This document shows positions 1 to 52,248 of a stretch of 52,248 nt of DNA, piece after piece (position 1 is the stretch's first letter; the number at the start of each line of letters is the position of its first letter). Position numbers and translations under genes: made by a program. Source of the DNA: an uncultured Acidobacteriia bacterium (GTDB lineage Bacteria; Acidobacteriota; Terriglobia; Bryobacterales; Bryobacteraceae); assembly GCA_903900705.1 (NCBI GenBank), contig CAIUOG010000038.1, forward strand, positions 1 through 52,248, read 5' to 3'. Under the pieces are notes generated by a model. The model saw only the letters and a list, made by a program, of their open reading frames with translations, did no database searches and was not told the origin of the DNA.

Positions 1-813
1 GAAGCCCATCAGGACAGTGGCCGAAAGAGACATCAGCGACATGGCGGTGAGGCTCTTGCGGACGTTCTCAAACAGCCGCTGTACCCCTTCACCGAAGATC
101 TTCGCTTCCCGCTCTTCGGCGTGATAACCCTTAATGACGCGCACGCCCCCGAGGGATTCCGTCAGGCGTCCGGTCACCTCCGCGCTGATCTTGCCGCGCT
201 CCCGAAAGATGGGGCGAATGGTCTTGAACGCCTTGCTGAGCGCCGCCCCAAAGCAGAGCACAATCGCGAGTGAGAGACCTGTCATCAGCGCGCTGATGCG
301 CAGCAGGATAAACAGGGACGCAATGGCCGTCAGCAACCCGCCGAAGAACTCGATCAGCCCGGTGCCGACCAGATTGCGCATGCCTTCCACGTCCGACATG
401 ATTCGGGATACCAGTTGCCCGGTCTTATTGGAGTCGTAATAGGTCACCGGCAAGCGTCCGATGTGTTCCTGCACTTTGCGACGAAGCTCCGCGATCACCT
501 TCTGGCCCTCAATCGAAAGAAGCTGGGTGAGGGTAAAGGCCGTAATGCCCTGAATCACTGTCGCGGCCAGGACGGCCAGAACCAGGGGCACCAGCATGCC
601 CTGGTTGTTCTTCCCAATCACGTCATCGATGAGATAGCGAGACGAAAGTGGCAGTACCAGCCCGCACAAGCGACTGATGACGATCAACACAAAACCCAGC
701 GCCAGCAACTTACGGCGCGGGTAAAGCAGTTCGCGGATATTTGGCCAGAGATCCCGAAAGCGTTCGGATGCGGGTTTCTTCGGAGCAGCCTTCTCCGGAG
801 CGGTTGCGGTCAT
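1..813 (-). CDS. ABC exporter, fused permease/ATPase (5' part only, runs off the left edge)
   Basis: The N-terminal 271 residues are visible, all from the transmembrane half of an MsbA-like ABC exporter. Such proteins form homodimers in the inner membrane and export lipids or drugs. Hydrophobic segments lie near residues 36-55 and 73-95, with two more further on. The cytoplasmic coupling loop TGQLVSRIMSDVEGMRN follows, and then the GRLTESLGGVRVIKGYHAE stretch typical of the family. The nucleotide-binding domain lies beyond the window. The ATG at 813 is the first plausible start and precedes a short polar N-terminus. It sits 77 bases downstream of the VWFA gene on the same strand, so it may be the last gene of the molybdenum-cofactor run. 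The transported substrate cannot be told. Confidence 0.85.
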   Translation of the reverse strand, partial: MTATAPEKAAPKKPASERFRDLWPNIRELLYPRRKLLALGFVLIVISRLCGLVLPLSSRYLIDDVIGKNNQGMLVPLVLAVLAATVIQGITAFTLTQLLSIEGQKVIAELRRKVQEHIGRLPVTYYDSNKTGQLVSRIMSDVEGMRNLVGTGLIEFFGGLLTAIASLFILLRISALMTGLSLAIVLCFGAALSKAFKTIRPIFRERGKISAEVTGRLTESLGGVRVIKGYHAEEREAKIFGEGVQRLFENVRKSLTAMSLMSLSATVLMGF

Positions 814-890
814 GTGCTTACTTCGATGCCCGCCTCGCTCGCCATGACTCAAACCGGATCGGAGTTTCAAACCACTATTGTCGCCCGTCG

Positions 891-1970
891 CTACTTCGTT
901 CCGCCACCCAGCCAGTAGCCGGGGCGGGTCTTGCACAGAAGGTCCGAACGGTCAATATTCACTTCGATGGTGTGGTAGCCGCCTTCGGACTGATTGTTCG
1001 GGTTATAGCTGATCATGTAATGGCTGCGGATTTCGGTGCTGATTCGCTGCACGGCATCCTCCAGCCCTTTTTGCCGCAGGAACATGAACTCGCGTCCTCC
1101 GGTCGCCCGCGCGAACTGCGTGGCCGGGTCGCGGACGAAGATTCCCTTGGCATCGATATAAATCTCTTTGAGCAGAGGAACGAACTGGGCGCGATTTCCC
1201 ATGCCGTAGTTCTGGTCCATGGTGGTGGGGGTATTCGGCAGACCCATCGGCGCGTTCATGGTGGTGGGATCCATGCGCGTCGGACCCGGATCCGGCGCAC
1301 GTTCCGTCAGACGGACCGCCAACTGCGTAATATCCACCGTGTAGATCAGAACGTTGGTCAGATTTGCGCGAATCAAAGCTTCCCGCAACCGGGTTTCGCT
1401 GCCCTCGTCACGGGTTTCGCTCACCAGCAGAACGATGCGGCGGTTGCCCTTGGGCCGGTTCCGCAACATATAAACGCTGCGGTCCACCGCATCGATCATC
1501 CGGGTTCCGGAACTGCCCGCATTGATCTTATTGATGGCAACTTTCACCTTGTCCGGATCATTGGTAAAGTCCTGCATGGTGATCAGCCGGCCATCGAACT
1601 TGATGACGGCCGCTTCACCCTGCCGGCCAATCACGGTCTGCACCAGAGAGCCCAGCTTCCTGATCTGCGGCAGAATGGATTCCACGCGCGCCGAGCATTC
1701 AATTGCAATCACCAGAGAGATCGGTTCGTAGGTGACGTCCACCTGAATGTTCTGTTCCTTGCCGTTGTCCCAAAGATGGAACTGGTTCGGCTGCAGGCCA
1801 TCGATAATGTTGCCCTGTCTGTCGGTGACCAGCACCGGCGCCACGATGTTGGTGACGGACGACGTAGCGATCTTCTCGCCGAGTTCGATGACCTGCTTGT
1901 CCTCCGGCGGTTGCTGCGAGAAAGCGCTGAAACAACAGAGTATCGGTACTGCGATGTGGAACAGTTTCAT
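891..1970 (-). CDS. Exported VWFA-related protein, acidobacterial type
   Basis: A 359-residue protein with a signal peptide (about residues 1-19, ending FSAFSQ) and a VWA-like domain. It matches the acidobacterial VWFA-related family (TIGR03436) through the VAPVLVTDRQGNIIDGL opening, which leads into a von Willebrand A fold. The metal-binding DxSxS motif appears degenerate: the equivalent stretch reads AIECSAR, so metal-dependent adhesion is doubtful. The C-terminal part ends with a YHTIEVNIDRSD segment also typical of the family. Its function is unknown; it is presumably periplasmic or surface-located. It starts 4 bases after the mog stop codon and is probably co-transcribed with the molybdenum-cofactor genes. 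Confidence 0.85.
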   Translation of the reverse strand: MKLFHIAVPILCCFSAFSQQPPEDKQVIELGEKIATSSVTNIVAPVLVTDRQGNIIDGLQPNQFHLWDNGKEQNIQVDVTYEPISLVIAIECSARVESILPQIRKLGSLVQTVIGRQGEAAVIKFDGRLITMQDFTNDPDKVKVAINKINAGSSGTRMIDAVDRSVYMLRNRPKGNRRIVLLVSETRDEGSETRLREALIRANLTNVLIYTVDITQLAVRLTERAPDPGPTRMDPTTMNAPMGLPNTPTTMDQNYGMGNRAQFVPLLKEIYIDAKGIFVRDPATQFARATGGREFMFLRQKGLEDAVQRISTEIRSHYMISYNPNNQSEGGYHTIEVNIDRSDLLCKTRPGYWLGGGTK

Positions 1971-1974
1971 GCGT

Positions 1975-2460
1975 TTAGTGTCCTGTGCGCCCGTTGATCA
2001 GATCCAGCACGTGCGGGACCAAATCTAAAATAGCATCGAGCGATTCCACCGCTCCGCGAGTCGACCCTGGTAGATTGACGATCAGCACGCCTCCCAGGAT
2101 TCCGGAAACTGCGCGCGAGAGTACGGCATTCCGCGTGGACGCCAGCCCTTTTGCCCGCATCAGTTCACCGAATCCGGGTAGTTCTTTTGTGATCACGTCC
2201 CGCGTGGCCTCCGGAGTGATGTCGCGCGGAGTGATACCGGTCCCGCCTGTGGTGACGATTACGCCTCGCCCCATGTCGGTGGCCAGTTGGCGCAACCGGG
2301 CCGAGATTTCGCGGCGCTCATCAGGCAGCACCAAATGTTTGGTGATGGAAAAACCGGCCTCGCGGAGCCGCGCTGCCACGGCCGGTCCGGATTTATCTTC
2401 GCGCGTACCGGCGAACGAACTGTCACTCACCGTGATTACGACCGCCGAAATGCCGCTCAA
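1975..2460 (-). CDS. mog: Molybdopterin adenylyltransferase (MogA/MoaB family)
   Basis: A 161-residue protein that adenylates molybdopterin with ATP before molybdenum insertion by MoeA, in the cytoplasm. The MPT-binding signature [14 protein letters not shown] is at residues 71-84, and the NLPGS motif is at 129-133. Length and layout fit the MoaB/MogA family. MoaB and MogA cannot be separated firmly from sequence alone, so the symbol is the generic one. Its start overlaps the moaC stop by 4 bases, and moaC in turn overlaps moeA, giving a translationally coupled three-gene cofactor operon. Confidence 0.9.
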
Positions 2461-2918
2461 CGGTGGAAATCTCCACTCTTTCCGCCCGTCTTTTCCAGCA
2501 GGTACAGATCCTGAATTTCGATCCGTTTATCGAGCGCCTTCGTCATGTCGTAGATCGTCAAAGCCGCCAGCGACGCCGCCGTCAAAGCCTCCATCTCCAC
2601 ACCGGTCTGAGCCGAGGTCGCCGCCGTCGCGATCACGCGGATGCCATCCTCTTCAATCGTCATCTCCACATCGGCAAACGAGAGGGGCAGGGAATGGCAC
2701 ATCGGGATCAGGTCGGCCGTTTTTTTCGCCGCCAGAATACCGGCGATTCGCGCGACCGCCAGAGGGTCTCCCTTCGGATTCTTCGGCAGCGCGTCGAGCA
2801 CTTCCCGCGACATCTTGACAAACACGTGAGCTTTCGCCGTCCGGCGCGTCTCCGCCTTGGCTCCCACGTCTACCATCCGGGCTTCCCCGGCCGAATCATA
2901 ATGCGACAGCCCGTTCAT
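2457..2918 (-). CDS. moaC: Cyclic pyranopterin monophosphate synthase MoaC
   Basis: A 153-residue enzyme that completes conversion of the MoaA product into cyclic pyranopterin monophosphate in molybdenum cofactor synthesis. Family hallmarks are visible: MVDVG at 15-19, [11 protein letters not shown] at 65-75, GVEMEAL at 106-112 and YDMTKALDK at 123-131, which carries the catalytic Asp and Lys. The length is normal for the family. It overlaps moeA upstream and mog downstream by 4 bases each. No moaA, moaD or moaE is in the window, so the first steps of the pathway must be encoded elsewhere. Confidence 0.95.
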
Positions 2919-4105
2919 TTCAGCAGGACTCCAATCAGTTCCCCGGCGGCATACTCCGCCTGGCCGGCTTCCGCCACCAGAAAGGCGTTGGCCCGTGACA
3001 GCGCCGGTACATCGCCCGACCCCTGCCAGTCTACAGGTGTGATTTCAAAACCACGCAAAACTGCCGGAAGAAAACGCGTGAGACCGGGCTTATGGCGGAA
3101 GGGCCTGCTCAGTCTGGCCAATGTCATCGGCAAGGGCGGTTCGGCCATGCCGGAGAGCAATTCAAGCGCCGCGCGAGCGAACAACTCAAACGTGACCATG
3201 GTGGAGCCCGGATTGCCAGGCAGCCCGAAAAAGAACTTTTCCCGCGCGACACCAAACACAAGCGGCGCGCCTGGCTGAATCAGCACGCGGTCAAAGAAAA
3301 AATCCGCGCCGAGTTCAGCCAATGCGGGTTCCACCACATCGAATTTGCCGGCGGAAACGCCGCCCGAAAGCAGGAGCAAATCCGCCTGCAGACCTTCTTC
3401 CATCAGCCGCCGCGTTCCGTCCAAAGTGTCCGGCGCGACCGGCAGAACCACCGGAATTCCACCCGCGCGCTCCACCTGCGCGGCGAGCGACCAGGCATTT
3501 GAATTCCGAATCTGGTGCGCGGCGGGTTGCTCACCGATGCCCACAATCTCGTCACCCGTCGCAAGAATCGCCACGCGTGGCTTCTCGTAAACCTGCACAT
3601 CCTGGTGACCGGTTGTCGCCAGCAGGGAAACCGTGGCGTAATCAATCCGCAGACCCCGCGCCGCCACCAGGTCACCGGCAAGGGCCTCACACCCGCGCCG
3701 CGCTATGTTTGCGCCACTCTCCGGAATCCGGTCCGTGGAAACGATTCCGTCCGCACCGCGAGTGCAGTGTTCCACCATCACGACTGCGTCGAACCCAGCC
3801 GGAACCGGAGCGCCGGTCATAATCTCGACGCATTCGCCGGGGCCTGCCAAACCCTCAAAAACCGTGCCCGCCCTGACTTCTCCCACCAGTCGCAATGAAC
3901 CCGGAGTCTCGCCGGATCGCACCGCGAACCCATCCCGCATAGACCTGTCAAACGGCGGATAGTCCCGGTCCGCCCGGATATCCTCCGCCAGCACACGTCC
4001 GGCAGCCAGGCGGAGCGGGACCGTCGCGACGCGGGGCGTGTTCAGACGCCGGCTCACCTCGCGCAAAACGGCGGATCGGGCATCGGCAAATGAAAGCGGC
4101 TGCAA
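2915..4105 (-). CDS. moeA: Molybdopterin molybdenumtransferase MoeA
   Basis: A 396-residue enzyme that inserts molybdate into adenylated molybdopterin. Sequence evidence includes [12 protein letters not shown] near residues 51-62, [10 protein letters not shown] near 95-104, GGVSAGKFD at 248-256 and GLPGNPGS at 294-301, all in the family order, followed by the C-terminal domain IV. The predicted start is a TTG at 4105 with a GAGGG Shine-Dalgarno only about one base away, which is unusually tight. No in-frame ATG lies close by. It is the first gene of the leftward cofactor operon and diverges from the cation antiporter across 43 bases that contain a perfect palindrome. Confidence 0.93.
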
Positions 4106-4114
4106 ACCCTCAGT

Positions 4115-4124
4115 GTAACGTTAC
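4115..4124. promoter_or_regulatory. Perfect 10-base palindrome GTAACGTTAC in a divergent promoter region
   Basis: The palindrome lies in the 43-base gap between the divergent moeA and antiporter genes, 9 bases upstream of the moeA start. Its position fits an operator for a dimeric repressor acting on moeA, on the antiporter, or on both. No regulator gene is adjacent, so the assignment is inference. Confidence 0.35.
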
Positions 4125-4148
4125 GCGGCAGTGTAGCCTGAAGAGGAA

Positions 4149-5306
4149 ATGGCTCATGTAATGGCCGCGATGCTCCTGGTCTTCGTCGTCGCCCGCCTGT
4201 TGCGGGAGGTGATGGAACGCCTGAAGCAACCGGGAATTGTGGGGGAGATCCTCGCCGGAGTGGTGATTGGCCCTCATGCTCTCGGCTGGGTGCAGTCGAG
4301 CGAAACGCTGACCACGCTTTCCGAACTCGGCGTGATGTTTCTGTTGTTTCGCATCGGTCTCGAAGTTCGGCCCTCACACCTGCTGAGTCTGGGCGCAACC
4401 GCCGTGTCGGTGGCCGCCTCCGGGGTGGTGGTGTCGTTTGGTATGGGCGTGGGCATTGCGCTGTTGTTCGGGCAGACGCTGCTCCAGGCGCTCTTCGTGG
4501 GCACGGCAATTTCCGCCACCAGTGTCGTCATCACGGCGGAGGTGCTGTCTTCACGCGGACTACTTCAGGAGCGGGCCAGCCAGACGATCCTCGCCGCCGC
4601 CGTGGTGGATGATGTCCTGGGGTTGGTTGTCCTCGCGCTTGTGACCAACGTTGCAAGGGGGAGCGTGAACTTCCTCGAAATCGCGTTTACCGCCCTGCTG
4701 GCCGTGGCCTTCGTGCTGCTCTTCGCCTTCTGGGGACACCGCGCCGTGCGCCATGTGGTGCCGCGCGTGGAGGCCTCCATGCGCACGGCGGAAGCGCAGT
4801 TCGCGATTTCGATCGCCCTGCTGTTCGCCCTGTCACTGCTGGCTGTTTACGCGGGTGTGGCCGCCATAATCGGTGCGTTCCTCGCGGGCATGGCGCTGTC
4901 GGAAACGGTGGACGAGCGCGTTCACATTATGACCGCGGGCGTCTCGGAGTTCCTGGTGCCATTCTTTCTCGCGGGAATCGGCATGAGTCTCGATCCCGCG
5001 GTTTTCCGCAACACCTCGACGGTACTGCTGGCCGGCGTTCTATTGGTGGCCGCGCTCCTTGCGAAGTTGCTCGGCTGCGGCCTGGGCGCCTGGCGACTCG
5101 GGCGGACAGACGCTCTGCGGGTGGGCGTGGGCATGGCGCCGCGCGGAGAAGTCGGCATGGTGGTCGCACAGATCGGGCGTGGTCTGGGCATCATGCCCGA
5201 ATCCATATTTGCCATCGTCGTCTTCCTCTCCATCGCGACCACCATGATTGCCCCGCCGCTGATCCGGCTCGCATTCCGGGGCGTGGAATCAGCGAAGCGT
5301 CCATAA
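4149..5306 (+). CDS. Monovalent cation:proton antiporter, CPA2 (KefB/NhaS3-like)
   Basis: A 385-residue inner-membrane protein with about 12 hydrophobic segments and the Na+/H+ exchanger fold. Visible family features are the IVGEILAGVVIGPHALG motif near residues 25-41, the TSVVITAEVLS stretch and the VVDDVLGLVVLAL helix that carries the paired acidic residues expected for ion exchange. A late APRGEVGMVVAQIG motif is also typical of CPA2 members. It lacks the cytoplasmic TrkA-N/RCK domain found in longer Kef proteins. A GAGGA Shine-Dalgarno precedes the ATG. The ion (Na+ or K+) cannot be told. Confidence 0.88.
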   Translation: MAHVMAAMLLVFVVARLLREVMERLKQPGIVGEILAGVVIGPHALGWVQSSETLTTLSELGVMFLLFRIGLEVRPSHLLSLGATAVSVAASGVVVSFGMGVGIALLFGQTLLQALFVGTAISATSVVITAEVLSSRGLLQERASQTILAAAVVDDVLGLVVLALVTNVARGSVNFLEIAFTALLAVAFVLLFAFWGHRAVRHVVPRVEASMRTAEAQFAISIALLFALSLLAVYAGVAAIIGAFLAGMALSETVDERVHIMTAGVSEFLVPFFLAGIGMSLDPAVFRNTSTVLLAGVLLVAALLAKLLGCGLGAWRLGRTDALRVGVGMAPRGEVGMVVAQIGRGLGIMPESIFAIVVFLSIATTMIAPPLIRLAFRGVESAKRP

Positions 5307-5312
5307 TCAGAC

Positions 5313-7739
5313 TTGGCGAGCAACCGCTCCAGGAAGACGATCAACGACTGGTTCGCCTCCCGCGGCTGGAAGCCGTTTCCTTTTCAAAAGCAGGTCTGGG
5401 AGGCTTATCGGAAAGGCGAATCCGGCCTGATTCACGCGGCCACCGGCACAGGGAAAACCTATGCTGCCTGGCTGGGTCCGCTCATGGAATGGATGGACGG
5501 GGATGGTGAAGCTTATCCGGACCTCCGCGTCCTCTGGATCACACCCCTGCGCGCCCTGGTCGCCGATACCGAAAAAGCACTTCGCGCGCCGCTCAAAGAT
5601 CTTGGTATCCCGTGGCGAATGGAATCGCGTACCGGTGACACCCGTCAGTCCGTCCGCGCGCGGCAGGAGAAACGCCTCCCCACGGCGCTGGTCACTACCC
5701 CCGAGAGCCTCGCGCTGCTTCTTGCCAGACCCGAAGCCCGGCAGCAGTTCCGGCGCCTGCAAATGGTGATCGTCGATGAGTGGCATGAATTGATGGGATC
5801 CAAGCGAGGTGTCCTCGCCGAACTCCTGCTCGCACGCCTCCGCCGCTGGAATCCGCTGGTCCGCACCTGGGGTCTCTCGGCAACGCTGGGCAATATGCAA
5901 ACCGCCGCCGCCACGCTGCTGGGGAATCGCGCGGAGGGCGCGCGAGTCGTGCGCGGACTGGTGCCCAAAACGGTCCGGATTGATTCGCTGCTCCCCGAGC
6001 AGATGGACCGTTTTCCCTGGGCCGGACACCTCGGGATCAACATGCTCCACCAGGTGACCGGCGCGATTGAAGAAGGCGCAACCACCCTGGTGTTTACCAA
6101 CACCCGATCGCAGTGCGAAATCTGGTATCAGGCCATCCTCGAAGCGCGGCCGGACTGGGCCGGCCTCATCGCTATCCACCACGGCTCGCTGGAGCGTAAA
6201 CTCCGCGACTGGGTGGAAGATGGCCTCCGCGCGGGTACGCTGCGGTGTGTTGTCTGTACTTCCAGCCTCGATCTCGGCGTGGATTTCTCTCCCGTGGATC
6301 GCGTCATCCAGATCGGCAGCCCGAAGGGCGTGGCGCGTCTGCTGCAGCGGGCCGGGCGCAGCGGGCACCGCCCGGGTGAGACCAGCCGTATCACCTGCGT
6401 GCCCACCCACGCCTTCGAACTGGTGGAAGTGGCCGCCTCGCGGGATGCCTGGAAAGCGGGCGCCATGGAAAGCCGGTTCCCGGTAGAGCGGCCCCTCGAT
6501 CTGCTCGCGCAGCACGCCGTCACCATGGCTCTGGGCGGCGGCTTTCAGGCGGACGACCTGCTGGCCGAAGTTCGCACCACTTACGCCTATCGTGACCTTT
6601 CGGGCATCGAATGGCAGTGGGTACTCGATTTCGTGACGCGGGGCGGGGAAGCACTCCGCGCTTATCCGGAATTTCAGCGCGTGGAAGTGACCGCGGATGG
6701 CGCTCATCAGGTGACCAATCGCCAGATCGCGCGCCGTCATCTGCTTTCCATCGGAACGATTGTGGCGGATGCCGCCATCGACGTCCGGTACGTAACGGGC
6801 GGCCGTCTGGGCAGTGTGGAAGAGAGTTTCATCTCGCGGCTTCGCCCCGGCGAGCATTTCTTTTTCGCCGGAAAGTCGCTCGAATTCATCCGGGTTCACA
6901 ACATGGTCGCGCAGGTGCGTAAAGCTCATGGCGAGGCGGGCAGCGTGCCCCGCTGGGATGGCGCTCGCATGGCGCTTTCGAGCGAACTGGCGGAGGCCGT
7001 GCGCACCCGTCTCGATCAGGCTCGCGCCGGAGTCTTCGAAGGCCCGGAGATGCGTTCCGTCCGCCCCGTGATGGATACGCAGGCGAAGATCTCCGCCATC
7101 CCCGGTCGCGAAGAACTGCTGATTGAACGAGTGGAAACGAAGGAGGGCCACCACCTGTTCTTCTACCCTTTCGAAGGCAGACTGGTGCACGAAGGTCTTG
7201 CGGCTCTCTTCGCGTGGCGAATCGCCAGGCTGCGCCCCATCACCTTTACCATGGCCATGAACGATTACGGCATTGAGCTTCTCTCCGCGGACCGCGCGCC
7301 TCTTGAAGCTTCCCTGGCCTCCGGACTGCTCAGCCCCGCCAATCTCGCCGAGGATATTCCCGCCAGTCTCAACGCCGCTGAAATGGCGCGCCGTCAGTTT
7401 CGGGAGATCGCACGCATCGCCGGCCTCACCTTCACCGGCTACCCCGGTCAGAACAAATCCGTAAAGCAGTTGCAGGCATCTTCGGGCCTCCTGTTCGACG
7501 TCTTTGTGAAGTACGACAGTGGCAACCTGCTCATCGAACAGGCGCATCGTGAAGTGCTGGAGCGCAATCTGGAACGCAGCCGCCTCGGCCAGACATTGGA
7601 CCGCCTTTCGCGCGGCGTGGTACGTCTGCTCGATATCGAACGCCCCTCACCGCTCTCGTTTCCGATTCTGGTGGATCGCTCCCGCCACCGCCTCAGTTCG
7701 GAGAAACTGGCCGACCGGATCCGGCGCATGTCCGCATGA
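5313..7739 (+). CDS. Ligase-associated DNA damage response DEXH-box helicase (Lhr-like)
   Basis: An 808-residue superfamily 2 helicase of the type that accompanies a LigD-like DNA ligase in many bacteria (TIGR04121). Motif I is ATGTGKT near residues 43-49, motif II is the unusual DEWH at 155-158, and a SAT motif follows near 190. The helicase C domain has QRAGRSGHRPG near 345-355. A long C-terminal Lhr-type region follows, with the winged-helix and DUF4175-like parts. The start is a TTG 7 bases after the antiporter stop; no earlier start is possible without overlapping that gene. The stop overlaps the pdeM start by 4 bases. It probably acts on damaged or recombining DNA. Confidence 0.92.
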   Translation: MASNRSRKTINDWFASRGWKPFPFQKQVWEAYRKGESGLIHAATGTGKTYAAWLGPLMEWMDGDGEAYPDLRVLWITPLRALVADTEKALRAPLKDLGIPWRMESRTGDTRQSVRARQEKRLPTALVTTPESLALLLARPEARQQFRRLQMVIVDEWHELMGSKRGVLAELLLARLRRWNPLVRTWGLSATLGNMQTAAATLLGNRAEGARVVRGLVPKTVRIDSLLPEQMDRFPWAGHLGINMLHQVTGAIEEGATTLVFTNTRSQCEIWYQAILEARPDWAGLIAIHHGSLERKLRDWVEDGLRAGTLRCVVCTSSLDLGVDFSPVDRVIQIGSPKGVARLLQRAGRSGHRPGETSRITCVPTHAFELVEVAASRDAWKAGAMESRFPVERPLDLLAQHAVTMALGGGFQADDLLAEVRTTYAYRDLSGIEWQWVLDFVTRGGEALRAYPEFQRVEVTADGAHQVTNRQIARRHLLSIGTIVADAAIDVRYVTGGRLGSVEESFISRLRPGEHFFFAGKSLEFIRVHNMVAQVRKAHGEAGSVPRWDGARMALSSELAEAVRTRLDQARAGVFEGPEMRSVRPVMDTQAKISAIPGREELLIERVETKEGHHLFFYPFEGRLVHEGLAALFAWRIARLRPITFTMAMNDYGIELLSADRAPLEASLASGLLSPANLAEDIPASLNAAEMARRQFREIARIAGLTFTGYPGQNKSVKQLQASSGLLFDVFVKYDSGNLLIEQAHREVLERNLERSRLGQTLDRLSRGVVRLLDIERPSPLSFPILVDRSRHRLSSEKLADRIRRMSA

Positions 7740-8386
7740 GAGTCGAGGTCGCAGGCACGGAACTCGAACTGATGGCCGAACGCGCGGCTTACTGGCCGGA
7801 GCGTGCGACTCTCTTCGTGGCCGACACCCATTGGGGCAAGGCCGCCGCTTTCCGCGCGAACCTGATTCCCGTGCCGGGCGGTACCACCGAAAGCGATCTC
7901 GCCCGCCTCACCAGCGCCATTCTCCGTACCAGTCCGCGCCGCATCGTGTTGCTCGGCGACGCACTGCATTCGCGCGACGGCCGTTCGGAAAAAACCTTCC
8001 AGTCCCTCGCCGCATGGCGCGCCCGGCACGCGGAAATCGAGATTCTTCTCGTGCGCGGCAACCATGACCGCAAAGCCGGCGATCCTCCGGAGGGACTTGG
8101 CATCCACTGCGTGGATGCGCCCGTAATCGAAGCGCCCTTCGTCTTCCAGCACCATCCCTCGGAGACGCCCGCCGGCTACGCCCTGGCCGGTCACATTCAT
8201 CCCGCCGTCCGTTTGCGCGGCCGCGGACTGCAGCGCGCCACGCTCCCCTGCTTCCACTTCGCCCCCGGCGTGGCCACCCTTCCGGCCTTCGGTTCGTTCT
8301 GCGGTTCCGCCCTGATTCAGCCCGGTCCGGCGGACCGCGTCTATGCCATTGCGGATGATGAAATAGTGAATATATGGCGACGGTAG
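7736..8386 (+). CDS. pdeM: Ligase-associated DNA damage response endonuclease PdeM
   Basis: A 216-residue calcineurin-like metallophosphoesterase. Metal ligands are in the expected order: DTH at 30-32, GDALH at 74-78, GNHD at 108-111 and GHIHP at 152-156. It belongs to the nuclease family linked with Lhr-like helicases and LigD-like ligases (TIGR04123). Start and helicase stop overlap (ATGA), so the two are translationally coupled. The usual partners, an SNM1-like exonuclease and an ATP-dependent ligase, are not in the window. The 3' end overlaps hpnE by 13 bases. Confidence 0.92.
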   Translation: MRVEVAGTELELMAERAAYWPERATLFVADTHWGKAAAFRANLIPVPGGTTESDLARLTSAILRTSPRRIVLLGDALHSRDGRSEKTFQSLAAWRARHAEIEILLVRGNHDRKAGDPPEGLGIHCVDAPVIEAPFVFQHHPSETPAGYALAGHIHPAVRLRGRGLQRATLPCFHFAPGVATLPAFGSFCGSALIQPGPADRVYAIADDEIVNIWRR

Positions 8387-9690
8387 CGATCCTTGGCGGC
8401 GGACTGGCCGGACTGGCGGCGGCGACCGCGCTTGGCAAGGCCGGCTATGACGTGGATCTTTACGAAGCCCGCGCCTTTCTGGGCGGTCGCGCCACTTCCT
8501 GGCCCGTGGGCACTGGCGAGGAGGCGGAGATGGTGGATAACTGCCAGCACGTGCTTCTGCGGTGCTGTGTGAATCTGCTCGACCTCTACAAACGCCTGGG
8601 CGTGCAGGATAAAGTACGCTTTTACAAAGAGTTCTGCTTCATTGAACCCGGCGGACGCCGATCTTACATGAAACGTGGCATGTTGCCCGCGCCCGCGCAC
8701 TTTGCCGGATCATTCCTCGGCCTGCGGTACCTGGGCCTCGGCGACAAGTTTGCCATCGCCCGCGCCATGAACGCCATCCCCGGCGAACTGAAATCCCGCC
8801 GGGATCTCGATCAGATCTCGATGCTCGACTGGCTGAAGGAGAAAAAACAGCCGGCGCGCGCCATCGAGCGCTACTGGCGTCAGGTCCTGGTCAGCGCCAT
8901 CAATGAGGAACTCGACCTCATGGCCGCCTCGCATGGCTTTCAGGTCTTCTGGCTCGGCATGATCGCGAAGGCGGATTCGTACGAAATGGGCGTCCCCGAC
9001 GTTCCCCTGCGTGAACTCTACGATCAGAAATCACTGCCGCCCAACGTGAAGATTCACGAACGCAGCGCCATCACCGCCATCGAGACGGAACATGGCTCGG
9101 TAACGGGCATTGTGGCCGGTGGTTTGCGCCGCGGCGCGGATTACTATCTTTCCTGCCTGCCTTTTGAACGCCTGCAGTCGCTGCTGCCGGAACTGCCTGT
9201 TGACTGGGCAGCCTTCAGCCACTCCCCCATCACCGGCATCCATCTCTGGTTCGATCGTGCCATCACCGATCTGCCGCATGCCACCCTGCTTGACCGCACC
9301 ATCCAGTGGTTCTTCAACAAGAGCGAAGGCCGTTATGTACAACTCGTGGTCAGCGCGTCGCGCAGTCTGACGGAGATGCCTCGCCATGAGGTGATCGACC
9401 TCGCGGTGAAGGAACTGGCCGAGTTCTTCCCCGCCGTCCGGGAGGCGACGCTCGAAAAGGCGCAGGTCATCAAAGAGATCCGCGCCACCTTTTCCGCCCG
9501 GCCTGGTCTGGAAGCCAAACGACCGCCAAGCCCCACACGCTATCGGAATCTGTTTCTGGCCGGAGACTGGACGCGCTCGGGTTGGCCCGCGACGATGGAG
9601 GGGGCGGTCCGCAGCGGCTACCTTGGGGCCGAAGCCGTCACCAGGGCCAACGGCGCTGCCTGCAGCTTTCTGTTACCGGATATCGCATAA
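8374..9690 (+). CDS. hpnE: Hydroxysqualene dehydroxylase HpnE
   Basis: A 438-residue FAD-dependent amine-oxidase-like enzyme. The dinucleotide motif GGGLAGLAAA is at residues 8-17, followed by YEARAFLGGRATSW and the C-terminal FLAGDWTRSGWPATMEGAVRSG typical of squalene and phytoene oxidoreductases. In the HpnCDE route it reduces hydroxysqualene to squalene, the hopanoid precursor. It overlaps pdeM by 13 bases, so it shares that transcript by position although the functions look unrelated. hpnC and hpnD are not in the window. A carotenoid or phytoene desaturase role is the main alternative. Confidence 0.87.
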   Translation: MATVAILGGGLAGLAAATALGKAGYDVDLYEARAFLGGRATSWPVGTGEEAEMVDNCQHVLLRCCVNLLDLYKRLGVQDKVRFYKEFCFIEPGGRRSYMKRGMLPAPAHFAGSFLGLRYLGLGDKFAIARAMNAIPGELKSRRDLDQISMLDWLKEKKQPARAIERYWRQVLVSAINEELDLMAASHGFQVFWLGMIAKADSYEMGVPDVPLRELYDQKSLPPNVKIHERSAITAIETEHGSVTGIVAGGLRRGADYYLSCLPFERLQSLLPELPVDWAAFSHSPITGIHLWFDRAITDLPHATLLDRTIQWFFNKSEGRYVQLVVSASRSLTEMPRHEVIDLAVKELAEFFPAVREATLEKAQVIKEIRATFSARPGLEAKRPPSPTRYRNLFLAGDWTRSGWPATMEGAVRSGYLGAEAVTRANGAACSFLLPDIA

Positions 9691-10079
9691 TGGTTTGCAT
9701 GCGTACGATTTGGGTGATGGTTCTGGCACTGGTGTCTCTTCCTGTTTTTGCCGCCGATTGCAGGCTGACTGTGCAGGTGAATTCGGCCGATACGGGCAAG
9801 CCGATTGACCGCGCCAGTGTGGTGGTGAACTTCAAGCATGGCCTCAACGTGAACATGAAGAAGATCGTCACAAACTGGGAAACCAAGACCAGTCAGGATG
9901 GCGTCAGCAAGCTGCCGCCCATGCCGCAGGGGACCATTACCGTGCAGGTGATTGCGCAGAACTACCAGACCGCCGGGGATACCTACGAGCTGACGGACAA
10001 AGAACAAACCATCACCATCCGGCTGAAGCGTCCGCAGGCGCAGTACTCCGAAGACTCGAAATCCAAATCAATCAAGTAA
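9690..10079 (+). CDS. Small exported protein with a carboxypeptidase-regulatory-like beta-sandwich
   Basis: About 129 residues. A signal peptide (MRTIWVMVLALVSLPVFAA from the second ATG) is followed by a segment reading LTVQVNSADTGKPIDRASV, like the CarboxypepD_reg-like beta-sandwich found in surface proteins. The C-terminus is lysine- and serine-rich. The ATG at 9690 overlaps the hpnE stop (TAATG) and suits coupled translation. The ATG at 9699 gives the cleaner signal peptide and has CATAAT 7 bases before it. Function unknown; probably periplasmic. Confidence 0.75.
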   Translation: MVCMRTIWVMVLALVSLPVFAADCRLTVQVNSADTGKPIDRASVVVNFKHGLNVNMKKIVTNWETKTSQDGVSKLPPMPQGTITVQVIAQNYQTAGDTYELTDKEQTITIRLKRPQAQYSEDSKSKSIK

Positions 10080-10089
10080 CCGCGACGCG

Positions 10090-10515
10090 CTATTCCTGTT
10101 TCGGCCTCGGCGAGCGCACATTCACGCGCACCGGCTTTGCATCGGCCGCAACCTTGCGGATCTTGCAAACCAGTTGCGCTTTCTCCGCCGGCACAATCAC
10201 GCGCATGACGTTCTGTTCGCCGTCCACGCCGGAGAGCACGAATACCTGAATGGTGGGGACGAAGATCTCCAGCACCCGAAACATTTCGCTCCCCGTGTGG
10301 AACTGTACCAGCAGTTCCTGATCTTCGGGCAGCGGCCTCTGCATTGCCTGCAACTGGCCCAGAATCATGGCGCCGATGGCTTCCGGCTGCGGTGGCGCCG
10401 GAGGTGTCGCAGGCGTCTTCGAGGGTTCGGGTCCGGTGATCGCGTTGATCACGTTCTGCTTCGTCGCCTCGATGGCCGTTCCCGCTATCAGCTGTCCGAT
10501 GTTCCCAAATGCCAT
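10090..10515 (-). CDS. Hypothetical protein
   Basis: A 141-residue protein from the ATG at 10515, which has an AGGA Shine-Dalgarno about 8 bases upstream; a GTG at 10530 is less likely. Residues 1-30 (MAFGNIGQLIAGTAIEATKQ...) are mildly hydrophobic. A proline-rich linker (TPATPPAPPQPEA) follows, then a mixed alpha/beta region of roughly 90 residues ending in a basic tail. No family was recognised. It converges with the preceding exported-protein gene across 10 bases and is 21 bases from the hydrolase upstream of it on the same strand, so the two may be co-transcribed. Confidence 0.7.
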   Translation of the reverse strand: MAFGNIGQLIAGTAIEATKQNVINAITGPEPSKTPATPPAPPQPEAIGAMILGQLQAMQRPLPEDQELLVQFHTGSEMFRVLEIFVPTIQVFVLSGVDGEQNVMRVIVPAEKAQLVCKIRKVAADAKPVRVNVRSPRPKQE

Positions 10516-10536
10516 GCCCGATCCTAGCACTCCCCG

Positions 10537-12435
10537 CTACTGAAGGATTCTCAACTGAATCCGCGAACCCTCCGCGCCACCCCAATAGACGCGTTCCGTC
10601 GCCTTCTGAAAGTCCGAATTCTTCGCCTGCGGGATGCTCATGAACTTCTGCGGATTCCGGTCCACCAGCGGGAACCAGGTGCTCTGGATCTGCACCATGA
10701 TGCGGTGGCCGGGGCGGAACGTATGGCAGATGTCCGGCATCACGAATTCGATCTTCGCCTGCTGCCCCGGCACGAACGGCTCGGGCTTCGACATGCTGTT
10801 CCGGAACTTGCCGCGGAACGGCTCACCACGTACCATCTGTTGATAGCCGCCCATGTGAACGCCTTTCGGGTTCTGCGCCGGGTCCGGATAGTCGTCGGGA
10901 TAGACATCGATCAGTTTCACGACGAAGTCGGAATCGGTGCCGGTGGTCGACACGCTGAGTTTCGGGGAGATGGGGCCCGCGATCGTAATATCGTGGTCGA
11001 GCGGGTCCGTCTCGTAAGTCAGCACGTCGGTTCGGGCGGAAGCAAAGCGCTGGTCGTACGTCATGAAATCTCCCGGAAACCCAGGTCCGATCTCGCCGAT
11101 CAGCGGGACGGGTTTTGCCGGATCACTGACATACTCGTCAGAACCCTTGCCCGAGGGCGTCTGCCACACCAGTTTGCCGGAACCATCCAGATACAACGTC
11201 TTCTCGGATGAATTAGCGGGCGGCCAGTTCTCAAAGCGCGCCCATTCATTGATGCCGGTCTCAAAAACATACGCTTCCGGGACTTTGGCATTGGCGGCGG
11301 CTTTCAGGCCATCACCCTTACCCTTGAGGTTGTAAAGGAAGAAGGGGAACTCAATCTTCTCGCGGTAAAACTCGCCGGTCTTCGAATTGAAGCTCAGGTT
11401 GCCAAGCTTGTCTCCATCGGCGCGAGACCATCCGCCGTGCAGCCAGGGTCCCATTACCAGTGTTTCGGGCGCCTTCGGGCCATTTTCCTTCACGGCGCGG
11501 AAAAGCTTCAGCGGTCCGGCAAGATCTTCGGCATCAAACCAGCCGCCCACGAAGAGGATGGAAGGCGTCGTGTTCTTCATATGGGGCGCCTGCGCTCGGC
11601 TGGCCCAGTATTCGTCGTAGGTGTCGTGCTTCAGAATGTCGTCCCAATAGACGTTCTGGTGCTTCAGGTACTTCTCATTCGCGTTGGCGAGAGAGCCCAT
11701 ACGGAGGTAAAAGGCGTACTGGTCCGCGGTTCCATAGTCGAATCCGGCGGTGCGCTGCGGACGCTCGGGTTCAGGTCCGCGCGGCTTGAAGCCGGTATAA
11801 AAACCGAAATTGCCGGAGAGATGAAATGCCCCGTTGTGATACGCATCATCGCCATTGCCGACGTCGCCCATTGGAGCCTGCGGAGAAGCCGCCTTCAGCG
11901 CCGGATGCGAACCGATCAGGCTGTATGCTGCGTAAAAACCCGGATAGGAAATCCCCCAGATTCCGACGCGTCCGTTGTTGTTGGGGATATTCTTTACCAG
12001 CCAGTCAATGGTGTCGTACGTGTCCGTGCTCTCATCCGCGTCTTTCGGGCCACTGAAGGTGGTCTTGTGCGGCGGCACATCGATAAACGCGCCTTCCGAA
12101 AGATAACGACCGCGAACGTCCTGATAGACAACAACAAAGCCCTCTTTCGTGAACAGGTCGGAAGGGCCGACGAAGGGGCGGTAGTTGTCAATTCCGTAGG
12201 GCGCAACCGAATACGGCGTGCGCTGCATGAGGATCGGATACTGCTGCGTGGTGTCCTTGGGAACGTACACGCTGGTGAACAGCTTCACGCCGTCGCGCAT
12301 CGGAATGCGGTAGTCAAACTTGGTGTAATGCGCCTTCGTGTACTCGGCCTGCCGGCGGGCGGTCTCTTCGGCCGAGGGCTGAGCCTGAGCAAGAATCGTA
12401 ATTGGCAGCAACAGGGAGGCGGCAAGCAGACGCAT
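10537..12435 (-). CDS. CocE/NonD family hydrolase (X-Pro dipeptidyl-peptidase S15 fold), exported
   Basis: A 632-residue serine hydrolase with a signal peptide (residues 1-19, ending ILAQAQ). The alpha/beta-hydrolase nucleophile elbow GISYPG at 161-166 puts the catalytic serine near 163 and is the S15/CocE signature. The region YQDVRGRYLSEG near 104-115 is also diagnostic. A C-terminal jelly-roll domain follows (YETDPLDHDITIAGP onward). Family members act as X-Pro dipeptidyl peptidases, acyl esterases or glutaryl acylases, so the substrate is open. The ATG has no Shine-Dalgarno but sits 6 bases after an extended -10 element. Confidence 0.9.
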   Translation of the reverse strand: MRLLAASLLLPITILAQAQPSAEETARRQAEYTKAHYTKFDYRIPMRDGVKLFTSVYVPKDTTQQYPILMQRTPYSVAPYGIDNYRPFVGPSDLFTKEGFVVVYQDVRGRYLSEGAFIDVPPHKTTFSGPKDADESTDTYDTIDWLVKNIPNNNGRVGIWGISYPGFYAAYSLIGSHPALKAASPQAPMGDVGNGDDAYHNGAFHLSGNFGFYTGFKPRGPEPERPQRTAGFDYGTADQYAFYLRMGSLANANEKYLKHQNVYWDDILKHDTYDEYWASRAQAPHMKNTTPSILFVGGWFDAEDLAGPLKLFRAVKENGPKAPETLVMGPWLHGGWSRADGDKLGNLSFNSKTGEFYREKIEFPFFLYNLKGKGDGLKAAANAKVPEAYVFETGINEWARFENWPPANSSEKTLYLDGSGKLVWQTPSGKGSDEYVSDPAKPVPLIGEIGPGFPGDFMTYDQRFASARTDVLTYETDPLDHDITIAGPISPKLSVSTTGTDSDFVVKLIDVYPDDYPDPAQNPKGVHMGGYQQMVRGEPFRGKFRNSMSKPEPFVPGQQAKIEFVMPDICHTFRPGHRIMVQIQSTWFPLVDRNPQKFMSIPQAKNSDFQKATERVYWGGAEGSRIQLRILQ

Positions 12436-12441
12436 CCCAGC

Positions 12442-12447
12442 AAGATA
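12442..12447 (-). promoter_or_regulatory. Extended -10 element (TGT-TATCTT) 6 bases before the hydrolase start
   Basis: On the minus strand TATCTT is preceded by TGT, which makes an extended -10. The start codon follows after only 6 bases, so transcription would begin at or next to the A of ATG, giving a leaderless transcript. No ribosome-binding site is visible. This is a pattern call without mapping data. Confidence 0.4.
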
Positions 12448-12563
12448 ACACTATGCTTCGAGTATTCCCGGAATTTGCCCCGTGCCTTCTTCAATGAAGC
12501 GGAAAGGCGCGCTGGTCTCCCGCGGACTATTCCGCAACAGGCAGCATTCCGGGCATCCGGTGT

Positions 12564-13280
12564 TTACGCCAAATCGCTGACGCCAAAAAGCGTGGCGAGG
12601 TCGCGGAATGTTTCCACCACAACCAGCCGCCCCTGTGGGTCCCGAATGTCTTCTCTTTCGAGCGTCCAGGTTCTTTGGTGCGGCACAAAAACCGCTCGCA
12701 ATCCCGCCTCCAGGGAAGGGTTGATGTCCGACTTCGGACTGTTGCCGATCATCCACGTGCGCTCCGGATCAAAGCCCCGCACGTCCGCCAGATCCAGATA
12801 GGTCTGCCGGTTCTTCTCCTTCACCACCGCGCAATGCGCAAACAGCGGCCGCAGACCGGAGCTGTCAATCTTGCGGTTCTGCTCTTCGGGGTCTCCCTTG
12901 GTGCACAGCGTGAGTTCATGTTTATCGGCCAGAAACGGCAGGGTTTCCGCCACACCGGGCATGAGCTCAATCTCCTGCGCCAGAATCTGGTGCGCGATTC
13001 CTTTCACGCGTTCGATGTCGTGATCATCCACCGCCCGCTCCGCCAGTCGCAGGAAGCACTGGCTCAGATTGCGGCCGAAATTCACCGCGCCGTAGCCGTG
13101 GATTTTATTGTTCACGATCTCAATCTCGTCGAGGATGTCTCGAATCTCCGGCGGAGTGAGCGAGGAGTGGTTCAGGTATTCGCAGAATTCCTGAAAGGCC
13201 TGCTCAAAGTAGACGTTGTTCTCCCACAGGGTATCGTCGGCGTCGAAAATCAGGTGTTGGCGTTCCGTAACAGGAGTCAT
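12564..13280 (-). CDS. HAD family hydrolase
   Basis: A 238-residue phosphatase of the HAD superfamily. Motif I is FDADDTLW near residues 11-18, with the nucleophile and acid/base aspartates; motif II is around LTLCTKGDP, and motif III includes the K of VVKEKNRQTYLDL. The motif IV region reads MIGNSPKSDINPSLEAGL. The start is taken at the ATG at 13280, which overlaps the stop of the TonB-like gene (ATGA). A reading from further upstream would run through that gene. Substrate unknown. It is likely the second gene after the TonB-like protein on one transcript. Confidence 0.88.
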   Translation of the reverse strand: MTPVTERQHLIFDADDTLWENNVYFEQAFQEFCEYLNHSSLTPPEIRDILDEIEIVNNKIHGYGAVNFGRNLSQCFLRLAERAVDDHDIERVKGIAHQILAQEIELMPGVAETLPFLADKHELTLCTKGDPEEQNRKIDSSGLRPLFAHCAVVKEKNRQTYLDLADVRGFDPERTWMIGNSPKSDINPSLEAGLRAVFVPHQRTWTLEREDIRDPQGRLVVVETFRDLATLFGVSDLA

Positions 13281-14836
13281 CAGCGTTTGGGTGTTTTCGG
13301 GGCAAGCCGGAATGGGATCTGGACCAGTACATCCACGGCAACGGGCGTCCCCTTCCGGGTGGCCGGATAGAACTCCCATTTTGCCAGTGCCTCTTCCGCG
13401 CTTTGATTCAGACGGGCGTCGATGCCGCGAACGACCTCCACGCCCTTCACGTTGCCTTCTTCGTCAATCACACAGGCCAGCGTGACATCTCCCTCGATTC
13501 GTTCCTCCACCGCCGCGGCGATGTATTTGGGGTCCACCTTTCGGTGCGCCACCGGCGCTGCGATCGGAGCAAGCCCGACCTCCCGCGCCGTGCGGTCGGC
13601 GTACCACATGAGCCAGCTGCCGGAATAGCTGGTCAGGTTGGGCATCTGAATCGCCATCATGAAGACATCGCGGCCGTTAAAGCGCGGGTCGGGCGCGCCG
13701 GAAACCTTCGTGGCATTGACGTGCGGGACCGCAGGTTCCGCCGGAACCCGTACGGTCATCACCGGCTCACCGCCCCGCATCGCTGCGCGCAGCGTCTCCG
13801 GCGCCGTGGGCGCGGCGTAAGCCTGCGCCAGCAGGTCGGATTTCGGCTCTTTTGGACCCCGCACGAAGAGGTCCGGAACGCTCAGCCCCGGGCCGCCGGC
13901 TTCGGACGCCGCGCCTTTTGGGTTGATTTTTGGACCGGCGGAAAACGCGCCGGCCGTCGATGCGGAAGGCGGCGGTCCCAGTTTGTCCACCGGGTTCAGG
14001 CCAACCACCGCGAGATTCAGTTCCTTCGAATTTGCCTCCATGGGCGGAGGGGCGTCCACGCTCACACCCACCTTTTCGCCCCTCGCCGAGGCCGTGCCGG
14101 CCGGAGCCGTAAACGGACGGGGCGGGAGTTTGGCCGTGGGCCCGGTAAACCCGCCCCCAGGCGTGATACTCGCCGCCAGTTGCGGCGCTTCCGCCAGCGG
14201 CGAGAAGGCGGTAGCCGCCCGCTGCTGTGTGGGCGGAGCCGTGTAGGGCCTGGGGGGAAGCTTCGCGGAGGGAACCGTTGCCGTGATAGCCGTTTGCGCC
14301 GCCAGTTGGGGCGCGTCGGCGGCCAACTGCGGCGCCGAAAGAGCTTGCTTCGGGGCTGCCGGAGGCTCCACAAATGTCTTTGCCGGCAACGGCGTTTCGA
14401 GTTTCGCCGCCTCGGTGGCCGCGGGCTTCAACTCGGGAGCGTCCGGGGCCAGAACCGGTTGCTCGGGCAATTTGATCGCGAGAATGTTCGCCGATTCCAG
14501 CGGTTTGGGGGCGTCGAGCTCCGGCGCCGCGGTCCACACCATCTGATCCCGTTTCGGGGCATTCCCGGGGGCCGAAACCATCGCCTGCTTCGCCTCGGTT
14601 TCTGCCTTGAGGGAGCGGGAATCTTTCTTTGTCCGCGCCGGGTGCACCGACGGCAGTTCCCGGCGGAACTTATACCAGACAATCTTTTCTTCCTTACCCT
14701 GGAAAGCCTGTTTGTATTCCGTTTCCGAGGCACGGGGAATTTCGATCCCCGGAGCTTCCATAAACCCGATGAACACGGCCAAATGCAACACCAGCGACAC
14801 CGCAACCGCCGCGCTTTTGTGTTGCCTCGTGGTCAT
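13280..14836 (-). CDS. TonB-like energy transducer protein
   Basis: A 518-residue protein with one N-terminal membrane anchor (about residues 8-26), a long Ala/Pro-rich periplasmic linker and a C-terminal TonB domain (about 430-510: IEGDVTLACVIDEEGNVKGV ... ALAKWEFYPATRKGTPV). The linker contains duplicated units such as KLPPRPYTAP and KLPPRPFTAP, and repeated APQLAA. TonB proteins transmit inner-membrane energy to outer-membrane receptors, but no ExbB, ExbD or receptor gene is nearby. It could equally be a scaffold using the TonB C-terminal fold. It lies 2 bases downstream of the Lon-N domain gene on the same strand. Confidence 0.82.
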   Translation of the reverse strand: MTTRQHKSAAVAVSLVLHLAVFIGFMEAPGIEIPRASETEYKQAFQGKEEKIVWYKFRRELPSVHPARTKKDSRSLKAETEAKQAMVSAPGNAPKRDQMVWTAAPELDAPKPLESANILAIKLPEQPVLAPDAPELKPAATEAAKLETPLPAKTFVEPPAAPKQALSAPQLAADAPQLAAQTAITATVPSAKLPPRPYTAPPTQQRAATAFSPLAEAPQLAASITPGGGFTGPTAKLPPRPFTAPAGTASARGEKVGVSVDAPPPMEANSKELNLAVVGLNPVDKLGPPPSASTAGAFSAGPKINPKGAASEAGGPGLSVPDLFVRGPKEPKSDLLAQAYAAPTAPETLRAAMRGGEPVMTVRVPAEPAVPHVNATKVSGAPDPRFNGRDVFMMAIQMPNLTSYSGSWLMWYADRTAREVGLAPIAAPVAHRKVDPKYIAAAVEERIEGDVTLACVIDEEGNVKGVEVVRGIDARLNQSAEEALAKWEFYPATRKGTPVAVDVLVQIPFRLAPKTPKR

Positions 14837-14838
14837 GT

Positions 14839-15486
14839 TTACATTCCCGCTGGCTTGTGACCGTGTCCGTTAGTGGGAGCCAGTTTCCGCATGACTTCCC
14901 GATAGCGCCGCTTTTCGAGATACGGCTCAATCACGTCCAGAAACTGTTGGAGGCGCTCCGTCTCCGATCTGGTTCGCAGAATCAGGTTCTGGAAGTCCAG
15001 ATCTTCAATCGCCTGGGCGAGTTGAAAGCTCAGATGGGGATCGTCCGCCTCCGGCTCCGGCTCCGTGCCCGGGTCGCCATCCGGGCTCTCCCGCATCCGC
15101 TCCCAGGCCGCGATGGCGCGTTGCCGAAGCGCTGGGTTGGGTTCTGTGCGGTCGACGTCATCGAAAAACTCCACCTCGCCCCGCAGATACTCCAGATCCT
15201 CATTGACAGACAGCAGCGAGAAACGGCGCATGCCGCGGGTCATCACGTCAAAGCGCCCGTCCGGATAGCGCTCCATTACGGACTCCACCACCACCGTACA
15301 GCCGGCATTCACAATGCCGCCATCCCGGGAGAGAACGATCCCGAATTCCGTGCCAAGGGCCTCCGCCTCGCCCACCATCTCCCGGTACCGGGGCTCGAAA
15401 ATATGCAGGGGAATGGCGCTGCCTGGAAAGGCGACAAGCTGTAAGGGGAACAGGGGCAACAGCTTGCCGGAGTGGAGGCGTGACAT
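14839..15486 (-). CDS. Stand-alone Lon N-terminal (LON substrate-binding) domain protein
   Basis: A 215-residue protein beginning LPLFPLQLVAFPGSAIPLHIFEPRYREM, the standard opening of the Lon N-terminal domain. It continues through GCTVVVESVMERYPDGRFDVMTRGMRRF and ends with a helical segment. No AAA ATPase or protease part is present, so it is not Lon protease but a YcaN/LonN-like protein of unknown role, perhaps a substrate receptor. The ATG at 15486 has GATAAT 6 bases before it and no Shine-Dalgarno, so the transcript may be leaderless. It is probably the first gene of a three-gene leftward unit with the TonB-like and HAD genes. Confidence 0.88.
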   Translation of the reverse strand: MSRLHSGKLLPLFPLQLVAFPGSAIPLHIFEPRYREMVGEAEALGTEFGIVLSRDGGIVNAGCTVVVESVMERYPDGRFDVMTRGMRRFSLLSVNEDLEYLRGEVEFFDDVDRTEPNPALRQRAIAAWERMRESPDGDPGTEPEPEADDPHLSFQLAQAIEDLDFQNLILRTRSETERLQQFLDVIEPYLEKRRYREVMRKLAPTNGHGHKPAGM

Positions 15487-15492
15487 ATCCGT

Positions 15493-15498
15493 ATTATC
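15493..15498 (-). promoter_or_regulatory. -10-like element GATAAT before the Lon-N domain gene
   Basis: GATAAT on the minus strand ends 6 bases before the ATG at 15486, one mismatch from the sigma-70 consensus. No ribosome-binding site lies between. It faces the plus-strand extended -10 at 15505-15513, so the two promoters would overlap. Confidence 0.35.
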
Positions 15499-15504
15499 CA
15501 GCAA

Positions 15505-15513
15505 TGCTATGAT
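15505..15513 (+). promoter_or_regulatory. Extended -10 element TGCTATGAT before the short-chain dehydrogenase
   Basis: TGCTATGAT fits the extended -10 pattern TGnTATnAT closely. Transcription would begin near 15520, just before the TTG starts at 15526 and 15541. No clear -35 was found. This is a pattern call only. Confidence 0.4.
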
Positions 15514-15525
15514 TGCGTTTCCCGC

Positions 15526-16299
15526 TTGAAGACAAAGAGCTTGAAAACAGAGGGTTCCGTTGTTGTCATCACAGGCGCGTCCGATGGCATTGGCGCAGAA
15601 CTCGCGGCGCAGCTTCGCGCCATGGGTTCGCGGCTCGTGCTCGCCGGGCGGAATGAAAGCCGGCTGCGGGCGGTCGGCGGACCGCAAGATCTGGTAATTC
15701 CGGGCGATCTGACTGTGGCCGAAGATCGGGTGGCCCTGATTGAACAGGCGGTGGCCCGTTTTGGCCGGATCGACGCGCTCATCAATAATGCCGGTCGCGG
15801 GTCTTACTACCGCGCCACCAGCGCCCCTCTGGACGACGCGCGCAGCCTCTTCGAATTGAATTTCTTCGCGCCCCTGCATCTCGCGCAACTGGCCTCGCCA
15901 TGGCTATGCGAGTCAAAAGGGACGCTGGTGAATATTGGCTCCATCGCGAGCCAGATCAGTCTGCCCTGGCTGCCGGTCTACTCCGCCAGCAAACATGCGC
16001 TCGCGTCACTGACGGTGACGCAACGAATGGACCTCCGTCGTCACGGAGTGCATGTCATGGCCGTCTATCCTGGCTACGTCCTCACCGGGTTTCAGGAACA
16101 CGCCGCGGGCGCCATGCCACCGGCGGAGGTCGTCAAAGGCAAACGCTTTGCCGTAACGGCGGAAGAATGCGCAACCGCCATAATCAGAGGGATGGAGAGG
16201 AGAAGCGAACTGGTGGTCACGCCGAAGATCGGCTGGATCCTGGTCTGGCTCAGCCGCCTCTTTCCGGGTCTGACAGAAAGTCGAATGGAACGGGTTTGA
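15526..16299 (+). CDS. Short-chain dehydrogenase/reductase
   Basis: A 257-residue NAD(P)-dependent oxidoreductase of the classical SDR family. The cofactor motif TGASDGIG lies near residues 16-23, NNAG follows, and the catalytic Tyr and Lys are in YSASK. The basic residues after the second strand (AGRNESR) suggest NADP(H). The start is uncertain: TTG at 15526 or TTG at 15541, since the only nearby ATG (15508) is out of frame and runs into a stop. The substrate cannot be predicted. Its stop is directly followed by aroK. Confidence 0.87.
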   Translation: MKTKSLKTEGSVVVITGASDGIGAELAAQLRAMGSRLVLAGRNESRLRAVGGPQDLVIPGDLTVAEDRVALIEQAVARFGRIDALINNAGRGSYYRATSAPLDDARSLFELNFFAPLHLAQLASPWLCESKGTLVNIGSIASQISLPWLPVYSASKHALASLTVTQRMDLRRHGVHVMAVYPGYVLTGFQEHAAGAMPPAEVVKGKRFAVTAEECATAIIRGMERRSELVVTPKIGWILVWLSRLFPGLTESRMERV

Positions 16300-16830
16300 A
16301 TGCACATTAAGTTGAAGCGCACGCCGGGAATCTATCTGGCGGGATTCATGGGATCAGGGAAGTCCACGGTCGGCAAACTGCTGGCTGACCAGCTGGGCTG
16401 GGAGTTCGTTGATCTCGACGCCGAGATTGAATCGCGCGAGCGGTCGAGTATCAGCCAGATCTTCGAGGTGCGGGGCGAGGCCGAATTCCGGCGAATCGAG
16501 ACGGATATGATTCGCCACTGGGTCCGGATGATCGAGCGCGGCGTTCCCACCGTGGTTGCTCTGGGCGGCGGCGCATTTGTGCAACCGGGGAACTTCGAAC
16601 TGATTGAGAATCATGGCATTTCCGTCTGGCTGGATTGTACGTTTGAGACCGTCCACGCGCGTCTGACCGAGGAACAGGCCAAACGTCCGCTCGCCCAGGA
16701 TCCGGAAAAATTCCGCCAGCTTTTCGACGGTCGCCGCGAAAGTTATGCCCGCGCCGATTTTCGGGTGGACGGCAACTGTGACACCACCGGAACGGTGGCG
16801 GCCATTATGACCCTGCCCATCTGGAAATGA
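16300..16830 (+). CDS. aroK: Shikimate kinase
   Basis: A 176-residue kinase that phosphorylates shikimate with ATP in chorismate synthesis. The P-loop GFMGSGKSTVG spans residues 15-25. The DLD shikimate-binding motif is near 38-40, the GGGAF motif sits around 89-93, and an adenine-binding LTEEQAKRPLAQDP lid region follows. Length is normal. It begins with no gap after the dehydrogenase stop and overlaps the glycerate kinase start by 4 bases, so all three are likely co-transcribed. Other aro genes are absent from the window. Confidence 0.92.
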   Translation: MHIKLKRTPGIYLAGFMGSGKSTVGKLLADQLGWEFVDLDAEIESRERSSISQIFEVRGEAEFRRIETDMIRHWVRMIERGVPTVVALGGGAFVQPGNFELIENHGISVWLDCTFETVHARLTEEQAKRPLAQDPEKFRQLFDGRRESYARADFRVDGNCDTTGTVAAIMTLPIWK

Positions 16831-18095
16831 GCCTGCGGTCCCACGCTCGCTCGATTCTGAAGGCTGCGCTCGCAGCGGCTGATCCTTCGGCTGCGGTCAT
16901 CGGGGCGCTGCGTGCCCGGCGTGATCTGGATCAATACCGCCGGATCTACGTGGTGGGGGCGGGGAAAGCCGGCGGCACCATGGCCGTTGCCGCGGAAAAG
17001 GTTCTTGGCAAGCGGATTTTCGCGGGTCGGGTCAACGTGAAAGACGGTGACAACGCGAAAACGAAACGGATTGAACTCGGGGCCTGTGGGCATCCGGTTC
17101 CGGACTTTCGCGGAGTCGAAAAAACGAACCCAATTTTGGAGCTTTGCCGGGATGCCGGGCCGGATGATCTGGTGGTTTGTCTGCTCTCCGGCGGGGCTTC
17201 CGCGCTGATGCCCGCACCCGCCGAGGGAATTTCGCTCGCCGAAAAGCAGGAAACCACCCGGCTGCTGCTGGCCTGTGGCGCGACCATCCATGAGCTGAAT
17301 GCGGTCCGCAAGCACATTTCCCGGATCAAGGGCGGGCAGTTGGCGAAATTTGCGGCGCCGGCCCGGGTGCTGAGTCTGATTCTTTCGGATGTGGTGGGGG
17401 ATGATCTGGACGTGATTGGTTCCGGCCCGACCGCGCCGGATGCGTCCACCTTCGGCACGGCTCTCGCTGTTCTGGACCGTTATGACTTACGGGAAAAAGT
17501 TCCGGCGAGCGTGTGTGACCATCTGGAACGTGGAGAAACGGAAACGCCCAAACCCGGCGACCCGTTATTCGGGAGAGTGACGAATCTGATTGTGGGCAGC
17601 AATCAGAAATCGCTGGAAGCGGCCGCCGTGAAGGCGAAGGAACTTGGATACCAGACCTTGATTCTGGCCAGCACTATTGAGGGCGAAACCCGGGATGTCG
17701 CCCGGATGCATGCGGCGATTGCGCGACAGATCCGGTTTTCCGGGCAGCCGATTCCGGCTCCGGCCTGCGTGATTTCGGGTGGAGAAACGACGGTGACGAT
17801 TCGGGGTTCCGGAAAAGGGGGCCGCAACCAGGAGTTTGTCCTGGCCGCGGCGATTGACCTGGCGGGTTTGCCGAAGTCACTGATTCTGAGCGCGGGGACG
17901 GACGGCACCGACGGACCCACGGACGCCGCCGGCGCGATCGCGGACGGTGACACCGTCCGGCGATCTGCCCGCAGCGCCGGAGCGGCCCTTCGGAACAATG
18001 ATTCTTATCCGTATTTTGAAGAGCTGAACGACCTGATCATCACCGGATCCACCGGCACCAACGTGATGGACCTGCATCTGATTCTGGTCGGATAA
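16827..18095 (+). CDS. Glycerate 2-kinase (DUF4147/MOFRL family)
   Basis: A 422-residue enzyme of the GckA/TtuD type. The N-terminal DUF4147 domain shows GAGKAGGTMA near residues 44-53 and LLSGGASALMPAP near 117-129. The C-terminal MOFRL domain shows GGETTVTIRGSGKGGRNQE and ends with GTDGTDGPTDAAGAIAD, the region that names the family. It converts glycerate to 2-phosphoglycerate, feeding lower glycolysis. The start overlaps the aroK stop (ATGA). It converges with the glycosyltransferase gene across 4 bases. Confidence 0.92.
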   Translation: MSLRSHARSILKAALAAADPSAAVIGALRARRDLDQYRRIYVVGAGKAGGTMAVAAEKVLGKRIFAGRVNVKDGDNAKTKRIELGACGHPVPDFRGVEKTNPILELCRDAGPDDLVVCLLSGGASALMPAPAEGISLAEKQETTRLLLACGATIHELNAVRKHISRIKGGQLAKFAAPARVLSLILSDVVGDDLDVIGSGPTAPDASTFGTALAVLDRYDLREKVPASVCDHLERGETETPKPGDPLFGRVTNLIVGSNQKSLEAAAVKAKELGYQTLILASTIEGETRDVARMHAAIARQIRFSGQPIPAPACVISGGETTVTIRGSGKGGRNQEFVLAAAIDLAGLPKSLILSAGTDGTDGPTDAAGAIADGDTVRRSARSAGAALRNNDSYPYFEELNDLIITGSTGTNVMDLHLILVG

Positions 18096-18099
18096 TTCG

Positions 18100-19098
18100 C
18101 TATCGCAGGAACTCTTTCCAGTCCACCATCGCCCCCCGGTTGTGTTTTTCGAGCGCCGCAAAACCACGTCCTGGCGCCCACCGGCTGGAAAGCAGTCTGA
18201 GGCCCACCCGGGCGATATCCCCGGCGTCGTCCACATCCGCTTTCCAGTTGTCCGGGGCCCAGTCAATGGCGCTGGAGACCACGCTGGGAACGCCTTCCGC
18301 CACGCCATCGGCGGTGACGACGTTGAAGCTTTCGGTGTAGCTGGGCTGCAGCAACAGGTGCATGTGACGCACCGTCTGCCGGAATTGAGGCCATGTCTGC
18401 CAGCCGTTTTCGACAAGCCTGACATGTGGAAGACCCTGCATCATCTGGCGCACCGCATCGAGCACGGGTCCCGCGCCCTCGTTTCGGCCGGCGGAAATCC
18501 AGAATTCGAGGTCCGCCCGCCGGGCGTTGGCGATCTCAATGGCGGCGCCCGCGGCAGTCAGCAGATTCTTGAGGGCACGGGTCGCCCCGAAGGCGCCGAT
18601 ACGCAGGGTACCAGCCTTGTAAAGCTCCCGCTTTGGGGCTTTGGCAGGAAGATAGTACAAGTTGGGCAGCGTGAGGCACGGCGACGCATAGGCCGCGCGG
18701 ACCCACCGCGTAAGACGATGGCAGTTGCCGGCAACATGGAAGTTCCAGTTGCAGCGCGAGAGATCCAGACCTTCGCGTACCAGTCGCATCGCGCTGGGGT
18801 CCGCCTGCAGAAAACCGAGATTGGAGTGACAGTTCACGGCGAACTGAGTTTCCGGGAAGTCGGCGCAAAGGCGGGCAAGGTCCGCCGTCTGGATCCAGGG
18901 CGCCGAGATCACCACATGCGAAACGGGGGAGGTGTGCAGCCGGCTCGAAAGATCCGCCGCGTTCACGATCGGCCAGACGTCCGCATGGACACCGGCTGCA
19001 CGAAACGTCTGTGCTGTATTCAGGGCTGTGACACCCAGACCAATGTGGCTCACCGCCCGATTGGCGGCGAAGTTTTTATAGGCAAGTGCGAGTTGCAT
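18100..19098 (-). CDS. Glycosyltransferase, group 1 (GT-B) like
   Basis: A 332-residue protein. An N-terminal half with VSHIGLGVTALNTAQTF and AVNCHSN is followed by a GT4-like second half with LRIGAFGATRALKNLLTAA, then RLVENGWQTWPQF and LLLQPSYTESFNVVTADGVA. That last segment matches the nucleotide-sugar-binding ExFGxxxxE-like region, although the second Glu is replaced. Donor and acceptor are unknown. The ATG at 19098 has GGGG four bases upstream; a TTG at 19107 is in frame but has no ribosome-binding site. No cell-surface gene cluster surrounds it. Confidence 0.8.
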   Translation of the reverse strand: MQLALAYKNFAANRAVSHIGLGVTALNTAQTFRAAGVHADVWPIVNAADLSSRLHTSPVSHVVISAPWIQTADLARLCADFPETQFAVNCHSNLGFLQADPSAMRLVREGLDLSRCNWNFHVAGNCHRLTRWVRAAYASPCLTLPNLYYLPAKAPKRELYKAGTLRIGAFGATRALKNLLTAAGAAIEIANARRADLEFWISAGRNEGAGPVLDAVRQMMQGLPHVRLVENGWQTWPQFRQTVRHMHLLLQPSYTESFNVVTADGVAEGVPSVVSSAIDWAPDNWKADVDDAGDIARVGLRLLSSRWAPGRGFAALEKHNRGAMVDWKEFLR

Positions 19099-19194
19099 CT
19101 GCCCCAAAGTTAGGCAGCGACCGCTCGCGCCGCAGGACGCGGACCCGGCTACATTATTGAAAACAAGACGAAAATATTCCCGGCCCGCCTGTGA

Positions 19195-19569
19195 TCACTC
19201 TTTCACTTCGTACGGAAAGACCTTGGTTGCGGATTTGTCACCCTTCTTCGCCCGCACCGTCACGTTCCATTTACCCACCATGAAGAAGTTCGGCGCACCT
19301 TCATAGACGCCGGGTTTCGTCATTTTGGCGGGCGTTTTGAATTCGCCATGGTCCATTTCCACCATGGTGAGAACAATCTCCACTTCCGCATCCGTGACGG
19401 GTTTGTTTTTCTCGTCCTGAATGCTCACGCTCACGTTGGACGGGAAGTTCGCCTTCACATTGCCCACGGGTACCATGGCAATCTTCCACTGCGCCGGTTC
19501 CGCCGCTACCGCGGAAGTTCCGGGAATCATCATCATTACAGCGACGACAAGGCCTGCAAAGGTTCTCAT
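19195..19569 (-). CDS. Small exported YtkA/FixH-like beta-sandwich protein
   Basis: A 124-residue protein with a signal peptide (residues 1-23, ending TSAVAA) and a single immunoglobulin-like domain. The segments VSVSIQDEKNKPVTDAEVE, VEMDHGEFKTPAKMTKPGVY and FFMVGKWNVTVRAKKGD are typical of YtkA-like/FixH proteins, several of which are linked with copper or cytochrome oxidase assembly. No oxidase gene is nearby, so the role is open. A perfect TATAAT lies 7 bases upstream of the ATG, suggesting a leaderless transcript. A long alternative frame further upstream overlaps the glucokinase and is not credible. Confidence 0.82.
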   Translation of the reverse strand: MRTFAGLVVAVMMMIPGTSAVAAEPAQWKIAMVPVGNVKANFPSNVSVSIQDEKNKPVTDAEVEIVLTMVEMDHGEFKTPAKMTKPGVYEGAPNFFMVGKWNVTVRAKKGDKSATKVFPYEVKE

Positions 19570-19576
19570 TCCGGGT

Positions 19577-19582
19577 ATTATA
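19577..19582 (-). promoter_or_regulatory. Consensus -10 element TATAAT, 7 bases before the YtkA-like gene
   Basis: A perfect TATAAT on the minus strand ends 7 bases before the ATG at 19569. Transcription would begin on or one base before the start codon. A GGAGG upstream of the -10 is too far away to serve as ribosome-binding site. No clear -35 was found. Confidence 0.5.
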
Positions 19583-19606
19583 GAGCCTCCGCGGGACCGT
19601 TGTGTG

Positions 19607-19632
19607 TCGAACACGGCGCGGGTGTGGTTCGA
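19607..19632. promoter_or_regulatory. Inverted repeat TCGAAC-N14-GTTCGA upstream of the glucokinase
   Basis: Two perfect six-base arms lie in the 99-base divergent gap. They are directly followed by TAGTATAGT, a plausible -10 for the plus-strand glucokinase gene at about 19633-19641. The position fits an operator for a dimeric regulator, which is not encoded nearby. Confidence 0.35.
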
Positions 19633-19668
19633 TAGTATAGTTCCCGTTGAGGGAAGGGGAAGGAATCT

Positions 19669-20580
19669 ATGGAATACAGCATTGGTCTGGATCTGGGTGG
19701 CACGAATCTTCGGGCCGCGGCCGTCGACCGCAACGGCAAAATGCTCGACAAAGTACAGGGAAGGACCCAGTACTCGGAGGGCCGCGAGGCGATTATCCAC
19801 GACATGGTGGATGCGATCCGCGTGATGCGCGACCGCTTCGGCAAAGAAAACCTGGCGGGGATCGGCATCGGCGTTCCCGGCTTTATCTCGCTGCAGGACG
19901 GAGTCATCAAGAACTGCAACAACATTTCTTCCCTGGAGAACTTCCCGATCCGCGACGAGATCGGGCGGAGACTCGAAACGACCGTCATTCTGGAAAACGA
20001 CGCGAACGCCGCGGCGCTGGGCGAGAAGTGGATCGGGGCGGGGCGTGACGTCAATGATCTGGTGATGTTGACGCTGGGCACAGGCGTGGGCGGGGCGATC
20101 ATCTCCGGCGGGAAGGTGCTGCGGGGAGTGAACGGTATGGCGGGCGAACTGGGGCACATTACAATTGTTCCGAACGGGAATCCCTGCGGTTGCGGCAATC
20201 GCGGTTGTGTGGAAAAGCACGCTTCCGCAACGGCTATCATCGCGATGGCCAAACTGCTGGGTCTGGGCGACAACATGACGGCCAAAGCCGTTTATGATCT
20301 TGCCATTAACGGCAACCCGAAAGCGCAGATGATCTTCACCTCGATGGGTGAATCTCTCGGTATCGTGCTGGCCATGCTCATCAATGCGTTTAACTTCCCG
20401 CTCTATCTGGTTGCGGGTGGTGTGATAGGGGGCTGGGATCTGTTTGCTCCCGCCATGCTCGAAGAAACCAGTCGCCGGTCGTTTACCTATCGCCTGACTC
20501 AAACGCGCGTGGAACGGGCGCAACTGGGCAATGAAGCGGGTCTTTACGGCGCGGCGTACCTACCCTGGAGCGAGATCTAA
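19669..20580 (+). CDS. ROK family glucokinase
   Basis: A 303-residue sugar kinase that phosphorylates glucose (or a related sugar) with ATP. The phosphate motif GLDLGGTNLRAA is at residues 6-17. The catalytic ENDANAAALGE stretch follows near 108-118, and the zinc-binding CGCGNRGCVEKHAS motif near 177-190. It lacks the N-terminal helix-turn-helix of ROK repressors, so it is an enzyme rather than a regulator. An AAGGA Shine-Dalgarno precedes the ATG. It is followed after 5 bases by a xylulokinase, suggesting a sugar-kinase operon. Confidence 0.92.
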   Translation: MEYSIGLDLGGTNLRAAAVDRNGKMLDKVQGRTQYSEGREAIIHDMVDAIRVMRDRFGKENLAGIGIGVPGFISLQDGVIKNCNNISSLENFPIRDEIGRRLETTVILENDANAAALGEKWIGAGRDVNDLVMLTLGTGVGGAIISGGKVLRGVNGMAGELGHITIVPNGNPCGCGNRGCVEKHASATAIIAMAKLLGLGDNMTAKAVYDLAINGNPKAQMIFTSMGESLGIVLAMLINAFNFPLYLVAGGVIGGWDLFAPAMLEETSRRSFTYRLTQTRVERAQLGNEAGLYGAAYLPWSEI

Positions 20581-20585
20581 AGTTC

Positions 20586-22064
20586 ATGTGGCTCGGCATT
20601 GATATTGGAACGGGCGGCAGCCGCGCGCTGCTGGTGAACAGCGTCGGCGAAGTGGTGGCAGCCCATACGGTTGCGCATGAAGACATCCTGATGCATGCCC
20701 CGCTGTGGGCGGAACAGCGTCCGGAGAACTGGTGGGATGCCGCGGTAGAGGCGATTCGCGGGGTACTGGGCAAGTCAGGCGTGTCCGGCGCGGAGGTTCG
20801 GGGGATCGGTCTCTCCGGGCAGATGCACGGCCTGGTCATACTCGACGCCGAAAATCAGGTCATCCGGCCATCGCTGATCTGGTGCGACCAGCGAAGCCAG
20901 GCGCAGGTCGACTGGGTGAACCAGAAGGTCGGCCGCGCACGCGTGCTCGAATGCATCGCCAATCCGGTATTGACCGGGTTCACGCTGCCAAAACTTCTCT
21001 GGGTAAGGGATCACGAACCCGCGCTCTATGCGCGGGTTCGGAAGGTTCTGCTGCCGAAGGACTACGTGCGCTTCCGCCTCACCGGCGAGTTTGCCACTGA
21101 GGTTTCCGATGCTTCCGGCACGGCGTTGTTTGACGTGGTGAACCGGCGCTGGTCATACGATCTCGCCGACGCCGTGGGCGTTGACCGGGCATTCCTTCCG
21201 CCCTGTTTTGAATCGAGCGAAATCAGCGGCGCCATTACGGCGGAAGTGGCGGCGCTCACCGGGTTGCGCGCCGGCACTCCTGTTGTCGGCGGCGGCGGGG
21301 ATCAGGCCGCGAGCGCCGTCGGGAATGGCATTGTCGCGCCGGGTATTGTTTCCTGCACTTTGGGGACCTCCGGCGTGGTGTTCGCGCACATGGAAGAAGT
21401 GGCCTATGATCCCGAGGGGCGGGTGCATACCTTTTGCCATGCCGTGAAAGGGAAATGGCATGTGATGGGTGTCACACAGGGCGCGGGACTTAGCCTGCAG
21501 TGGTTCCGCAATCAACTGGCGCCTGGCGCGGAGTACGACGCCCTGATGGCTGAGGCGGCACTGGCTCCGGCGGGGTCGCAGGGGCTGTACTGGCTGCCCT
21601 ACCTGATGGGTGAGCGCACGCCACACCTCGATGCACTTGCGCGGGGAGGCTGGATCGGACTGACGGCAAAACACCGTCGCGCGGACCTGATCCGCTCGCT
21701 GATTGAAGGCGTTTCCTACAGTCAGAAAGATTGCCTCGACATTGTGGAAAGCCTGGGTGTCGGGGTAGCATCCGTGAGAGCCTCCGGCGGCGGGGCGAAA
21801 AGCCCGTTCTGGCGGCAGGTGCTGGCCGATGTTTTCGCGAAACCGGTGGTAACTCTGGCCTCGCAGGAAGGCTCCGCGCTGGGCGCTGCGTTGCTGGCGA
21901 TGGTGGGGACCGGAGAGTATTCCGGTGTTCCGGAGGTTTGCGCGGCAGTGATCCGCGAAGAGGCCCGAGTGGAATCCGGAGCCGATGTGGCGGCTTATGA
22001 ACGAGGGCACAAAGTCTACCAGGCTTTGTATCCGGCTCTGAAACCGCTGTACGGTGCTATGTAG
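20586..22064 (+). CDS. xylB: Xylulokinase (FGGY family)
   Basis: A 492-residue FGGY carbohydrate kinase. The N-terminal phosphate loop is GIDIGTGGSRALLV at residues 4-17. LSGQMHGLVILD near 77-88 is the xylulokinase-specific substrate region, and IWCDQRSQAQ follows. The C-terminal ATP site has ASGGGAKSPFWRQ near 398-410. It phosphorylates D-xylulose to xylulose 5-phosphate for the pentose phosphate pathway. No xylose isomerase or sugar transporter is next to it. The upstream neighbour is the ROK kinase. Confidence 0.92.
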   Translation: MWLGIDIGTGGSRALLVNSVGEVVAAHTVAHEDILMHAPLWAEQRPENWWDAAVEAIRGVLGKSGVSGAEVRGIGLSGQMHGLVILDAENQVIRPSLIWCDQRSQAQVDWVNQKVGRARVLECIANPVLTGFTLPKLLWVRDHEPALYARVRKVLLPKDYVRFRLTGEFATEVSDASGTALFDVVNRRWSYDLADAVGVDRAFLPPCFESSEISGAITAEVAALTGLRAGTPVVGGGGDQAASAVGNGIVAPGIVSCTLGTSGVVFAHMEEVAYDPEGRVHTFCHAVKGKWHVMGVTQGAGLSLQWFRNQLAPGAEYDALMAEAALAPAGSQGLYWLPYLMGERTPHLDALARGGWIGLTAKHRRADLIRSLIEGVSYSQKDCLDIVESLGVGVASVRASGGGAKSPFWRQVLADVFAKPVVTLASQEGSALGAALLAMVGTGEYSGVPEVCAAVIREEARVESGADVAAYERGHKVYQALYPALKPLYGAM

Positions 22065-22100
22065 TCCGTCAGGGTTGCGATCCGTTCGGACGGTTGAGAT

Positions 22101-22106
22101 TACAAT
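22101..22106 (+). promoter_or_regulatory. -10-like element TACAAT before the dipeptidase/ergothioneine operon
   Basis: TACAAT ends 6 bases before the ATG at 22113, in the 48-base gap after xylB. No Shine-Dalgarno is visible, so the transcript of the dipeptidase and the following Egt genes may be leaderless. A good -35 was not found. Confidence 0.4.
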
Positions 22107-22112
22107 AGGCCC

Positions 22113-23252
22113 ATGCGTTCCGGCGTCCTTCCGCTTCTCATTTTCTTTGCCATTGTTCAGAAGCAGGCCCCGGCGCAGAACCCCCGCCCCATTACGGATG
22201 CCATGGTGCGGGAGGTCCACAAATCCGCCATCCTGATCGACACGCACAACGATGTGACCAGCCGTACGGTCGATGGTTTCGATATCGGCAAGGCGGGTTC
22301 GGACAGCCATACAGACATCAAACGGCTGCGCGAGGGCGGCGTCGGGGCCGTTTTCTTCGCGGCGTACGTATCGTCGGACTACGCCAAAAGCAAAACCTCC
22401 GCGCACCGCGCACTGCAGATGATTGATACGGTGCGGACAGATATAGTGGCGCGTTATCCCAATGTCTTCACGTTCGCCACCAATGCGGCGGAGATCGAAG
22501 CCGCGCATCGCCAGGGAAAAATCGCGGCTCTGATCGGCATTGAGGGTGGCCACGCCATTGAAGACGATCCGCGGCTTCTGCGCGATTTTTACGCTCTGGG
22601 TGTGCGATATATGACGCTGACCCACACCAACACCAACAGTTGGGCGGATTCTTCCGGCGACGGGGCGGACCGCTCCGTGAAGCATCACAACGGGCTGACG
22701 CCGCTGGGCCGGCAGATTGTGGAAGAGATGAATCGGCTCGGCATGATGGTCGATATCTCGCATGTCGCGGATAAGACGTTTTATGACGTGATCGATGCGT
22801 CGAAAGCGCCCGTTATCGCATCCCATTCCTCGTGCAGGGCACTGTCAAATGTGCCGCGGAATATGACGGATGCCATGATTACGGCCCTTGCGAAGAAAGG
22901 CGGTGTGGTGCACATCAATTTCAACTGCGAATTCCTGTCCCAGAAAACCGCCGACGCGCAGCGAGCCCGTCCGCTGAAAGAGCGCGAGAAGAATATTCTG
23001 CCGGCAACCCTGGCGGACGTGGTGGCGCACATCGATCATGTGGTGAAACTGGTGGGGGTGAACGCGGTGGGAATCGGGAGCGATTTCGACGGTGTGCATT
23101 GCACGCCCGCTGGCCTTGATGATGTGTCGAAGTTCCCGAATCTGACCCGCGCTTTGCTTGAACGCGGCTATTCGCCGGACGACATCCGGAAGATGTATGG
23201 CGGCAACACCCTGCGGGTGATGCGCGCCGTGGAACGTGCGAGTGCCAACTAG
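22113..23252 (+). CDS. Exported membrane (renal-type) dipeptidase, peptidase M19
   Basis: A 379-residue zinc dipeptidase with an N-terminal hydrophobic signal (SGVLPLLIFFAIVQ). Metal-site motifs are present: IDTHNDV near residues 43-49, IGIEGGHAIEDD near 145-156, VDISHVADKT, SHSSCRAL and GIGSDFDGV near 320-328. Family members cleave dipeptides, and mammalian renal dipeptidase is known to cleave cysteinylglycine-type substrates. The gene overlaps egtB by 17 bases, so it is likely the first gene of the ergothioneine/importer operon. A role in supplying cysteine is inference. Confidence 0.92.
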   Translation: MRSGVLPLLIFFAIVQKQAPAQNPRPITDAMVREVHKSAILIDTHNDVTSRTVDGFDIGKAGSDSHTDIKRLREGGVGAVFFAAYVSSDYAKSKTSAHRALQMIDTVRTDIVARYPNVFTFATNAAEIEAAHRQGKIAALIGIEGGHAIEDDPRLLRDFYALGVRYMTLTHTNTNSWADSSGDGADRSVKHHNGLTPLGRQIVEEMNRLGMMVDISHVADKTFYDVIDASKAPVIASHSSCRALSNVPRNMTDAMITALAKKGGVVHINFNCEFLSQKTADAQRARPLKEREKNILPATLADVVAHIDHVVKLVGVNAVGIGSDFDGVHCTPAGLDDVSKFPNLTRALLERGYSPDDIRKMYGGNTLRVMRAVERASAN

Positions 23253-24369
23253 CTCGCTGCGCGCCGAGTTGTTTGCCGCGCGGGAGCAGACCGATCTGCT
23301 CTTTCGAATGATTGCTCCGGCCGCTCTGTACGGGCGCCCTGTGGCGGAACGTCATCGGATCGTTTTTTATCTGGGGCACCTTGAGGCCTTTGACTGGAAT
23401 CTGCTGGCCCGGCGGTCACTGGGAGAAAGCAGCTTTCACGAGACTTTTGACCGGCTGTTCGAGAGAGGCATTGATCCCCCGCCGGGCGAGGAGCCCGTGG
23501 ATGCCGCGTCAGACTGGCCCACGCGGGAAGAGATCGCGGATTACAACCTCCGCACCAGACACTGGATCGACAAGCATCTGGAAGAGTGTGATCCCTGGGT
23601 TCTGCGGATGGCGATTGAGCACCGCCTGATGCACGCCGAGACGCTGGCCTATGTGCTGCACCATCTGCCGTATGCGGAGAAATCAGGGCCCGCGCCGGTC
23701 TTCGCGCCGTCTGAAGCGCCTGCGAATCCGCTGGAACCGGTTTCGGCGGGCAGCGCGCGGCTGGGCCAGACATCGGGCGAGTTTGGCTGGGATAACGAGT
23801 TTGCGGCTCATTCGAAAGCCGTTCCGGAATTCGCCATCACGCGGTATAAAATCACCAACGCCGAGTATCTGGAATTTGTGAAAGAGGGCGGGGAAGCGCC
23901 CCTTTTCTGGCGGCGCGAGGGCGAGCAGTGGTTCTGGAACGGGATGTTCGGCAGCGTGCCTTTACCGCTCGATTGGCCGGTCTGGACAACCTGGAATCAG
24001 GCGTCCGCGTTCGCCCGCTGGCGCGGTTTGCGGTTGCCCTCGGAAGCGCAGTGGCACCGCGCAGCGGAGGCGCGGGGCCCCGGAAATTATGGCTTTCGGC
24101 ATTGGGATCCGGTCCGTGTGCAGGCGTTTGAGTTCACCGGGAATGGCTGGGAATGGACGCGCGATGTCTTCGCGCCGTTTGAGGGATTTGCGGCACACGG
24201 CAGTTATCCCGGTTATTCGGCCGATTTTTTCGACGGCAGTCACTATGTGATGAAAGGCGCATCTCCCCGAACCGCGCCGCTGCTGGCGCGCACCAGTTTC
24301 AGAAACTGGTTTCGACCGGAATACCCCTATATGTATGCGGGATTCCACCTTGTCGAGGAACGAGCATGA
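23236..24369 (+). CDS. egtB: Ergothioneine biosynthesis sulfoxide synthase EgtB-like (DinB + FGE-sulfatase domains)
   Basis: A 377-residue nonheme iron enzyme. The N-terminal DinB-like domain carries the iron ligands: H48 in GHLEAFDWN, and the HX3HXE motif at 129-135 (HRLMHAE). The C-terminal formylglycine-generating-enzyme fold contains ITRYKITNAEYLEF, RLPSEAQWHRAA, GNGWEWTRDVFAPF and RNWFRPEYPYMYAGF. EgtB couples hercynine with a thiol donor (gamma-glutamylcysteine or cysteine, by subtype) using oxygen. The GTG at 23236 overlaps the dipeptidase; a GTG at 23242 is also possible. egtD follows after 7 bases. No egtA, egtC or egtE is present, which favours a cysteine-using subtype and an unlinked C-S lyase. 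Confidence 0.88.
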   Translation: MRVPTSSLRAELFAAREQTDLLFRMIAPAALYGRPVAERHRIVFYLGHLEAFDWNLLARRSLGESSFHETFDRLFERGIDPPPGEEPVDAASDWPTREEIADYNLRTRHWIDKHLEECDPWVLRMAIEHRLMHAETLAYVLHHLPYAEKSGPAPVFAPSEAPANPLEPVSAGSARLGQTSGEFGWDNEFAAHSKAVPEFAITRYKITNAEYLEFVKEGGEAPLFWRREGEQWFWNGMFGSVPLPLDWPVWTTWNQASAFARWRGLRLPSEAQWHRAAEARGPGNYGFRHWDPVRVQAFEFTGNGWEWTRDVFAPFEGFAAHGSYPGYSADFFDGSHYVMKGASPRTAPLLARTSFRNWFRPEYPYMYAGFHLVEERA

Positions 24370-24376
24370 GTCCGCT

Positions 24377-25354
24377 ATGATCGCAAGCATCCCCTTACAG
24401 CCCCCCGTACAGACCGCAGCCGGTACGTTCGCCGCCGATGTCCTCGAAGGTCTCACGCGGCCAGGCCAGAAAACCCTGCCGTCGTCGTGGCTTTACGATG
24501 ACGTGGGATCCGCGCTTTTCGAGGTGATTACGCTCCTTCCGGAGTACGGCCTCACCAGAGCTGACGCCGCGTTGTTGCGCGGCGCGGCGGGCGCGGTGGC
24601 GGAGATGGCGGGGCAACCAGCGCGAATTGTGGAATTCGGCAGCGGCAGCGGCTCGAAAACGCGCTGCATTCTCGAAGCCGCGCTGGCCTCGCGCCCGGTT
24701 GAGTATGCGCCGATTGATATCTCGCGGGCGGCTCTCGAAAACTGTGCCTCCAATCTGCGCGGCCTGCCCGGTCTGACGGTGCGCCCGGTCGAAGCCTGCT
24801 ATCTCTCTGGCCTGGCCGAGACGCTGGCGGGGCGCGGGACGGACGATCGAACCCTGCTGCTTTTCCTCGGCAGCACGATCGGCAACTTCAGCCCCGACCA
24901 AGCGGCCACGTTCCTTCGCTCGGCCCGCCAACAGATGCGGCCCGGTGACTCGTTGCTTCTGGGCGCTGACCTGGTGAAGCCCCGCGAGCAACTACTCGCC
25001 GCATATGACGACCCGCTCGGTGTCACCGCGGCGTTCAATCTCAACCTGCTGGCGCGCATCAATCGCGAGTTGGGCGGCGAGTTTCAACCGGGGCGATTCG
25101 CCCATGAGGCCCGGTTTGACCAGCAACATTCGCGGATTGAAATGCACCTGCGCGCCCGGGTGGCCCAGAAGGTCTGGATTGAGGGACTGCATCGCATTGT
25201 TTCTTTCGAGGCGGGTGAGACCATCTGGACGGAGTCGTCCTACAAGTTCCTGACATCCGACATTGCGGAGATCGGCGCCGAAGCAGGCTGGACCATTGCG
25301 CAACAATGGGTGGACCATGAGTGGGGCTTTGCGGAGACGCTGTTTTCCGCATGA
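24377..25354 (+). CDS. egtD: L-histidine N-alpha-methyltransferase EgtD
   Basis: A 325-residue SAM-dependent methyltransferase that trimethylates histidine to hercynine, the first step of ergothioneine synthesis. Diagnostic features are the opening LYDDVGSALFEVITLLPEYG near residues 39-58, the SAM motif VEFGSGSGSKTR at 85-96, PIDISRAAL, and LFLGSTIGNFSP near 156-167. The second aromatic of the usual PEYY motif is replaced by Gly. The start is the ATG at 24377; a longer frame would begin inside egtB. Its stop overlaps the start of the ABC ATPase gene (ATGA), coupling synthesis and transport genes. Confidence 0.92.
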   Translation: MIASIPLQPPVQTAAGTFAADVLEGLTRPGQKTLPSSWLYDDVGSALFEVITLLPEYGLTRADAALLRGAAGAVAEMAGQPARIVEFGSGSGSKTRCILEAALASRPVEYAPIDISRAALENCASNLRGLPGLTVRPVEACYLSGLAETLAGRGTDDRTLLLFLGSTIGNFSPDQAATFLRSARQQMRPGDSLLLGADLVKPREQLLAAYDDPLGVTAAFNLNLLARINRELGGEFQPGRFAHEARFDQQHSRIEMHLRARVAQKVWIEGLHRIVSFEAGETIWTESSYKFLTSDIAEIGAEAGWTIAQQWVDHEWGFAETLFSA

Positions 25355-26085
25355 GCCTGATTGAATTTCACCGCGTTGGTTTTCAGATCGGCCCGAAGGT
25401 CATTCTGCGGGAACTGAATCTTACCGTGGAGGCGGGCGAGACGCTGGTCCTTTTGGGACGCAGCGGGTCCGGCAAGACCACCGCGCTGCGATTGATCAAT
25501 GGCATGTTGTTTCCCACCAGCGGGCAGGTCGTGGTGTCTGAGCGCCCCACCACCGAATGGGATGCGGTGGCGTTGAAGAGGTCCATCGGGTATGTGATTC
25601 AGGAGAGCGGCCTTTTTCCGCATTTCACGGTCGGGAGAAACGTGGGTCTGCAACCCGAACTGGCCGGCTGGCCGAAGGAGAAGATCGGTGAGCGCGTCCG
25701 CACCCTGCTGCGCACCGTGTCGCTGGACCCCGATGAGTTTCTGGCGCGTTATCCCCGTCAGCTGTCCGGTGGGCAGCGGCAGAGGGTTGGCGTGGCACGC
25801 GCACTGGCGGCAGACCCCGGAATCCTGCTTTTCGACGAACCTTTCGGCGCGCTGGATCCCGTGACCAGACTGGATTTGCAGCGTGAGTTTCCGCGCCTGG
25901 TGACCGAACTTGGCAAGACCGCCGTGTTCGTCACCCATGACGTCCGCGAAGCGATGAAACTCGGCACGCGTATCGCGCTCCTCGAAGCCGGCTGTCTGGT
26001 ATTTGCGGGAACACCCGGCGAGTTTCAAATGTGCGGGCATCCGGAAGCGCGAGCCTTTCAGGAGGTGTTTCGGGATGCCGGATAA
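25351..26085 (+). CDS. ABC importer ATPase, OpuC/ProV/EgtV type
   Basis: A 244-residue ATPase. Walker A is GRSGSGKTT near residues 32-40, the signature is LSGGQRQRVGVARALA near 135-150, Walker B is ILLFDEP, and the switch is VTHDVREAMKLGTR. It is shorter than glycine-betaine ATPases with CBS domains and has none, so osmotic gating through CBS is not expected. It overlaps egtD by 4 bases and the permease gene by 11. The closest functional group is the glycine betaine/choline/carnitine and ergothioneine importer family; the operon context favours ergothioneine or its betaine precursor hercynine. Confidence 0.9.
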   Translation: MSLIEFHRVGFQIGPKVILRELNLTVEAGETLVLLGRSGSGKTTALRLINGMLFPTSGQVVVSERPTTEWDAVALKRSIGYVIQESGLFPHFTVGRNVGLQPELAGWPKEKIGERVRTLLRTVSLDPDEFLARYPRQLSGGQRQRVGVARALAADPGILLFDEPFGALDPVTRLDLQREFPRLVTELGKTAVFVTHDVREAMKLGTRIALLEAGCLVFAGTPGEFQMCGHPEARAFQEVFRDAG

Positions 26086-26719
26086 CGTGGTCGACTATGA
26101 CGTGCTGCGGGACATTCTTGAAGAAGGGCTTCCGTTGCTCGGAGAACATCTGGCGCTGGTGATCACGGCTATGGTTATAGCGGCGGCCATTGCAATTCCG
26201 CTGGGAATTCTGGTGGCGCACACCCGACGCTGGCGAGCCCTTGCCACCGGCATCGCCGGCATTGGCCAGACCATCCCCAGCCTCGCTCTGTTTGGATTCC
26301 TGATTCCGCTTCCGCTGATTGGCGGCATTGGCGCGCACACCGCAATCGTCGCTCTTGTTCTCTATGCCGTGTTGCCGATTCTGCGCAACACCATCACGGG
26401 GATTCAGGGAGTGGACCCCGCCGTTCGCGATTCCGCCGTGGCTATGGGGATGACGCGGGCGCAGATGCTGCGCCTGGTGGAATTGCCGCTCGCGGCCCCG
26501 GTGATTCTCTCCGGCCTGCGGATTGCGACCGTTGCGACGATCGGCACCGCGACCATCGCGGCCGCGATCGGAGCCGGAGGACTTGGCGTTTTCATCTTCC
26601 GGGGGATCGCGTCGGTGGACAAGTGGCAGATTCTCGCGGGAGCTATTCCGTCGGCCCTGCTGGCGTTGTGCGCCGACGCCGGCATCGGCTGGCTGGAGAA
26701 GCGATGCGCCTCATCGTAG
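26075..26719 (+). CDS. ABC importer permease, OpuCB/YehW/EgtU type
   Basis: A 214-residue permease with five or six hydrophobic segments and the BPD_transp_1 fold. GIGQTIPSLALFGFLIP near residues 66-82 and LPILRNTITGIQGVDPAVRDSA near 101-122 (the EAA-like loop that contacts the ATPase) are typical of osmoprotectant permeases. The ATG at 26075 has a GGAGG Shine-Dalgarno 9-10 bases upstream and overlaps the ATPase gene by 11 bases. The next gene, encoding the binding protein, overlaps by 16 bases. In characterised EgtU proteins permease and binding domain are fused; here they are separate. Confidence 0.9.
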   Translation: MPDNVVDYDVLRDILEEGLPLLGEHLALVITAMVIAAAIAIPLGILVAHTRRWRALATGIAGIGQTIPSLALFGFLIPLPLIGGIGAHTAIVALVLYAVLPILRNTITGIQGVDPAVRDSAVAMGMTRAQMLRLVELPLAAPVILSGLRIATVATIGTATIAAAIGAGGLGVFIFRGIASVDKWQILAGAIPSALLALCADAGIGWLEKRCASS

Positions 26720-27552
26720 TGTTTTCGCTGCTCCTGACGGTCGCGTGTTCTCGTGAGCCGCGAATCCGGGTGGGATCCAAAAACTTCAGCGAGCAACTGA
26801 TCCTGGGAGAGATTGTCGCGCAGCATCTGGAAAAGCGGCTGGGCGGGCACATCAGCCGGAAGTTCGATCTGGGCGGCACGCTGCTGGCGCATCAGGCGCT
26901 CGACTCGGGAGCCATTGATCTCTATCCGGAGTACACGGGAACGGCGCTGACGGGAGTGTTAAAGAGACCACCGCTTACCGACCCTCGCGAGGTCCTGGCG
27001 CAGGTGCGAAAGGGCTATGCACAGTGGCATCTGCTGTGGCTCGATCCTCTGGGCTTTGAGAATACCTTTGCCATGACCATACGAAAGGAGGACTCTGCCG
27101 CGATTAACCTGTCCGAGGCCGCGCAAACGCGGGCCTGGCGTCTGGGAGCGGGTTACGAGTTCGCGCACCGGCCGGACGGCCTGCCCGGACTGCTGGGCAC
27201 GTATGGCTTGAAAATGCGGGGTTCGCCGAAAACCATGGACCTCGGGCTGCTCTATCAGGCGCTCTCAGGAAAGCAGGTGGATATGGTCGCGGGGAACAGT
27301 ACAGATGGTCTGCTCTCCGTGCTGCCACTGAGAGTCCTCGCCGATGACCGTCACTACTTTCCGCCCTATGAATGCGCGCTGGTGGTGCGGGAGGATCTGG
27401 AGCAGCGGTTTCCGGGAGCCACCGCCGCGTTGCGGGAACTTTCCGGCCGGATCGACAGCGACACCATGCGCCGGCTGAACTACGAACTCGACGGCAGGCA
27501 CCGTCCGGTTCGCGAAATTGCGCGAGGATTCCTGCGTGCGGCGGCGCTGTAA
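26704..27552 (+). CDS. ABC importer substrate-binding lipoprotein, OpuAC/OsmF/EgtU type
   Basis: A 282-residue binding protein with a lipobox (LLTVAC, acylated Cys near residue 15). The mature domain begins IRVGSKNFSEQLILGEIVAQ, the hallmark of the OsmF/OpuBC/EgtU group. DLYPEYTGTALTG near 79-91 is also typical, as is GNSTDGLLS near 198-206. Ligands of this group carry a trimethylammonium group (betaine, choline, carnitine, ergothioneine). Being downstream of egtB and egtD, it may bind ergothioneine or hercynine; this is inference. The stop directly abuts the stop of the convergent TPR gene. Confidence 0.88.
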   Translation: MRLIVVFSLLLTVACSREPRIRVGSKNFSEQLILGEIVAQHLEKRLGGHISRKFDLGGTLLAHQALDSGAIDLYPEYTGTALTGVLKRPPLTDPREVLAQVRKGYAQWHLLWLDPLGFENTFAMTIRKEDSAAINLSEAAQTRAWRLGAGYEFAHRPDGLPGLLGTYGLKMRGSPKTMDLGLLYQALSGKQVDMVAGNSTDGLLSVLPLRVLADDRHYFPPYECALVVREDLEQRFPGATAALRELSGRIDSDTMRRLNYELDGRHRPVREIARGFLRAAAL

Positions 27553-28893
27553 TCATCGCGGCGTCAGGTTCTTCTTCTGCTCTTTGAGTTCCTGAATGTG
27601 GGCCGTGACCTTCCTTGCGTCCGCCATGCGTCCGGCGCCGCGCAGAAAAGTAGCGTAGGCCTCCAGCGTTTCGCCCATTTCCAACTGATCGCTGCCGAGC
27701 GGCTTCTCTCCAATCAGCAGCGCCCGCTGAAAGTATTGGTCGGCGCTCTTCGGGTCGTTCTTCGCCTGAAAAATCAAAGCCAGATTCGAGAGGCTTTCCA
27801 CGTCCTGCCGTTCGCGGATCGAGAGCGCGCGGCGGAACAGCGGCTCAGCTTCGTCGAAGCGCTGTTGCGCCGAGTAGAGTGCCGCCAGGTTATCGAGTGA
27901 CTGCGCAACGAGCGGGCTGTAAGGCCCCTGCGTCGAAAGCCAGATCTGCAGGGACCGCTGGAACAGCGGTTCGGCCTCCGCGAACTTATTGTCGTAGAAG
28001 TAATTCAGCGCCAGATTATCCAGTGCGGGCGCCACATCGCTGTGCCGCGCGCCGAGCGTCTTCTCGCGAATGGAAAGAGCCCGCTGCAGCACCGGCGCGG
28101 CCTCCCCGTAGTTCTTTTCGCGGCGCAGCATCAGACCCAGACGGTCGAGTATTCCGGTAAGAGAGTAACTCTCATCGCCCAGCTTCTTTTCGCTGATCGA
28201 CAGGGCTTTCTCGAAATTCAGGCGCGCGACTTTGGGCTTCGCGTCGCGCTCTTCGAGCATGGCGATGTTCAGGTAATTGGTGGCGATCTCGATGTTGTCC
28301 GGTCCCAACCGGTTGACGCGGGTCGTCAGGGCTGCCGCAAATGCCTGGCGGGCCTCCGCATACTGCTTTAGTTCTAGATAAGCGCTGGCCAGGCTGTCAT
28401 AGTCAGTCGATACCTTGGCGTCGTCCGGACCCGTGGCGCGAATATCAAGCGCCAGCGCGCGTTCCAGCACCGGAATGGCCCGGGGTGTCTGGCTCCCGGC
28501 GCGATAGGCGCCCGCCAGGCGCAGCAGATGCGGTACCAGATCATGGCTGTCCGACCCCAGCGGCTTTTCGAGCGCGCCAACCGCGCGTTCCTCAAAGGCG
28601 ATCGCCTCGTCGTATTTGCCGGTGAGCAGGTCCAGGTCACAGAGGGCTTCCAGAGCATCGGCCAGATGCCCGGGCGTGGCGGGATCGGCTTCATCGAGCG
28701 CCTCGGAGTCCTGGATGGCCAGCCGCAATTGCCTGTCGGCCTCCGCGTAACGGCTCTGTGTGGCCGCCGCGCGGCCAGATGCCAGATGTATCTCGAAGGG
28801 ACTCAATTTGGGCTGGGCAAACAGCGCCCCGTACGGTAAGGGCGGAAATATAAGCGCAACGAAAATCAGCGCAACGATGACGGCGGAACGCAT
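27553..28893 (-). CDS. Exported tetratricopeptide repeat protein
   Basis: A 446-residue protein with an N-terminal signal (MRSAVIVALIFVALIFPPLP) and roughly nine TPR units of about 42 residues. Spacing and sequence (for example DNLAALYSAQQRFDEAEPLF) resemble kinesin-light-chain-type repeats. No catalytic domain is present. It probably acts as a periplasmic or membrane-anchored scaffold; its partner is unknown. The ATG at 28893 is chosen because it gives the signal peptide; an extension further upstream would overlap the divergent VTT gene. The stop abuts that of the binding-protein gene. Confidence 0.87.
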   Translation of the reverse strand: MRSAVIVALIFVALIFPPLPYGALFAQPKLSPFEIHLASGRAAATQSRYAEADRQLRLAIQDSEALDEADPATPGHLADALEALCDLDLLTGKYDEAIAFEERAVGALEKPLGSDSHDLVPHLLRLAGAYRAGSQTPRAIPVLERALALDIRATGPDDAKVSTDYDSLASAYLELKQYAEARQAFAAALTTRVNRLGPDNIEIATNYLNIAMLEERDAKPKVARLNFEKALSISEKKLGDESYSLTGILDRLGLMLRREKNYGEAAPVLQRALSIREKTLGARHSDVAPALDNLALNYFYDNKFAEAEPLFQRSLQIWLSTQGPYSPLVAQSLDNLAALYSAQQRFDEAEPLFRRALSIRERQDVESLSNLALIFQAKNDPKSADQYFQRALLIGEKPLGSDQLEMGETLEAYATFLRGAGRMADARKVTAHIQELKEQKKNLTPR

Positions 28894-28923
28894 GGCTCTA
28901 TGATGACGCGTTAAGATTGAAAA

Positions 28924-29511
28924 TTGTTCCGCCATCTGACCGACATCCTTGTGGCGTGGGGTCCCGCCGGCATTCTGTTGCTCTCCATTCTGGATTCTTC
29001 GGGGATTCCCGTCGCCGGGGTCTTTGATGCCCTGCTCATTTTTATCGCCGTGAAGAATCCTTCGGTGGCCTGGCTTTGCGCGGGCCTGGCGGTGGTGGGT
29101 TCCACCACCGGAAACGTGATGCTGTTCTGGGCCGCGCATAAGGGGGGCAGCCGGTACGTGCAGAATTCCGCGCCGGACGGTCGTTCCGCCCGCTTCCGCG
29201 AATGGTTCCGGCGTTACGGCATGGTAACGGTCTTCGTGCCTGCGCTGGTGCCGATTCCCATGCCCCTGAAACTCTTTGTCGTCAGCGCCGGGGTGATGGG
29301 GACGCCGCTGAGTGAGTTTATCTCCGTGGTGGCCGTCGCCCGAATTCTGCGCTATTTCGGCGAAGCCTGGCTGGGCATGAGACTCGGTCTGGAATCGACG
29401 GCATTTTTGAAATCGCACGTCTGGCATTTCGTCGCCGGGGCACTGGTGCTTTCGGGGCTGCTTTACGTTTTCATCCGCCTGCGTGACAGGGACCGCGTGA
29501 TTTCGATATAA
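28924..29511 (+). CDS. DedA/VTT-domain membrane protein
   Basis: A 195-residue inner-membrane protein of the SNARE-associated/VTT (DedA) family. Features are SILDSSGIPVAGVFDALL near residues 19-36, LAVVGSTTGNVMLFWAAHKGG, a FRRYGMVTVFVPALVPIPMP re-entrant segment near 97-116 and a C-terminal helix. Family members flip lipids such as undecaprenyl phosphate or phosphatidylethanolamine. The predicted start is a TTG at 28924 because no ATG or GTG is available upstream in frame. A TATGAT (28899-28904) in the 30-base divergent gap may serve as its -10. Confidence 0.82.
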   Translation: MFRHLTDILVAWGPAGILLLSILDSSGIPVAGVFDALLIFIAVKNPSVAWLCAGLAVVGSTTGNVMLFWAAHKGGSRYVQNSAPDGRSARFREWFRRYGMVTVFVPALVPIPMPLKLFVVSAGVMGTPLSEFISVVAVARILRYFGEAWLGMRLGLESTAFLKSHVWHFVAGALVLSGLLYVFIRLRDRDRVISI

Positions 29512-29512
29512 A
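29507..29512 (+). promoter_or_regulatory. -10-like element TATAAA, 7 bases before the VOC gene
   Basis: TATAAA overlaps the stop codon of the VTT gene and ends 7 bases before the ATG at 29520. No Shine-Dalgarno is visible in between. It may provide an internal, leaderless promoter for the VOC-esterase pair. Confidence 0.4.
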
Positions 29513-29519
29513 AGTCCAC

Positions 29520-29897
29520 ATGCTTGCCCAATCCAGACTCATGGCCTTCGTCTGCACCGCGAACGAAGACAAGGCGCGCGGCTTTTATCGGGACACCCTG
29601 GGGTTAACGCTGCTGGAAGAGCATCAGTTCGCCATGGTCTTCGACGCCAATGGAATTGAGTTGCGCGTCTCGAAGTCAGCCACCCATCAGCCAGCCAGGC
29701 ACACTGTGCTCGGGTGGCAGGTGCCCGACATCGTGGCCTCGGTGAAACAACTGGAAAACGCCGGTGTAGTATTCCATCGCTACGAAGGCATGGGGCAGGA
29801 CGAAAACGCAGTCTGGAAGGCGCCGGGCGGTTCGAAGGTAGCGTGGTTTCCGGACCCCGATGGCAACGTTCTCAGTCTCACGGAGCATCCTCTATGA
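29520..29897 (+). CDS. VOC family (glyoxalase/bleomycin-resistance fold) protein
   Basis: A 125-residue protein with two beta-alpha-beta-beta-beta units of the vicinal oxygen chelate fold. The N-terminal unit reads AFVCTANEDKARGFYRDTLGL, and the C-terminal unit ends VAWFPDPDGNVLSLTEH, with the conserved Glu metal ligand. Possible roles include a small dioxygenase, isomerase or binding protein; the substrate is unknown. It starts 8 bases after the VTT gene and overlaps the esterase gene by 4 bases, so the latter two are translationally coupled. Confidence 0.88.
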   Translation: MLAQSRLMAFVCTANEDKARGFYRDTLGLTLLEEHQFAMVFDANGIELRVSKSATHQPARHTVLGWQVPDIVASVKQLENAGVVFHRYEGMGQDENAVWKAPGGSKVAWFPDPDGNVLSLTEHPL

Positions 29898-31666
29898 AGA
29901 AATTCCTGCCGGGAGCGCTGATGCTCCTGTCATCCCTCGTGTTCGCCCAGCAGATCCCGCAGAACCCCGCCTATGTCCTGGGGCCGGATTCGCAGCCGAA
30001 ACCGGGCGTGCCCAAAGGCAAGGTCAGCCGGTTTGATTTCACGGGCAGCCGTATTCTTCCGGGCACCACGCGCTCCGTCTCGGTCTATGTTCCGGCACAA
30101 TATGACGGCTCCCGGCCGGCCTGCGTGATGATCTTTCAGGATGGATCGGGCTATGCGAATGAGACTGGCGGAACGCGCGCGCCCATCGTGATGGACAACC
30201 TGATCGCCGAGGGCTCCATGCCGGTGACGATTGGCATCTTTGTCGACCCTGGTGTTACGCCCGCGCTCAACGATTCGCAGATGGCCCGCTATCACCGGAG
30301 CCTCGAATACGACGGCCTGGGCGACACCTATGCGCGCTTCCTGATTGAGGAACTCGTGCCGGAAGTGGAACGCCGTTACAGCGTGAAAATCTCCGCGAAT
30401 CCGGACGACCGAGGCGTGGCGGGAGGAAGTTCCGGCGGCATCGCCGCCTTTAACGCCGCGTGGGAGCGGCCCGATTCCTTCCATCGCGTGATCAGCTACA
30501 TCGGCAGCTTCACGAATCTGCGCGGCGGAGATACGCTCGCCGATATGATTCGCAAGGTGGAACCGAAGCCCCTTCGGATCTTCATGCAGGATGGCAGCAA
30601 TGACCAGTCCATTTATTCCGGCGCCTGGTTTCCGGCCAATCAACTGGTATTCGGATCACTGGAGTATGCGGGGTACGACGCGAAGTTTGTGGTCGGGACC
30701 GAAGGGCACAGCGGCCGGCATGGCTCGTCGATCCTGCCCGAAGCTCTCCGCTGGGTGTGGCGCGGGTATCCGAAGCCGATTGTGGCCTCCAAAGGCGGTC
30801 CGGGCGCGCGTCACTATGTGACCGACTTCCTCGATCCCGATCACGACTGGGAATTGGTGGGACAGGGCTACGGGATGGCGGAGGCCCCGGCGGTGGACAA
30901 AGATGGCACGTTGTATTTCGCGGATTCGAAGGCGTCTAAGATCTACAAACTGGCCGGCGATGGCAAACCGGTTGTGTACAAAGACAACACCGGTGGCGCG
31001 ACTGGCCTGATGTTCGGTCCGGATGGCCGCTTGTATGCCACGCAGCCGGCGCGCAAGAGGATTGTTGCCTACACGACGGCAGGAGCGGAAGTAGTGGTAG
31101 CCACCGCGGTGGACGCGCGTGATATCGCGGTGACCAGCCAGGGCGTGATCTATTTTACGGACCCGGCCGCCCGTCGCATCTGGATGCTGGGTGCCGACAG
31201 GAAGAAATCCGTCGTATTTCAGAGCACGCCGGAGAACAACATCACCTTCCCGGCAAGCCTGCGCCTCACGCCGGACGAGCATTTACTCAACGTGACGGAT
31301 CGTGACAGCCGCTGGGTGTGGTCTTTCCAGATCGCGGAGGATCATTCGCTTCGCTACGGCATGGCATTTCATCATCTGGAAGCGCCGGACGAAGCCACCG
31401 TGACCGGGGCCGCCGGCATGGCAACCGATACCACCGGTCATTTGTTTGTGGCGACGAAGCTCGGGATCCAGATCTGTGATCAGCCGGGGCGAGTGGTGGG
31501 AATTATCCGAAAGCCGGAGAGCGGAGCGGTCACCTCTGTGGTGTTCGGCGGCCCCGGCCTGCACACGCTCTATGCAACCACCGGCGACAGGGTTTATTCG
31601 CGTGTGGTGAGGCGGACGGGAGTCCTGCCGTGGGTTCCGGCAAAACTCCCGCGCCCGCAATTGTAG
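29894..31666 (+). CDS. Exported esterase D-like hydrolase fused to an SMP-30/gluconolactonase beta-propeller
   Basis: A 590-residue protein with a signal peptide (residues 1-18, ending LVFAQ). The first half is an enterochelin-esterase-like alpha/beta hydrolase: SVYVPAQYDGSRPACVMIFQ, then FLIEELVPEVERRY, then the nucleophile elbow GGSSGGIAAFNAA. From about residue 330 a six-bladed propeller of the SMP-30 type follows, with AVDKDGTLYFADSKASKIYK, GLMFGPDGRLYATQP and VTSQGVIYFTDPAARRIWM. Both halves occur separately in sugar-lactone and ester metabolism; the fusion suggests sequential steps on one extracellular substrate. It converges with the enolase-family gene across 6 bases. Confidence 0.88.
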   Translation: MKKFLPGALMLLSSLVFAQQIPQNPAYVLGPDSQPKPGVPKGKVSRFDFTGSRILPGTTRSVSVYVPAQYDGSRPACVMIFQDGSGYANETGGTRAPIVMDNLIAEGSMPVTIGIFVDPGVTPALNDSQMARYHRSLEYDGLGDTYARFLIEELVPEVERRYSVKISANPDDRGVAGGSSGGIAAFNAAWERPDSFHRVISYIGSFTNLRGGDTLADMIRKVEPKPLRIFMQDGSNDQSIYSGAWFPANQLVFGSLEYAGYDAKFVVGTEGHSGRHGSSILPEALRWVWRGYPKPIVASKGGPGARHYVTDFLDPDHDWELVGQGYGMAEAPAVDKDGTLYFADSKASKIYKLAGDGKPVVYKDNTGGATGLMFGPDGRLYATQPARKRIVAYTTAGAEVVVATAVDARDIAVTSQGVIYFTDPAARRIWMLGADRKKSVVFQSTPENNITFPASLRLTPDEHLLNVTDRDSRWVWSFQIAEDHSLRYGMAFHHLEAPDEATVTGAAGMATDTTGHLFVATKLGIQICDQPGRVVGIIRKPESGAVTSVVFGGPGLHTLYATTGDRVYSRVVRRTGVLPWVPAKLPRPQL

Positions 31667-31672
31667 AGGCAC

Positions 31673-32914
31673 TTACCAGTTGGTAATGGACCCATCCGGG
31701 CGGAAATAGGTTTGCGCCCGGTTGGTGTCGTACTTCGTCACGTCGAGAAGCGGGGTCAATTGCTTCATGTCGAGTTCCACGCCGAGGCCGGGACGTTCAT
31801 TCGGATAAAGCTTCCCGTCTTTGAAATCGAGACAGACGGGGAGGTGTGGCAGTGTCTTGCCCTGGAAGTTGTACTCCATCAGCACCGGGCCGGAGAAAGT
31901 GGACAGACAGTTCACGAGCGCGGCGGTGGCGATGGGGCCGGTGAAGTGTGGAATGATCCCGATAAAGTGCGTCTCGCACAGCGCCGCGACCTTCATCATC
32001 TCGGTAATGCCGCCAACGTTCGGCAGGGTGGCGCGAACATAATCGATATCGTGGTTTTCCACCAGCCGGTTGAAGTCCCATTTGTTCCCCCACTCCTCGC
32101 CGGCGGCAATGGGAACCTTCACCATGGTGCGCAGTTTCGGAAGATCCTGATCGAAGACCTCGGTGCGTACGGGATCTTCCACGAACAGGGGCGCGAGTGG
32201 TTCGATCAGGGTGGCGCAGCGGACGGCGTCAATCAGATCGAAGCGCTGGTGGAAGTCGATACAGAAATCACCGTTCGGACCAACGCCTTCGCGAGCCTGC
32301 CTGCAGTCTTCGTAGACCTGCAGCACTCGTTCGCGCGTGTTGTAGACGGAGCCGCCGCGCCCGAGCGATGCCGCGTCCATGCGGTAGGCGCGATATCCGG
32401 CCGCGATGGTCAGCGCCGCGCGCTCTTTCACGCTCATGCCGGGCTGAATGCCGGGAATGGCGCCAGCCGTGTTGTAGCACTCGCAGTAGTTGCGCGATGC
32501 GCCACCGAGCACCTGGTGCACGGGCAGTTTGAGGACCTTGCCCCGGATATCCCATAACGCCATGTCCAGCGCACCCAGCGCGTGCTCTTTCTCACGTCCG
32601 GGCGGGTAGAAGAACGACCGCGTCATATCCTGCCAGAGCCGCTCAATGTGCCCCGGATCCTGCCCGATCAGCCGGCCCGCGCACTGCCGCAGGGTATCGG
32701 TAAAGCCGCCTTCGCCAATCCCGGTGATGCCCGCGTCCGTCTCGATGGTGACCACCGTATCCGCCTGATTGAACAGGGGATTCGGGTTGGGCGGGGCATA
32801 TGCCCGGACCCGGGTGATCTTCATTTTGGGCAAGGCCGCCTGGGCGCGGGGAACAGCAGTCACGCCCGCCGTGGAAGCGGCGGCCAGGGATTGCAGGAAG
32901 GTTCGGCGATTCAT
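31673..32914 (-). CDS. Tat-exported enolase-superfamily protein (mandelate racemase/galactonate dehydratase-like)
   Basis: A 413-residue protein with a twin-arginine signal (MNRRTFLQSLAAAS). The mature part has the N-terminal cap (TVVTIETDAGITGIGEGG) and the barrel metal ligands: Asp in CIDFHQRFD, Glu in FVEDPV and Glu in AAGEEW. IPHFTGPIATAA supplies a likely catalytic His. At the usual KxK position the sequence reads RAYRMD, so the base differs from muconate-lactonising and racemase types. An acid-sugar dehydratase is the best guess. The ATG at 32914 gives the Tat signal; TATACT on the minus strand lies about 10 bases upstream of it. Confidence 0.88.
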   Translation of the reverse strand: MNRRTFLQSLAAASTAGVTAVPRAQAALPKMKITRVRAYAPPNPNPLFNQADTVVTIETDAGITGIGEGGFTDTLRQCAGRLIGQDPGHIERLWQDMTRSFFYPPGREKEHALGALDMALWDIRGKVLKLPVHQVLGGASRNYCECYNTAGAIPGIQPGMSVKERAALTIAAGYRAYRMDAASLGRGGSVYNTRERVLQVYEDCRQAREGVGPNGDFCIDFHQRFDLIDAVRCATLIEPLAPLFVEDPVRTEVFDQDLPKLRTMVKVPIAAGEEWGNKWDFNRLVENHDIDYVRATLPNVGGITEMMKVAALCETHFIGIIPHFTGPIATAALVNCLSTFSGPVLMEYNFQGKTLPHLPVCLDFKDGKLYPNERPGLGVELDMKQLTPLLDVTKYDTNRAQTYFRPDGSITNW

Positions 32915-32961
32915 GATGCCCGCCAGTATATGACAACCCGTCGGCAGGGCCGTATAGGACA

Positions 32962-34104
32962 ATGAGAGTTGCCCGCATGCAATCTCTGGTCCTCTGCTAC
33001 GCCCCCGAAGACGAAGCGTTCGCCCGCCGTGTGGGCAGCTACCTTGCAGCCAACCTGCCGCTGACCGTTTCGTACGACGAAGGGCGTCTCCGTCCGGATT
33101 TCGACCTGATCGACTCGGTGGAAATCGCGCTCTCGGCGGAGATTGCGGTGGTGTTGCTTTCCGCCGCATCCATGCCCCGCGCCTGGGAGCGGAGCCGCTG
33201 GAATCCCGTGTTTTTCACGCAACCGGAAGAGTTCGGGACGCTGCTTGCCTATGTGCAACTAGGCGACTGTAAATTTCCGGAACTCTTCCGCCGGGAGAGA
33301 TTCTTCGATGGCCGGGAGAACCTGGTGAGTGCGCTGCGACTGATGAAGCGCTGGCTCCTGCGGCCGGAACAGAAGGAGATTGCGCCGCTGTCCGCCGAAC
33401 TTCCGCTCTCTGAAGTCGTGGATCTGCCTGGCATAACCCGCGACGCCGCGTTCCAGGATGCGATGGAGTTCGCCGCCGGCCATGAGCAGGACTTTCAGGC
33501 GGTTTACGCTCTGGATCTTGCAGGGCGTAGCAACGCCGGTGCGCTGGGCGATCTGGGCCACGCCATCGGGCTTCGTCTTTCGGGTACGGTACAGGAAAAC
33601 CGCCGCACGCTGGCGGCCTACTGCGCCACCCATCGAATTCTTCTGATCATTTCTCACGCCAGTCCGGAAAGCCGGGAACTATTGAGCCTCGGAGGCAGGG
33701 CTTCCGTGCTCTTTCTCACCGATGCCCCGACGCGCCGCAGGGCCACTGTGCAGGAGGTGGAGGAAGCTTTTATCTCTTCCAACCGCGATGCGGCACTCTG
33801 CGCGATGCTGTTGGGCGACGCCGCTTTCCATCTGGCGGAACTTCTCGACACGGATTTCGAGTTCGCGCTGCGGTTCGGCTGGGCCATGGTCGGCTTTCTG
33901 CAAGTTGCGGCGCGCTACGCGGAAGTGATAGAAACGCTGGGCTCCATGGAACAGGCGGCCCTTCTGCGGGACGACGCCTCCGCGCTTTTTAAAATCAAGT
34001 GGGAACTCTCCTGGCTGGGAGAAGCCTCCCCCGAAGACGGAGAGGTCATCTGCATCCTCCCCACTGCCGGCGAAGAGGCCAAACAACTCAGCCTCTTTGG
34101 TTAG
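32962..34104 (+). CDS. TIR-domain protein with a STAND/NB-ARC-like core lacking a P-loop
   Basis: A 380-residue cytoplasmic protein. Residues 6-130 look like a TIR domain: LVLCYAPEDEAFARRV, then AEIAVVLLSAASMPRAWERS. The Glu expected four residues after the Trp (W75) is Arg, so NADase activity is doubtful. Residues 156-265 resemble an NB-ARC/STAND core: PGITRDAAFQDAMEFAAGHE, VYALDL at 181-186, LGDLGHAIGLRL, and ILLIISHA at 226-233. The stretch where GxGGxGKT should be is shortened and has no Walker A, and the Walker B acids are absent. The rest is helical. No effector partner is adjacent. The TIR call is fairly firm; the STAND reading is inference. Confidence 0.72.
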   Translation: MRVARMQSLVLCYAPEDEAFARRVGSYLAANLPLTVSYDEGRLRPDFDLIDSVEIALSAEIAVVLLSAASMPRAWERSRWNPVFFTQPEEFGTLLAYVQLGDCKFPELFRRERFFDGRENLVSALRLMKRWLLRPEQKEIAPLSAELPLSEVVDLPGITRDAAFQDAMEFAAGHEQDFQAVYALDLAGRSNAGALGDLGHAIGLRLSGTVQENRRTLAAYCATHRILLIISHASPESRELLSLGGRASVLFLTDAPTRRRATVQEVEEAFISSNRDAALCAMLLGDAAFHLAELLDTDFEFALRFGWAMVGFLQVAARYAEVIETLGSMEQAALLRDDASALFKIKWELSWLGEASPEDGEVICILPTAGEEAKQLSLFG

Positions 34105-34145
34105 AGACTCGCCGCTCGAATTGATACCGTAGAACTAACCAATTC

Positions 34146-35351
34146 GTGCAGATTCCATCTTCCATCCTGATCCTTAGTATTCTCAGCCTGACACTCGCGG
34201 GCTGCAACCGGACCGCCCCGGAAGCGGCTCCAGCCGCACCGCCACTGACCGCTGTTAGGGTCACCCAGGCAACCGCGTCAGACGTGCCGCTTGAAATCAC
34301 CGCTATCGGCAACGTGGAGGCGATCTCCACGGTCGATGTGAAAGCGCGCGTCACAGCACCGGTGCTCCACGTTCATTTCGCCGAAGGGCAGGACGTGAAA
34401 CAGGGCGAACTGTTGTTCGAGCTCGATCCGGAATCGCTGAACCGGCAGATTGCCGAGATGGATGCCAATATCGCCAAAGACATTGCGCTTGAGCGACAAT
34501 CGGATGCCAACATCGCCCGCGACGTGGCCACGCTGAAGAATCTGGACGCGGTCGCGCTGCGCAGCGCGAATCTCCTGAAAGAAGGAATTCTTTCGCGTGA
34601 ACTGGCGGAACAGGCATCCTCCGGCGCGGAAGCGGCACGAGCCTCGGTGGAATCGGATCGCGCCGCGCTCGAAAGCGCCAAAGCCTCCGAGAAGGCCGAC
34701 CGCGCCAAACTGCAGCAGATCCGGCTGCAACTCGACTACACCAAAGTCTACGCCCCCATCTCCGGGCGCGCCGGTTCTATTGCGATCAAACAGGGCAGCC
34801 TCGCCAAAGAGAACGACAACACGCTGGTGACGCTGCTGCAAACCGCGCCTGTGTACGTGTCCTTTCCGGTGCCCGAAAATCTGCTGCCCAACATTCGCCA
34901 GTTCAACGCTGCGCACCCCATCAACATCACGGCCATCATGGCGGATCAGCAAACCAGTACCGGCACGCTGCAGTTTATCGATAACAGCGTGGATTCCACC
35001 ACCGGAACAATTCGTCTGAAGGGCACTTTCTCCAATGGCGATCGCAAGCTCTGGCCCGGCCAGTTCGTCAACGTGCGGGCGCGTCTGAGCGTGGAAAACA
35101 ACCGCATCCTGATCTCGTCGCAGGTGATTCAGTCTGGTCCTGAGGGCAAGTTCGTCTGGATCTATAACCCCGGTGACAGCACGGTCGCCATGCGCCCGGT
35201 CACTGTTCTGCGAAATTACACGCCGCCCGGCGAAGGAGAAAAGGCCGTCATCGGAGCCGGCCTGGTGGCCGGTGAGAACGTGATCTCCGAGGGCCAGTTA
35301 CGCCTCACGCCCCAAGCGAAAGTTCGCCTTCTCAGCCAGGGAGCGCAGTAA
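34146..35351 (+). CDS. RND efflux periplasmic adaptor (MexA/AcrA family) lipoprotein
   Basis: A 401-residue membrane fusion protein. A lipobox (SLTLAGC) ends the signal near residue 19. A barrel-sandwich hybrid half reads VDVKARVTAPVLHVHFAEGQ and a coiled-coil hairpin of about 100 residues follows. The second lipoyl half is LDYTKVYAPISGRAGSIAIK, then come the beta-barrel (GTLQFIDNSVDSTTGTIRLK) and the membrane-proximal domain. It links the inner-membrane pump to an outer-membrane channel. The start is a GTG at 34146 without an obvious Shine-Dalgarno. It overlaps the pump gene by one base. Confidence 0.93.
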   Translation: MQIPSSILILSILSLTLAGCNRTAPEAAPAAPPLTAVRVTQATASDVPLEITAIGNVEAISTVDVKARVTAPVLHVHFAEGQDVKQGELLFELDPESLNRQIAEMDANIAKDIALERQSDANIARDVATLKNLDAVALRSANLLKEGILSRELAEQASSGAEAARASVESDRAALESAKASEKADRAKLQQIRLQLDYTKVYAPISGRAGSIAIKQGSLAKENDNTLVTLLQTAPVYVSFPVPENLLPNIRQFNAAHPINITAIMADQQTSTGTLQFIDNSVDSTTGTIRLKGTFSNGDRKLWPGQFVNVRARLSVENNRILISSQVIQSGPEGKFVWIYNPGDSTVAMRPVTVLRNYTPPGEGEKAVIGAGLVAGENVISEGQLRLTPQAKVRLLSQGAQ

Positions 35352-38300
35352 TGGCCGTTACCGATCTCTTCATCCGCCGCGCCGTGACAACCACCCTGGT
35401 CATGTCCGGCATCCTGGGCTTCGGGTTGCTGAGCTATTTCACCTTGCCCGTCAGTGACCTGCCTTCGGTGGAATATCCCACCATCCAGGTCTCGGCCGCG
35501 CTGCCTGGCGCAAACCCGGACATCATGGCTTCCTCGGTTGCCACACCCCTCGAGAAATCCTTCTCGAATATTGAGGGAATTGAGAGCATGTCGTCATCGA
35601 GTACGCTCGGGACGACGAACATTACTCTCCAGTTCGGTCTGAATCGCTCCATCGACGCGGCGGCGCAGGATGTGCAGGCGGCTATCTCGCGGGCGAGCGG
35701 CAACCTTCCCACGAACATGCCCGCGCCGCCGTCGTATCAGAAGGTCAATCCGGCATCGCGCGCGGTTGTGTACCTCGGCATCCGCTCGGACACCATGACC
35801 ATGGCTGCTCTCGATGAATACGCGGAGACGCTGATTGCCCGCCGGATCTCGATGGTGAGCGGCGTCGCGCAGGTGCAGGTGTTCGGGGCGCAGAAGTATG
35901 CCGTGCGCGTACAGGCGGACCCGAATCGTCTGGCTTCCCGCCAGGTGGGTCTCGAAGATGTCCGCACCGCGCTGGGTCAGCAGAATGTCAACGTGCCCGC
36001 CGGTTCGCTTTATGGCTTCACCAAGGCGTACACCGTTCAATCGAACAGCCAGTTGAACACCGCCGCGCAGTTCCGGCCCATGATCATCTCCTATCGCAAC
36101 GGCAATCCGGTTCGGCTCGAGGACATCGCGAACGTGAAGGACAGCGTCACCACGGACAAAACCGCCTTCTGGGTGAATGGCAATCCGGCGATGATCGTGG
36201 CGGTGCAGAAGCAGCCCGGCACCAATACCGTGGAAGTGGTGGATGGCGTGAAGAAGTTGCTCCCCAGCCTTACCTCCAACATGCCGGCCGGAATTCAGCT
36301 GCATGTGGAATTCGACGCTTCTCAGAACATCCGGCAATCCATTCAGGACGTGAAATTCACGCTGCTGCTGACCATCGGGCTGGTGATTCTGGTGATCTTC
36401 GTCTTCCTGCGGAACTTCTCCGCGACTGTGATTCCGAGCCTTGCCGTGCCGCTCTCCCTGCTGGGAACCTTTGCGGCGATGAAGGTCCTCGGGTTCACCA
36501 TCGACACGCTTTCCATGATGGCCATGACGCTTTCGGTCGGCTTTGTGGTGGACGACGCCATCGTCATGCTGGAGAACATCGTGCGCCACATGGAGATGGG
36601 GAAAAGCCGGATGGAGGCGGCCTATGAGGGCGCGCGCGAGGTGGGGTTCACCATTATTTCGATGACGATTTCGCTGACCGCCGTCTTTATTCCCGTGCTG
36701 TTTCTCGAAGGTATTATCGGCCGGCTGCTGCGCGAATTCTCGATTACCATCGCCGTCGCCGTTCTGATTTCCGGGTTTATTTCGCTCTCCCTCACGCCAA
36801 TGCTGTGCAGCCGCTTTCTGCACCACGAAGAGAATCACGGCAGGCTCTTCCGGGCCTCCGAGGCCTTTTTCGATGGCATGAATCACGTCTATCGCCGGAC
36901 CCTGCAGTTCACGCTTCGCTTCCGCCTCGCGACTCTGCTCGGAACCCTCGCGCTGACCGCCTTCACGGTCTGGATGTTTATCTGGATGCCGAAGAGCTTC
37001 CTGCCCTCCGTGGATACCGGCATGGTTTCGGGCAACACGGAAGCCGCGCAGGATACCTCGTTTGAGCAGATGGTGAAGCTCCAGACGGCGGCCATGCGCG
37101 TGGTGCAGAAGAACAAATGGGTGACGCAGTTCGGCACCGGCACTGGCGGCTTCTCCGGCCAGAACCAGGGCTTTATGTTCATGCACTTTTCCGATGATCC
37201 GAACCGGCCGCATGCCACGAAGATCCTCGAAGAACTGCAGCAGGGCTTCGCGCAGATTCCGGGCCTTTCCGTTTATCTGAAGCTGCCGCCGCTGCTCACG
37301 CTGGGCCAGAATGAGTCGCGGTATCAGTATTCAGTGGCTTTGCAGGACGCCGATACGGCGGTGCTCTACAAGTGGGCGCCTCGCCTCGAAGCGAAACTTC
37401 GCACCATGCCGGAGATTGCGGATGTTTACAGCGACCTGCAACTCAGCAGCCCGCGCGTGAACGTCGATATCGACCGCGACCGCGCGCTCGCGCTGGGCAT
37501 TACGCCGGAGCAGATCGCCAATACGCTTTACGACGCCTACGGCAACCGCCGAGTCTCCACCATTACGGCCGCAGCCAATGACTATGACGTGATTCTGGAA
37601 GTGCTGCCGCAGTATCAGCGGGACCCGGAAGGGCTCGCCAGGCTCTACATCCGGTCGACCAATAACAAGCTCGTTCCACTATCCAGCGTCACCCGACTGA
37701 TCCAGGGCGTGGCGCCGTTGTCCGTCAATCACATCGGCCAGTTGCCCGCCGTCAACTTCGAATTCAACACGAAGCCAGGTATTTCGCTCAGCCAGGCGAC
37801 GGCGCAGATTGACGAAGCCGCGCACCAACTCGGCCTGCCGGACACCACCAGTTTCACCTATCAGGGCACGGCTCAGGTCTTCCAGAAGTCCCTGGGCGGC
37901 CTGACGATTCTGCTGCTGATCGCCGTGCTGGTGATTTATCTGGTGCTGGGAATTCTGTATGAGAGTTTTATTCACCCCATCACAATTCTTTCCGGCCTGC
38001 CCGCCGCCGGACTGGGTGCGCTGCTCACTTTGTTGATTTTCCATGACGATCTGAATCTTTATTCGTTCGTCGGGATCATTTTGCTGATCGGAATTGTCAA
38101 AAAGAATGCCATCATGATGGTGGATTTTGCGATTATGGCGAAGAGGGAAGGGAAGTCCGCCGAAGAGGCGATTTTCGAAGGCTGTATGCAGCGCTTCCGT
38201 CCGATTATGATGACCACCATGTGCGCGCTTCTTGGAACACTGCCCATCGCGCTCGGCTACGGCGCCGGCGGCGAAGCCCGTCAGCCGCTGGGAATCGCGG

Positions 38301-38440
38301 TGGTGGGCGGTCTGGTCGTTTCGCAGTTGCTCACGCTCTACATTACGCCGGTGATCTACCTGTACCTGGAGAGACTGATTCCGGCCGCGGCGGGAAACAA
38401 ATCCCGGAGTCCTCTCGTACTGTCTAAAGAACCCTCATGA
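35351..38440 (+). CDS. RND multidrug efflux permease (AcrB/MexB, HAE1 family)
   Basis: A 1029-residue proton-driven pump with 12 predicted membrane segments and two large periplasmic loops. Recognisable parts are the N-terminal RRAVTTTLVMSGILGFGLLS, the central LSVGFVVDDAIVMLENIVRH helix carrying the proton-relay Asp pair, and the second-half VGIILLIGIVKKNAIMMVDF. Length is full for the family. It is translationally coupled to the adaptor upstream and overlaps the TIGR03435 gene by 4 bases. No outer-membrane TolC-like gene is in the window, so the third component must be encoded elsewhere. Substrates unknown. Confidence 0.95.
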   Translation: MAVTDLFIRRAVTTTLVMSGILGFGLLSYFTLPVSDLPSVEYPTIQVSAALPGANPDIMASSVATPLEKSFSNIEGIESMSSSSTLGTTNITLQFGLNRSIDAAAQDVQAAISRASGNLPTNMPAPPSYQKVNPASRAVVYLGIRSDTMTMAALDEYAETLIARRISMVSGVAQVQVFGAQKYAVRVQADPNRLASRQVGLEDVRTALGQQNVNVPAGSLYGFTKAYTVQSNSQLNTAAQFRPMIISYRNGNPVRLEDIANVKDSVTTDKTAFWVNGNPAMIVAVQKQPGTNTVEVVDGVKKLLPSLTSNMPAGIQLHVEFDASQNIRQSIQDVKFTLLLTIGLVILVIFVFLRNFSATVIPSLAVPLSLLGTFAAMKVLGFTIDTLSMMAMTLSVGFVVDDAIVMLENIVRHMEMGKSRMEAAYEGAREVGFTIISMTISLTAVFIPVLFLEGIIGRLLREFSITIAVAVLISGFISLSLTPMLCSRFLHHEENHGRLFRASEAFFDGMNHVYRRTLQFTLRFRLATLLGTLALTAFTVWMFIWMPKSFLPSVDTGMVSGNTEAAQDTSFEQMVKLQTAAMRVVQKNKWVTQFGTGTGGFSGQNQGFMFMHFSDDPNRPHATKILEELQQGFAQIPGLSVYLKLPPLLTLGQNESRYQYSVALQDADTAVLYKWAPRLEAKLRTMPEIADVYSDLQLSSPRVNVDIDRDRALALGITPEQIANTLYDAYGNRRVSTITAAANDYDVILEVLPQYQRDPEGLARLYIRSTNNKLVPLSSVTRLIQGVAPLSVNHIGQLPAVNFEFNTKPGISLSQATAQIDEAAHQLGLPDTTSFTYQGTAQVFQKSLGGLTILLLIAVLVIYLVLGILYESFIHPITILSGLPAAGLGALLTLLIFHDDLNLYSFVGIILLIGIVKKNAIMMVDFAIMAKREGKSAEEAIFEGCMQRFRPIMMTTMCALLGTLPIALGYGAGGEARQPLGIAVVGGLVVSQLLTLYITPVIYLYLERLIPAAAGNKSRSPLVLSKEPS

Positions 38441-39390
38441 AACTGTCACGCGTTCTTCTCCCTTTCGGGCTCCTCACGCTCGCGTCTTCTCTGGCCCTCG
38501 CGCAAACGCCAACAGCGAAGCCCGCCTTCGAAGTCGCCTCCGTAAAACCTGCCGCCCCCATCAACCCCGCACAGATCGCATCCGGAAAACTGCATGTCGG
38601 GATGAAGATTGATGCCGCCCGCGTCGACATCGGCTTCGTGTCCCTCGCCGACCTTATCCGAACCGCCTACGAAGTCAAGCCCTACCAGATTTCCGGACCC
38701 GACTGGATGAAGACGGAGCGATTCGACATTGTTGCCACCCTTCCCGCCGGCGGGACAAAGGAACAGGTTCCCGCCATGCTGCAGGCGTTACTCGCTGAGC
38801 GGTTCGGACTCACTCTGCACAAGGAAAGCAGGCAGGTTTCGGTCTACGCCCTGGTAGTGGGCAAAGGCGGCGCGAAACTGAAAGACGCCGAACCGGAGCC
38901 GGTGCTCAGCGAAACTCCGGAAAAGGGCGTGATGTCACTGAATACCGCGGATGGCGAGGTGCGGGTTAAGGCCAGCGGTGATGGCAGGGGAGCAACGGTT
39001 ACGTCCGCCAAAACCGGCACCACAAAAATGTCGATGGGCGCCGACGGCATGATGCACATGGAATCTTCGCGGGTCACGATGGCCGCGTTTTCCGATACTC
39101 TGTCTCCCTTTGTTGATCGCCCCGTCATTGACCGCACCGAATTGAAGGGGAATTATCAGATTGTGCTTGACCTCTCCATGGCAGACATGATGAAGGTCGC
39201 CCGCGCCAGCGGGATGTTGCCGCCAGGGGCAGGGGCAGCGCTGGCGGGCCCGGCTGACGCCGCTTCGGACCCCTCCGGTGGTTCCATCTTCGCTTCCGTG
39301 CAGGCGCTCGGCCTCAAACTCGAACCGCGGAAGGACTCCGTCGATACCATCGTCGTCGATCATCTGGAAAAAACGCCCACCGAGAACTAA
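38437..39390 (+). CDS. Exported TIGR03435 family protein (acidobacterial)
   Basis: A 317-residue protein with a signal peptide (residues 1-22, ending SLALAQ). It contains the family hallmark FEVASVKP, followed by ISGPDWMKTERFDIVATLP and LLAERFGLTLHKESRQVSVYAL. The ending VIDRTELKGNYQIVLDLS ... IVVDHLEKTPTEN is also typical. The family is greatly expanded in Solibacter-like Acidobacteriota and has no established function. The start overlaps the RND pump stop (ATGA), which suggests a role with the efflux system or at least coupled expression. Confidence 0.92.
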   Translation: MKLSRVLLPFGLLTLASSLALAQTPTAKPAFEVASVKPAAPINPAQIASGKLHVGMKIDAARVDIGFVSLADLIRTAYEVKPYQISGPDWMKTERFDIVATLPAGGTKEQVPAMLQALLAERFGLTLHKESRQVSVYALVVGKGGAKLKDAEPEPVLSETPEKGVMSLNTADGEVRVKASGDGRGATVTSAKTGTTKMSMGADGMMHMESSRVTMAAFSDTLSPFVDRPVIDRTELKGNYQIVLDLSMADMMKVARASGMLPPGAGAALAGPADAASDPSGGSIFASVQALGLKLEPRKDSVDTIVVDHLEKTPTEN

Positions 39391-39393
39391 CCT

Positions 39394-41196
39394 ATGCCCG
39401 AGCCGACCACCCCGAATCCGATCCTGTTCGAGCCGATCCGCCGTCTGATTGAGTTTGACCCGGACGCGCTTCGCAACGTGGTGATTGAGATTGCGGGCGG
39501 AACCGGCGGGACTGCGGAGCAGCGCCACAGCGTGGAAGATCGCATCGCGCGGGCGATCAGTGAAACGGGCGATCGGTCTGAACAAACCGTGCTTCCGGCC
39601 CGCGCGGCCAGTGAAATTTCCCGGCTGCACTCCCGGTTACAGGGCAAAGTCATTCTGGCGCTGGTAGCGTTGGACGCAGCCAGCGACAGTCCACTCATCA
39701 CCGGAATCTCTCCGGACAGCGAAGAGCGCCGCCTTTTCAATCCGGATAACATGATCCGGTCCGTGATCTCGGTTCCGATGCTGAACCAGATCGCGGCCGA
39801 TCCCGATCATCCGCACTCCGTGATGATCGAAATCAACTCTTTCTACCCGGAGGGCAGGGAAGCGGCGAAGCTGAAGGTCATTGAACTGCTGCCGCTCGCG
39901 TACACCGGCTCCCGTATCGAATTTGATGCATCCAAAAGGCTTTCCAGCTGGAAAAGTGACGCCAGCCTGCAGTACGTTTATGCCCGCCTGCCGGGCGCGG
40001 TGATTCAGAAACTGGCCGAACTCGACGGAATATTTGGTTCCATCTATCACATCTGGCCAGACTTCCGCCTGCGCGCGCAGATCTGGAAATCGAACGGTAC
40101 GGTGAAGGCTGATGCGAGTCGCCGTGCGTTTGCCACCTCCGGCCGCAACATTGTCTGGGCAGTACTGGATTCCGGTATCGACGGAACCCATCCGCATTTC
40201 CAAAAGCACAGCAATCTGTCGCTGCCCTCCGGTCTGCAGCACATGGATTTCACTGGCAACGATCTCAGGAAATTCGCGGATGGCGAGATTCCAGTTGATC
40301 CCTATGGCCACGGCACTCATGTAGCGGGCATTATTGCCGGTGAACTCGATGATTCGAAATACCAGGGTTTTTCGCTCTACAGCCAGAAGAAGACTTCAGG
40401 AGCAATTGGTTATGGGTCGGAACCAGTTTCCGAGCCCGTCAGCGGTATTGCCCCGGAATGCAAGCTGCTCAGTTACCGCGTGCTGGACGAGAACGGCGAG
40501 GGTGACGTCAGTACCGTGATCGCGGCCATCCAGCGCATTCAGGAGATCAACGGGTATGGCCGTCAGATCATCATCCACGGGGTCAATATGAGCCTCGGCT
40601 ATGACTTTGATCCGGAATGGTTCGCGTGCGGCCAGAGCCCGGTGTGCGTGGAAGTGGATCGCCTGGTGAGGTCGGGCGTCGCGGTGGTGGTCGCGGCCGG
40701 GAACACCGGCAAAGGTTTCGCGCTGACGATCAATGACCCTGGGAACTCAGAACTCGCCATCACGGTGGGCGCAACCCATCGCGACATGCCACATCGCTAT
40801 GGAGTCTCGTACTTCTCGTCGAAAGGGCCAACCGGCGACGGACGGCGCAAGCCCGATCTGCTGGCCCCCGGGGAGCGCATCATTTCCTGCGGCGTGGGAC
40901 CGGATCTGAAGCGCTATCAGCAGAAGGCGCTCACGGCGGTGCAACCGGCGACAGCGCCAGCGGCTGCCGCTTCGGGCAAAGCGCCCGCCTATTACATGGA
41001 ACGAAGCGGCACCAGCATGGCCACACCACATGTTTCCGGAATCATCGCCGGTATCCTGTCCGTCCGCACCGAGTTCATCGGGCTGCCGGAAGAAATCAAG
41101 AAAATTCTGATTGTGAATGCCACGGATTTAGGCCGCGAGCCCAGCTTTCAGGGCGGCGGTCTGGTTGACATGATGCGGAGCATTCAATCCATCTGA
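39394..41196 (+). CDS. S8 family (subtilisin-like) serine peptidase without signal peptide
   Basis: A 600-residue protease. The catalytic triad is visible as D259 in VLDSGIDGTHPH, H306 in YGHGTHVAG and S541 in GTSMATPHVSG. The first 240 residues include a possible propeptide-like segment (YVYARLPGAVIQKLAELDGI) that may inhibit or present the enzyme. The N-terminus (MPEPTTPNPILFEPIRR) has no signal peptide or membrane anchor, so the protein should be intracellular. It begins 3 bases after the TIGR03435 gene and is followed after 40 bases by an alpha/beta hydrolase, also unsecreted. Substrate and activation unknown. Confidence 0.9.
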   Translation: MPEPTTPNPILFEPIRRLIEFDPDALRNVVIEIAGGTGGTAEQRHSVEDRIARAISETGDRSEQTVLPARAASEISRLHSRLQGKVILALVALDAASDSPLITGISPDSEERRLFNPDNMIRSVISVPMLNQIAADPDHPHSVMIEINSFYPEGREAAKLKVIELLPLAYTGSRIEFDASKRLSSWKSDASLQYVYARLPGAVIQKLAELDGIFGSIYHIWPDFRLRAQIWKSNGTVKADASRRAFATSGRNIVWAVLDSGIDGTHPHFQKHSNLSLPSGLQHMDFTGNDLRKFADGEIPVDPYGHGTHVAGIIAGELDDSKYQGFSLYSQKKTSGAIGYGSEPVSEPVSGIAPECKLLSYRVLDENGEGDVSTVIAAIQRIQEINGYGRQIIIHGVNMSLGYDFDPEWFACGQSPVCVEVDRLVRSGVAVVVAAGNTGKGFALTINDPGNSELAITVGATHRDMPHRYGVSYFSSKGPTGDGRRKPDLLAPGERIISCGVGPDLKRYQQKALTAVQPATAPAAAASGKAPAYYMERSGTSMATPHVSGIIAGILSVRTEFIGLPEEIKKILIVNATDLGREPSFQGGGLVDMMRSIQSI

Positions 41197-41236
41197 CTCC
41201 TGTCTGTTTTCGCAACGCTTTGAAAGGAATACGACG

Positions 41237-42685
41237 ATGGCGGATTTTCCCTTTCCCTACCTTCACGTTCAATGCCGCCCGGATGGCGCCATCTGGCAGC
41301 AACAGGAAGCGGACGCGCTGGTCGCTTCCGTACAGCGCGGCGATGCCGCGCCGACTGACCTGCTTATTTTCTGCCATGGCTGGAACAACAACATTCCGGA
41401 TGCCGAGGGCCTCTATCTGGGCCTTGCCAGCCAACTGAAGCCGCAGTTCGACTCGAATTCCGAACTTTCCACGCGCCGGTTCGCGAGTTGTGGAATTCTC
41501 TGGCCGTCCCGGAAATTCGAGGAGCATGACCTGATTCCGAGCGGCGCGGCATCACTGAACGACGCTGTTTCCTGCGATCTGCTGCGGACCCGCGTCGGGG
41601 ATCTGGCCGCCGTGTATACGGGCTCGGAATGGCCATCCGGGGAGGGGGCGGAGACTCCACCGGTTTTCGGGCAACTCTCGGCTGCCATGACCGATATCGA
41701 TGAAGCCGGAGATGAGGCGCAGGCTGGCGTCGTCGATCTGCTGCGGAGCGCTGTTTCCCCCATCGGGGCGAGCAGTGACGACGGTTCGGACGCGCTGTTC
41801 TCTCTGAAAAGCTCCGTGCTGTTGAAGCGTGCATCCCGACCGTTGAATCCCCCACCAAACGTGCCAGTCGGCGGTGGGACTTCTCTTGACCTGATCCCGA
41901 GCGACCCGCTGTCGACGGGAACCCTGAGCGGCCTGGGTGGCGCGGCCGGCTATCGTGACGTGGCGGGCGGCATCAAAGCCGGCTTTCTGCAGTTACTGAA
42001 CCTTACGACTTACTACGTGATGAAGGGCCGCGCGGGAGATGTCGGGGAGAAGGGTCTCGCGCCGCTGATCGTTCGCGTACGGGATGCCAATCCCGGCCTT
42101 CGCATTCACCTGATGGGGCACAGCTTTGGCTGCCGGCTGATTGCTTCCGCACTCAACGCTTTACCGGACGGGGATAAATACCGTCCGGACACCGTCTTCC
42201 TGCTGCAGGGCGCCTTCTCCCACAACGGCTTCGCCATGGCGGGAGACAGGACCGAGCGCGGCGCGTTTCGGGATGTAATCGAGCATCAAAGGGTTCGCGG
42301 ACCAATTCTGATCTCGCATTCGCGGAATGACAAAGCAGTGGGAATCGCCTATCCCCTGGCATCCCGATTGTCCGGAGTCAATGCGGCCTCGCTCGGCGGG
42401 CCGGACGACATTTACGGCGGCCTGGGCACCAATGGAGCACAAACCGCGGAGACCACGCCCGAACGCATCGACACCACAATGCTGCCTGTCGGGCGCGGCG
42501 CTGACTACCCCTTCGCCGCTGGCGTCCAGTCCTCCACCCCCTGCAATCTCAAGGCGGACGCCTATATCGGCGGGCATTCGGATATCTGCAAGCCGGAGGT
42601 TGGCTACGCGATGACGATCGGGATGCTGGCGCCCGTCATTCCGGAAGCGGACGAAGCACCGGAGGACGAGAGTCCGGCTCGATGA
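41237..42685 (+). CDS. Alpha/beta hydrolase, cytoplasmic
   Basis: A 482-residue serine hydrolase. An oxyanion-side DLLIFCHGWNNN motif lies near residues 41-52 and the nucleophile elbow GHSFG near 294-298 (Ser about 296), followed by RLIASALNAL. HSRNDKAVG near 355-363 may hold the acid residue. The roughly 150-residue stretch between the first strand region and the elbow is longer than usual and looks like a lid or insertion. No signal peptide is seen. An AAAGGA Shine-Dalgarno precedes the ATG. It may form a functional pair with the S8 peptidase. The 3' end overlaps the convergent membrane-protein gene by 50 bases. Confidence 0.83.
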   Translation: MADFPFPYLHVQCRPDGAIWQQQEADALVASVQRGDAAPTDLLIFCHGWNNNIPDAEGLYLGLASQLKPQFDSNSELSTRRFASCGILWPSRKFEEHDLIPSGAASLNDAVSCDLLRTRVGDLAAVYTGSEWPSGEGAETPPVFGQLSAAMTDIDEAGDEAQAGVVDLLRSAVSPIGASSDDGSDALFSLKSSVLLKRASRPLNPPPNVPVGGGTSLDLIPSDPLSTGTLSGLGGAAGYRDVAGGIKAGFLQLLNLTTYYVMKGRAGDVGEKGLAPLIVRVRDANPGLRIHLMGHSFGCRLIASALNALPDGDKYRPDTVFLLQGAFSHNGFAMAGDRTERGAFRDVIEHQRVRGPILISHSRNDKAVGIAYPLASRLSGVNAASLGGPDDIYGGLGTNGAQTAETTPERIDTTMLPVGRGADYPFAAGVQSSTPCNLKADAYIGGHSDICKPEVGYAMTIGMLAPVIPEADEAPEDESPAR

Positions 42686-44288
42686 GCCAGACCTGGCGAT
42701 CCTTGTAGTATTGCCGCAGCCTGGCGTTTTCCTCCGGGCCGAGATCGAGCGCCCAGACTCTGCGGGAGGCGTCGATATCGGCGGCGTTATGGACCCATTC
42801 CCGCAGCAGATGGGAAGGGCTGTATCGAACAAAGATCAGCTGCCTGCCCGGTGACGCATCCAGTTTGCGTTCCACCGCCTGGCGTCCTTCCGTGTCACCG
42901 AAGTTGATGTAGTCCCAGCTTTCGTAAGGGCCGGTGGCGATGAAGATACTGTCATTACCCAGCAGGTGCACGGCGTACCAAAAGGTGAACTGCGCTACGC
43001 AGAGAAGCGCGATCAGCCTCATCGCGTCGCCGCCTATTCTCCGCAAACCCGCAATTGCAAGCAGTACGAACAGGCTGGTTGCGGCAGCAATATAGTGCGG
43101 GTAGTAATAGGGATAGAAGTTCGTTCCCAGCGCAAAAACCACAATACAGCCCGCCACCCACAGAAAGCGCGTCTGCCGCAGGGCGGGCAGGAAGAATAAG
43201 ATCGCGAGGTAAAGCGGCGGATAGAAAAAGAACCGGTAGAAGCGCAGCCTTTCCGCGAGCCGTTTTAGGTAGGCGGCGGGCGTCTCCGCCGCATCCCCGT
43301 GCGTTTCGATCTGCGCTCGATAGTCCATCGCTTGTTCCTGATTGAGAGGCCGGTGAGCGACGGCGTTCCGCTGGAACGTGAAAGTTGCGGGAATTCCGTA
43401 TTGATACCGGCTCAGCATGTAGGGGAGGGTGGTGAGGTTGCCGGTAACCGCGTGATTCTGCGCGAGCGTGAGGCACACGGCTGGGAGTGCGGCCAGCGCT
43501 GCGATGCCGACCATCCGCCACCGGACGGGCCAGAGCGCCGGAAGGATGCAGAGGGCCAGCAGAAGGCTTTCAAACGGGCGGGTGAGCATCTGCAGCCCGA
43601 ATCCGGCGCCTAACAGAATCGCGTCGCGCCTTCGAGGGGATCGCCAGAGGCGGGGCAGGGCGCCGAACACCAGACAACCGGCAATGCCGGAGACCGCGCC
43701 GCCCCAGTAGTTATTGCTCCATTGGTTCAGCGGACCGAATTCCATCACCGCGAGCAGGCCCCCCGCCAGAGCCCAGACGTCCGGCACCCACGCGCGCAGC
43801 ATCCAGAAGCAGAGCGCGCACAGCAGGCCCACCGACATCAGAACACCCGCCCAGGGAAGATGAAACAGGAGTTGGCCCGCGGCCAGCACTATTCCCTGGC
43901 CCACCGGGTAGATGGAAGCGTAGCGGGGTTCCTGCAGCACGAAGACCGTCTCGAAAAACCGGTGCATGGGATGCGGCGGATTGGCGAGGCGGAGATGGGC
44001 CAGCGTGTCGCCCAATAACAGGTACGCGAAGTCATCCGCCACGGCGGGCATCGGCACCGGATGATGTGGCAACAGCAGGAGCCGCAAGCCGATGGGCAGC
44101 AGAAACAGAAGCGCCATGGCCGCCTGGGGACGTGCCGCGAGTCTGCGGAGCGCCGGTTCCGCTCCGCCGCGCAGCAGCACATAGGCCACGATGAGCGAGG
44201 CGAGGCCGAGTTCGAGAAAATCGCTGAGGCCGAAACCGGCCGGATTCCGCAGCGGCAGGAAGTACCGCAGCAGTTGGAACACATTCAT
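42636..44288 (-). CDS. Multi-pass membrane protein, GT39/PMT-like glycosyltransferase
   Basis: A 550-residue protein with about ten to twelve hydrophobic segments. The first large loop carries AVADDFAYLLLGDTLAHLRL and RYASIYPVGQG, arranged like the Asp-containing catalytic loop of ArnT/PMT-type GT-C transferases that use lipid-linked sugars. The C-terminal 100 residues are soluble. Assignment to GT39/GT-C is by layout and the DD motif, so it is moderately firm; donor and acceptor are unknown. It overlaps the convergent hydrolase gene by 50 bases and diverges from the DUF4159 gene. Confidence 0.8.
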   Translation of the reverse strand: MNVFQLLRYFLPLRNPAGFGLSDFLELGLASLIVAYVLLRGGAEPALRRLAARPQAAMALLFLLPIGLRLLLLPHHPVPMPAVADDFAYLLLGDTLAHLRLANPPHPMHRFFETVFVLQEPRYASIYPVGQGIVLAAGQLLFHLPWAGVLMSVGLLCALCFWMLRAWVPDVWALAGGLLAVMEFGPLNQWSNNYWGGAVSGIAGCLVFGALPRLWRSPRRRDAILLGAGFGLQMLTRPFESLLLALCILPALWPVRWRMVGIAALAALPAVCLTLAQNHAVTGNLTTLPYMLSRYQYGIPATFTFQRNAVAHRPLNQEQAMDYRAQIETHGDAAETPAAYLKRLAERLRFYRFFFYPPLYLAILFFLPALRQTRFLWVAGCIVVFALGTNFYPYYYPHYIAAATSLFVLLAIAGLRRIGGDAMRLIALLCVAQFTFWYAVHLLGNDSIFIATGPYESWDYINFGDTEGRQAVERKLDASPGRQLIFVRYSPSHLLREWVHNAADIDASRRVWALDLGPEENARLRQYYKDRQVWLIEPDSRPPVLRPLPE

Positions 44289-44351
44289 GGACAGCTTCCA
44301 TTATTCCCGACGCCCGGTCGCGGTGATATCCTCAAGGGCAAGGCGGTCCTG

Positions 44352-45188
44352 TTGCGGCTTATTCGAGCTCTGTGTTTCGCATTCTGTGCAGTGCTGTGTC
44401 TCGGAACCCTGCTGGCCGTACAGAAACCTTTCCGGCAATATCCGGGCGTTGAATACTTCTCGTTCGAAACTCCGGTGGATTGGAAAGACCCCGGCGAATT
44501 CATCTTCGCCCGCATGATGTTCCCCGGCGGCGGCCCGGAGGTTGACGGCTATTATCCCCGGTTTCAGGGTGACTGGCGTCAGGGCATGTCGCTCTGGACA
44601 CAGGACTATCCCCGCGCCGACCGCCATTTCTCCCTCGCCCTGCGCCGCCTCACACGCGTGCAGGTCCGCTCCGTGGAACAACCCGTAAACCTCGATGAGA
44701 ATGAACAATTTGACCTCCCCTGGCTCTATGCCGTTCAGGTGGGCGAATGGGGTCCCACCAGAAGGCAATGCGAGGAACTGCGCGAGTATCTGCTGCGCGG
44801 GGGCTTCTTCGTGGCGGACGATTTTCATGGCAACTACGAACGGCGCGTCTTCCTCGCCACGATGAAGATGGTTTTCCCGGATCGGGAAGTGGTGGAAATC
44901 CCCGAGGATGACTCGATTCTGCACACCGTCTACGACCTGAAAGACCGCATTCAGGTGCCGGGTGAGGCTCACATTCGCGCCGGCTGCAAAAACTGCGGCG
45001 ACGGTGGGCGCGGCGCTCACTGGCAGGCCATTTATGACGATCACGGCCGCGTGATGATCGCGATTTCCTATAACTCCGACTTGGGAGACGCCTGGGAATG
45101 GGCCGACGCGCCCCATTATCCCGAGAACGCCTCATCCTCCGCTATCCGGCTGGGTGTGAATTATGTTGTCTACGCGATGACGCACTGA
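44352..45188 (+). CDS. DUF4159 domain protein with N-terminal membrane anchor
   Basis: A 278-residue protein. A hydrophobic segment near the start (LIRALCFAFCAVLCLGTLLA) should anchor or export it. The DUF4159 core follows: FARMMFPGGGPEVDGYYPRF, then LREYLLRGGFFVADDFHGNY and VFPDREVVEIPEDDSILHTVYDL, ending NSDLGDAWEWADAPHYPENAS. The fold is thought to resemble glutamine-amidotransferase-like domains and often accompanies MoxR/DUF58 gene sets, none of which are here. The start is taken as TTG at 44352 with AAGGCGG upstream; no ATG fits. Confidence 0.8.
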   Translation: MRLIRALCFAFCAVLCLGTLLAVQKPFRQYPGVEYFSFETPVDWKDPGEFIFARMMFPGGGPEVDGYYPRFQGDWRQGMSLWTQDYPRADRHFSLALRRLTRVQVRSVEQPVNLDENEQFDLPWLYAVQVGEWGPTRRQCEELREYLLRGGFFVADDFHGNYERRVFLATMKMVFPDREVVEIPEDDSILHTVYDLKDRIQVPGEAHIRAGCKNCGDGGRGAHWQAIYDDHGRVMIAISYNSDLGDAWEWADAPHYPENASSSAIRLGVNYVVYAMTH

Positions 45189-45220
45189 ACCGGCGTCCAC
45201 GCTTCTGCGTTACTACGGTT

Positions 45221-45796
45221 GTGACACGAATTCTTGCCTCCGTTCTCCTGACTTTGCCGGCGCTGCTGCTGGCCGATACCCAGGGGAACTGTTCGAAACC
45301 CTTTGTAGCGGCGATGGAATCGGGCAGGCAACTGTCCATCAGCGTGCGATCCGGCGACGTGGAAATCGTCGGTTCCAAGGCGGCCCTGCTCAAAATTACC
45401 TGTAGGGTGCGGGACGGCTACCGCCCGGAGGACGTCCGAATCAGTCTCGCGGCGGGGCATTTGCGAATCTTCGGTGGACCGCAAAACAATGTCCACATCC
45501 AAATTGAACTGCCCGGGAAAACGAACCTTCTGGTTCGGTCGACGGCGGGAAACATGACCATGTCCGGCGTGACCGGGGACAAGGACGTGGAACTCTACGC
45601 GGGGGATTTGACAGTTTTGGTAGGCGCGCCGGAGGATTATCGGGTCGCGGAAGGTTCCGTCCTGGCCGGAGACCTGAATGCGCGTGCATTCGGGATTGTG
45701 AAGGACGGGCTCTTTCGTAGCTTCCGGAAAGAATCCGCGCGCGGACAGTATCGTTTGCGAGCCAGACTGCTGGCCGGGAATCTGAATCTCAAATAA
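45221..45796 (+). CDS. Exported hypothetical protein, DUF4097-like beta-repeat
   Basis: A 191-residue protein from a GTG at 45221, giving the signal peptide MTRILASVLLTLPALLLA. The rest is rich in short beta-strand repeats: LSISVRSGDVEIVG, LRIFGGPQNNVHIQIELPGK, LVRSTAGNMTMSGVTG and LARLLAGNLNLK-like ends. They resemble the right-handed helix of DUF4097 (putative adhesin) proteins. The longer in-frame start at 45098 would overlap DUF4159 and is unlikely. Its stop codon lies next to the A-run of the rplK terminator. Function unknown. Confidence 0.68.
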   Translation: MTRILASVLLTLPALLLADTQGNCSKPFVAAMESGRQLSISVRSGDVEIVGSKAALLKITCRVRDGYRPEDVRISLAAGHLRIFGGPQNNVHIQIELPGKTNLLVRSTAGNMTMSGVTGDKDVELYAGDLTVLVGAPEDYRVAEGSVLAGDLNARAFGIVKDGLFRSFRKESARGQYRLRARLLAGNLNLK

Positions 45797-45824
45797 AAAA
45801 GCCGCTTCCGGTGAGGGAAGCGGC
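45795..45824 (-). terminator. Intrinsic terminator after rplK
   Basis: A 9-base-pair stem pairs GCCGCTTCC (45801-45809) with 45816-45824 around a 6-base loop. On the minus strand it is followed by TTTTTT. It lies 26 bases past the rplK stop and ends the secE-nusG-rplK transcript. Confidence 0.85.
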
Positions 45825-45849
45825 CTGGAACGCTTTACTGCAAAGAGAA

Positions 45850-46278
45850 TTAGATAACGTCGACGCCCATGGAACGGGCGGTTCCTTTGACCTGGCGGAT
45901 CGCGCCCTCCACGTCAAAGGAGTTGAGGTCAGGCAGTTTGATCTTCGCGATCTCTTCCACCTGCGCCTGGGTGATCTTGCCGACCTTCGCCTTGTGCGGT
46001 TCCGCGGAGCCACGGGCAATACCGACGGCACGTTTGATCAGCACCGGAACCGGCGGGGTCTTCGTGATGAAGGTGAACGAGCGGTCCGAGAAGATGGTGA
46101 TGACGACCGGGATAATCAGACCTTCCTGATCCTTACCGGAGGTCTTTGCATTGAACGCCTTGCAGAACTCCATGATGTTCACGCCCTGCGGACCGAGAGC
46201 GGTACCGACCGGGGGTGCGGGAGTTGCTTTGCCTGCAGGGATCTGCAGTTTTACGGAACCTGTTACTTTCTTCGCCAT
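45850..46278 (-). CDS. rplK: Ribosomal protein L11
   Basis: A 142-residue large-subunit protein that binds 23S rRNA at the GTPase-associated centre. The sequence runs from [20 protein letters not shown] through [17 protein letters not shown], with the C-terminal domain containing [17 protein letters not shown]. Length is standard. In most bacteria rplA follows directly; here a strong terminator follows instead and no rplA is in the window. A 68-base gap separates it from nusG upstream on the same strand. Confidence 0.97.
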
Positions 46279-46346
46279 ACGAAAACCAGACTAATACCTT
46301 TCTCTTTTGCTTATACTGACGGAGCGAAAATGGACTCTGCCCGGAA

Positions 46347-47045
46347 CTACGCGATCTTCTCGACCTGCAGGAAGTCTAGTTCCACCGGTGTTGCGCGGCC
46401 GAAAATCGTTACCAGCACGCGCAGAGTGTTGCGCTCCGAATTGATCTCGTCCACTTTGCCCTGGAAGTTTGCGAACGGTCCATCGATGATACGGACCATT
46501 TCGTTCTTGTCGAACGTCATCTTCGGACGCGGACGTTCCGCAGCCGTCGTCTGACGATAGAGCATCTTGTTAATCTCATCCGCGCTCAGGGGCACGGGAG
46601 TCTGACCGCCGCCAACGAAGCCGGTCACACGCGGAGTATCCTTCACGCGATGCCAGAGTTCGTCGTTCATTTCCATCTGCACCACGACGTAGCCGGGATA
46701 CAGAAGGCGCTTGCTGGTGACTTTCTTACCGTTCCGAAGCTCCACCACTTCTTCTTCGGGGATCAGGATCTGACCGATATCGTCACCGAAGCCGAAAGCA
46801 TCCGCCCGGGTTCGCAGGGATTCCGCAACCTTGCGTTCAAAGCCGGAATAAGTGTGGATGATGTACCACTGCTTGGTGTCAACCGGAGCGGCAACCTCTT
46901 CCACCTCAGCCACTTCGGCTGCAGATTCAGCCGCGTCCTCCGCGGCGATTTCAGCTTCTTCAGCCTGAAGTTCTGCGCCCTCAACATCCGGCCATTCAGC
47001 GGCGGCAGCGTGTTCTTCGTGGGATTCGGCGGGATCGAATGACAT
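46347..47045 (-). CDS. nusG: Transcription termination/antitermination protein NusG
   Basis: A 232-residue elongation factor that binds RNA polymerase and couples it to ribosomes or Rho. The NGN domain starts near residue 59 (WYIIHTYSGFERKVAESL), includes YPGYVVVQMEMNDELWHRVK, and is followed by the KOW domain (MVRIIDGPFANFQGKVDEI). The first 55 residues form an acidic, Ala/Glu-rich extension absent from the 181-residue E. coli protein. The gene lies 4 bases after secE, the usual order. Confidence 0.97.
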   Translation of the reverse strand: MSFDPAESHEEHAAAAEWPDVEGAELQAEEAEIAAEDAAESAAEVAEVEEVAAPVDTKQWYIIHTYSGFERKVAESLRTRADAFGFGDDIGQILIPEEEVVELRNGKKVTSKRLLYPGYVVVQMEMNDELWHRVKDTPRVTGFVGGGQTPVPLSADEINKMLYRQTTAAERPRPKMTFDKNEMVRIIDGPFANFQGKVDEINSERNTLRVLVTIFGRATPVELDFLQVEKIA

Positions 47046-47049
47046 GTCT

Positions 47050-47280
47050 CTACTTCACAAGCGCGTTGTAGGCGCGGGTAACCGTGATGCCGATCACCGA
47101 ATCAACCAGCTTAAAGTACGCGGCAAAAACAAACACGCTGAGGATAACAACCATGGTGGTCGCTTCGACCTGCGCGCGGCTCGGCCAGGTGACGCGCTTC
47201 ATTTCATTGCGGATGTCAGTGAAGTACTCACGAGTACTCTCCACAAAGCTGGACTTCTTTACTTCCAATTCGGCAGCCAT
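47050..47280 (-). CDS. secE: Preprotein translocase subunit SecE
   Basis: A 76-residue protein with the amphipathic YFTDIRNEMKRVTWPSRAQV region and one C-terminal membrane helix (TMVVILSVFVFAAYFKLVD). It is the single-spanning form of the SecYEG translocon subunit. Position between tRNA-Trp and nusG is the usual one. Start is the ATG at 47280. Confidence 0.96.
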   Translation of the reverse strand: MAAELEVKKSSFVESTREYFTDIRNEMKRVTWPSRAQVEATTMVVILSVFVFAAYFKLVDSVIGITVTRAYNALVK

Positions 47281-47324
47281 GATTTTAACTTCGCTTTATC
47301 TGGACTTTGTCTGGATTCGGTATT

Positions 47325-47398
47325 TGGCAGGGGCGGAGGGATTCGAACCCCCAAAGGCGGTTTTGGAGACCGCAGGTTTACCGTTAGCCTACGCCCCT
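47325..47398 (-). tRNA. tRNA-Trp (anticodon CCA)
   Basis: A 74-base cloverleaf with the 3' CCA encoded. The acceptor stem pairs AGGGGCG with CGCCCCT, the anticodon loop reads CTCCAAA, and the T arm contains GGTTCGAATCC. The D stem has one mismatch. It lies between secE and rpmG, as in many bacteria. Confidence 0.95.
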
Positions 47399-47476
47399 GT
47401 TTGGTTGGCGGGTCAGTCCGTTCACCAGTTTACAATATTTCCCGCCCGGATGGTACCGGGCGCACTGACGCTGAAA

Positions 47477-47629
47477 TTACTTGGTTTCCCGATGCGGCAC
47501 GTGCTTGCGGCAATACGGGCAGAACTTCTTCATTTCAAGACGCCCGGTGGTCGTCTTCTTGTTCTTCGTGTTGGTGTAGTTCCGGTTCTTGCAATCCTGA
47601 CACTGGAACGTGATGATTTCTCTTGGCAT
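47477..47629 (-). CDS. rpmG: Ribosomal protein L33
   Basis: A 50-residue large-subunit protein with two CxxC-type pairs (CQDC near residues 10-13 and CPYC near 37-40), which is the zinc-binding form. The sequence begins [18 protein letters not shown] and ends HVPHRETK. It lies between tuf and tRNA-Trp on the same strand. Confidence 0.95.
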
Positions 47630-47741
47630 TCTGTTTACCCTTACCTAAACAACTCAATACAGCGTACAAACATACGACGGCGACAGCCACACCCGGACAG
47701 TTCTGAGCCCAGATGCGACTGCCGCCAAAGAGGAGCGAACT

Positions 47742-48944
<1,203 letters not shown>

Positions 48945-49015
48945 GGTGGGAGCTATTCCTTACAAACAGATGGTAATCTGCACTGGCGCTCTGAAATCAG
49001 CGCCTTCTAGAAATC

Positions 49016-49091
<76 letters not shown>

Positions 49092-49117
49092 TTTCTTTTT
49101 ACAGCGTAAAACTAAAA

Positions 49118-49206
49118 TGGTGGACAGGGGAGGATTCGAACCTCCGTAGCTCGCAAGGAGCGACAGATTTACAGTCTGTTGCCATTAGCCGCTCGGCCAC
49201 CTGTCC
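49118..49206 (-). tRNA. tRNA-Tyr (anticodon GTA)
   Basis: An 89-base class II tRNA with a long variable arm and encoded CCA. The acceptor stem pairs GGACAGG with CCTGTCC, the anticodon loop is CTGTAAA, and the T arm is GGAGGTTCGAATCCTCC. It is separated from tRNA-Thr(GGT) by 26 bases, where a tRNA-Gly is found in many other bacteria. Confidence 0.95.
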
Positions 49207-49329
49207 GGGTGCTTACATCTACACAGTTTAACCGACTTGTGCCGAGTTGTAACTGTTCCGCCAACATCAGTCCGGATTGCCCACGCCCGGAACCTCAGGC
49301 GTTAGCAGAACAACCGCGCTGCCGAAACC

Positions 49330-49357
49330 TCTATAGTAGCGCATCGGCTGTCATAAA
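49330..49357 (-). promoter_or_regulatory. Possible promoter for the tRNA-Tyr/tRNA-Thr/tuf transcript
   Basis: On the minus strand TTTATG (49352-49357) and TATAGA (49330-49335) are separated by 16 bases, a sigma-70-like arrangement. It lies in the 274-base gap between tRNA-Thr(TGT) and tRNA-Tyr, about 124 bases upstream of tRNA-Tyr. The rest of this gap shows no gene. Confidence 0.35.
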
Positions 49358-49480
49358 CGCGAGTCCTTAAAACATATCCTTCGCTTTTCGTTTCCGGCCC
49401 TTTCGGAGGATTTCCCCTAAGGTGCTGAATCAAAAACACTTTTCCTGTTACCTGGGGTTACAAGAAGAAAGAAGGAAATC

Positions 49481-49556
49481 TGGAGCCCGGTGCCGGGATT
49501 GAACCAGCGACATCCAGTTTACAAAACTGGCGCTCTACCAACTGAGCTAACCGGGC
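49481..49556 (-). tRNA. tRNA-Thr (anticodon TGT)
   Basis: A 76-base cloverleaf with encoded CCA. The acceptor stem pairs GCCCGGT with ACCGGGC, and the anticodon stem is CCAGT/ACTGG with loop TTTGTAA. It is the most upstream RNA gene of the translation block, 274 bases before tRNA-Tyr. Confidence 0.94.
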
Positions 49557-49667
49557 CCTGAAACTGCTTTACGACTAACTGCCGATCAAACTTTTCTGAT
49601 GATAGCAAATCGGGTGGAGGGAGAGAATCCCGCCTCGCGGCAACTCTCTCCCCACGTTGGAAGCCGA

Positions 49668-50351
49668 CTATTTGGCGGAATTCGTCGGAGCTGTCACAGT
49701 CGCAACAGCGGATAGAGCGGGAGTGGGCATCACGGTCACGGTCGGCACTTCCACGGACAGTTCCGCCGGCGCCGTGTTGCCCGACTTCGCGGTGAACATT
49801 AACCCGGTAGCACAATCGAGCGGACTAAGCTGCATGCGTTCCGCCAGCGTATCGCGGTCGAAATTCAGGTATTGATGATCGGGAACATCCTTCGCCAGTT
49901 CCGGAACAATCGCCTGAAGCAGAGCCTGGAGACTGGGGAGCGCCTGGCTGAGCCCTGGCCCCAGCGATACGGCCTTCGAAATCACCAAAAAGTTGATGAT
50001 GTTCATGCCGTGCGTCGCATTCCGGATAGCGATGCTCTTCCACGTGCGGCTTTCGGAATCCTGCATCGTCGAAATAGCCGCATCCCGTGAGAGCGCCTGA
50101 ATTCCGTTATGCCGCAGGGCCTGGACGACCCGGCCATTGGAGAGAAGCAGCGTCGCGGGCGTGTCGTTGCAGGCTGTCACTTCAATCAGGGACACGTCTT
50201 TCGGAAGTGCTCCGAACATGGACGAAACAACGGATGCGGTTGGATAGTTAATGGTGAGGTGGAGCGTGGTCGTGGGAACGCCCCCGGTTTGGCTGACTGC
50301 GGACAGGCAACCGAGCAGTAGGGCAGTGGTTGCCCCGATGCATTTGCGCAT
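49668..50351 (-). CDS. Hypothetical lipoprotein-like exported protein
   Basis: A 227-residue protein with a signal ending in LLLGC, a possible lipobox with Cys near residue 15. No family was recognised. The central region contains ATLLLSNGRVVQALRHNGIQ and a hydrophobic MNIINFLVISKAVSLGPGL stretch; the C-terminus is rich in Thr, Val, Ala and Pro. The ATG at 50351 has an AGGAGA Shine-Dalgarno. A longer frame would extend through an upstream terminator hairpin and is unlikely. It is preceded by a 190-base leader with several hairpins. Confidence 0.72.
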   Translation of the reverse strand: MRKCIGATTALLLGCLSAVSQTGGVPTTTLHLTINYPTASVVSSMFGALPKDVSLIEVTACNDTPATLLLSNGRVVQALRHNGIQALSRDAAISTMQDSESRTWKSIAIRNATHGMNIINFLVISKAVSLGPGLSQALPSLQALLQAIVPELAKDVPDHQYLNFDRDTLAERMQLSPLDCATGLMFTAKSGNTAPAELSVEVPTVTVMPTPALSAVATVTAPTNSAK

Positions 50352-50370
50352 GAGAATCTCCTGTTGCAAA

Positions 50371-50402
50371 AAGAAAGCCGGCGCCCCTTGGGGATGCCGG
50401 CC
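50371..50402 (-). terminator. Intrinsic terminator or attenuator between the aldolase and lipoprotein genes
   Basis: On the minus strand a two-part stem pairs GCCGGC with GCCGGC and CCCC with GGGG around an AA loop, with a small internal bulge. It is followed by TTTCTTTTT. It can end the aldolase transcript. It also lies just 19 bases before the lipoprotein start, so it could attenuate that gene. Confidence 0.6.
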
Positions 50403-50541
50403 GTTTAGCGCTGTTGCGCCGGTTTCAATCTGCCACAGAGTCACATCGGACAGGCCGCACTTCGCTTCATCGCAGCCGCCAATCCCGCTGATAACAAAAG
50501 GGCGCCGCGTCGAGGAAAAAATCCAGGTGAACTGTGACCGC

Positions 50542-51621
50542 TCAGCCGTGATGGGTCGGAACGTCACCCGCCGCCACTGGAGGATGCAGCGCCAGATGCT
50601 CCGCGCCATTGTCTTCCACGCGTTCCCGGTAGTGGTAAACGTCCGCGCAAAGCAGATCCCGAACCTGGTCCTCGCGCAGGTACCGCAATGGCGCAGACTG
50701 CGGAATGCGCTGCAACACCAGCGCCAGACCGGCCAGTGTGGCAGATTCCGTAGGATTCCGCCTGCGCCTCGCGAGCGTACCGATGCCCTCGATCAGGACA
50801 AATGGTTCGTCCACCAGCGCCAACTCCGCCGTGGTCACCGACGCGCTGTAGATCCGCGCCTGCGTACTTAGAAAGATCGCCTGACAGGGATACAGAATAC
50901 CCTCGGTCACGATGCGCCGGTTCACCGGGTCGGTCGCCATGGCGTGAACAGGGATACTCGGGGGTACGCGCCACACACCGGAATCGGCCAGGCGAGCGAG
51001 CAGTGCCCAGTCCGGCTCAACGGACCGCCGGGGCGCTATACGGACCCGGCACTCCACCTCACGCAGCAACGCCTCGGTTTCCTCGCACGTGTCACCGCAG
51101 ACCACAAGACCGTGATTGGCCAGAATCAGAACCCGCGTCTCCGGTCTCGCCGCCACACTCGCTTCGATACTGCGCGCCAGAGGCAGCCCGGAGGACGTGT
51201 ACGGGATCCACTGCCACGCAATCCCGGCCAGCAGCTTTTCCAGTTGCTCCGGCCCGTCTTCCCGCACCGCCCACGCAATGGTATTCACCGAATGGACATG
51301 CACCACAACCCGCCAGTGGAGGACGGCATGCATCGCGGTTTCCACCGATGTCCCCAGTTGCTTGCGCCCCACCGTGAAAGACTGGCCCGCCGGGTCGATG
51401 CCACGCGCAATCTGCCGCCGCGTGTCGTCAAGGTCAATTGGAATAAAGATCGCGTCTTCCACAGCATGGGCAAGCCAGGTTCCGGATGCTTTGATCCACA
51501 TCTGCCCATTCTGTTTGAGAGAGGTATTACCGGTGGCCGCCTGGACCAATAGCTGATCGCCGCCGATGCGGGCCGAAAGATCCTGTAGGAGCCCCAGCTC
51601 CGTTGCCGCGATCACTGACAA
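50542..51621 (-). CDS. Class II aldolase/adducin family protein
   Basis: A 359-residue protein with the class II aldolase fold. The substrate loop reads QAATGNTSLKQNGQMWIKASGTWL near residues 27-50. Metal ligands are HVH in VVVHVHSVNTIAW near 107-119 and the His of ANHGLVV near 168-174. The C-terminal 120 residues have no clear domain. Relatives include fuculose- and rhamnulose-phosphate aldolases and the aldolase half of RhaD-type fusions. The substrate is probably a phosphorylated ketose, but this is inference. The start is a TTG at 51621 with AAGGTGG upstream; a GTG at 51615 is possible. Confidence 0.85.
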   Translation of the reverse strand: MSVIAATELGLLQDLSARIGGDQLLVQAATGNTSLKQNGQMWIKASGTWLAHAVEDAIFIPIDLDDTRRQIARGIDPAGQSFTVGRKQLGTSVETAMHAVLHWRVVVHVHSVNTIAWAVREDGPEQLEKLLAGIAWQWIPYTSSGLPLARSIEASVAARPETRVLILANHGLVVCGDTCEETEALLREVECRVRIAPRRSVEPDWALLARLADSGVWRVPPSIPVHAMATDPVNRRIVTEGILYPCQAIFLSTQARIYSASVTTAELALVDEPFVLIEGIGTLARRRRNPTESATLAGLALVLQRIPQSAPLRYLREDQVRDLLCADVYHYRERVEDNGAEHLALHPPVAAGDVPTHHG

Positions 51622-51778
51622 TTGGTTTGTTCCACCTTGAGTTCTGCCCGACCGTGGCTTTCTGCGAGATATGGCCGTGGACTCCTATTTGACTTGATTC
51701 CGGCAGATTATTCAAGCGCCGAAGCTGTAAAGTTTCTTACGAACCCATGCAGAGTACTTTATATGCCGGAGACCCTGT

Positions 51779-52123
51779 CTAAAGTCGGGGCCGTTCCCCG
51801 CCAATTCGTAGCATAAAGTCCTCCAGTGTCTTACCTTCCTCCCGGATGAAAGTCTCGCCGCTGGATTCGAGCGCCTGAATCCGGTCCAGCCGGAAGCTCC
51901 GAAAGTCTTCCCGGTGCTCGCACCACGCCAGCAGAGTCCAACTGGGCCCCCAGAAATAGAGACCGAGGGGACGCAGTGTTCGCCGGCTGGCGGCCTGCTC
52001 GCGATCCGAATACGTGATCACGATCTTCCGGTTGGATGAGATCGCCTGACGCAGAAATTCCAGCCGCTCCCCCACCCGTGGATCAAAGGTGAACCCGGGT
52101 GCGAAGATTGAAGTGGACCCCAT
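51779..52123 (-). CDS. WYL-domain regulator fragment lacking its helix-turn-helix
   Basis: A 114-residue frame that matches the WYL and start of the WCX region of YafY-type regulators: FDPRVGERLEFLRQAI, RTLRPLGLYFWGPSWTLLAW and HREDFRSFRLDRI. Intact proteins have about 120 more residues with a DNA-binding domain at the N-terminus. Here an in-frame stop at 52169-52171 lies upstream and the remaining 77 bases show no HTH in any frame, so the gene looks 5'-truncated. A stand-alone WYL protein is possible but less likely. Confidence 0.65.
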   Translation of the reverse strand: MGSTSIFAPGFTFDPRVGERLEFLRQAISSNRKIVITYSDREQAASRRTLRPLGLYFWGPSWTLLAWCEHREDFRSFRLDRIQALESSGETFIREEGKTLEDFMLRIGGERPRL

Positions 52124-52177
52124 CGGTTGGACAAAAAAACGGCCGTCCTTAGATGGTGTGGCGGCGGGTTAACTGGA

Positions 52178-52195
52178 GGCGGTCGTGAGACCGCC
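52178..52195. repeat. Perfect inverted repeat (7-bp stem, GTGA loop) at the right end
   Basis: GGCGGTC and GACCGCC flank a GTGA tetraloop. It lies in the gene-free 125 bases upstream of the WYL fragment and could be a relic terminator or part of the breakpoint of the truncated gene. No T-run follows on either strand. Nothing else was seen in this end segment. Confidence 0.45.
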
Positions 52196-52248
52196 ATCCA
52201 TTCCGGACTTGATTCGGCGCTCGGGGCGCATCCCTGCGTTGCCCTATC

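Follow-up and report, generated by a model that had tools for sequence, protein, structure and literature searches.

Why should the genes for making ergothioneine stand in one row with an importer of the betaine type, and what does this importer carry? The question is raised by a stretch of 52,248 nucleotides (the window) on contig CAIUOG010000038.1 of an uncultured Acidobacteriia bacterium, a soil bacterium (GCA_903900705.1). In the ergothioneine pathway EgtD trimethylates histidine to hercynine at the cost of three S-adenosylmethionine (SAM), EgtB-type iron enzymes convert hercynine and a cysteine donor to a sulfoxide, and the PLP lyase EgtE cleaves the sulfoxide to ergothioneine. The reading favoured here, with a probability of about 0.6, is that the gene row makes ergothioneine and also recaptures ergothioneine or its precursor hercynine, the substrate of the importer being predicted. 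The cell probably makes and re-imports ergothioneine, since the synthesis genes and the importer lie in one tight row and the pairing recurs in relatives.

Gene row and synthesis enzymes

Six collinear genes were read from the sequence between positions 22113 and 27552. All six proteins passed the Pfam cut-offs (Peptidase_M19, FGE-sulfatase, Methyltransf_33, ABC_tran, BPD_transp_1 and OpuAC, respectively).

22113..23252, + strand: peptidase family M19 (membrane dipeptidase); PF01244, 373 bits; signal-peptide-like start
23236..24369, + strand: EgtB-like non-haem iron sulfoxide synthase, 377 aa, GTG start; FGE-sulfatase PF03781, 110 bits
24377..25354, + strand: EgtD, histidine N-alpha-methyltransferase, ATG start; TIGR03438, 322.4 bits (curated NCBIfam cut-off 290.9), residues 18-319; Methyltransf_33; best solved match PDB 4pim, E 4e-60
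25351..26085, + strand: ABC ATPase of ProV/OpuCA type, best start ATG 25351; ABC_tran (Pfam); best NCBIfam match TIGR01186 proV, 241.8 bits, under the cut-off of 326.6
26075..26719, + strand: permease subunit of choline/betaine type, ATG start; BPD_transp_1, 79 bits; best NCBIfam match choline permease TIGR03416, under cut-off
26704..27552, + strand: substrate-binding lipoprotein (SBP) of OpuCC/ProX/EgtU type, ATG start, lipobox LTVAC; quaternary-amine binding family OpuAC PF04069, 174.6 bits (gathering score 21.2)

The M19 and EgtB-like genes overlap by 17 bases, EgtD and the ATPase by 4 (ATGA), the ATPase and permease by 11, and the permease and binding lipoprotein by 16; the sole gap in the row is the 7 bases (24370-24376) between the EgtB-like and EgtD genes. 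The coordinates bear out the gene order and overlapping junctions described in an earlier note on this DNA, and the row is probably one transcript. The scan for promoters and terminators found no promoter-like site and 8 terminator-like sites, compared to 7.4 in shuffles.

The second enzyme was filed as EgtB-like only, its nearest solved kin by sequence being EgtB-IV and OvoA. The best PDB match is the sulfoxide synthase EgtB-IV (8vih, E 9e-48), which at 468 aa is longer than the window protein, and the latter scored under every NCBIfam cut-off (EgtB TIGR03440, 156.9 bits against 360; OvoA-N, 187.6 against 400; SenA, 170.4 against 420). It carries the features of the sulfoxide synthase fold, namely a C-terminal FGE-sulfatase domain and the His and HxxxHxE stretches, which we take to be the iron-binding motif; GHLEAF and EHRLMHAE could be aligned with GHSAAF and EHQRIHFE of 8vih. 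The substrates of EgtB-IV are hercynine and cysteine, and the window enzyme would likewise use cysteine. The term EgtB-IV does not occur among the literature matches listed. The own genome gave one further EgtB-like match only, a weak one. EgtE is not among the genes of the row. The M19 dipeptidase was rejected as a general part of the arrangement, as its place beside EgtB is confined to the closest relatives (L002 and L004); it lies 3.4 kb off in L006 and has no match in L008, L009 and L013.

Linkage and co-occurrence of egtBD with the importer

The gene neighbourhoods of relatives were analysed with the binding protein as bait, and egtBD was linked to the importer at 15 of 80 loci in three gene orders; one of these (L003) is counted although its contig holds just the end of EgtD. 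One even set each of 396 Acidobacteriota and 194 Cyanobacteria genomes, which are not independent, was then considered, EgtD being called present at E <= 1e-20 with the window protein. Linkage on the same contig within a few kb was observed in at least 16 of the 117 Acidobacteriota having both genes, the own genome included; it was read from coordinates, and the 15 beyond the own genome were checked further. These 16 genomes fall under nine family codes, and their importers occur as separate genes, as permease-SBP or as SBP-permease. At one locus (L084) a glutamate-cysteine ligase gene stands between egtD and the ATPase gene, with egtB divergent beside them. A looser linkage was found in 9 of 49 Cyanobacteria. 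The proposal of the earlier note that an OpuC/ProX/EgtU-type importer is joined to synthesis is therefore in accordance with its relatives, and the lack of conserved linkage, one half of what was to speak against that proposal, is contradicted because linkage recurs in several gene orders in Acidobacteriota and more loosely in Cyanobacteria. One point of that proposal is to be corrected: the separate permease and binding protein represent just one of three architectures beside egtBD. The arrangement is thus a theme met repeatedly and not special to this operon, and in most relatives synthesis and importer stand apart. None of the titles and abstract openings searched reports an egtBD-importer operon.

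Chance or drift in gene order, with no common function, is a highly improbable explanation. The linkage counts are small and the linkage is missing from most relatives: in 101 of the 117 genomes the two are not close together, among the matches listed, and in G289, of the same family as the window genome, they lie on different contigs. In Terriglobus roseus (L068), a culturable relative, EgtD is located away from the importer. Against this, random placement within 6 kb would give about 0.3-0.5 linked genomes where 16 were found, and the linkage occurs in several gene orders. As a control, catalase and EgtD were located in 46 genomes; across 45 of them (the place of EgtD in G346 is not listed) no listed pair is closer than about 83 kb. 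On the SBP tree the linked or unlinked label has to change 10 times or more, which means repeated gain or loss of the pairing; the number may be 9, as the linked status of L019 is owed to a weak FGE-domain match only, and it is biased since linkage was the reason for fetching L082-L096 and L102-L110. In this count 19 short-flank rows were left out.

The presence of EgtD was also compared with that of the SBP. EgtD was found in 117 of 142 Acidobacteriota genomes with the SBP and in 41 of 254 without it (odds ratio 24), and in Cyanobacteria in 49 of 53 against 31 of 141 (odds ratio 43), whereas catalase with EgtD gave 3.3; the co-occurrence is inflated by shared ancestry. Within one family of 43 genomes the counts were 31/0/6/6 (p 1.5e-4). 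Chance adjacency was rejected as largely refuted by the random-placement estimate, the odds ratios and the tree changes.

Another alternative is that the importer takes up one of the common betaines (glycine betaine, choline, carnitine or proline betaine), either for osmoprotection or to supply methyl groups that replenish the SAM of EgtD, the link to egtBD reflecting methyl supply or shared stress regulation. The established expense of SAM on each hercynine is in line with this account, which we consider unlikely; it leaves unexplained why the importer tracks EgtD so closely and why the linkage re-formed in several orders. At the threshold used, 25 of the 142 SBP genomes lack EgtD. Inspection by eye of the SBP surroundings in 14 EgtD-less genomes brought up no gene for betaine or choline catabolism, and neither did a Pfam scan run on 8 neighbours selected from these regions. 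In one genome counted as EgtD-less (G148), a divergent methyltransferase of the EgtD family (Methyltransf_33, 76.6 bits in Pfam; 57 against 290.9 for TIGR03438) stands directly in front of the SBP. The importer precedes an aconitase gene in three EgtD-less genomes of one family (by Pfam on L125, by eye in the other two). Of the five neighbours scanned with Pfam that do not belong to the named families, three were PEP-CTERM, DUF2911 and aconitase, which are uninformative on the substrate.

Binding pocket and candidate substrates

The pocket of the binding lipoprotein comprises Lys26, Phe28, Tyr77, Thr80, Phe118, Asn120, Phe122, Glu152, Arg156, Asn198 and Tyr222. The pneumococcal importer EgtU (EgtUA ATPase, EgtUBC fused permease and binding domain) is described as a route for bacteria not needing to make ergothioneine and is marked by Gly244 with a Phe293/Tyr337 switch (PMC9732360, whose main text does not contain the words egtD and egtB). 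In contrast, egtD and an egtB-like gene are both present in the window genome, its permease and binding protein are encoded by separate, overlapping genes, and the marker residues are replaced by Phe28, Tyr77 and Phe118; the Phe293 and Tyr337 places were set through the alignment of L096 with EgtUC and that of Gly244 from the KxG/KNF motif only. The cage residues Tyr341, Tyr419 and Tyr443 with the base Asn339 correspond to Phe122, Asn198, Tyr222 and Asn120, two of the four being kept. The carboxylate and imidazole contacts Lys242, Thr296, Arg379 and Glu375 are all present as Lys26, Thr80, Arg156 and Glu152, and are non-discriminating, because nearly all SBPs in the pocket table carry them irrespective of pocket type. 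EgtU of Helicobacter pylori (8dp6 and 8dp7, the latter ergothioneine-bound according to its title) is 36% identical to the window protein, compared to 30-31% for pneumococcal EgtUC; it was compared by identity and by its chain numbering 287-553, which fits a fused permease-SBD, unlike the window.

The ordinary-betaine account draws further support from this pocket. The solved proteins nearest by sequence are engineered acetylcholine and nicotine sensors and the betaine or choline binders OpuBC/OpuCC and AfProX, not pneumococcal EgtUC, and Phe28 and Tyr77 occupy the places of Gly244 and Phe293, a trait shared with AfProX, which binds betaine. The window protein differs from OpuBC/OpuCC and AfProX by its Phe122/Asn198 pocket and by genes adjoining ergothioneine synthesis. 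Among solved proteins, pneumococcal EgtUC is the best match to the importer of L096, which also adjoins egtBD. Searching the own genome brought up neither a second OpuAC-type binding protein nor a BCCT carrier.

EgtD was present in 67 of 71 genomes with Asn198-type importers, and four of the EgtD-less SBP genomes are of this type; the effect was weaker without the best-sampled family (37/4 against 49/21, p 0.018). The table of pockets holds one row per genome, L210 (second copy, G289) and L242 (second fragment, G140) being dropped, further second matches of G010 and G317 not included, and the fragments G140, G279 and G093, which miss position 122 or 198, placed under others. As the first looks scored just a few candidates in each genome (4 in the case of the reductase), second copies may have escaped notice. 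The Asn198 pocket alone was rejected as a marker of linkage because linked and unlinked loci share it; close relatives have an identical pocket whether linked or not, and a Tyr/Tyr pocket occurs in eight linked genomes.

Uptake of hercynine in the first place, with EgtB adding sulfur to the scavenged molecule and import feeding the second half of the pathway, appears rather improbable. EgtB and EgtD are adjacent, hercynine is ergothioneine minus sulfur only, and a cage with one aromatic fewer is compatible with a different ligand pose; however, plentiful hercynine would make EgtD superfluous, and pneumococcal EgtUC binds hercynine thousands-fold weaker than ergothioneine (Table 1, PMC9732360).

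On the favoured reading of synthesis with recapture, the lipoprotein would catch a trimethylammonium betaine outside the membrane by its Tyr/Phe cage together with Lys26, Thr80, Arg156 and Glu152, and ATP would then power the import. The likely use would be recovery of ergothioneine leaked out or made by neighbours, which would save three SAM and one sulfur per molecule. In engineered C. glutamicum, deletion of the betaine importer gene betP gave marginally more ergothioneine, which its authors read as a sign of BetP-mediated import (PMC12689799, in the portion available). The linkage, the co-occurrence, the association of Asn198 with EgtD, the single OpuAC-type SBP of the own genome, L096, L084, G148 and betP were counted for recapture; the missing EgtU marker residues, the altered cage, the closeness to betaine and choline binders, the EgtD-less importer genomes, the three importers before aconitase, the mostly unlinked pairs and the share of common ancestry in the co-occurrence were counted against it.

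Associated enzymes and a possible ergothioneine economy

A flavoprotein disulfide reductase of PRK06370 type travels with EgtD and the importer, EgtD being present in 53 of its 54 Acidobacteriota carriers, and is a candidate ergothioneine-disulfide reductase; at L018 it is encoded at 8862-10265. No bacterial enzyme of this kind was seen among the matches listed in the literature search; mammalian thioredoxin reductase is reported to reduce ergothioneine disulfide (PMC8868364, portion available). A tentative and somewhat doubtful extension is that Acidobacteriota run a full ergothioneine economy, and Cyanobacteria its synthesis and import, with gene sets recombining around egtBD. Besides synthesis, these sets would comprise an importer subfamily whose cage is Phe/Asn, a flavoprotein dedicated to the reduction of ergothioneine disulfide and, for Acidobacteriaceae, an S-transferase of the DinB family. 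If true, ergothioneine would be a managed redox thiol in these bacteria, as glutathione or mycothiol is elsewhere. Were synthesis and import joined in a recurrent operon of soil bacteria and cyanobacteria, this would demonstrate that producers, too, recapture ergothioneine; it would also mark a new clade of importers and offer candidates for two enzymes, the bacterial disulfide reductase and an ergothioneine S-transferase, the latter still sought according to the available portion of a 2024 review (PMC10950700). The putative DinB-family S-transferase lies beside the importer in Acidobacteriaceae, and the window genome itself holds flavoprotein reductase kin of only 39%.

Gene row and encoded enzymes in the window

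The six genes at 22113-27552, read from the window sequence, are collinear and all on the plus strand, in head-to-tail order.

22113-23252, +, M19 dipeptidase, Pfam cut-off passed
23236-24369, +, EgtB-like enzyme, GTG start, Pfam cut-off passed
24377-25354, +, EgtD, Pfam and NCBIfam equivalog cut-offs passed
25351-26085, +, ABC ATPase, Pfam cut-off passed
26075-26719, +, permease, Pfam cut-off passed
26704-27552, +, binding lipoprotein (SBP), Pfam cut-off passed

The coordinates bear out the gene order and overlaps described in the earlier note, the junctions being overlaps of 17, 4, 11 and 16 bases, with a single gap, of 7 bases, separating egtB from egtD. Upstream of the dipeptidase the same strand encodes a ROK kinase and an FGGY kinase, with gaps of 5 and 48 bases, and the operon transcript may therefore start further upstream. 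The promoter scan was empty, and the terminator scan gave no excess of terminator-like sites over shuffles. The HlyD-type fusion protein and AcrB-type RND efflux pump at 34146-38437 are ordinary.

The EgtD scored 322 against the equivalog cut-off of 290.9, and its residues 12-319 align with EgtD 4pim. The second enzyme was below every NCBIfam cut-off (OvoA-N 187.6/400, SenA 170/420, EgtB 157/360) and its top solved match was EgtB-IV (8vih, E 9e-48); it is therefore named EgtB-like. Its GH and HxxxHxE stretches, which we take to hold the iron ligands, align with those of EgtB-IV, and judged by sequence its substrates would be hercynine and cysteine. Searches of the own genome revealed one EgtD, one EgtB plus a weak match and one OpuAC-family protein, and no BCCT carrier.

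Linkage and co-occurrence across genomes

The linkage of egtBD with the importer recurs in Acidobacteriota neighbourhoods, the comparison which the earlier note had proposed. With the window SBP as bait, EgtB and/or EgtD was close to the importer in 15 of 80 loci (the best 80 of 374 candidates). The order EgtB-EgtD-ATPase-permease-SBP was found in L002, L003 (a contig end with only a piece of EgtD), L004, L006, L008, L009 and L013; the importer came first, with EgtB-EgtD following, in L018 and L020, and EgtBD was divergent from it in L052, L055, L058, L066, L078 and L081. The other 65 loci, a number of them shortened by contig ends, showed no EgtB or EgtD within the retrieved stretch. Locus L005 encodes an SBP 73% identical to that of the window (5528-6331), with no permease, ATPase or egtBD matches beside it in 14 kb. 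Close SBP kin in records titled Nevskia soli and Nitrospira (L010, L021) would reflect either transfer or misbinned contigs.

An even sample of 396 Acidobacteriota was searched with the window EgtD (E <= 1e-20) and SBP (E <= 1e-15). EgtD was present in 158 and the SBP in 142 (117 both, 25 SBP only, 41 EgtD only, 213 neither; odds ratio 24). In at least 16 of the 117, own genome counted, the two were within a few kb, against about 0.3 to 0.5 genomes expected from random placement. The control, catalase, was present with EgtD in 46 genomes and was never close to it in the 45 of these for which both places are listed (nearest pair about 83 kb); its odds ratios were 3.3 with EgtD and 3.1 with SBP, and the SBP-EgtD odds ratio was 43 in catalase-positive and 20 in catalase-negative genomes. 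The best-sampled family (n=43) gave 31/0/6/6 in the same order, with p 1.5e-4, although such SBP-EgtD p-values are optimistic because the genomes are related. Among 194 Cyanobacteria, EgtD was in 80 and SBP in 53 (49/4/31/110; odds ratio 43); in 9 of the 49 with both, the genes converge within about 8 kb with at least one other ORF between.

On a tree of 112 SBPs (41 linked, 52 unlinked, 19 uncounted) the linkage label changes at least 10 times, or 9 if L019, linked only via a weak FGE-domain match, is discounted; this count is biased, as L082-L096 and L102-L110 were included because linked. Three importer architectures were found beside egtBD: separate genes, permease-SBP fusions (e.g. L082-L086) and SBP-permease fusions (e.g. 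L089-L093). No published egtBD-importer operon was found among the titles and abstract openings listed. Separate permease and SBP genes are only one of the three architectures. Ergothioneine synthesis and import are each already known; their joining in one operon would be new. Locus L084 has a fuller ergothioneine cluster with importer: a GCS2-family glutamate-cysteine ligase (4800-6119, below the EgtA cut-off) lies between egtD and the ATPase, with egtB divergent.

Binding pocket and proposed substrate

From the linkage we infer that the importer takes up ergothioneine and/or hercynine, ergothioneine first, with a probability of about 0.6. Hercynine would be made by EgtD, sulfur added by the EgtB-like enzyme and ergothioneine completed by an unlinked lyase; the lipoprotein would catch ergothioneine or hercynine outside the cell, and the permease and ATPase would bring it in. 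An importer serving hercynine first, the product expected of EgtD, is distinctly improbable. Recapture is plausible for a costly, leaking betaine, since engineered C. glutamicum made marginally more ergothioneine once betP was lost, from which the authors of that study conclude that BetP may import ergothioneine (PMC12689799).

By its marker and cage residues the window SBP is not of the pneumococcal EgtU type. This is compatible with ergothioneine as ligand, because the G244F mutant of EgtU retained binding (Ka 2e5 per molar; PMC9732360, Table 1) and, according to the same paper, part of the ergothioneine uptake of H. pylori is due to some lower-affinity transporters from the wider cluster (PMC9732360). 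The SBPs of all 142 SBP genomes in the Acidobacteriota sample were typed at positions 122 and 198.

Pocket types of SBPs (genomes with EgtD; without EgtD; linked)
Phe122/Asn198 (window type): 67; 4; 8/71
Phe122/Asp198: 15; 7; 0/22
Tyr122/Tyr198: 22; 10; 8/32
Other, including fragments: 13; 4; 0/17

The Asn198 type was associated with EgtD against all other pockets (p 2.8e-4; p 0.018 without the best-sampled family). The linked genomes split into 8 Asn198 and 8 Tyr-Tyr, so at least two pocket types supply importers beside egtBD, and Asn198 alone is no proof of substrate. The Asp198 sister importers (L124-L128 and others) had no close egtBD (0/22) and a weaker tie to EgtD (15/22), and perhaps carry another substrate.

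Regions were read for 14 of the 25 SBP genomes without EgtD. Import of an ordinary betaine is unlikely; no betaine or choline breakdown genes were recognised in these 14 regions by eye and by a profile scan of a few selected neighbours. In genome G148 the ATPase is directly preceded by a methyltransferase of the EgtD family that diverges too far to reach the EgtD threshold. Loci of the following type perhaps make and import another methylated, modified amino acid.

L120 (G148), 2156-3115, divergent EgtD-family methyltransferase, precedes Asp198-type importer
L120, 5628-6434, MbnB/TglH/ChrH-type multinuclear iron enzyme, after SBP
L123, 1164-2018, MbnB/TglH/ChrH-type iron enzyme, after SBP (Asn198 type)

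An aconitase gene directly follows the Asp198-type importer of an EgtD-less genome (L125, 5699-8383, by Pfam), and L124 and L126 show the same arrangement by eye.

Other genes travelling with egtBD or the importer

In L018 and L020 an FAD disulfide oxidoreductase with a CxxxxC motif and an HPTxxE stretch is encoded between SBP and EgtB, and passes NCBIfam NF004992 (762 vs 629). It is a candidate ergothioneine-disulfide reductase.

FAD disulfide oxidoreductases
L018, 8862-10265, PRK06370 type
L020, 6654-8009
L111, 3889-5268, PRK06370 type
L112, 4124-5486
L113, 3451-4740
L097, 7454-8827

Of the 396 Acidobacteriota, 54 carry close kin (E <= 1e-90), and 53 of these have EgtD and 51 the SBP; at 500 bits or more, 32 of 33 carriers have EgtD (14/15 outside the best-sampled family). 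Kin adjoin egtB or egtD, the importer being absent from the retrieved stretch, in L111 (its EgtB passes the EgtB cut-off, 585 vs 360), L112 and L113 (44% identity only), and lie upstream of an importer that has no egtBD beside it in L097 (with two short ORFs in between) and L067 (43% identity). The own genome has kin only at 39% identity, located elsewhere.

A DinB-family protein directly follows the SBP in eight Acidobacteriaceae loci (L022, L023, L024, L027, L038 at 1812-2450, L043, L065 and L101). Pfam DinB_2 was passed in both loci scanned, L038 and L101, and the L101 protein passes the mycothiol-S-transferase model. Thiol S-transferases are described among DinB-type proteins in PMC10950700, and the protein after the SBP is a possible ergothioneine S-transferase. 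A gene of the gamma-glutamyltranspeptidase family lies about 1-7 kb from the SBP in 12 Nostoc-group loci (L028, L033, L034, L035, L037, L044, L046, L057, L060, L063, L064 and L075; Pfam on L034 only) and, like the M19 dipeptidase beside the window egtB, may serve glutathione breakdown as a possible cysteine source.
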